From Clostridiales bacterium GWD2_32_19 (GTDB lineage Bacteria > Bacillota > Clostridia > Lachnospirales > UBA12420): DNA of 32,534 nucleotides. The stretch lies in NCBI GenBank assembly GCA_001795385.1, contig MGOU01000032.1, positions 1 through 32,534 of the forward strand, in the 5' to 3' direction. Below, piece by piece: positions 1 to 32,534 of the stretch. The notes below the pieces were generated by a model, which was given only the letters and a program-made list of their open reading frames with translations, was not told the origin of the DNA and did not search any database. Positions within the stretch are counted from its first letter, which is position 1. Every line of letters starts with the position of its first letter. The position numbers and the translations under genes were made by a program.

Positions 1-147
1 ACTAAAGAAAACACCAGTAATTAATCCTAGACTATATGTTTGTTTATATAATTAATGAAGATTACTATGAAGAGCCGTATGCGTAAATAGCGTATGTACG
101 GTTCTGTGAGGGTTTGGTGCCACAAACGCGCCATTCTACTCGACCCC
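1..147 (+). mobile_element. 3' end of a group II intron (domains V and VI)
   Basis: Positions 72-104 fold into a domain V hairpin. GAGCCGTA pairs with TACGGTTC (8 bp), followed by a two-nucleotide bulge on the 3' side and a short upper stem with an A-rich loop. The conserved AGC catalytic triad lies at 73-75. About 40 nt with domain VI-like potential follow and end in a CTACTCGACCC-type 3' terminus near 147. The 5' part, including any reverse transcriptase, is outside the window, so activity cannot be judged. The exact 3' splice site is uncertain by a few bases. DNA from 148 to 277 holds no gene and should be 3' exon or the leader of the next gene. Confidence 0.75.
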
Positions 148-277
148 CAATGGTTCACATATAGATAAAAATTATCCGTCTTTTAGATTAAATAAGGGGG
201 AATTTGAAATATTATATAAGATTGATAGGGTTACTAAAAAAGTATAAATACTAAAGATAATGGAGGTGGTGATTTTA

Positions 278-1111
278 ATGATAAGTAATTTTTTGAAGTG
301 GTATAACAAAAAGTTTATAAAAAGTCCTATTGTGGTGCTAATAATTACATTATGTTTAATAATTGCAGGGATAGGATCAGTCACAAGTGGGATGAGGGAA
401 ATAAAAGATTGGTATTTATTGATACAAACATCAGTTTTTGAGGATAAGTATGAGGCAGAATACAAGAAAATATCACAGCTAAATACTGGTTTGACTGTAA
501 AATATATTGATAACATTTTTGGGACACCAAAAGTGAGGCGTGAGTATGATACGAAACAAAAATATACAGAGAGTTTTTATGATTGTAAAGGATATTTGTT
601 AAACACTATTTCTAGTAAAGAAGATAAAATACTAGTATATTCAATTACTATTACAAAACCAGAATTTTATGCACCTGTCCCATTAAACTTCGGAGATGAA
701 GTTATAGATGGTGAAACAAGGAAATTTTTCATAGGTAAAATGAAATTAGATGATTTAGGTGAAATTCCTATAAAGATATGTTCAGAAATTTCATCAAAAT
801 TTGCATACTATAGTGAGATTTATTATTTTGGTAATGCAGGATCATATAAAGAATATTTATTTGGATATTCACCACTTGGATGTGAGCTAGATGATAATGA
901 TAAATATAGTGAGCTGTTCTCAACATGTGCTAATTTAAATATTAAAGAGAATAATGAGTTAGTAAAGAATGAAGAAGTTTTAAAATTAAGGAAAGGATAT
1001 GCACCAAATTCATTTGGTGTAATAGATGAAGAATATGAATATTCTAATTTTAATATGGGAAATATTGGATTTGATTATTTAAGTGGAAGAAATCTGATAG
1101 ATAATAATTGA
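278..1111 (+). CDS. Membrane-anchored protein, ETEC_3214-domain-like, function unknown
   Basis: A 277-residue protein. The start at 278 is preferred over an in-frame ATG at 260 because a strong GGAGGTGG site at 262-269 sits 8 nt before 278 and overlaps the earlier ATG. A hydrophobic helix lies at about residues 17-37. The rest is a soluble alpha/beta-looking domain, probably outside the membrane, with an aromatic stretch YYSEIYYFGNAG. The layout (N-terminal anchor, a 'tY..iFG.P' segment, then the YYFGNxG segment) matches my recollection of the ETEC_3214 domain family, whose function is unknown; this naming comes from memory, not a search. The gene lies directly downstream of the group II intron and upstream of an S24 fragment, which suggests an accessory region. 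No catalytic motif is visible. Confidence 0.7.
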   Translation: MISNFLKWYNKKFIKSPIVVLIITLCLIIAGIGSVTSGMREIKDWYLLIQTSVFEDKYEAEYKKISQLNTGLTVKYIDNIFGTPKVRREYDTKQKYTESFYDCKGYLLNTISSKEDKILVYSITITKPEFYAPVPLNFGDEVIDGETRKFFIGKMKLDDLGEIPIKICSEISSKFAYYSEIYYFGNAGSYKEYLFGYSPLGCELDDNDKYSELFSTCANLNIKENNELVKNEEVLKLRKGYAPNSFGVIDEEYEYSNFNMGNIGFDYLSGRNLIDNN

Positions 1112-1187
1112 AAGTGAGAAGGGAAAATGAAAATTTTGAATCTCACCCTATTTCTTATTTCTATTAGCAGATATGGGAGTAATGCAG

Positions 1188-1442
1188 ATGAACGTCCATA
1201 GTATGGAGCCTTTGATAAACAAAGGCGAATCTATACATATCGAAGACAAGGCAAAGCTTGATATTGGAGATATAGCATTGCTTCAAGTAATTGAGACAAA
1301 GGAATTTAAGGTTAGAAGATACCTAGAGAAGGACAAAGAGATAACCTTGAAACCTGAGAACTCTAATTATAGGAAGGAAATATTTAAGAGGGATGAAATT
1401 TTGATTTGGGGCAGAGTTTGTGGTGTAACGAAGAAGTTTTAA
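1188..1442 (+). pseudogene. S24 (LexA/CI-type) peptidase C-terminal remnant
   Basis: Encodes about 84-89 residues that match only the C-terminal half of an S24 serine-lysine autoprotease domain: HSMEP (nucleophile serine), a GD(I/V)..L turn, an FKVRRY strand, 'LKPENSNY' and a final 'WGRVCGV' strand. The HTH DNA-binding domain and the Ala-Gly cleavage region of a LexA/CI repressor are absent. The reading frame upstream is closed by TGA at 1137-1139, with S24-like residues continuing from there, so the 5' part appears deleted. The usual lysine of the V-K-R strand reads as arginine (VRR), so self-cleavage may be lost. ATGs at 1173, 1182 and 1188 are possible; GGGAG at 1175-1179 favours 1188. It could still be expressed as a small stand-alone domain. 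Confidence 0.6.
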
Positions 1443-1472
1443 AATACTAAAGATGATAAGGGGAGTGAAAAA

Positions 1473-2816
1473 ATGCTAATAGAAGCATTAAGAGAATTTC
1501 AAACAAACATAGAAGTATTAAGAAAATTTGTGGATAATGTTGAAGGAATAATCGACACAAATTATACAAGCATTGTACAAAATATACAAGAGGAAATGGT
1601 AGTACCTATTGTTATGGGAATGATAGAAATGCCTGAGGAAGAGAGAAAGAATATAATAAAATCAATTAATGAAAAATATAAAGAGGAATATATCGAACAA
1701 AATTCAGAAATGGATATTGATGAAGTGAGTGAAAAACTTGATGAATTAATATCTAAACAAGAAAAACAAGAAATTTTACAAAGGCTGGAGCATTATTATA
1801 AAAAGAATTATAAAAAGATTGAAACAGTGAATAATGATTTAGTAAGTTCAAGAAAACAAAAAAATGTGCTTTATCAAAGTGCATTAATTAGTCTAATAGT
1901 AACTTTTGAATATCTGATTTCATGCGCAATAAGACAGAAACTAACTCTATTTCCTAAGAGTATAGGTAAGGAAGGGACAAAATTATCTTTAGATGAGATA
2001 ATAAAATTAGACTCTCTAGAAAGTGCGACAGAATATGTAATCGATCAAGAAGTATACAAATTGATGATGAAGGGGTTTGAGGGCTGGTATGAGTACATAA
2101 AAAAGGATATGAAAATTAATATTGAATACATAGATAATAATATGGCAGAAGTAAAGGAAATATTTTTAAGAAGAAATCTTTTTGTTCATAATGCAGGTAT
2201 AATTAACAATTTATATATTAATGAAGTTGGGAATAAAAAAGGGAATATTGTATTGAATAAAAAAATAGATATTAATAGAGAATATATAGAAAAAAGTATA
2301 AAAGCATTAAGCATTGTAGGTTATGAAATAATATTATGTATTAGCGATAAAATTTTAGAAAAAAGTGATATGATTAATATAGGTGATGAGTTTGATATGA
2401 TAGGATTTGATATTATGAATGAGAACCAATGGGAAGTAGCACTTAATATATTTAATAGAGTTAAGTGCCTAAAAAAAGTAACAACGAATCATAGAACGGT
2501 TGCTCAGATAAATGCATGGTTATGTAATAAAAGAATGGGTAAAGTTGCTGAAGTAAAAAAAGAAATAGAAGAAACAGATTTCGATGATAAGAAGAGTATT
2601 TACAAAGTGGGATTATGTGCAATACAGGATAAGTATGAGGATTTTTTCGATGAATTACAAAAATGCTATTCAGATGATAGAGAAGAAGATTGTATTACAA
2701 TGGAAGCTTTAGAAACGTGGCCAATTTTTGATGAGGTACGACAAAGACCTGAATATTTAATGTTCAAAAATGAAAAGATGAATAATATAACAGTGAAAGA
2801 TGCCACAGCAAGTTGA
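1473..2816 (+). CDS. HEPN-motif protein, possible RNase or defence-related
   Basis: A 447-residue soluble protein of mostly alpha-helical, charged sequence, with a strong GGGGAG site just before the ATG. Residues 60-130 look like coiled coil. The centre (about 135-300) contains the RNLFVH motif at 234-239, the R-x4-H signature of HEPN domains; many HEPN proteins are metal-independent RNases in toxin-antitoxin or abortive-infection systems. It has only one such motif, so it is not a Cas13-like double HEPN protein. The C-terminal third (about 330-440) has short helical-pair sequence reminiscent of TPR repeats and ends near WPIFDEVRQRPEYLMF. A possible structured RNA and a strong terminator follow directly. 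The HEPN call rests on the motif and its helical surroundings. No antitoxin-like gene is adjacent, so a defence role is inference. Confidence 0.6.
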   Translation: MLIEALREFQTNIEVLRKFVDNVEGIIDTNYTSIVQNIQEEMVVPIVMGMIEMPEEERKNIIKSINEKYKEEYIEQNSEMDIDEVSEKLDELISKQEKQEILQRLEHYYKKNYKKIETVNNDLVSSRKQKNVLYQSALISLIVTFEYLISCAIRQKLTLFPKSIGKEGTKLSLDEIIKLDSLESATEYVIDQEVYKLMMKGFEGWYEYIKKDMKINIEYIDNNMAEVKEIFLRRNLFVHNAGIINNLYINEVGNKKGNIVLNKKIDINREYIEKSIKALSIVGYEIILCISDKILEKSDMINIGDEFDMIGFDIMNENQWEVALNIFNRVKCLKKVTTNHRTVAQINAWLCNKRMGKVAEVKKEIEETDFDDKKSIYKVGLCAIQDKYEDFFDELQKCYSDDREEDCITMEALETWPIFDEVRQRPEYLMFKNEKMNNITVKDATAS

Positions 2817-2852
2817 TAAAAATAAGTAGTCTAACGTACAAAATCACAATAG

Positions 2853-3030
2853 TCTAGCGCCTCATTAGAGGCGAACAAGTATAGTAAATACAGCTAAGCG
2901 CTAGATCTTTATAAGGCGCCTAAAGGTTTCTATACTGCTTAAAAGTGCTGTAAACAGCCAGTTTGCGTATTCTAAAACTTAGGATCTAGCACCGCAGGGT
3001 GTGCAGGTGCAACTCCTGTCATCCGCAGAA
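2853..3030 (+). ncRNA. Candidate structured RNA with competing helices and a T-arm-like hairpin
   Basis: This 318-nt gap after the HEPN gene has no ORF but many exact helices. CGCCTC-ATTA-GAGGCG lies at 2858-2873. TCTAGCGC (2853-2860) pairs with GCGCTAGA (2898-2905). AGTATAG (2878-2884) pairs with CTATACT (2930-2936). GCTG-TAAA-CAGC lies at 2947-2958, TTCTAA/TTAGGA at 2970-2984 and CACC-GCAG-GGTG at 2990-3001. GCAGG/CCTGT with a 7-nt TGCAACT loop lies at 3003-3019. TTTGCG (2962-2967) closes on CGCAGA (3024-3029). GCTAGATC (2900-2907) can instead pair with GATCTAGC (2983-2990), so two conformations compete. The 3' part resembles a tRNA T-arm, differing from the TTCRANY loop consensus at one position. 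No known family was recognised. It could be a stand-alone RNA or the 3' UTR of the HEPN mRNA. Confidence 0.45.
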
Positions 3031-3038
3031 TAATGTAT

Positions 3039-3084
3039 CCCCCACAGTGTTGGAAGTATTTCCAATGCTGTGGGGGATTTTTTT
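3039..3084 (+). terminator. Very strong intrinsic terminator
   Basis: A 17-bp stem starts with CCCCCACAG (3039-3047) pairing with CTGTGGGGG (3068-3076) and contains two G-U pairs. It has a 4-nt loop and is followed by seven T residues on the plus strand (3078-3084). It ends the HEPN/structured-RNA transcript. The hairpin also lies just past the stop of the minus-strand oxidase operon, where it lacks a T tract but could still protect the 3' end. Confidence 0.92.
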
Positions 3085-3134
3085 AAACTGTTAGAACAGT
3101 ATATATAATTTCATACGCTAAAATGATTTGTTCT

Positions 3135-4082
3135 CTATACAATTTCAATTATTGTTATCATACCACTAGATAAACCATTTGCATCAACCAGATGATTATA
3201 GTCCCTGTCGTAGATTATATATTTTCCGGGCGTATTTATTGTAATGATAATGTCATAGCTTTCACCAGATGCAATTGTTACTGTGTTTTTTTGATAAGTC
3301 TTATCGAGTATATTTGATTTGAGTGGTACTGAATCCACAGCTACTACTCTGGCTGTCAGGTTGTCAAATCGGATATTGTGATGCTGGAAACCTGCATTGA
3401 TACACCTGATTAATATTTTCTCTCCTTGGCCAGCCGTGATTTTTGAGCCGCTGGGTTGAGAAGAAGTATCATCTGCTGCTATGGTGTGAGGATAAGACCT
3501 CCCGTTAATTGTCCAATAGTCTGGACTATAACTATACATATCATCAGGTTGCGGATTGATTATTTTTGAATGTAGAGTACTATCTATTTCACCAAGTATC
3601 AGTATTTTTTCAATATCAAATTCACTTCCAGTATTTGCTCCGTATGCTGTTCTTGTCGACGCATCTGTCGCATTAAAACCGGCGGGCCTGATAATAATAA
3701 CTCCATACATCCCCATTTGGATTTGTCTTTCTGAGCTGCTGCCGCTTTCGTAAAGGAATATACCAGGCTTGTCGGATGTATAGCTGTAGCTTACTGCATC
3801 ACCGTTGTTTGCTGCATGGGCGGTATAGGAAATAAATTTGCCGTTAGCATCTTTTACTGGGGTTGGTACAACATTTTGACCCGGGAAAATTATAGATACA
3901 GGTTCATTTAGCGTGTTATGAAGATTAATCTGTATTGTATCACCGACAGTAGCCTCTATTTTAGGTCCAGGAAGCTGTGGCAGGGAAGCGGCAGATTCAG
4001 CATAACCCCAGAAAGGAATTGTAGAACCGTCGGGCATATTTAAAGCACCTAGCTTTGCCCATAAATCTTTTATAATATTCAT
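3135..4082 (-). CDS. Cupredoxin-fold protein without copper ligands (third subunit of split multicopper oxidase)
   Basis: A 315-residue paralogue of the two upstream oxidase proteins, with two cupredoxin domains (about 1-140 and 145-315). It shares their landmarks: a 'W..LGALNMPDG' start, 'LPGP.IEATVGD', 'GIFLYESG....QIQMGMYG.IIIRP', 'DYWTINGRSYP' and 'GEKILIRCINAGFQHH'. Where the first protein has its HCH motif this one has YES; where multicopper oxidases have HPxHxH it has HHNIRF; no C-terminal HCH-type motif remains. Catalytic copper binding is therefore unlikely, and I infer a structural or regulatory role in a complex of all three. It is last in the operon; its AAGGAGGT site lies inside the last codons of the preceding gene, implying translational coupling. 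There is no signal peptide. A stand-alone scaffold role is possible. Confidence 0.8.
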   Translation of the reverse strand: MNIIKDLWAKLGALNMPDGSTIPFWGYAESAASLPQLPGPKIEATVGDTIQINLHNTLNEPVSIIFPGQNVVPTPVKDANGKFISYTAHAANNGDAVSYSYTSDKPGIFLYESGSSSERQIQMGMYGVIIIRPAGFNATDASTRTAYGANTGSEFDIEKILILGEIDSTLHSKIINPQPDDMYSYSPDYWTINGRSYPHTIAADDTSSQPSGSKITAGQGEKILIRCINAGFQHHNIRFDNLTARVVAVDSVPLKSNILDKTYQKNTVTIASGESYDIIITINTPGKYIIYDRDYNHLVDANGLSSGMITIIEIV

Positions 4083-4088
4083 ACTAAT

Positions 4089-5258
4089 TTACCTCCTTAT
4101 TACACCAGTATCTGGTGAAAGAGTTCCAGGTGGATGAATCATTAACATACTCATCATTCCACCAGGGAATTCGCCCCAGTTCGTAATTTGCGGCTCTTCA
4201 TGTGAGTGGAGCATAAAATGGTATTCACCCATTTCGTTATAAGAAACAACCCCAACTGGAATATCTTTCTTCTCACCGAGATATGGACTGCCGCTCCACA
4301 TCGTCCATCCAGGTTCACCTATGCCTAAATTTCTTATACTTGGTAGCAGTGTAGGTATTGGATTGCCGGGAGTATACCCGAGTCCATCCCACTCGAAAAT
4401 CATATCATAGGTTTGACCTGATCCCATTAGTATAGTAAATCTTTTATAAGATAAATCTGTACTTCCGTTTCTTAAGATTCTTCCATCTAGACCAACCAAG
4501 CGAGTATGATTAGCATGAAGATGGAGAGGATGGTTTTCAATTCCTGCATCAATATATCTTACGAGAACCTTCTCGCCGGGTTCCATCATTATCATGCCGC
4601 TGTAAGGTTGGCTTGGCAGAGAGCTTAATCCATTCTTAAGCATGGTATCTGGAGCGCACCTTCCGTTCAAAACCCAGTACCTCGGTTTGTAGTCTTTTAT
4701 ATTGTAAGGCTCTCCTTTTTCTACAGACTTGTGAAGAACCGGGTCAATTTCAGCAACTGTAATTAAATATTCTCTATCAAAATCAGTACCCGTATTTTGA
4801 CCATAAGCAGTTTTTACAGTGTTAAAATCATGTGGTCTTACGACTATTGATCCATATAGCCCCATATGAACCTGCTTTTGTGGATTTGTTCCGCTCTCAT
4901 ACAGGAAAGTTCCCGGGTTTGTTGCAGTAAATCTATAGGTTATTGTTGCGCCAGGAGGTGCATAGTTTGTCAGTGAGATAAGGTCTATTCCTGAAAACTG
5001 TGGTTGTACACTCTCCCAAGTATCATCTGGTTTCTTATATTGTACATTTTCTTGACCCGGGAAAAGCAAGGAGACATTTTCGGGTAGATTATTGTGAAGA
5101 TTTATTATTATTTCATTAGTTTCACTAAAGATTAGTGTAGGTCCTGGCAGTTGGGGTGAAACATCTGCAGAGTCATTGAATCCCCAGAAATAGATGTTGT
5201 GGCCCTTTGGTGTCATAAAATACCCACTGTCAGCCCATAAATCAAACGTTTGTGTCAT
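4089..5258 (-). CDS. Split multicopper oxidase subunit 2 (carries C-terminal trinuclear-site motifs)
   Basis: 389 residues when started at 5258. A longer reading to 5345 overlaps the previous gene and lacks homology; AGGAGGG at 5266-5272 and the conserved domain start (TQTFDLWADSG) fix the shorter form. There are two cupredoxin domains. Domain 1 lacks ligands (YESG replaces YHCH). Domain 2 carries HPLHLH (H243, H246, H248), the typical type 2/type 3 motif, and HSH at 351-353 before 'FPGGMM'. In canonical oxidases the middle residue is the type 1 copper cysteine; here it is serine, so this chain should lack a type 1 site but can supply half of a trinuclear cluster. The complementary motifs are in the gene just upstream. 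No export signal is seen. The family is the multicopper oxidases; the substrate (metal, phenol or other) is unknown. Confidence 0.85.
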   Translation of the reverse strand: MTQTFDLWADSGYFMTPKGHNIYFWGFNDSADVSPQLPGPTLIFSETNEIIINLHNNLPENVSLLFPGQENVQYKKPDDTWESVQPQFSGIDLISLTNYAPPGATITYRFTATNPGTFLYESGTNPQKQVHMGLYGSIVVRPHDFNTVKTAYGQNTGTDFDREYLITVAEIDPVLHKSVEKGEPYNIKDYKPRYWVLNGRCAPDTMLKNGLSSLPSQPYSGMIMMEPGEKVLVRYIDAGIENHPLHLHANHTRLVGLDGRILRNGSTDLSYKRFTILMGSGQTYDMIFEWDGLGYTPGNPIPTLLPSIRNLGIGEPGWTMWSGSPYLGEKKDIPVGVVSYNEMGEYHFMLHSHEEPQITNWGEFPGGMMSMLMIHPPGTLSPDTGVIRR

Positions 5259-5274
5259 TTTTATGCCCTCCTTT

Positions 5275-6306
5275 CTATTGGTTTGGTCTTTCCTGAGGTG
5301 GGAGAGTACCAGTAGGATAAACTTTAACCTCGGATACCATTCCACCCGGTGAAGAACCAGGATTAATATTTTTGTTATGAGATCTATTAAATAGTGGATA
5401 GGTTCCAGTTTCTTGCGCGGTGAAGATTACATCAAGTGTCATACCAGCACCTATATAGATAATGTTCTTAAATGTGGATAAATCCTCACCATTTAAACCT
5501 TTTGGCTGTTGTGCATCAATACCTACTATTTTTAAAGGAATACCCAATAATTCGATACTATGCTGTTGAAATCCAAGGTTGATACAGCGGAGTAGCACCT
5601 TTTCACCTGCGTTTGCTTGAATAAGCCCCGTATAAGGTTGAGATGGATAGCTACCTACTGTAGTATCAACCGTACCAGGATACGAACGGCCGTTTAGAAG
5701 CCAATAATCAGGACTGTATTCGGTCCACTCAAACATCTGGACACCTAAAACTTGGCTGTGGACTCTAGAGTCAAGTTCAGTCATAAATAAGAAATATTCA
5801 CGATTAAATTCAGTCGCTAAGTCGTTATAAGCAAATTTTTTACCATCATTTCCAAGAGCTTTTTCGAGCTCTGGCCTTACAATTAAAGGAGCTACCATAC
5901 CCATTTGGATATGCTCGACCGGTTCGAAGTGACAGTGATACATATAGGTTCCAGGATTAAGGGGCTTATAATAATAACCAAAATCTCTCCCCACAGGAAC
6001 CGATGCAGAAGCCTCAGGGACACCGTCATACAATGCTATTTGATTAGGAAAGCCATGCCAATGCACTGTATGGGAATCATCTAAGTCTGGTCGATCTGGA
6101 AGACCAATATTAGTTAGAGTAAGATAGACATCGTCATTTTCATAAGCTTCAAGAAGGGGAGCCATTAGCGTAGCCTTACCTCTGTGTGAATATATCTCGT
6201 TTTCAGGGATGCCTGTAATATTAGTAAAACCAAATATATAGTGATCTGTCCCATCGGGCATCTTTATATAGCCGTCAGTAGCAGCAAATCGATATTCTTT
6301 ATTCAT
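5275..6306 (-). CDS. Split multicopper oxidase subunit 1 (type 1 copper plus half trinuclear site)
   Basis: A 343-residue protein with two cupredoxin domains. Domain 1 contains HTVHWHG (H79, H82, H84) and YHCHFEPVEHIQMGM (H124, C125, H126, H132, M135/M137). That is a full type 1 copper set (His, Cys, His, Met) plus the HxH pairs expected for half of a type 2/type 3 trinuclear cluster. Domain 2 is degenerate: QHSIELLG replaces HPxHxHG and there is no HCH. The remaining trinuclear ligands are found in domain 2 of the next gene, so the active site is probably formed between chains. The start is one nucleotide after the stop of the large upstream gene, with AGGAGG inside that gene's last codons, implying tight coupling. 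It has no signal peptide or Tat motif. Confidence 0.88.
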   Translation of the reverse strand: MNKEYRFAATDGYIKMPDGTDHYIFGFTNITGIPENEIYSHRGKATLMAPLLEAYENDDVYLTLTNIGLPDRPDLDDSHTVHWHGFPNQIALYDGVPEASASVPVGRDFGYYYKPLNPGTYMYHCHFEPVEHIQMGMVAPLIVRPELEKALGNDGKKFAYNDLATEFNREYFLFMTELDSRVHSQVLGVQMFEWTEYSPDYWLLNGRSYPGTVDTTVGSYPSQPYTGLIQANAGEKVLLRCINLGFQQHSIELLGIPLKIVGIDAQQPKGLNGEDLSTFKNIIYIGAGMTLDVIFTAQETGTYPLFNRSHNKNINPGSSPGGMVSEVKVYPTGTLPPQERPNQ

Positions 6307-6307
6307 T

Positions 6308-9300
6308 CTAACGACCTCCTTTAAAAAATTTAAAAATTTGGAATATAGTATTTAATATATCAATTGCTTCTTGTAAGCTATTATTTGGGTTATTAGGGCT
6401 AATAGTGGATACTTCATCAGCACCTATATCTACTAAACGGAATATTCTAGGTCGATCATCTATATCAAACAATGGAGCAAAATAAATTGAAGAACCTATT
6501 CTAATATTATTGATTCCTTTATTTACGATTGGTGAATTACTAGATGAATGGTAATCTGAGTTCATATTTGGCTCAATTACTATGGTTACTGATACAAATC
6601 TAGGTTGCTGATTTAGAGCTTGAGCTTTGATAAGCGTAGTATATTCTTGTATAAATATTGGAGAATTGTTACCATTGTAAACAATATTCCTTGTTCCGCC
6701 ATTGTAAGGTTTGGATAGATAACAATAATTCGGTGTAAATGTTCTTGGACTTAAAGTTCCGAACACTTCCATATCTATAACTTGATAATTCGGATCAAGG
6801 TTTCCTGTTGTAAAATCAAAACGGTAAGCTCTATTATCCCAGAAAATATTGTTTAGAAGCACTGCATTACTAAAGTCACTAGAACCAGCTGGTAGAGAGG
6901 CTTTAAATGAAGCACTATGGCCTTCGCTTGTGAGGCCAGCGCCATGCGGATTTCCATCACTATCTTCAGCAGTTGCGGTTGAAGCATTTTTGACTATAGT
7001 ATTATTTATTATTCTTACATCCGATGCATCATCCAAAGATATGCCACCGCCCATATCTGCTGCTACGTTGTTTGCTATGATATTGTTAGTTATGCTAAAA
7101 GTTTCCTTGCCAGCCATCAGGAGTCTGATGCCACCGCCATCATCATTTGAAACATTAAATATTATATAGTTGTTATATATATTAACTTTACCTGCTCCTT
7201 CAGAGAGAACAGCAGGTGGACGAGGCAACTCGCCCGCAATCATTATTCCTCCACCTTCATCAAAGGACGCGTTAAACTGTACTTTGTTATGATGTATTTT
7301 ACCACCAGGACTATAGCCAAAGTGGGAGATACCACCGCCGTATTCAGCAGAATAATTGCCACATAATTCATTATTACTTATTTCATAATTGTTGGCACCG
7401 TTAAATATACCAATTGCACCTGCAAGGCTTACACCACCATTATGAAGAATCCTATTATGGTGTATTTGTATATTCGTGTTTTGATTACTTCCTCTATAAG
7501 GCATACCTATGGTTATACCACCACCAAAGCCACCACCATTTTCTTTTATAATATTATTGCTGATAATAAAGTTCTTTCCATATGAATTTATCAATACGCC
7601 TCCTGCAGATTGACCTCTTGCACCTGTTATTGTAATACCGTCAATCTGAGGCTTGAAGGTCGACTTAAAAGTATTGGAGTTAGCAACTACTGTAATTGCT
7701 TGCCCCATAGATTCAACTCTTGGACCATCATAATTTATACTTGCTAGTTTTGATTCCCATGTTGTTTTATAATTCATGAAAAATCTACCGTCAATTATAG
7801 TATCATGGGCACCTTTCCCTTGAAGTTTTATATTTTTATAAATTATTGGACTTTCATAATAAGTTCCTGGCGATAGTATAATAAGACTATCATCTGGAGC
7901 TGAATTAATTGCTGTCTGAATTGCATCATTAGTATTATTAGGGTTAACAGTAAGTATCGTAGGTCTATATGATCCTCTAAGTATGTGAAAGGTTATTCCG
8001 TAAGGTGAAAGCTTACCATCATTTCTTCGAACAAGCAACTGACGAGGGCCATATTGAGTTGACATAGAAATTCTTGCAGTTATCTGGGTGTTAGTCCAGC
8101 TAACAATTTGTATATTGTAACCATCCAGTGTAACCCTACCTCGAGCAGTTCCAAAGCCAGTTCCTGTTATAGTAAAAGTTCTATTTGCCGTTGTATTAGG
8201 TAGACTTACATGAATCTTGCTCAATTCATAAATTTCTGGAGTATTAGCAGAAATAGGACATGGAGGAGGTTGTATAAAGCCGCTTGTAATAGGGAATATG
8301 GCTACGTCTGCGAAAGTTGTTTTACCAGGCCAAATTTCAAATACAAGAGGAAGTGTTTGATAACTACCACTATAGCCTATATTTGGATTGTCCAGATCTC
8401 CAGGGTCATTTGCTATAACACGATACATACCTTGTGCGATACCTGATGGAGTAGGAACATTTGCAGTATAGGTTGAAGGTAAAATAACTTCAAAAATACC
8501 GTTTTTATCAGTATAAACAGTTGTTATAAGTTTTCCGTTATAATCGCGAATACCAATTGGTAGAAGTGGGATTCCTTTTTTTTCTCCAAAATTTATTGAG
8601 TTAGGATCTGTTTCTACATTCAAATCATCTGTGACTAAGCCAACCATTCTACCTGGTACAGGTACATCGGTATACATATAGAAATCGCAAGCCGCATTCT
8701 CTCCATAACCTAATTCAACAACCTTCATGGTTCTTGAAGATTCATAATACGGAGGACTTCCAGGCATAGATAAATAGGAGTTGCCCATGTGCATATGAGG
8801 TGGGTTTGGCTGACTAATTATTGGATCAGTTGGGGGAATTCTTACGAAATCATCACCCTCACTTGTATTAATTGATTGTTCATCAAGAATTTTATATTCG
8901 TCAGGAACAATGACTTCTACAACATAGGTTCCTTCTGATATTCCCTCAAAAGCATAACCACCATCAAAAACACCACGTTTAATCTGGTTACCGCTTGTGG
9001 TAGTTTCTATACATTTAGGGTCTGGACTACCATCAGGTCGGACACATCCAATAGGATGTTCCCAAGAATCACTAGTTGTAGAATCTACAAAAGTTAATGT
9101 ATTATCAGGATTTAGTTTATAAAGGTTTACGCTAACATTCGGAATACCAGGTTCATAATCTTCAGCAGCAGCAAATTGAGGATCCGTTTCATTTCTCATT
9201 GTAGCGTTATAAATAATGCCTGATATGCCACCATTAGTTAAAATGGTATTATCTGATAAAGTCAGAGGATATTCCTTCATGCCCCAGTCTATTTTATTTG

Positions 9301-10723
9301 TAGATCCAAACCAAGTTAAAGTTGATAAAGTCAGAGCACGATCATGTGTGACTGTAGGACCTTCCGTAGGACTTCCAAAATCAGATGTTGATACTGCTTT
9401 TGTATATCCAAAACGTGTAAATCCTAGTTCAGCTAAAGTATAAAGTCCTAATGGAAATACTTCATTGAGTGAATAATTGCCATTCATATCGGTTATGGTA
9501 CTATATTGTATACTGCCGTCTTTATAACGTGTTCCAACATCTACTAATGGTAAACCTTCTTCACCAATTTCTTTTATACCGTTATTATTGGCGTCGCGAA
9601 ATACGTTCCCTTTTATCCACCCATACCAGCGTGGAACACCAATGTCGCCCATGTTAGTAGTACTACCATTTATTATTTGAACTGTTCTAAACTGCATAAT
9701 ATAGTCAAGGGGCTCGTCCCAAATAGCCATCTGGTATAAACCATCTGGAACATTAGTTATCATAAAGGTTCCATCAGGATTTCCTCTACCTGTATAAACT
9801 TGCTCATCGTTACCACCTATATCATTTAATGCTATCCATGGACGATCCACTGGCTCGCCTAAAGCAAGTGGACTCTGTGGTGGGGCAAATTCTATAATAT
9901 TTCTTATTCTACCCTCGATTGTTCCTGTGCCTGGAGCCTTGACTTCTCCCCATTCCATTGGCTTAATAAAGCCAAACCATACAAGTGGGGTTTGAAAGCC
10001 TTTCTCATACAAATATCCGTCGTTTCCTTCTTCAATCCATGCTGCGAAAGCATGTTTTCCTTCAATGGTGCTGGTTTGTATCCAGCCGTATCCATCTGGA
10101 GGAATTGCCTGAACTTCATATTTTCCCGGCGCTAGATTTTCAATAATAGCTTCTCCACTCACATCTGTAACTACTTTTCCAGCTGTATTGGGAATTGGTA
10201 TTGGATTCCCATCTACATCAAAGATGAAGGTACCATCGGGATTTTTCTCATACTGAGTACCAACCGGATTTCCAAAGTAATCAACAGTTACTTCACCTAT
10301 AAGATCTTCCACTACTATATGAAAGCCTGGAAGACCTACTTCAGCAGGAACGTCATCTTGTCCATTAACAATATGGTTATCATGAAAAACTTTGGCACGG
10401 ATTTTTGCCAAAGGCAAAGGATGCTTATTTAATTTTACTATTGCTGTTGTACTACTGGCAATATTGACATGGATTCCGCCAAGCTTATAACCTGGGGCTT
10501 GTACTGTTATAAGATATTTGCCGTTAGGAACATTAACAACATTTGAAGAAGCATCACCCACAGCCTGGATTGGACTGTAGCTTGCTTTGTGCCTGATAGA
10601 AGGCCAATCATCAGGGTTCTGGCTGAATGGGTCGCCGGTATTATCAATGCTGACAATATATTTATAGTCAGTTATGGGTGTATCATGAGTTATTTCCTGT
10701 ACGTTGATTGTTAGTGTTGGCAT
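6308..10723 (-). CDS. Giant multimodular SdrD-B-like / IPT / beta-helix protein
   Basis: 1471 residues from the ATG at 10723, chosen for AGGAGGT at 10734-10740 and because the longer reading runs into the predicted promoter. Modules in order: an N-terminal PEGA-like segment (about 1-105); carboxypeptidase-regulatory or SdrD-B-like beta sandwiches (about 105-260, 265-365, 368-480, 498-690, 690-812) with recurring 'G.I.G.V..D.N..G' and 'G.Y.....P' patterns; an IPT/TIG domain (about 826-915); and a right-handed beta-helix (about 925-1400) with many N-N-x-I and GGGI turns of the NosD/pectate-lyase kind. A short tail with an amphipathic or hydrophobic end follows. PPHMHMGNSY near residue 641 is His/Met rich and might bind metal. 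No signal peptide, LPXTG or membrane anchor is visible. As first gene of the oxidase operon it is a candidate scaffold placing the cupredoxin proteins on a surface. No enzymatic residues were recognised. Confidence 0.85.
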   Translation of the reverse strand: MPTLTINVQEITHDTPITDYKYIVSIDNTGDPFSQNPDDWPSIRHKASYSPIQAVGDASSNVVNVPNGKYLITVQAPGYKLGGIHVNIASSTTAIVKLNKHPLPLAKIRAKVFHDNHIVNGQDDVPAEVGLPGFHIVVEDLIGEVTVDYFGNPVGTQYEKNPDGTFIFDVDGNPIPIPNTAGKVVTDVSGEAIIENLAPGKYEVQAIPPDGYGWIQTSTIEGKHAFAAWIEEGNDGYLYEKGFQTPLVWFGFIKPMEWGEVKAPGTGTIEGRIRNIIEFAPPQSPLALGEPVDRPWIALNDIGGNDEQVYTGRGNPDGTFMITNVPDGLYQMAIWDEPLDYIMQFRTVQIINGSTTNMGDIGVPRWYGWIKGNVFRDANNNGIKEIGEEGLPLVDVGTRYKDGSIQYSTITDMNGNYSLNEVFPLGLYTLAELGFTRFGYTKAVSTSDFGSPTEGPTVTHDRALTLSTLTWFGSTNKIDWGMKEYPLTLSDNTILTNGGISGIIYNATMRNETDPQFAAAEDYEPGIPNVSVNLYKLNPDNTLTFVDSTTSDSWEHPIGCVRPDGSPDPKCIETTTSGNQIKRGVFDGGYAFEGISEGTYVVEVIVPDEYKILDEQSINTSEGDDFVRIPPTDPIISQPNPPHMHMGNSYLSMPGSPPYYESSRTMKVVELGYGENAACDFYMYTDVPVPGRMVGLVTDDLNVETDPNSINFGEKKGIPLLPIGIRDYNGKLITTVYTDKNGIFEVILPSTYTANVPTPSGIAQGMYRVIANDPGDLDNPNIGYSGSYQTLPLVFEIWPGKTTFADVAIFPITSGFIQPPPCPISANTPEIYELSKIHVSLPNTTANRTFTITGTGFGTARGRVTLDGYNIQIVSWTNTQITARISMSTQYGPRQLLVRRNDGKLSPYGITFHILRGSYRPTILTVNPNNTNDAIQTAINSAPDDSLIILSPGTYYESPIIYKNIKLQGKGAHDTIIDGRFFMNYKTTWESKLASINYDGPRVESMGQAITVVANSNTFKSTFKPQIDGITITGARGQSAGGVLINSYGKNFIISNNIIKENGGGFGGGITIGMPYRGSNQNTNIQIHHNRILHNGGVSLAGAIGIFNGANNYEISNNELCGNYSAEYGGGISHFGYSPGGKIHHNKVQFNASFDEGGGIMIAGELPRPPAVLSEGAGKVNIYNNYIIFNVSNDDGGGIRLLMAGKETFSITNNIIANNVAADMGGGISLDDASDVRIINNTIVKNASTATAEDSDGNPHGAGLTSEGHSASFKASLPAGSSDFSNAVLLNNIFWDNRAYRFDFTTGNLDPNYQVIDMEVFGTLSPRTFTPNYCYLSKPYNGGTRNIVYNGNNSPIFIQEYTTLIKAQALNQQPRFVSVTIVIEPNMNSDYHSSSNSPIVNKGINNIRIGSSIYFAPLFDIDDRPRIFRLVDIGADEVSTISPNNPNNSLQEAIDILNTIFQIFKFFKGGR

Positions 10724-11090
10724 ATCGGTACTAACCTCCTTTTTTTTTATATATTTAATATTGTATATAATATATAATATGAGGTGTTGCATGAAATGTT
10801 ACCTGAATAAGAAATAAATGGGGTCAAGCTTGATACCGTTCGCCATTACATAACCAAAACACTTGTAGTAATTTTTAATTTATAGTAATATAATAAAGGT
10901 AATAAATAGAGAAAAAATAAGAGGTGGCAGTGTAATGATACGGATACAGGCTTGAATTTTAGAAATTCATATATAAGATTTCTAAAATTTGAGTTTGACC
11001 TTGTCCCTGTTTTTGTATAATTGATGATATAAATATGGATGTGAGTTGTACGGAATATCATATGCTTCAAAATAGATTTTTTAATATCCG
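10724..11090. other. Gene-free stretch with promoter and REP-like hairpin
   Basis: There is no convincing gene here. It contains the sigma-K-like promoter, a fragment GGGGTCAAGCTTG at 10820-10832, and a perfect 12-bp inverted repeat, AATTTTAGAAAT (10955-10966) with ATTTCTAAAATT (10978-10989), extendable by G-U pairs to CTTG/TGAG. Flanking phrases such as TTGACC and GTCCCTG resemble sequences I associate with RAYT/REP elements. It is probably the left edge of the mobile-fragment cluster. Confidence 0.5.
10773..10799 (-). promoter_or_regulatory. Sigma-K-like promoter of the oxidase operon
   Basis: On the minus strand, AC (10798-10799) is followed after exactly 16 nt by CATATTATA (10773-10781). 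This matches the sigma-K consensus of AC, a 16-17 nt spacer and CATANNNTA, described for late mother-cell genes of Bacillus. Transcription would begin about 40 nt before the ATG at 10723, leaving room for the AGGAGGT site. In AT-rich DNA such matches can occur by chance. Confidence 0.5.
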
Positions 11091-11099
11091 TCTTTATGA

Positions 11100-11339
11100 C
11101 ATTGTTGCAGTTTTAACTTTAAACAGGGACAATCATTACCTACACATAAACATGAAAATTCCTCTTTGGTTTTAACTGTACTATCAGGGGCTGGAAATAT
11201 TAAAATTAATGATAATATACAGGAAATGGAACAGGGAGCAGTAGTAATGGCAAATGGGCAAGATGATTTTGGCATTCCTACTGTAACCGAAGATATGTCT
11301 GTTTTAGTAACAATTAGTCCTAACCCAACGAATAAGTAA
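11100..11339 (+). pseudogene. Cupin-domain protein remnant, 5' truncated
   Basis: An open frame of 79 codons from the TGA at 11097-11099 to the TAA at 11337 encodes a cupin core: GQSLPTHKHENSS (motif 1 with H-x-H-E), VLTVLSGAGNIKIN, and an ending VTISPNPTNK that I associate with small cupin_2 proteins. There is no plausible start codon or ribosome site, and the usual first 20-30 residues are missing. The downstream end abuts an IS transposase remnant on the other strand. I read it as a decayed chromosomal cupin gene broken by mobile DNA. The minus-strand ORF over the same bases is an artefact. Confidence 0.6.
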
Positions 11340-11760
11340 GTTTAGAAAGATAAGAATTAGAAACTAGAAAAACATTAGAGCAAACCATACACTGGAATTG
11401 ACCCTTGCCACCATTGTTATTATAGAGATAATCATGAGGAGCACCACAAAAAGGGCAGACAGTAGAATGGTCAATAGACTTACCGTTTCTACGGCTAACA
11501 GGCTTTAAAGGTTTACCATGATTAGATTCAAAATCTTTAAGTAAGACCTTATAATCAAGTTCCATACGTTTAACGAAGAAATCGTCCATATCAGCAGGCT
11601 AATCAATAGCAAACTGACGATACTTAGGAGAAATAACACTATAATCCTCTTTGATGGCATCCCAGTCGTCATGAAGAGAAATCAGAAACTTTTGTAAACT
11701 CCAAATAAATTTGTTTAAGTACTTTAAAATTTTAATAAAAAATGTTATAATTTTACCCAA
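11320..11760 (-). pseudogene. IS transposase N-terminal fragment with in-frame stop
   Basis: Reading the minus strand from a TTG at 11760 (AAGGAGG 9 nt upstream) gives one frame of about 146 codons interrupted by TAG (around 11607-11609) after 'PKYRQFAID'. The later part contains a zinc ribbon, CPFCGAP then CMVC, with 'YNNNGGKGQFQC', typical of the N-terminal segment of some IS transposases in Clostridia. No DDE catalytic core follows: the frame ends at 11320 over the 3' end of the cupin remnant. An imperfect inverted repeat, ACTGTTTTT/AAAAAACAGT, at about 11816-11846 may mark the element's outer end. The IS family was not determined. Confidence 0.6.
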
Positions 11761-11880
11761 GCAGTTGTACCTCCTTGTGATGGTTTGTGGTAAAATTATT
11801 ATAATAAAGGTGTAACTGTTTTTGTATATAAAAAAATAAAAAACAGTAAAAATCTCAACCTCTTAAGGGAGAGGGAAGAC

Positions 11881-11941
11881 AATACTGATAAAATATATTG
11901 AATATAAAGGGCTAGTGTAGTATTTAGTATTATAAATATTT
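11881..11941. repeat. 61-bp dispersed repeat, copy 1
   Basis: Nearly identical (two differences in 61) to 26951-27011. It ends where the truncated RAYT reading frame begins. It contains TTGAAT-17 nt-TATTTA, promoter-like, and the left arm of a hairpin whose right arm is degraded in this copy (TGATACTGAC, against TTACACTACC in copy 2). Confidence 0.85.
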
Positions 11942-12704
11942 GATACTGACTGAAAATATGGCGAGGTGGAGATATATATTTAAGCTATATGCATATTGTA
12001 TTATGGATAATCACGTACATCTACTTTTAGAAGTAGGTGACACTCCATTAACAAAAATAATGCAGGGAATACAGCAGGTATACACACAATGGTATAATAG
12101 GAAAAATACGAGAACAGGCCATGTTTTTTAACAAAGATATAAAGCAATTGTATGTGATAAAGATGGTTACTTATTACATTTAACAAAGTATATACATAAA
12201 AATCCTGTAGAAGCAAACATGACAAAAGATGCAAACTACGAGTGGAGTAGTTATGGGGAATATGCAAGAGGAAGAGAAGAAGTTGTAGACATAGAATTTG
12301 TACTAAAAATATTATCAAATAATAAGGCAAAAGCAATAGCAGAATATAAAAAATATATAAACGAAGAAATTGATGATATTGAACAGTGCGAATATGAAAT
12401 AAAGGAAGCTCAAAAGGGTAATGTAAATAGAACTAAGAAGATAGAATTAGATGATTTAATAGAAACAATACTAATGAGAGAAAAGGTGAGTATAGAAGAA
12501 ATAAAAATAAAAACGAAAAAGCAAAGAATATCAGATATAAGAAAAGCTATAGTTCTATTAGCAAAAAAGCATTGTAAAACAACTAGTACTGAATTAGCTG
12601 ATAAACTTAACATACAGGTATCAATGGTATCAAAGATAAAAGCTGGGGAAATAAAACAAACAGAATATTTAAAAGAGATAACTAAAACATATAATAATAA
12701 TTGA
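11940..12704 (+). pseudogene. RAYT (REP-associated Y1 transposase) pseudogene
   Basis: Encodes a Y1-type HUH transposase of the IS200/REP-associated group: KLYAYCIMDNHVHLL (the HUH motif reads HVH), 'LTKIMQGIQQVYTQWYN', 'GHVF', then 'LLHLTKYIHKNPV' and 'YEWSSYGEY'. A C-terminal helix-turn-helix-like region (about the last 90 residues) is common in Firmicute RAYTs. It is broken in two ways. The N-terminal 40-50 residues are missing, the frame starting at the edge of the 61-bp repeat. An in-frame TAA at 12129-12131 follows GHVF where glutamine (CAA) is usual, consistent with a single C-to-T change. The second half (12219-12704) could be translated alone but would lack the catalytic histidines. 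CCCTGACCCC just downstream resembles RAYT-flanking sequence. Confidence 0.82.
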
Positions 12705-12877
12705 ATATTTCAGCCCTGACCCCATTAGTTTTTATGTTTATTCTACATTTAACAATGACATGGTAGTGCAATATATGGATTTTGCCTCAAAGAAAACAAA
12801 GGATGAAATGGATGAAACAGAGATTATAAATTATAGATTTAAAAGCCTCATTGCCTCAATAATAGGAATAATAAGTT

Positions 12878-12929
12878 TAATCTCTTTGGGTTTAATACCC
12901 CGTCGGCTTGCCACGGGGAGATTCATTAA
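12878..12929. repeat. REP-like hairpin element (uninterrupted copy)
   Basis: The sequence runs from TAATCTCTTTGGG to GGGGAGATTCATTAA. CCCCGTCGGC and GCCACGGGG form an imperfect hairpin, with ATCTC/GAGAT outside. The same unit occurs at 30381-30544, where it is split by an insertion; this copy shows the empty site. Confidence 0.8.
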
Positions 12930-12971
12930 ATGGACAAACTTGCTATTAATAGTGCAGAAGTTTGTCCATTT
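12928..12971. repeat. Perfect 14-bp inverted repeat
   Basis: AAATGGACAAACTT (12928-12941) and AAGTTTGTCCATTT (12958-12971) pair perfectly across a 16-nt loop. It lies directly past the stop of the minus-strand M15 peptidase gene and may act as its 3' stabiliser, though no good T tract follows. It may also be part of the adjacent repeat. Confidence 0.7.
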
Positions 12972-12992
12972 GAAATTTTGAGATTGAATTGC

Positions 12993-13970
12993 TTATTTTA
13001 TATTGTAACACGCCTCATCAATCAATTTTATATATCCGTTTACGGTGGAATCAGAATAAGGCAAACCGTTATGCCAAGGAGTCCCTTGTTTTGGCTCAGT
13101 ACTAAAGTATCTTGATTTTAATAATAATTCTGGACGATATTCGTAATGCATCATATCGAAATCTCCCCATTTACCTCCCCATATAAAATTATTTTTCTCG
13201 AAAATCCGAACGATTTCACGAGGGTAGATATCCAACCTTGTTTGACCATCTTTACGACTGACCCATCTCCAATAATCCTTTTCACTACATACAAGGTCGA
13301 TTGATGTTCCAGAAGCGTGAGAACTTAGAAGATTGGTGCCCTCAACTACGCGATAGCTATATGTTCCGCTCACTGGAAATACGAATCTATTTATATCCTT
13401 TCGATTTTGTGCTAGAGGTATAAGTTCATTTATAACATTTTTTAGTGAGTTAGCTGCGTTATTATTCTTATTAAAAGAAAATCTTTTATTTTTGATTTTT
13501 ACATGGACAAGGTTTGATTCAATTTGATTTCTTGTCTCCCCATAGATTTCGTTATAGAAGGTATGAACCCTAAATAGTCCTGATTCATTGTTTTTTGGCA
13601 TTAGTTCTTTTATATCCTGAATAGGGTAGACGTAGTTCATCATATCTTGTAAGTCGGCGTTGCTGATTTTTTCTTCATTTCTCTTAATGTTTTGGTCATC
13701 ATAAATAATACGATTTCCAGATTTCATTATGATATAAACTTTTTGATCTTTACTTTCAACACCCGTTATATATTGTGGATACGCAAGCATTAGACATAAA
13801 ATATCCCTTTTCATATTTATACTATAGTTAGATTTCTCTTCTTGAATTATAGTCATTTTGGCAATAGGTGCGTTATTATTACTTTTGCCAGTAAAACATA
13901 TAATCATATATGCAAAAAAAAGTATAGTAATAAGGCATAGAAATATAATTAAAATTTTATTTCTGAGCAT
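12993..13970 (-). CDS. M15-family D,D-/L,D-peptidase, membrane-anchored
   Basis: A 325-residue protein with an uncleaved-looking N-terminal membrane helix (about 5-27), so the catalytic part should face the cell wall. Residues 30-190 are a linker or accessory region. The C-terminal domain (about 195-325) has the M15 zinc peptidase signature: SSHASGTSIDL gives H218 and D225, and the WGGKWGDFDMMHYEY segment gives D272 and H275, fitting the H...D...(E/D)xxH arrangement of VanX/VanY/CwlK-type enzymes. It probably trims peptidoglycan peptides. The start codon is preceded by GAGGGG. It stands alone, minus strand, between mobile debris and a plus-strand gene. A D-alanyl-D-alanine carboxypeptidase is most likely; an L-Ala-D-Glu endopeptidase is the alternative. 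Confidence 0.85.
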   Translation of the reverse strand: MLRNKILIIFLCLITILFFAYMIICFTGKSNNNAPIAKMTIIQEEKSNYSINMKRDILCLMLAYPQYITGVESKDQKVYIIMKSGNRIIYDDQNIKRNEEKISNADLQDMMNYVYPIQDIKELMPKNNESGLFRVHTFYNEIYGETRNQIESNLVHVKIKNKRFSFNKNNNAANSLKNVINELIPLAQNRKDINRFVFPVSGTYSYRVVEGTNLLSSHASGTSIDLVCSEKDYWRWVSRKDGQTRLDIYPREIVRIFEKNNFIWGGKWGDFDMMHYEYRPELLLKSRYFSTEPKQGTPWHNGLPYSDSTVNGYIKLIDEACYNIK

Positions 13971-14129
13971 CTCTAATAACCCCTCTCTTTTTTTACATTT
14001 CTAAAAGTTAATATTCCTATTATTGATTAGTTATATGTAAAAACTTAAATAAAGTGTAATTACTGGGCATAGTGCTTTATCAATAGTGAGAAAGTATGTA
14101 GGTATATATGTAATGAAATAATAATAGGT

Positions 14130-14158
14130 TTGACAAAATCTGATAAATATTATAGTAT
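14130..14158 (+). promoter_or_regulatory. Sigma-A-type promoter for the YcxB-like gene
   Basis: TTGACA (14130-14135), a 17-nt spacer and TAGTAT (14153-14158) make a good vegetative promoter about 65 nt before the 14226 start. An AAGGAG site also precedes a tiny ORF at 14203. Confidence 0.6.
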
Positions 14159-14225
14159 GTAACTGATTACAAATATTATAATTATTTAAGGAGAAAAAGA
14201 TTATGCCAATTAAAGGAAGTTGTAT

Positions 14226-14810
14226 ATGGAAATGGAAGTGGATAATAAAATCATAGAATTTGATTATGATATTAAATCAGAGGATGGATCGGATTATGTG
14301 AAACTTATTTATTGTAGAAGCAAAATGTATAAAATGAGTAAAAGCTTTTTAATATGGTATCCAATAATATTTATGATAATCTTAGTAGTTCCGCTTACAT
14401 TTAGTACAAATATCGAACATGTTAAATTTGCCAAATCAGCAGAAGAGTTGTACGAATCAATATGGTCACTTATAGAGGTGATTGGAATATACTTTATTAT
14501 CGGAATAGTTCCGGTAGTCATTATCCCAAAAATATTGATAAACAACACGAAAAAAGCATACATAAAGAGTCAAGAGGCAAAAGAATCTGTAAAATATATA
14601 ATAAACTCTGAGGGTATTGAAATTTATTATTCTAAAAAGAGTTTAGAATACAAATGGGAAGAATTAAGTAAGACTGAATACAATGAAAAATACATACTTA
14701 TATACGACAAGAGAAGGATTTTAAATGCTATTCCTATTGCTGCATTAACAGAGTTAGATAAGGATACAATATTGAATTTTGCAAGGTATAATATCAAAGA
14801 AATAAGATAG
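14226..14810 (+). CDS. YcxB-like membrane protein
   Basis: 194 residues from the ATG at 14226, placed 6 nt after AAAGGAAG; an upstream TTG at 14220 is too close to that site. Order: about 35 polar residues with a beta-strand look, two membrane helices (about 39-57 and 82-102) separated by a polar loop, then a cytosolic C-terminal domain (about 115-190) with 'INSEGIEIYYSKKSLEYKWEEL' split strands and 'YILIYDKRRILNAIP', the PH-like fold typical of YcxB-family proteins. Function is unknown in this family. It has its own promoter and is not in an operon with its neighbours. A mini-ORF of 17 codons (14203-14256) with an AAGGAG site overlaps the 5' end in another frame. Confidence 0.72.
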   Translation: MEMEVDNKIIEFDYDIKSEDGSDYVKLIYCRSKMYKMSKSFLIWYPIIFMIILVVPLTFSTNIEHVKFAKSAEELYESIWSLIEVIGIYFIIGIVPVVIIPKILINNTKKAYIKSQEAKESVKYIINSEGIEIYYSKKSLEYKWEELSKTEYNEKYILIYDKRRILNAIPIAALTELDKDTILNFARYNIKEIR

Positions 14811-15004
14811 CTTCCAAATATATCTTATATTTGTGTATATAAAAATATTCAGGCAGGCTTGACCCCCAAGAATCCTAGACAACGATGAAGTTAAAAATCA
14901 TATTGCATAACTTTGATAAAGAATAAATAAAATGTAGAAGTGATTGTAATAAATTTTATTATAAGTCTTAACACTAATATTTAATCTGATAGGGGAAATT
15001 ATAT

Positions 15005-15577
15005 ATGATGAGAATAGTAGTTTTTGAAGATGAAAAAGGTGTGTTCACAAATGTTTATAGAATAAATGATAATGGCGTAGTAGAAGAGATATTAAGTAAT
15101 ATTTTGACTATTGTTGGGAGGAACGGTATAATACCTTATGGAAAACAAAAATGTGAGGGAGATGGGTTTACTCCACAAGGAGAATATTCTATTGTATATA
15201 CATTTGGATATGGAGAACCATTTAATGGGAGTGAAGTAATAAAAGGTATCCCCTATCTAAAAATAAATTATGAAAATGATTATGTATGGGTCGATGATGA
15301 AAACTCAAAAAAATATAACACATTGCAGAGGTATAATCAAAAAAATGATTGGAATTCTGCTGAAGATTTATTTCATGAATTATATGAGTACACAGCGGTT
15401 ATAGATTATAATAAAGAATGCATACATGGAAATGGTTCCGCTATATTTCTACATAAATCAAGAGAAGGTAACACACCAACTGCTGGTTGCATTGCATGGC
15501 AAAGAGATGATTTGCTGAATATATTTAGAGTACTTGATAAAAACACCAGTATATGTATTTTGGGTAAGGATAGATAG
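15005..15577 (+). CDS. L,D-transpeptidase (YkuD-like) family protein
   Basis: A 190-residue protein with the catalytic segment of YkuD-type cysteine enzymes: HGNGSAIFLHKS, then TAGCIAW, giving C162 as nucleophile and H150 (or H141) as partner. The classical arginine after the cysteine is not present, as in the divergent ErfK/COG3786-type members. The first 130 residues carry 'GRNGIIPYGKQKCEGDGFTPQGEY', a feature of proteins acting on small peptidoglycan-like or keyring substrates (shown here with its key residues G38, G51, G54, P57). No signal peptide or membrane helix is seen, so it may act in the cytosol, or during sporulation in the mother cell. GGGGAAATT precedes the start; ATG at 15005 or 15008 are equivalent choices. 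Monocistronic. Confidence 0.7.
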   Translation: MMRIVVFEDEKGVFTNVYRINDNGVVEEILSNILTIVGRNGIIPYGKQKCEGDGFTPQGEYSIVYTFGYGEPFNGSEVIKGIPYLKINYENDYVWVDDENSKKYNTLQRYNQKNDWNSAEDLFHELYEYTAVIDYNKECIHGNGSAIFLHKSREGNTPTAGCIAWQRDDLLNIFRVLDKNTSICILGKDR

Positions 15578-15708
15578 GGCGTAGCAAATAGAAGTAATAA
15601 AGGGGTATATGGCACATTGGTATGAAAATAACAATTATTGAAGACAGACTATATGGTAGAGATAATAAAACGATGGAATAAGTGGAAAATAGTTTTGTAC
15701 ACATTAAA

Positions 15709-16818
15709 CTATGATAAAAGCTGTGTTTTTTTACCCCTTTTTCCTGAAATCAAAGCACTTATAAACAATAGCATTTCAAGTCCTGACTGAACAAATAGAG
15801 CAATAAACATATACGAATAAAAAGTGAAATTAAATACATCAATGTTACTATCAAAACAAGTTACACTAAGAATAAATGCAATAAGTACTGAAGGCCAAAT
15901 AAGTGGCTTGTATGTGCTTAGTCCTGTAATTTGAGCTATTCCAAGATTGAAAGCCCATATTAAATTTGCGCAAGTCATAGCTCCTGCTCCTATAGATATC
16001 ATTAGCCATAATATTTCTACACGCTCAATAACAGTACCTATATGGACTGATCTCGCAAGTTGAAAACTAGGGTTCAGCATATTTCCTGCTTGTTCTGAAC
16101 CAAAAGTACCTATAGCTAAACAAAGGCTTCCCGCTATAGTAGTAGCTCCTATACTAACTGCAATGAATTTAGCTAAAAAACCGTTTTTAGGTCGGTTACA
16201 AATAGGTATATACATACCCATAATAATACAAATACCTATAAAACTCAGTATAAATGGAATACCAGTCAAAAAGGGATAAACCCCTTCTACAAGTAGTGGT
16301 TTTAATCGGTGCAATTTTACTTCTGGGATTCCCATGAAAAGTAAAATAATCATACTTATTAAGTATATAGGACCCAAGGCTTCACATGTTCTTGCTATTA
16401 CCTCTATTCCTTTACTTACACCATAAGCTATTAAAACATATCCGAGTCCAAGAACTACTACCATAGGTGTTCTTGGCAAAAACAGATTGACAAGCAGTGC
16501 ACTGAGGGATCTCATCAAAAGAGAAGCTGTCATCAGAAAAAAAAGTGGAAACATTATGCCAACTATTCTTCCTACATATTTCCCTAAAATTGTCATGCTG
16601 TACTGTACCATGTTTTGTCCCGGAAAACGCAGTCCCATATATGCATAGACCATAGCCAGTAATAAATCTATAAACCATGCACCTATTACTGACATCCATG
16701 AATCACGACCAGCATGAGATATTAACAACCCTGGTATTTGTAGTGCAGTAAAAGAGGTTATTATACTAAAAAGCATCCAAACAAATTGATTGGTACTTAT
16801 TATACATTTTTCTTTCAT
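15709..16818 (-). CDS. gerAB: Spore germination receptor B subunit (permease-like)
   Basis: A 369-residue GerAB/GerKB-family protein with about ten membrane helices, related to APC-type amino acid permeases; in germinant receptors it is the subunit that binds the small-molecule germinant. Typical features are the opening 'IISTNQFVWMLFSIITSF', 'GRDSWMSVIGAWF' and 'LGKYVGRIVGIMFPLFFL'. The start at 16818 is set by AAAGGTGG 6 nt upstream; the longer frame to 16872 adds an unrelated tail overlapping the previous gene. Length is normal. It is the last gene of the ger operon, in the order A-C-small-B. No clear terminator was found behind it. The germinant cannot be deduced. Confidence 0.92.
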   Translation of the reverse strand: MKEKCIISTNQFVWMLFSIITSFTALQIPGLLISHAGRDSWMSVIGAWFIDLLLAMVYAYMGLRFPGQNMVQYSMTILGKYVGRIVGIMFPLFFLMTASLLMRSLSALLVNLFLPRTPMVVVLGLGYVLIAYGVSKGIEVIARTCEALGPIYLISMIILLFMGIPEVKLHRLKPLLVEGVYPFLTGIPFILSFIGICIIMGMYIPICNRPKNGFLAKFIAVSIGATTIAGSLCLAIGTFGSEQAGNMLNPSFQLARSVHIGTVIERVEILWLMISIGAGAMTCANLIWAFNLGIAQITGLSTYKPLIWPSVLIAFILSVTCFDSNIDVFNFTFYSYMFIALFVQSGLEMLLFISALISGKRGKKTQLLS

Positions 16819-16831
16819 ATTAACCACCTTT

Positions 16832-17044
16832 CTATTTGAATATAGCCTTACCATAGGGGCTAAGAAAGTCATCCATCAATGCAATAGGTCCTTTCATATC
16901 TAACGCGTTTACAATTGCTAAGAATAAAGAAATTCCTATTAAAAATCCAAAAACGCTTAGTTCTCTCCAAAGTTTATTTTTAATCATGTGCAATCCGTAA
17001 GCACAGAATATTAAAATCACTGCAAAAATTGTTATAATTAGCAA
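16832..17044 (-). CDS. Small two-helix membrane protein, ger D-subunit-like
   Basis: 70 residues from a TTG at 17044 with AGGAGAG 6 nt upstream. A longer reading from the ATG at 17098 (88 residues) overlaps the gerAC stop as TAATG but has no good ribosome site, so either is possible. Two membrane helices (about 2-20 and 30-48) are followed by a short polar tail. Some Bacillus and Clostridium germinant-receptor operons carry a fourth small two-helix gene, called the D subunit, which modulates receptor function; size, topology and location fit. Sequence alone gives no mechanism. Confidence 0.65.
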   Translation of the reverse strand: MLIITIFAVILIFCAYGLHMIKNKLWRELSVFGFLIGISLFLAIVNALDMKGPIALMDDFLSPYGKAIFK

Positions 17045-17097
17045 ATCATTCTCTCCTTTTTTCCATAATGACAAAACAATAGGATATTCAGTAACCA

Positions 17098-18315
17098 TTA
17101 TTTTCTATACTCAATGTTAGTATTTTGCTTTTCTTTGATAAGGCCTATCTGGTTAATTGTTGATTTTACATCTATATTAAGCTTAATATGTTTTAGATAC
17201 TCATAATTTTTCCTTTGTATTTTCTTAAAGTAATCTGGGTAATCACCATAAAAATAATTTCCAAACTCAAAAACATCTGAATTTAATTCTTTTGACTTAT
17301 TGAAAGCCAAATTAATTAGTTTTTTTATTTCTTTAGCTTGTAAATTTTGTATAATTTTAATAACTTCAGATTCTTCGTAATCTAAATATGCCTGACTTTC
17401 TGCTATATTTGATAATATATCTATTTTAATATTTATTTGCATTTTTCCATTGGATAAGACTGGCTTTATTTTTGAATTCATTTTTATAATTTGTAAAGAT
17501 ATATCTTTTTTATGATATTGAACTGATATATTACCTCCTTGTATATCTCCTTTAGTAAATAAAAGACCTCTACTTTCATCGTTGTCCATCCAACCTACCA
17601 GTTTACCTTTTTTAAATACTGCTGTATTTTCAATTTTTAAATTATAGGTATCATTTGCCTTTTGATATTGATTTTCAACTTCACTTCCCCCTGTAGTTAT
17701 TTCAAGATGACTAATACCAGATGTATAAGGGTCACTGCCCGTTCCCCATAAAAGATTTAAAAAATCTCCCAGAGTATTAGCAGTTAAATATGAATTTCTT
17801 AATTTATTCTCGAGTATACCATTTATTAGTTTACCGGTTTCAGTACCTGGTTCTATATTTATAGCAGTACTTAAAACTTTATTAAATTGATTTTTTTTTG
17901 CAATCAAAAGCCATGTATTACGCCTTATTCTAGGATTTCTTTCGAAATAATCAATAAATATATCTATTCCCTTTGTACTAACAAACTCTTCTGATAAAAT
18001 TATAGCCCTTGTATGAGAAAGATAATTAATGTGTTGATTTAATCCACTTATTTTCTCCATAGCTTCTGATATCGTAGGTGCTATTGCTTCATGTGCTTTT
18101 GCTGGCATTTTATTAGAACTATTGCTTCCCTCCCCAACTGAATTCTGTTTTGTACTAATAAGTTCTTCAGTTACCACTTTAATCTGTCCATCTTTTGTAG
18201 AATCGATTCCCATAACGGTTATTAGTCCCAATCGTTCAGATTCCCTTGAATCCCAACAACCTGATAGTAAAACACAGAGAATTGTTGTAGCAATGAAAAT
18301 TATAATTTTTTTCAC
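17098..18315 (-). CDS. gerAC: Spore germination receptor C subunit (lipoprotein)
   Basis: A 405-residue Ger(x)C-family lipoprotein. The signal peptide ends in a lipobox LLSGC with lipidated C20, followed by WDSRESERLGLITVMGID, the family's typical mature start. It should sit on the outer face of the spore inner membrane with the A and B subunits. Translation starts at a GTG that overlaps the gerAA stop (TAGTG), with an AAAGGTGAT site inside the gerAA end, so the two are coupled. The length is usual (about 370-410). The central part contains the family's 'ILSEEF....G' region near residue 115 and a conserved 'NIEPGTETGKLI' segment. Confidence 0.93.
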   Translation of the reverse strand: MKKIIIFIATTILCVLLSGCWDSRESERLGLITVMGIDSTKDGQIKVVTEELISTKQNSVGEGSNSSNKMPAKAHEAIAPTISEAMEKISGLNQHINYLSHTRAIILSEEFVSTKGIDIFIDYFERNPRIRRNTWLLIAKKNQFNKVLSTAINIEPGTETGKLINGILENKLRNSYLTANTLGDFLNLLWGTGSDPYTSGISHLEITTGGSEVENQYQKANDTYNLKIENTAVFKKGKLVGWMDNDESRGLLFTKGDIQGGNISVQYHKKDISLQIIKMNSKIKPVLSNGKMQINIKIDILSNIAESQAYLDYEESEVIKIIQNLQAKEIKKLINLAFNKSKELNSDVFEFGNYFYGDYPDYFKKIQRKNYEYLKHIKLNIDVKSTINQIGLIKEKQNTNIEYRK

Positions 18316-19946
18316 TATGAATCACCTTTCTTTTTGAATAGATGCCAAGTCTTACTAGAATTCATATTTTCTAGGTTACTAGTACTATTATCAGCATGAT
18401 TCCTATCAAGTCCCCACCATGGAAAACGTAGTACTGTATCTTTTAGACTTTTCGTCATTAAAGGTGCTATTGGATCCATATATGGCTTTCCAAAACTTTT
18501 CAAAGAGAAGACATGTAACAATAAAAACAATATACCTATCATAAGTCCGAATAAACCAAATGTAGCAGATATAAGCATTAATGGGAACCTAATTATCCTA
18601 ACAGTAAGTGCAGCACTAAATTGAGGCAGACAGAATGTAGAAATACCTGTTAAAGCTACTACAATTACCATTAATGGAGATGCTATATGCGCTTGTATTG
18701 CCGACTGACCTATAACTAAAGCTCCAACAATACTAACTGCTTGTCCTACTGGTCTTGGCAGACGTATACCGGCCTCATGTAAAATCTCAAATGTAATTTC
18801 CATCATAAAAGCTTCTATAAAAGCCGGAAATGGTATATCAGAACGTGATGACACAATGCTTATAAGAAAGTCTGTAGGAACCATCTCCTGGTGAAAAGTT
18901 GTAATTGCAACATAAAAAGAAGGAAGAAATAATGATACAAAAAGTGCCAGGTATCTTAAAAGCCTTATTAGACTGGAATATATATATCCATTATAATAGT
19001 CTTCAGCAGACTGCATAAGGGAAAAAAACTCACCTGGAACTATAAGTGCCATTGGAGTATTTTCAACTATAATTGCTACTCGTCCTTCTAACAAAGCAGC
19101 GGCAACAACATCTGGCCTCTCGGTATTTCGTGCCTGAGGAAATATTGAATAAGGATTATCCTGAATATACTCTTCTATATAATTTCCTTCAAGCACCCCA
19201 TCAATATGTATTCTATTAAGTCTTAATCTAACTTCATCTACAAGCCCCTCTTTACATATATCTTTCATATATGCTATACATAATTTTGTTTTACTTACAG
19301 TACCTATTTCTGATCCTTCAAACATCAAATTGGGACTGTGTAGTCTCCGTCTTATAAGCCCTATATTAACACTTAAAACTTCTACAAAAGCTTCTCTAGA
19401 GCCTCTTACTACTGGTTCTACATCAGATTCTGTTACTCTCCTGTAATCATATCCCTTGGCACTTATAATATAAACCTCATCAATTCCATCAATTAAAAGT
19501 CCAACCTCTCCAATTAGTAGCCTGCTTAAAAGATCATTAAAGTCTTCACCCCTCTTGGTCTCTCCTCTGGTGATTAAATTCCCTGCTTGAATTTGTTTTA
19601 TTATCTTACTGCCTGATTCAAGTCCAGATGTATATGCATCAAGCACAAGTGGACGTACGATGTTATCATCTATGTGATGTGTGTCAATTAGATTATCAAT
19701 ATAAATAATCGCCGCATCTCTGACATCGCTCCTACCTAATGTAATAGTTCTAATTATAAGATCAGTATTATTACCCATAATTTCTCTTGTTTTTTTTATA
19801 TTCTCAATTAGCGAACATGAGATTTTCATTTTAATTAATTCAGCGTCTTTAAAGCTTTTAGTACTGTACTGCTTAATATTTTCTTTTGGTAATAAACCAT
19901 CTATTTTATCATGTGAATCAATAAATTTTTTTATATATTTTATCAT
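18315..19946 (-). CDS. gerAA: Spore germination receptor A subunit
   Basis: A 543-residue GerA-family protein. The N-terminal soluble domain (about 1-300) contains 'CSLIENIKKTREIMGNNTDL', 'GEVGLLIDGIDEVYIIS' and 'NPYSIFPQARNTERPD'. The C-terminal half has about five to six membrane helices and the conserved 'FHQEMVPTDFLISI' and 'EAGIRLPRPVGQAVSIVG' segments. In germinant receptors the A subunit oligomerises into an ion channel. The ATG at 19946 is preferred to a GTG two codons earlier because GAGGTGG spacing suits it. It is first in the A-C-small-B operon. Upstream DNA up to 20100 shows no convincing sigma-G or sigma-F promoter by eye. Confidence 0.94.
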   Translation of the reverse strand: MIKYIKKFIDSHDKIDGLLPKENIKQYSTKSFKDAELIKMKISCSLIENIKKTREIMGNNTDLIIRTITLGRSDVRDAAIIYIDNLIDTHHIDDNIVRPLVLDAYTSGLESGSKIIKQIQAGNLITRGETKRGEDFNDLLSRLLIGEVGLLIDGIDEVYIISAKGYDYRRVTESDVEPVVRGSREAFVEVLSVNIGLIRRRLHSPNLMFEGSEIGTVSKTKLCIAYMKDICKEGLVDEVRLRLNRIHIDGVLEGNYIEEYIQDNPYSIFPQARNTERPDVVAAALLEGRVAIIVENTPMALIVPGEFFSLMQSAEDYYNGYIYSSLIRLLRYLALFVSLFLPSFYVAITTFHQEMVPTDFLISIVSSRSDIPFPAFIEAFMMEITFEILHEAGIRLPRPVGQAVSIVGALVIGQSAIQAHIASPLMVIVVALTGISTFCLPQFSAALTVRIIRFPLMLISATFGLFGLMIGILFLLLHVFSLKSFGKPYMDPIAPLMTKSLKDTVLRFPWWGLDRNHADNSTSNLENMNSSKTWHLFKKKGDS

Positions 19947-20099
19947 GTCCACCTCTATAAATTACATTAATTTCAAGTTTTACAATTTATTTATTATTAT
20001 TCCACATGGTAGTCTTAGATATGTATGTTTTATTTAAAAGAGAAGTAATAGATTAAGATAACACAAATTGAAAATAAATGTTTATAGAGATAAACAGGC

Positions 20100-20165
20100 A
20101 AAAAAAATAGAGTTGGCATGAAATATAGAAACTTGTAGGTGGTAAGTAAATTCTATTTTCATGCC
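20100..20165 (-). terminator. Intrinsic terminator of the SASP-like gene
   Basis: On the minus strand GGCATGAAAATAGAA (20151-20165) pairs with TTCTATATTTCATGCC (20115-20130), leaving one bulged base. A run of eight T residues (plus-strand A's at 20100-20107) follows about 7 nt later. It separates the small gene at 20219 from the ger operon. Confidence 0.7.
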
Positions 20166-20203
20166 TGAACATGGTAGCATACTTAATGCTGTTTATTGTT
20201 TCT

Positions 20204-20244
20204 ACTCAGGTAATTATACTAACGTCTAGTATAATTACCTGAGT
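20204..20244. repeat. Perfect 18-bp inverted repeat across a stop codon
   Basis: ACTCAGGTAATTATACTA (20204-20221) and TAGTATAATTACCTGAGT (20227-20244) are exact complements around a 5-nt loop. On the coding (minus) strand one arm encodes the last residues of the 78-residue protein and the other begins with its TAG stop. No T tract follows directly. Confidence 0.9.
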
Positions 20245-20455
20245 CCCTTGTTGATCTTATTCTGTCAGCTCCTTCAATCATTACTTTTACATGTCCACCA
20301 ATATTTTCATCATTAGCTAGTTCTACTAAATTAGTCTGTCTAGTAGATCCTATTCTGTGTTTAGCAACATTATCTACTTCAAGTGAAGCCTCTTCCTTGA
20401 ATTCATTAAATGAAATCTTTGCAGTATTTTTAGATGATCTATTATTTACACTCAT
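20219..20455 (-). CDS. Small SASP alpha/beta-like protein
   Basis: A 78-residue, Asn/Ser/Arg-rich soluble protein with an excellent AGGGGG ribosome site 7 nt before the ATG and its own terminator. Two segments echo alpha/beta-type small acid-soluble spore proteins: FNEFKEEASLEV (family form: xxxFKxExAxEVG) and NIGGHVKVMIEGADR (family form: SVGGxMVKxMIExxE). The C-terminus is extended by an Arg-rich tail. These proteins coat spore DNA and are degraded at germination, which fits the adjacent ger operon. The match is partial and the canonical GPR cleavage motif was not seen, so an unrelated sporulation protein is possible. Confidence 0.5.
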   Translation of the reverse strand: MSVNNRSSKNTAKISFNEFKEEASLEVDNVAKHRIGSTRQTNLVELANDENIGGHVKVMIEGADRIRSTRDSGNYTRR

Positions 20456-20597
20456 TTTAATTCCCCCTAAGTTTATATGGTAGTGTAAAATATCCCTTCT
20501 TATTCAATATATTTTCTTATTTAGTTTTTGATGATTAGTTTAGAATTATACAAGACTTTGTATTTAGTTTAAAATTGAAACTACAGAGAAAGGTTTA

Positions 20598-21485
20598 TTA
20601 GTTTTTTGTAATTATTTCAAGTAGTTTTTTAACTCCAAAACTTGACACGGTGTTACTCATAATAGCAATACCAATATGTCTTTTTGGTACGGTAGGAATA
20701 GTTTTAACCTCGTATAAATAACCTTCTTCAATTTCTTTTAATATAAAGTCACGAGTTGCATATCCTATCCCAAATCCAATTTTAGTGAAATCCATAACTA
20801 GATTATAGCTTACAATTTCAATTTTTGGAGTTAATTCTATATTGTTTTGTATAAGGAAGTTATCTAAAAAAGTTCTGGTATTAGATGGTTTCTTTTGAAA
20901 TATTAAAGGATATTTTTTTAATTCTTCAAGTGAAATGGTGTTAGCGGAAATATATTTATAATCTTTACCTACAACAAAACAATCTTGAATTTCTTTAAAT
21001 GGTATAATATCGATATCTTTTGTCGATTGCATGGGTAAATTTAAAACTAGCATATCTACTGTTCCATTTCTCAAAAGTTGTAGTAAATCTTTAGTTAAAT
21101 GATTAGTTATTTCAATATCAATGTTAGGGTAGAGTTTATGAAAATTCTCTATGTACGGAAGTAGTACATGTCTTGTAACAGTTGCACTTGCACCTATTTT
21201 TATATTCCCTATTTCTAAATTCTTTAGCTGAGAAAATTTATTCTCTGCATTATTAAATAATTCTACGCCTTGTTTAATATAAGAATAAAATACTTTTCCT
21301 TCCTCAGTCAATGTTACACCTTGTTTTGTTCTTATAAATAGGGGTCCGCCTAATTGTGACTCGAGTTTTTTTATTGATTGGGAAACAGCTGGTTGGGATA
21401 TAAATAGTTCTTTAGCTGCCCTTGAGATATTGCCATTTTGAGTAACAATATAAAATATGTAATAAAGTTCAAAATTAATATTCAT
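20598..21485 (-). CDS. LysR-family transcriptional regulator
   Basis: A 295-residue LysR-type regulator. The winged helix-turn-helix lies at residues 1-60 (SRAAKELFISQPAVSQSIKK is the recognition region) and the effector-binding domain at about 90-290, with the usual 'IGASATVTRHVLLPYIENF' and 'VDMLVLNLP' strands. The start at 21485 is set by AAGGTGGTG 9 nt upstream and by the family's first residues (NINFELYYIFYIV); the longer frame is spurious. It is divergent from the DUF2099 gene with about 110 nt between starts and a dyad near the centre, the classical layout of a regulator controlling its neighbour. Its closest relatives may be CysB/CysL-like, but the ligand cannot be deduced. Confidence 0.93.
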   Translation of the reverse strand: MNINFELYYIFYIVTQNGNISRAAKELFISQPAVSQSIKKLESQLGGPLFIRTKQGVTLTEEGKVFYSYIKQGVELFNNAENKFSQLKNLEIGNIKIGASATVTRHVLLPYIENFHKLYPNIDIEITNHLTKDLLQLLRNGTVDMLVLNLPMQSTKDIDIIPFKEIQDCFVVGKDYKYISANTISLEELKKYPLIFQKKPSNTRTFLDNFLIQNNIELTPKIEIVSYNLVMDFTKIGFGIGYATRDFILKEIEEGYLYEVKTIPTVPKRHIGIAIMSNTVSSFGVKKLLEIITKN

Positions 21486-21533
21486 ATTATATAACACCAC
21501 CTTATGATTAACATAACTTATATATATTATACT

Positions 21534-21552
21534 TATATCATGTTTTGATATA
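21534..21552. promoter_or_regulatory. Dyad in the LysR/DUF2099 intergenic region
   Basis: TATATCA (21534-21540), a 5-nt spacer and TGATATA (21546-21552) form a symmetric 7-5-7 palindrome roughly midway between the divergent starts. The size and the A/T-rich arms are compatible with a LysR site (T-N11-A type). The surrounding region is AT-rich, so chance symmetry is possible. Confidence 0.5.
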
Positions 21553-21597
21553 TAATACAAGTACAAACAAAAAATTATATAATAGGAGATGGTTATT

Positions 21598-22920
21598 ATG
21601 AACTTAAGGGAAGAAATAGCTAAAGATTTAATAAGTGAAGGTAAGTATTCAAATGGGGATGTAACTTTTGAAGTAGATGAAAATGGTGTTAGAATGATTT
21701 TTTATAAAAAAGAAAATTTACCTACAAATTTACTTACAGGTTTGTCTGAAGATGAACTATCTAGATTTAATCCATCTGAAATAAATGTAAATGGTTTTAT
21801 TTCAGATGATATAGAGATAGTAAATGATGATAAGAGGCTGTTTTCTTTAAAGAGTAAAGGAAATATTGAGAAATGTGTTGATGATTTGTTAAAATGTTGC
21901 TATAAAGTACAGACGGTATATGATAAAGAAGCTAGTCATATTACTAGGATGTTTGGAAGTTATATATTAATTTCAAAAAAGGATGATGAACTTAAAGCTA
22001 TATATTCAACGCCACCACCTATTAAATATTGTCCATTAATGTTTAATTTGTTAAAGGAAATAGGGGGTAATGTAGCCGAAAAATTGCTAATGTCACTTAA
22101 AGATGGTAGACAAGAGGATTCTCAAAAAAATATGATAGATTTAATAAATAATGTTGTGATAAAAGGTGGAGGGTTTGATGATAATAGACCGCTCAACTCA
22201 TGTGAGAGAAATGTTGCATTTGGAGCATCTGAAATAATGTCAGATGCAATGGAAAGAGGAAAAATCGATGCTGCTGTCATTGTATCAAACAATCTAGGGA
22301 CAGTTATAACAACAAGTCCAGTAACAACTCAAGGTGTTGTGAAAAGGATGTCAGGTTTGTTCTATACTACTCCAAGTCCTGAACTAGTGGAAGAAGCTTT
22401 TAAGGAAGGAGTAATACCTGTATTTCCTTTTACAGGAAAGATTGATCAAGTAGAAGGGGTTAAGCAAGCAATAAAAATGGGATATAAAAATATTTCTGTG
22501 TCGGTTGCTGCAAATGACAATAAATACTTAAAACAAATATCAGAGCTTGAACAGGGAGATGTAAAAATCCATAAATTTGGCTTATGCGCAACAGGAATAA
22601 ACAATGAAACGGCAGAGATTATGGGTGAAAATGCAGATATAGTTTGGTCTTGTGCATCTAAACTAGTAAGAGAAATAATAGCACCTAAAGCAATGGCCCA
22701 AGTAGGTATAAAAATCCCAGTATATATATTAACTAAAAACGGATGGAAGCTTGTAAAACCTAGAATTAATCAAATAGACGAGTGTCTTAATTTAGATAAA
22801 ATTAACTTGAATACAGGAGATGATATGCCGATAATATATAATAAAAATGATGGACTTGAAATGATGAAATTTGAAGAACTTGATAAGAGTTGTATCGATT
22901 GTCCTAGACCATGTATTTAA
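21598..22920 (+). CDS. DUF2099 family protein (methanogenesis marker 8-like)
   Basis: 440 residues from the ATG at 21598, 9 nt after AGGAG; an ATG at 21589 overlaps that site. I recognise the DUF2099 / methanogenesis marker protein 8 family by the core (about 200-390): CERNVAFGASEIMSDAM, 'VIVSNNLGTVITTSP', 'GRMSGLFYTTPSP'-like (here KRMSGLFYTTPSP), FTGKIDQVEGVKQAIKMGY, and ADIVWSCASKLVREI. About 190 N-terminal residues precede it. The last residues carry CIDCPRPC (C432, C435, C439), which could bind a metal or Fe-S cluster. The family is best known from methanogens, with homologues in anaerobic bacteria; its biochemical role is not known to me. It is probably controlled by the divergent LysR gene. 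A terminator follows directly. Confidence 0.78.
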   Translation: MNLREEIAKDLISEGKYSNGDVTFEVDENGVRMIFYKKENLPTNLLTGLSEDELSRFNPSEINVNGFISDDIEIVNDDKRLFSLKSKGNIEKCVDDLLKCCYKVQTVYDKEASHITRMFGSYILISKKDDELKAIYSTPPPIKYCPLMFNLLKEIGGNVAEKLLMSLKDGRQEDSQKNMIDLINNVVIKGGGFDDNRPLNSCERNVAFGASEIMSDAMERGKIDAAVIVSNNLGTVITTSPVTTQGVVKRMSGLFYTTPSPELVEEAFKEGVIPVFPFTGKIDQVEGVKQAIKMGYKNISVSVAANDNKYLKQISELEQGDVKIHKFGLCATGINNETAEIMGENADIVWSCASKLVREIIAPKAMAQVGIKIPVYILTKNGWKLVKPRINQIDECLNLDKINLNTGDDMPIIYNKNDGLEMMKFEELDKSCIDCPRPCI

Positions 22921-22929
22921 AAAGATTAA

Positions 22930-22959
22930 AAACAGGCATTAAAAAAATGCTTGTTTTTT
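22930..22959 (+). terminator. Intrinsic terminator after the DUF2099 gene
   Basis: AAACAGGCATT (22930-22940) pairs with AATGCTTGTTT (22946-22956), one G-U, and the T run extends to 22959. It lies 10 nt past the stop codon. Confidence 0.8.
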
Positions 22960-23073
22960 ATTGTATAATAGTGTAAAATTGGAAATATAAATGTAGGAAA
23001 ATGTTGGGTATACCTTTCTCTTACAGTGAGATGAGTAAAGAACGGGAAATGAAATGAAAAAGGGGGAATATGA

Positions 23074-25605
23074 GTGGAGATGAAGGAAAAATTTAGAAGT
23101 GTTCTAGAAGAGTATAAGAAGACTTTAAAAAATTACGAAGAAGTAATTAATGAATATGAGAAGGATGATAATGTTAGGGAGAATGAGCATTTAAAGAAGG
23201 AACTAGGAAAATATAAAGAACAATTTAATAGTATGAAAGAGGATTATGATAAAGTAAAGAAAAGTAACGGAGAGCTTAGGACGATGCTTCATGAGCAGAT
23301 GATAAGTGAGAAGATAGATATATTAAATGCCTCTCGTGAGAAGATGGCGATATATTTTAAAAATAGTGATGTTGCTACAGAGAATAGATTATCAGAGCTA
23401 GAAAGAGTAGTAAAGGATAAGTATTCTGAAGTAAATAATTTTATACAAAACAGGGAGTCAGATTTAGCGGAATCCTTTAAAATACGAATCGATACGATAT
23501 ACGATGAAGCTAAAGAGAAAATAAGAATTATAAGAGAAAAAGCTAAGAATGATTTTAGCATTCAGCAAAATGTGTATGATGAAACATCAGAGACAATGGA
23601 AAATGAAGAGATAGATGAAGAAGCTATGAAACGTAAGATTAGAAATAATGATATCGAGATGAAAATAGGACTTAATCTAGTAAATAAGATAGGTATAATC
23701 CTTATATTACTGAGTGTTGCGTCTGGATTTACATATGTTCATGAGAATTGGCTCGATAACTACGGAAAGGGTATAGTTGCATTTTTGATAGGAATATTAT
23801 TCTTAGGAGTGGGCGAGTTTTTCTATAGGAAGAATAAACAGGTATTTGCTACAGGATTATTAGGTGGTGGAGTGGCCATACTTTACTATAGCATTTTCTA
23901 TTGCTATTTTGGACTAAAGATTGTAGATCTTAATATGGCACTTGTGCTGTCACTGCTTGTAACAGCGATAACTACGATATTGTCACTTAGATACAATTCT
24001 AAAGTTATTTGTGGAATGGCTTTGATAGGTGGGTATTTCCCATTCGTATCATATGTTTCACAATTTAGTTTAAACGCCCAAGGTGCTTATATTGCTATGG
24101 GATATTTACTCATGTTAAATACTACAATAATTGCAATATCATTATATAAAAGATGGACTGGAGTTAAGTATATAAGCTTTTTGTTAAATGTACCGAGTAT
24201 GTTATATCTTATGAGTGTTGTTAATGATGTTACTGTAAATATGATGTATGCTATTGCAACATTTGGAATGTACACATTTATAACAGTCGCTTATGCTATA
24301 AAGAATGAGGTAGAGTTTGAAAGTTATGATATAATATTATTAGGGTTAAACACAACGATAAGTTCACTTGCTATATATGGTATATTTGAAAAACAAGGCT
24401 TGACGGATTTTAGAGGAATACTCGCTATAATATTTTGTGTTATATACATAGGATTGGCTAAGTTAGTATCTGAAAGAGTACATAATGATAAATATGTAAG
24501 TGGGTTGTTTTATCTTACTGCACTCACTTTCGCCATTTTAGTTATACCTTTCCAATTTGGGCTTACATGGATGACTCTAGGATGGACTATCGAGGCAGTT
24601 GTCGTAACTTTGTATGGTTTGAAGTTTGGATTACGAGCTGTAGAAAAAGCAGGTTGGATTATATTATCTATATGTTCTGCAAACTTCTTAGTATTTGAAG
24701 CGTTAAGAGGAATGTCTGGGCAGAATATAAGTTTTTTTGAGCTTAAGTATACAGCATATGCAGTAAGTTTATTAATAATACTTGCAACTTACGCAGCAGC
24801 AGGAGAATTTTTAAATAAGTTTTCAAACCGTGGTAAAATGTTGTACAATTTTAAATACTTTACTATTATTAATACATGGTTTTATGCGATGTATATTTCA
24901 AGTAGACTATACTCACTTTATATAGAAGAGGCAGTAACTAGTGTTTTAAGTTATGATTATAATGGATTATTTAAAATATTAATTTTTATATTGGTCACAA
25001 TATTGACTGGAAAATGCTTTGAATTAACAAACAAAAATAGGGAAGATACATTCCTAAATGTATTCAACCCTATACTATATATATTGTCTGCTTTGGTGTT
25101 GATGGGTACAGTAGCTTCTAAAAATGCACTATCATACCCTATTTATCAAAACAATAGTGGGGTTGAATATTTTGGATTACTTGTATTAATCGTTGTAAGT
25201 ATAATTACATTTTTAGTATTTAAGGATGTTGTTAAAAGCATTGTGGTAACGAAGAACTTTAATTTTGAGTTGTATCCACTTATTATAAATATATATTTAC
25301 TTTATATAGTGACTTCTTTTATAACATACCAACTGGGACTAGGTCATATAAGCTTCTTGGTGAGCTTGATATTCCTGATAGTAGCATTCATATACATAAT
25401 ATTAGGATTTAAAAATAATTATGTATATCTAAGAAGGTTCGGACTAGGTATGTCACTATTTGCAGTTGCTAAGCTAGCGTTTTATGATTTGGCATTCTTA
25501 GAGATCGGCTGGAAGATTATTGCTTACTTTATATTCGGTATAATCACAATATTAATATCATTGTTCTATCAAAACTTGAGAAATAATATGGAAGATAAAT
25601 TTTAA
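23074..25605 (+). CDS. DUF2339 polytopic membrane protein with N-terminal coiled coil
   Basis: An 843-residue protein. Residues 1-165 are charged, heptad-rich coiled coil on the cytoplasmic side. From about residue 205 to the end there are roughly 20 or more membrane helices, with 'LNLVNKIGIILILLSVA', 'YFYRKNKQVFATGLLGGGVA'-type segments (here FFYRKNKQVFATGLLGGGVA) and 'LRRFGLGMSLFAVAKLAFYD', typical of DUF2339. The start is a GTG at 23074, 8 nt after GGGGG; the ATG two codons later is a possible alternative. DUF2339 proteins are often encoded beside DUF3999 proteins, as here. A cell-envelope role is presumed from membrane topology; nothing catalytic is visible. Confidence 0.85.
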   Translation: MEMKEKFRSVLEEYKKTLKNYEEVINEYEKDDNVRENEHLKKELGKYKEQFNSMKEDYDKVKKSNGELRTMLHEQMISEKIDILNASREKMAIYFKNSDVATENRLSELERVVKDKYSEVNNFIQNRESDLAESFKIRIDTIYDEAKEKIRIIREKAKNDFSIQQNVYDETSETMENEEIDEEAMKRKIRNNDIEMKIGLNLVNKIGIILILLSVASGFTYVHENWLDNYGKGIVAFLIGILFLGVGEFFYRKNKQVFATGLLGGGVAILYYSIFYCYFGLKIVDLNMALVLSLLVTAITTILSLRYNSKVICGMALIGGYFPFVSYVSQFSLNAQGAYIAMGYLLMLNTTIIAISLYKRWTGVKYISFLLNVPSMLYLMSVVNDVTVNMMYAIATFGMYTFITVAYAIKNEVEFESYDIILLGLNTTISSLAIYGIFEKQGLTDFRGILAIIFCVIYIGLAKLVSERVHNDKYVSGLFYLTALTFAILVIPFQFGLTWMTLGWTIEAVVVTLYGLKFGLRAVEKAGWIILSICSANFLVFEALRGMSGQNISFFELKYTAYAVSLLIILATYAAAGEFLNKFSNRGKMLYNFKYFTIINTWFYAMYISSRLYSLYIEEAVTSVLSYDYNGLFKILIFILVTILTGKCFELTNKNREDTFLNVFNPILYILSALVLMGTVASKNALSYPIYQNNSGVEYFGLLVLIVVSIITFLVFKDVVKSIVVTKNFNFELYPLIINIYLLYIVTSFITYQLGLGHISFLVSLIFLIVAFIYIILGFKNNYVYLRRFGLGMSLFAVAKLAFYDLAFLEIGWKIIAYFIFGIITILISLFYQNLRNNMEDKF

Positions 25606-25667
25606 GTAGTAGGAACTTAGTATAAAAACTTTAAGATTTGTAGCAACTTTTTAATAGGAGGTAAATA

Positions 25668-26918
25668 ATGAAAAGATATAATTACATAATTATAATATTC
25701 TGCATGTTTATGTTACTAGGTTTTACTGCAAATACATATGCAACTAACTCAACTAACTTAACAGACTGGAATGCACAAAAGGATATAAGGTTGAGTGGTG
25801 ATGGCGAATATAAATACATTTGGTTGGATGAAGATGTTTATAGACATGCAAAACAAAATCTTAATGATGTTAGAATAAAAGACGCTAAAGGAAACTTTGT
25901 GCCACATTTTATAGAAAACATATATACAGAGATAGAGGGAACAACAGAACTTTTCAATCTAAATCTCGTAGATACAAAAAAGATGAAAGATAAGGAATCT
26001 TTCGACTTTGAAGTTAAGACAAATGATATAAATAAAGATGTAACTATAAACTATATGGATTTAAACATTGGCGGGCAGGATTATGTGAAAGAAGTAGATA
26101 TATATGGAAGTTATGACGGGCTTTTATGGGAGTATATTGCTAAAGATAAGGTATATAATATAGAAAATATTAATAAGACTAATATATACTTTAATGATGT
26201 AAAAAAATATAAATTTTATAGATTCGAAGTGCCTAATAATATCGAAAATATTAAAATAAATAGTATAATGGGATATAAAAATGATAGCAATGTGTACACA
26301 AATAAGTACTATAAACAAAAGGAAATTCAGACAAGCACGGAGAATAAGGATAACAGCACGTACATATATATAAATAACGCAGATAGATTACATATACATA
26401 AAATAAAGTTAGAGACAGATGATACATTTAGAAGAAACTATGAAGTTCGATTAGATGGTGGAGAGTATTCAGAATATTCAGGGGAAATTTATAATCTAAA
26501 TCTTAAAAATGTGAAGGCGGAAAATACTGAAATAAGCTTTCCAAACGAAACTAGTGATAAAGATATAGTAATAAAAATCAATAATGGCGATGATAGTCAG
26601 ATTGATATTAGTAAAGTAAATATAACATACAGTATAGATAGAGTAATATTTAAGGCAGAGAATGATTCAGCATATAAGCTTATTTACGGTAATGAAAACG
26701 CTTCAAAACCTACATATGATATAGAAAAGTATAAGACATATGTAGTGAATGAAGAAATGGACGAGTGTACACTAGGTGAGCTTATATTAAAAGAAGTTAG
26801 TCAGGGTGAAGTAAAGAAGGATAACACACAATTGTACAAGATAATATTTAATGCTCTGATGGTAGTAATAAGTATTGGATTGGTTGTATATATAGGAATT
26901 AAACTGAGGAAGAAGTAG
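25668..26918 (+). CDS. DUF3999-like secreted/membrane-anchored protein
   Basis: A 416-residue protein with a signal peptide (hydrophobic 6-21, cleavage near AYA-like ATNTYA), a large extracellular beta-rich region (about 26-385) with 'ADRLHIHKIKLETDDTFRRN', and one C-terminal membrane helix (about 391-411) followed by KLRKK, so it should be anchored with its bulk outside. GGAGGT precedes the start. The 62-nt gap from the DUF2339 gene and the shared strand suggest an operon; DUF2339/DUF3999 pairs are known elsewhere. The sequence 'YGSYDGLLWEYI' is reminiscent of discoidin-like carbohydrate-binding folds in this family. Function unknown. Confidence 0.72.
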   Translation: MKRYNYIIIIFCMFMLLGFTANTYATNSTNLTDWNAQKDIRLSGDGEYKYIWLDEDVYRHAKQNLNDVRIKDAKGNFVPHFIENIYTEIEGTTELFNLNLVDTKKMKDKESFDFEVKTNDINKDVTINYMDLNIGGQDYVKEVDIYGSYDGLLWEYIAKDKVYNIENINKTNIYFNDVKKYKFYRFEVPNNIENIKINSIMGYKNDSNVYTNKYYKQKEIQTSTENKDNSTYIYINNADRLHIHKIKLETDDTFRRNYEVRLDGGEYSEYSGEIYNLNLKNVKAENTEISFPNETSDKDIVIKINNGDDSQIDISKVNITYSIDRVIFKAENDSAYKLIYGNENASKPTYDIEKYKTYVVNEEMDECTLGELILKEVSQGEVKKDNTQLYKIIFNALMVVISIGLVVYIGIKLRKK

Positions 26919-26950
26919 GTTGTCTGAAAGATAAAAAGAAAACTATAGAT

Positions 26951-27011
26951 AATACTGATAAAATATATTGAATATAAAGGGATAGTGTAGTATTTAGTAC
27001 TATAAATATTT
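26951..27011. repeat. 61-bp dispersed repeat, copy 2
   Basis: It differs from 11881-11941 at two positions in 61. This copy keeps a full hairpin: TAGTGTA and TATTTA at the left pair with TAAATA and TACACTA at the right (to about 27018). It also contains TTGAAT (26968-26973), 17 nt, then TATTTA (26991-26996), a weak sigma-A-like promoter placed to drive the PHP gene. Confidence 0.85.
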
Positions 27012-27043
27012 TACACTACCTATAACAGAACGGGGGAATAAGA

Positions 27044-27928
27044 ATGATAGATTTACATATACACACTAAATACTCACCGGACTCAGAGAATGAGCCGATT
27101 GAAATATTGAAAAATGCGAAAAAAAATAAACTAGATTATATTTCTATTACCGATCATAATGATGTAAGCTTTTATGAAAATGAATATATAGAATACAAAA
27201 AACACTATAATGGAGTAATAATACCTGGCTGTGAGATAAACTCTTATATAGGAAATCAAACGATTGAGGTATTGGCTTATAATATTGATGTAACAAAAAT
27301 TAAACCTTTTTTAAATAAATATTTTACATTTGAAAAAAGAAAAGAAGAATATGAAAAAAGTATGGAAATATTATTTTTAAAAGCAGAAAAAATAGGATTG
27401 GTTGTAAATAAGGATATTATAAATATAAAACAAGGAATTATTTATTGGGCAACTGTATTTTTGAATGAAGTATGTAGTCATGAAGAAAATAAATCGAAAT
27501 TCATGGATGATGCTTGGGGAAATATAAATATTTTTTATAGACAATATATTTCTAATCCAAATAGCGAATGGTATATAGAAGTAATAGAAAATACCCCCAG
27601 AGTAGATGAAGCAATTAAAAACATACATGATGCAGATGGTCTTGTTTTTATCGCTCACCCATTTGAATATCCTATTAAAAATGTAGAATTATTCTTGGAT
27701 GAGTTAGTAAAGGCAGGAATCGACGGCATAGAGTGTTATCACATTTCTGCATTTGATGAGAAAAATGATTATCTATTGAAATATGCCAAAAACAAAAATC
27801 TATTTATATCAGGGGGATCTGATTATCATGGGTTAGTAAGTAAGGATAAATATAGAATGGTAGGAGATAGCACGATGAAGCTGGAAATTCCGACAGAAAT
27901 AATTAAAGATTGGAATTCGAAAATATAA
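27044..27928 (+). CDS. PHP-domain metal-dependent phosphoesterase
   Basis: A 294-residue PHP protein. Metal ligands appear in family order: DLHIHTKYSPDSE near the N-terminus (H5, H7), 'ITDHND', 'PGCEIN', 'FIAHPFEY' and a C-terminal 'GGSDYHG'. This set is shared by histidinol-phosphatase-like and RNase AM/YciV-like enzymes; here an about 100-residue insertion separates the E and H motifs. The substrate could be a nucleotide, an RNA 5' end or a sugar phosphate. A good GGGGGAATAAG site precedes the ATG. It is preceded by the 61-bp repeat, which may provide its promoter, and followed by a strong terminator. Confidence 0.88.
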   Translation: MIDLHIHTKYSPDSENEPIEILKNAKKNKLDYISITDHNDVSFYENEYIEYKKHYNGVIIPGCEINSYIGNQTIEVLAYNIDVTKIKPFLNKYFTFEKRKEEYEKSMEILFLKAEKIGLVVNKDIINIKQGIIYWATVFLNEVCSHEENKSKFMDDAWGNINIFYRQYISNPNSEWYIEVIENTPRVDEAIKNIHDADGLVFIAHPFEYPIKNVELFLDELVKAGIDGIECYHISAFDEKNDYLLKYAKNKNLFISGGSDYHGLVSKDKYRMVGDSTMKLEIPTEIIKDWNSKI

Positions 27929-27963
27929 TATAGTTTACATAATGAAATATGAACCACTAAATT

Positions 27964-28010
27964 AAAACAGTATACAAGGCCCTAAATAGGATGTCTTGTA
28001 TACTGTTTTT
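27964..28010. terminator. Bidirectional terminator between PHP gene and cooS
   Basis: A 15-bp perfect stem, AAAACAGTATACAAG (27964-27978) and CTTGTATACTGTTTT (27995-28009), has T tracts on both strands. It ends the plus-strand PHP gene and the convergent minus-strand cooS. Confidence 0.88.
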
Positions 28011-28039
28011 GTATTTTGAAACCTACAATATTTAGGTTG

Positions 28040-30178
28040 CTATATCCCTAATTCTTTTCTTTTCTTCTCAATATGCTCTTTGTAAATTTCTATAGTTTTT
28101 TCAGCATCCATTTCAACTACAACTTTACCAAGTCCTAAGCTTTCGGTAGTTTCGGTAAGTGTTTTCACTACTACATCACTTCCTGTAATTGATGGTACAG
28201 GTGCAATGTGAACCAGCCATCCTAGTGCAACTGCAGTACATGCATCAGCGACTGCCTTTTGTTCGAGATATTCTGGGGCTCCTATTACTATCGGAAGTTT
28301 ATCAGTGTCAATGTTCAGCTCATCAGCTATTTCCATTGCTGTTTGTGTCATTTTCCCTATATCTACGCAAGCACCATAGCTTAGTACTGGTGGAATTCCA
28401 AGTTGTTTACAAACTGCTTTTAGTCCTTCGCCAGCTTCATCCGCGGCTTTTGGGTTAGTTAAGCCTGTATACTGCATTACTGAGGATGTACATCCACCAG
28501 AAAGAACTAAAATATTGTTTTCGATTAACCCTTTTGTTATTTTAAAAATATTACTTCCACCTTGCCCATATCTAGCCGTGGTACATCCGACTATCGTTGC
28601 TATCCCTCTTATATTACCATTTACTATTTGCTCTATCAAAGGTTTAAAACTTCCGCCTAAAGCTTCCTTGACAGACTCAGTACTAAATCCTACCATACAA
28701 TCCGATTTGTAATTTGGTATATGAACTTTTCTTGTTGATGATTTACGTTTTTTATATGACTCGATAGCCATGCCTAATGCTTTTTCTGCTTGTTCCTTCA
28801 TTTTTTCTGGTATAAAGTCAAGAGTTTCTGTTGCTTGAAGTTTAATTACTGGATGTGTGCTTAGTAGTTTGGTTCCAAATTCCTTAGCATACAAAGGCAA
28901 AGTAGGCACAGTACAGTTATAATCAAACATAAATAAGTCAACCACGCCTGTTGCAAGAAGGTATTCTTCCGATAACCATTCACCTTCTTGACCACCGTAT
29001 CCTGTTTGGTTTTGAGTTCCGGAATAATTCATAATTTGTTGTCCTTCACAAACATGACCCAAAATTTGAAGTCCACTAGCACCTACATCTTTTGCTTTCT
29101 GCTGCCATTCATCTGATGAGGCTAAATCAATTGCGATATGAGCCAAAAGTGGCATATGACCATTGGTAATTACATTAATCATATCTTCTTTTAGTAGTCC
29201 CATGTTTTGCTGTTTCATTTCTATTTTTTGTGTACCTATAAGCATTTCTTGAATTATATCTAATAAAAATAATCCCTGAAATTCATTTGCCACACCAAGA
29301 CGAATGCTATTTAATAAAAACTCCACTGGGTCTGACCTAAGGTTAGTCATACAAGTGGTTTGAGCGTAAGCCACCTCACTATATGCTCCTCCAGGAAATA
29401 AGCCGAGCTTTTTCCATAATTCCTTACGTTTGGCTGGTGCAAAAGCTTCAACAGCTTTAGATGGAATGTGATATTCGCTGTGTATATCACTGATTACCCA
29501 ATTAGCAAAATCAACTGCTAGCTGATTTATATCTTTATTTGTATCTAGTCCAGCCATATCTGCAAATTTCTTTAGCTTTTCAGGATCCCTAATTTTTAAG
29601 CCACTTTCTGGATGTTCACCCGCAGCTCTTAATGTACGGGCTGCTTGATGAGCATGGAATACATTTGCTGATGTTCCTATCGTTACATGTCTATACATAA
29701 AGTTTCTGGCAACCATCGTATGTGCATCGACACCACAAGTTCCCCTCGGTACTTTTGCACTTATACGACAAGGACCATTGGCACACAGTTGGCATGACAA
29801 ACCTTCGATACAAAACTTGCACGAAATAGGCTGTTGCTGGCTAAATCGATCGAAGACATTTGTAATACCTGCTTTGTTTACAACTTGATACATTTCCCTC
29901 ATGGCAGGATCAATAATAACATTTAGAGGATAACCTTCTTTACTCTGGTCACCTTTAGCAATATGCTCCCGCTGCCATTTATGAACCTCATCCATTGTTT
30001 CTGGTAGTTTATCAATATTGTTATAGTCGACATCTTTATCATGAAAGTAATTTTCATTAATTGTTGGATCATTATAATCATTTGGTGTAAGCTGAGATCC
30101 CATAGTGTTATTACCTTGGGCTCCCTCCATTCTTTCTGCACTTTTTTTGTAAGATTGTTTTATATCATCATCTGCCAT
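28040..30178 (-). CDS. cooS: Anaerobic carbon monoxide dehydrogenase catalytic subunit
   Basis: 712 residues, a Ni-Fe CODH that interconverts CO and CO2. The ATG at 30178 follows GGGGG by 7-8 nt; a TTG two codons earlier is less likely. Fe-S ligands: CKFC (C120, C123), then C129, C132, C137 and C148 for the B cluster. C-cluster ligands are all present: NGHMP (His), GHVCEG, NCTVP, VGCTT, SGGCTSS and YGACVD; the acid-base lysine is in LEQKAVADA. The cysteine usually found just before the B-cluster motif (CC) is serine (S128), and CX2C replaces CX7C for the D cluster, as described for Desulfovibrio vulgaris CODH with a [2Fe-2S] D cluster. About 80 extra N-terminal residues precede the usual start. 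There is no cooC, cooF or ACS gene nearby, so it is an orphan. Confidence 0.95.
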   Translation of the reverse strand: MADDDIKQSYKKSAERMEGAQGNNTMGSQLTPNDYNDPTINENYFHDKDVDYNNIDKLPETMDEVHKWQREHIAKGDQSKEGYPLNVIIDPAMREMYQVVNKAGITNVFDRFSQQQPISCKFCIEGLSCQLCANGPCRISAKVPRGTCGVDAHTMVARNFMYRHVTIGTSANVFHAHQAARTLRAAGEHPESGLKIRDPEKLKKFADMAGLDTNKDINQLAVDFANWVISDIHSEYHIPSKAVEAFAPAKRKELWKKLGLFPGGAYSEVAYAQTTCMTNLRSDPVEFLLNSIRLGVANEFQGLFLLDIIQEMLIGTQKIEMKQQNMGLLKEDMINVITNGHMPLLAHIAIDLASSDEWQQKAKDVGASGLQILGHVCEGQQIMNYSGTQNQTGYGGQEGEWLSEEYLLATGVVDLFMFDYNCTVPTLPLYAKEFGTKLLSTHPVIKLQATETLDFIPEKMKEQAEKALGMAIESYKKRKSSTRKVHIPNYKSDCMVGFSTESVKEALGGSFKPLIEQIVNGNIRGIATIVGCTTARYGQGGSNIFKITKGLIENNILVLSGGCTSSVMQYTGLTNPKAADEAGEGLKAVCKQLGIPPVLSYGACVDIGKMTQTAMEIADELNIDTDKLPIVIGAPEYLEQKAVADACTAVALGWLVHIAPVPSITGSDVVVKTLTETTESLGLGKVVVEMDAEKTIEIYKEHIEKKRKELGI

Positions 30179-30380
30179 ACGCAAACCCCCTTTTACTATT
30201 TATTAGTTTTTGGAGGTATAGAAATAATATACATTATTATTTTATAAAGCTATTGAGGGAAAAATATTTTAGTGTTATAATATCATATATAATAAAAAAC
30301 ATATACATACATAATTGAAAATAATATAGATTAAGAAAGAGTAATATTAGAAGGAAAAATTTAAGAAGGAAAAAATTAAT
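30179..30380. other. Upstream region of cooS, no gene
   Basis: AT-rich DNA with no supported ORF. It must contain the cooS promoter on the minus strand, but no strong -35/-10 pair stood out. The adjoining part to 30544 is repeat. Confidence 0.4.
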
Positions 30381-30544
30381 TAATCTCTTTGGGTTTAATT
30401 CCCCGTCGGCTTGCCGCGTTCTTGTCATTGCGAGGAGGTTCTTTCGACGAAGCAATCTCGTTTTTGAAAGATGAGATTGCTTCGCAAAAACGCTCGCAAT
30501 GACAACATGATACCCCGTCGGCTTGCCGCGGGGAGATTCATTAA
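30381..30544. repeat. REP-like element split by insertion of a palindromic MITE-like element
   Basis: The outer parts match the intact repeat at 12878-12929. Between two copies of CCCCGTCGGCTTGCCGCG (30401-30418 and 30513-30530) lies a 94-nt insert (30419-30512) built as a double palindrome: TTGTCATTGCGAG (30422-30434) with CTCGCAATGACAA (30493-30505), and CGAAGCAATCTC (30448-30459) with GAGATTGCTTCG (30473-30484). TCATTGCGAG...GAAGCAATCTC is a palindrome I recall as widespread in bacterial genomes. No ORF is present. Confidence 0.88.
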
Positions 30545-30595
30545 TTAGTCAACTTTTCAAGTAGTTTGTTAAATTAAAATAAAAAGGAGAAAAAA

Positions 30596-31168
30596 ATGGG
30601 GAAAATATTATGGAAACCTGGTAATATGGTGTATCCGATACCTGCGGTTATTGTAACTTGTGGGAATTGTGAAGAAAATTATAATGCAATTACTGTTGCT
30701 TGGACGGGTACAATTTGTACAAATCCACCGATGACATATATATCAATTAGGCCATCTCGACATTCGTATAAAATAATAGAGGAAAATATGGAGTTTGTCA
30801 TTAATTTGACTACTGAGGATTTGGTGAGGGCGACTGATTATTGTGGGGTTCGCTCGGGCAAGGATGAAAATAAAATTGTAAACGCAAAATTAACATTGGT
30901 ACCAGGAAAAGAAGTAAAGGCACCGCTTATAAGTGAAAGTCCCGTAAATATTGAGTGTAAGGTGGTAGAAATTAAAAAACTTGGATCTCATGATATGTTT
31001 ATGGCGGAAGTTGTAGCTGTTCATGTTGATGATAAATACATTGATGAGGATAATAAGTTTCATCTTGACGATTCAAAGCCAATATGTTATTCTCACGGAC
31101 TATATTTTGGGTTGGGAGAAAAGCTTGGGAAGTTTGGGTACTCTGTAGAGAAGAAAAGTCAAAAATAA
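30596..31168 (+). CDS. Flavin reductase family protein (FMN-binding split barrel)
   Basis: A 190-residue flavoredoxin/flavin reductase-like protein. Features: 'MVYPIPAVIVTCG' opening strand, 'NAITVAWTGTICTNPPMTYISI' core (FMN phosphate region, given by T37-W38, P47-P48), 'RPSRHSYKII', 'FVINLTTEDL', 'DYCGVRSGKDENKI', and a C-terminal 'SHGLYFGLGEKLGKFGYS'. These anaerobe flavoproteins pass electrons between NAD(P)H or ferredoxin-linked donors and acceptors; the partner is unknown. AAAAAGGAG precedes the start. It is monocistronic, following the REP/MITE element, and its nearest redox neighbour is cooS on the other strand. Confidence 0.88.
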   Translation: MGKILWKPGNMVYPIPAVIVTCGNCEENYNAITVAWTGTICTNPPMTYISIRPSRHSYKIIEENMEFVINLTTEDLVRATDYCGVRSGKDENKIVNAKLTLVPGKEVKAPLISESPVNIECKVVEIKKLGSHDMFMAEVVAVHVDDKYIDEDNKFHLDDSKPICYSHGLYFGLGEKLGKFGYSVEKKSQK

Positions 31169-31270
31169 TTATGTTAAATTTTATTGGGTGTATTTTTTAA
31201 CATTATATGTAAAAGATATAGTTATGTAAATATTCTATAATTTACTAACTATATTTTATTTGAGGTGATT

Positions 31271-32296
31271 GTGATAAAAAATTTAGTAAGAGGTATTATT
31301 GTCTTAACCATAGTCTTATCATTGGGTATAATGGTTTATCAGTTTAATATGCCAATCAATGATAAAACTATTGGTGGAAATTTATCAGCAACTGATAAAT
31401 TAAGCATTTCTAACATTGTAGAATATCCTAGCAATGTAACTATGAATAAAACAGTAGATATAGCTATCTTTAAAAGAAAGTGGCTTGATGTCGCTTATGC
31501 ATCTAAGTCAGAAACTCAAAAGATGGATATATTTTTACCTAATGAAGGTAAAGGTCCTTTTCCTGTCATTATATTAATACATGGGGGTTTCTATAAAACA
31601 GGAGATAAAAAAGACGAACGAGATTATATGATTGAAATTTTAAATAGGGGATATGCGGCTGCATCCATCAACTATAGATTAATTGACGAGGCCACTTTCC
31701 CAGCACAAATTTATGATGTAAAAGCTGCTATTCGTTATGTTAGAGCAAATGCTAGTAAATATAATATTAATAGTAATAAAATAGCTACATGGGGAACTTC
31801 TGCGGGTGGGCATCTTTCAGCACTAGCCGGAACATCTGGGGATGTACCAGAGCTTGATAATCTAGAACTAGGAAACGCAAACCAATCAACAAAAATACAA
31901 GCAGCTGTCGATTGGTTTGGTCCTATCAATTTTTTAACAATGGATGACCAGTTTAGAGAAAGTGGAGTTGATGGTCAAGTGCATAATGTAGCAACTTCAT
32001 CAGAATCTTTACTTATAGGTAAACAAATTAATCTCGCAAAAGACCTAGTACAAAAGGCAAATCCAGAGACTTATATTACTGCTGATGATCCACCTATATA
32101 TATACAGCATGGTACGAATGACATAATAGTCCCAATTCAACAATCTATGGAGTTCTCTAATAATTTAGTTAAATATATTGGTAGTAATAAATTAGTATAC
32201 GAATCATTAAAAGGTGCTAGCCATGGGGATCCGGCTTTTAGGAGAAAAGAAAATGTAGATAGAATTTTAGACTTTATTGATAAATATTTAAAGTAA
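31271..32296 (+). CDS. Alpha/beta hydrolase (esterase/lipase, Aes/BD-FAE-like), membrane-anchored or secreted
   Basis: 341 residues from a GTG at 31271, five nt after GAGG; a GTG at 31265 overlaps the ribosome site. One hydrophobic N-terminal helix (about 5-24) suggests export or anchoring. The hydrolase domain has the oxyanion motif LIHGGFY (HGG near 104-106), the nucleophile in WGTSAGGH (S177), 'IQHGTNDIIVP' giving the acid, and ASHGDP giving the catalytic His near residue 320. HGG plus GTSAGG places it with hormone-sensitive-lipase-like carboxylesterases. Substrates are probably short acyl esters or polysaccharide acyl/feruloyl groups. It stands alone between repeats. Confidence 0.88.
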   Translation: MIKNLVRGIIVLTIVLSLGIMVYQFNMPINDKTIGGNLSATDKLSISNIVEYPSNVTMNKTVDIAIFKRKWLDVAYASKSETQKMDIFLPNEGKGPFPVIILIHGGFYKTGDKKDERDYMIEILNRGYAAASINYRLIDEATFPAQIYDVKAAIRYVRANASKYNINSNKIATWGTSAGGHLSALAGTSGDVPELDNLELGNANQSTKIQAAVDWFGPINFLTMDDQFRESGVDGQVHNVATSSESLLIGKQINLAKDLVQKANPETYITADDPPIYIQHGTNDIIVPIQQSMEFSNNLVKYIGSNKLVYESLKGASHGDPAFRRKENVDRILDFIDKYLK

Positions 32297-32303
32297 TATA
32301 AAT

Positions 32304-32485
32304 TATTAATCCCTCAGGGTCAATTCCCCGTAGCTCTGCTGCGTGCTAAATTTGTCATTGCGATATCCTAAGACTTGGTTTGTGTATTATGCAAACCTAG
32401 ACATAGGGGTCCTCTAGGAGGGTGAACGAAGCAATCCCGTTCTTTAAAAGACAAAAGAAAGATTGCTTCGTTCCTCGCAATCACC
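32304..32485. repeat. Second REP/palindrome composite, diverged and interrupted
   Basis: The order is as in 30381-30505: a REP-like half with AATTCCCCGTAGCTCTGCTGCG (key parts 32323-32341), then TTTGTCATTGCGA (32351-32363), and a right part with GAACGAAGCAATC (32424-32436) pairing with GATTGCTTCGTTC (32461-32473) and TCGCAAT (outer arm). About 58 nt (32364-32421) are inserted in the left arm and contain a GGTTTG/CAAACC hairpin. Confidence 0.75.
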
Positions 32486-32534
32486 AACCACCACTTCAAG
32501 TGGTGGTTTGACATTGACCCTAACAAGGGTCTTT
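32486..32534. repeat. Two tandem palindromes at the window edge
   Basis: AACCACCACTT (32486-32496), one base, then AAGTGGTGGTT (32498-32508) is a perfect 11-bp palindrome. GACCCT-AACA-AGGGTC (32516-32531) with a following TTT at the window end is a second hairpin that could be a terminator if the T tract continues. Confidence 0.65.

Follow-up and report, generated by a model that had tools for sequence, protein, structure and literature searches.

The prevailing view of multicopper oxidases derives the single-chain three- and six-domain enzymes from homotrimeric two-domain ancestors, with redundant copper centres being lost on the way. Within the two-domain group, domain 1 of a protomer and domain 2 of its neighbor enclose the trinuclear centre (PMC13151041), and the type C members are trimers with trinuclear centres between their protomers (PMC13151041; PMC3192119). 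Type C enzymes, which include that of Nitrosomonas europaea (3g5w) and the metagenomic laccase 2zwn, have two cupredoxin domains per chain, with type 1 copper in domain 1 and trinuclear ligands in both domains; one gene yields three identical subunits and three centres. In the six-domain oxidases, the trinuclear centre is located at the D1/D6 or D2/D3 interface and type 1 copper in domains 2, 4 or 6 (PMC3600357). Ceruloplasmin, hephaestin and MnxG each place six cupredoxin domains on a single chain that keeps one trinuclear centre, the others having decayed (PMC3600357). The Mnx complex of Bacillus PL-12 (MnxE3F3G) is heteromeric, spore-associated and encoded by contiguous genes (PMC5622069). 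All of its copper-oxidase domains reside in MnxG; MnxE and MnxF are small and are not described as cupredoxin paralogues or beta-helix scaffolds.

We analyzed a stretch of 32,534 nucleotides (hereafter the window; G+C content, 33%) from Clostridiales bacterium GWD2_32_19, a member of the Bacillota with a genome assembly of 1.97 Mb in 47 contigs. On its minus strand lie four consecutive genes that we refer to as G, M1, M2, and M3. G (6308–10723) is the first gene of the unit and encodes a protein of 1471 amino acids (aa) with SdrD_B, CarboxypepD_reg, and TIG domains and a right-handed beta-helix. It is followed by M1 (5275–6306, 343 aa), M2 (4089–5258, 389 aa), and M3 (3135–4082, 315 aa). In Pfam searches, each of the three smaller proteins matched Cu-oxidase_3 and had one further cupredoxin domain, with second-domain Cu-oxidase scores of 26 bits for M1, 14 bits for M2 (below the curated cut-off), and 42 bits for M3. 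The original prediction of three consecutive genes with two cupredoxin domains each, six in total, led by a 1471-residue SdrD-B/IPT/beta-helix protein, thus holds. The predicted tight coupling was also exact on re-reading: the gaps between G and M1, M1 and M2, and M2 and M3 are 1, 16, and 6 nt, and the ribosome sites of M1, M2, and M3 lie inside or shortly past the end of the preceding gene. The start of G was placed at the ATG at 10723 because a ribosome site (AAGGAGGT) lies just upstream; a longer frame from the ATG at 10792 was rejected, as no ribosome site was seen there. For M2, the listed frame begins at a GTG at 5345, which overlaps M1 and is an unlikely start, and the ATG at 5258 was taken instead. 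A possible sigma-K-like promoter (AC-N16-CATATTATA, 10773–10799, minus strand) was tentatively noted 58 nt upstream of the start of G.

The type C trimers 3g5w and 2zwn gave the best sequence and fold matches and are the nearest solved relatives. No MnxG entry stood among the sequence matches listed, an absence that carries no weight. To read the copper ligands, the M1, M2, and M3 families were aligned with three plasmid-encoded type C two-domain oxidases (L092, L093, and L095), the ligand columns being taken from L095. In domain 1, seven positions were read: a type 1 His, two trinuclear His, a His-Cys-His motif, and a further type 1 His. All seven were present in 42 of 42 M1 sequences, whereas M2 and M3 have lost essentially all of them and these columns there hold hydrophobic residues, Pro, Glu, Ser, Gly, or Gln. 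The four trinuclear His of domain 2, two plus two, showed the reverse distribution, occurring in 42 of 42 M2 sequences and in no M1 or M3 sequence. In the window, M1 H79–H84 (HTVHWH, 6055–6072, minus strand) comprises a type 1 His and two trinuclear His, and H124–M137 (HCHFEPVEHIQMGM, 5896–5937, minus strand) comprises a trinuclear His, the type 1 Cys, a second trinuclear His, a type 1 His, and the axial Met. In M2, H243–H248 (HPLHLH, 4515–4532, minus strand) includes the trinuclear His H246 and H248, and H351-S352-H353 (4200–4208, minus strand) provides the other two, with Ser replacing the type 1 Cys.

Wider alignments of 75–81 sequences per family gave the same picture. In M1, H79, H82, H84, H124, C125, H126, and H132 were invariant (81/81) and M137 was present in 80/81; in M2, H246, H248, H351, and H353 were conserved in 78/78. 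No conserved ligand columns were found in M3, either in the direct test or in the wider alignment. The split recurs in Paraburkholderia at about 30% identity, where M1 carries HTVHFHG and HCHITPPEHLQMGM, M2 carries HPFHEHG and HSH, and M3 carries none of these motifs. The six cupredoxin domains therefore hold one complete ligand set, its type 1 copper ligands being confined to the N-terminal domain of M1, and no chain with both trinuclear halves was found among the M1, M2, and M3 families. Since the ligand halves are divided between M1 and M2, neither a single chain nor a homotrimer can build the trinuclear centre. Given that this centre sits between neighboring protomers in known two-domain oxidases, the ligand positions imply that domain 1 of M1 must face domain 2 of M2. 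Judged from sequence, then, the trinuclear site must be formed between chains, by M1 and M2 together, a possibility that the original prediction had raised.

The same arrangement was found well beyond the source genome. An M1-query search with one genome per species returned 80 loci in Bacillota, Chloroflexota, and Actinomycetota, a sample biased to close relatives of M1, so that free-standing, distant M1-like proteins may occur. Partner counts covered these 80 loci together with the window, two plasmids from Betaproteobacteria, and five additional genomes from Bacillota. At every locus with enough contig, the partners were present: M2 in 84/84, M3 in 77/77, and G in 82/82. The order G-M1-M2-M3 is common to Bacillota, Chloroflexota, and Actinomycetota, a conservation that is the reverse of the scattered genes named as a refuting outcome and that excludes chance association. 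With Betaproteobacteria included, the unit spans at least four phyla and is no clostridial peculiarity. Within Bacillota its occurrence is patchy, M1 being present in 20 of 348 sampled genomes; Bacillota carriers include Thermincola, Moorella, Desulfallas, and Tepidibacillus. No further conserved neighbors were found beside the four genes in the Bacillota loci.

Pairwise distances of G, M1, M2, and M3 correlate with one another (r = 0.76–0.92; permuted maximum, 0.17), which fits joint inheritance of the four sequences; this correlation and the conserved order are partly the effect of one operon being inherited together. M1, M2, and M3 are three separate genes at every locus examined. A 1086-aa open frame in genome G300 was considered as a natural cupredoxin fusion and turned out to be a mere stop-free frame.

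In a maximum-likelihood tree, M1, M2, and M3 each formed one clade over the four phyla (support 100/96, 95/95, and 99/95, respectively), and M2 and M3 were sister clades (100/99). Four outside two-domain oxidases attached at the M1 stem, the rooting resting on these four outgroup rows. The tree is consistent with a type C enzyme having been duplicated ahead of the spread of the unit, M1 probably retaining the ancestral domain 1. By its sequences, G-M1-M2-M3 is best read as a heteromeric descendant of the type C two-domain oxidases that has a beta-helix protein as its dedicated partner. No paper describing the unit was found among the open-licence literature searched, which is weak evidence of absence.

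These observations place the locus between the known systems. In contrast to the type C enzymes, in which one gene provides three identical subunits and three centres, three paralogues are present here and one ligand set is divided between two of them; moreover, M1–M3 are accompanied by a giant beta-helix protein. The likeness to ceruloplasmin and MnxG, which had been proposed from the domain count, stands in part: six domains with one remaining centre are shared, whereas in M1–M3 the domains are on separate chains and type 1 copper is assigned to the N-terminal domain of M1. The resemblance is therefore one of outcome and not of membership, and with type 1 copper in this position, "diversified type C trimer" is a better label than "split ceruloplasmin/MnxG". 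The Mnx genes are likewise contiguous, and the spore association established for Mnx would apply to the present unit by inference.

Taking the evidence together, we think it likely that G, M1, M2, and M3 assemble into a single heteromeric oxidase complex with one composite active site. In the mechanism that we propose, M1, M2, and M3 would have arisen by duplication of a homotrimeric type C two-domain multicopper oxidase. Of the ancestral ligands, those of domain 1 (type 1 copper and four trinuclear His) would survive in M1 and those of domain 2, again four trinuclear His, in M2; M3 would have lost both halves. The simplest heteromer would be an M1-M2-M3 ring, with this presumed stoichiometry placing domain 2 of M2 beside domain 1 of M1 and giving one active centre in place of the three of a homotrimer; M3 would occupy the third ring position and join the oxidase to G. 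If loaded with copper, such an enzyme would take electrons from a donor at the type 1 site in M1 and reduce O2 to water at the M1/M2 centre, a metal ion or a phenol being candidate classes of substrate.

To examine the ring by structure prediction, we took loci with M1, M2, and M3 in the same reading frame, read through the stops, and folded the product as one AlphaFold chain. The read-through M1-M2-M3 model of locus L010, based on 39 aligned rows, had a mean pLDDT of 80 and a pTM of 0.60, and its subunits folded well. No six-domain ring was seen in this model; its short linkers hinder the M2-M1-M3 order that the ligands require. Because a 1-2-3 chain with short linkers can hardly place domain 2 of M2 beside domain 1 of M1, the model is a weak test of the ring. 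Foldseek ranked ceruloplasmin and factors V and VIII at the top and Mnx (9bxa) at rank 12, these hits having E values of about 1e-44 to 1e-49. Against ceruloplasmin-type chains, however, the TM score was about 0.22 and the rmsd was 33 Å, indicating that single domains match and that the domain arrangement does not. The M3 part of the model superimposed on 2zwn with a Z score of 31.2 over 265 residues at 1.8 Å.

This last match bears on the place of M3. The active enzyme could consist of M1 and M2 with no M3 in the ring, for example as a heterodimer or a mixed hexamer, M3 being only the docking module of G, an anchor with a cupredoxin fold. The lack of ligands in M3 would agree with such a role, as would its fusion to G in Betaproteobacteria (see below) and the fact that M1 and M2 are both better conserved than M3, which in Actinomycetota and Chloroflexota is also lengthened considerably at its C terminus. 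On the other hand, every known two-domain oxidase closes a three-membered ring (PMC13151041), and M3 keeps the full two-domain fold (Z of 31 to 2zwn) and is the sister of M2, as expected for a subunit at the third position. We therefore consider an enzyme without M3 in its ring unlikely, and favor the M1-M2-M3 ring.

The C-terminal half of G (6311–8176, minus strand, together with the remainder of the TIG domain) was modelled by AlphaFold as a right-handed beta-helix with a pLDDT of 91 and a pTM of 0.91, supporting the beta-helix of the original prediction. The best PDB matches of this model in Foldseek were beta-helix glucanases, polygalacturonases, and alginate epimerases or lyases (AlgE4, PL6 lyases, GH28, and GH87). 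G thus has the fold of the AlgE4, PL6, and GH28 carbohydrate enzymes in its C-terminal half and the SdrD_B domains of Sdr-type surface proteins in its N-terminal half. Unlike these proteins, it has no enzyme family assignment and always adjoins, or is fused to, cupredoxin genes. The window G is about 50–57% identical to G of other Bacillota loci. In Betaproteobacteria, the order is M1-M2-(M3+G), with the last two in one gene: in Cupriavidus metallidurans (L090), M3 and G form a single reading frame from 11989 to the end of the stretch, and in Paraburkholderia (L091, 14174–22345), the M3+G gene encodes 2723 aa (BEI72459.1) and is annotated as a hypothetical protein. The fusion is evidence that M3 and G work in contact. 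In our proposal, G would serve as a scaffold that keeps the oxidase on the cell surface or in the matrix.

A further possibility is that the unit forms a structural surface or spore-coat complex whose copper center is a non-catalytic relic. Four of the six cupredoxin domains have no ligands, the unit is present in strict anaerobes, and factors V and VIII offer a precedent for lost copper function (PMC3600357). Yet one full set of 12 ligands has stayed invariant, or almost invariant, across four phyla despite the decay of all the rest, and CopC/CopD genes adjoin many of the exported versions. A relic center is accordingly the reading to which we give the least credence, and a working oxidase remains the one that we favor.

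Export signals, called by a simple hydrophobicity rule and not by SignalP, separated the Bacillota from the other phyla. A Tat-like signal was found on M1 at 59/64 non-Bacillota loci and at 0/23 Bacillota loci. M2 had a hydrophobic leader at 62/62 non-Bacillota loci; the only positive in Bacillota was the over-long window frame, leaving none genuine. Leaders were similarly distributed for M3 (50/60 versus 0/22) and G (43/53 versus 0/24). CopC and CopC-CopD genes lie just downstream in many of the exported versions, and a small conserved protein with no Pfam family is encoded downstream at 54/64 non-Bacillota loci and 0/24 Bacillota loci. In other exported versions, an S8 protease gene was noted downstream. 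In Actinomycetota, Chloroflexota, and Betaproteobacteria, the parts would thus be exported, M1 by the Tat route.

For the Bacillota, the essential absence of export signals suggests assembly on the spore, as with CotA and MnxG, known leaderless multicopper oxidases of Firmicutes that are spore proteins (PMC3618234; PMC5622069). The mother cell would be the most plausible place of synthesis for the signal-less parts, with the spore surface as their destination. The source genome contains a SpoIVA gene; across the sample, SpoIVA was found in 19 of 20 carriers versus 299 of 348 sampled genomes, an association that was not significant (p = 0.20). Sigma-K-like -10 motifs occurred upstream at 6 of 24 loci versus 3.0 expected, with no significant enrichment.

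The original prediction had remarked on an O2-using enzyme in an anaerobe carrying CooS, and CooS is indeed encoded in the source genome (TIGR01702, 673 bits); searches of this genome for haem-copper oxidase (COX1) and cytochrome bd genes found none. The Bacillota complex could instead stay in the vegetative cell and consume O2 inside it, perhaps to scavenge oxygen, as the lack of signal peptides, the lack of detected terminal oxidase genes in the source genome, and the non-significant spore link would allow. However, a protein of the extracellular Sdr/beta-helix type and a multicopper centre are ill-suited to the cytoplasm, which is copper-poor, and the leaderless Firmicutes precedents named above are spore proteins. 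A vegetative location thus seems doubtful to us. Our preferred reading is the spore: O2 chemistry in an anaerobe with no terminal oxidases would make most sense on the exposed dormant spore.

With somewhat less assurance than for the complex itself, we lean towards a broader view, in which the unit represents a widespread and hitherto undescribed class of multicopper oxidases, the members of which are obligate heterotrimers, with one trinuclear centre built in trans from two paralogues and a third, copper-free subunit coupling the ring to a beta-helix surface scaffold. Such a class would have converged on the solution of ceruloplasmin with separate chains, caught at the multi-gene stage after losing two of three centres; some phyla would export it, whereas the anaerobic Firmicutes would have redirected it to their spores. 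If this is true, it would be a living heteromeric stage in the evolution of these enzymes, in which different genes fill the three ring positions and one interface keeps the trinuclear centre, and it would make this evolutionary step directly testable through mutation and reconstitution. A common bacterial gene cluster, labelled "hypothetical protein" in the annotation of at least one deposited genome, would then encode an O2-using surface enzyme found from Actinomycetota to strictly anaerobic spore formers.

The exported versions of the unit, found at the non-Bacillota loci of Chloroflexota, Actinomycetota and Betaproteobacteria, probably have a fifth component: a small conserved protein, itself exported or membrane-anchored, encoded downstream of M3 (as at L036:13294-13815) or, in the Paraburkholderia locus, downstream of the M3-G fusion (L091:22342-22830). 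Its gene was found at 54 of the 64 non-Bacillota loci and at none of the 24 Bacillota loci, and the protein had no match in Pfam or NCBIfam.

Other genes also lie close to the unit. A gene for a secreted S8 subtilase adjoins it in many exported versions, at about 17 loci (for example, L021:13216-14856; also L077 and L080), and copper genes encoding CopC and CopC-CopD lie a short distance 3' of M3 at approximately 24 loci of Chloroflexota and Actinomycetota (for example, L019:13937-16428). In these two phyla, M3 carries C-terminal extensions of up to approximately 700 aa (L019, L050, L075, and others); a Pfam scan of one of them, that of L019, returned no match. Oscillochloris sp. ZM17-4 has two tandem copies of the unit on a single contig (L064 and L076).

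In the window, the sequence upstream of the unit (10800-12704) contains apparent gene remnants: DnaA-C-like frames and an IS1595-like fragment with a zinc ribbon. Genes of a GerA-type spore germinant receptor (GerA, GerAC, and spore permease; 15709-19952) lie approximately 5 kb upstream of the unit. Further along are a bacterial homologue of methanogenesis marker 8/DUF2099, scoring below the NCBIfam cut-off (21589-22920), and the anaerobic CO dehydrogenase gene cooS with a divergent flavin reductase-like gene (28040-31168).

Ordinary two-domain oxidase genes of haloarchaea and Rhodococcus (L092, L093, and L094) are adjoined by a metal transporter gene, of the ZIP family at L093, and at L092 and L093 by a metal-dependent regulator gene as well. 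These neighbors hint at a metal-ion role for that branch.
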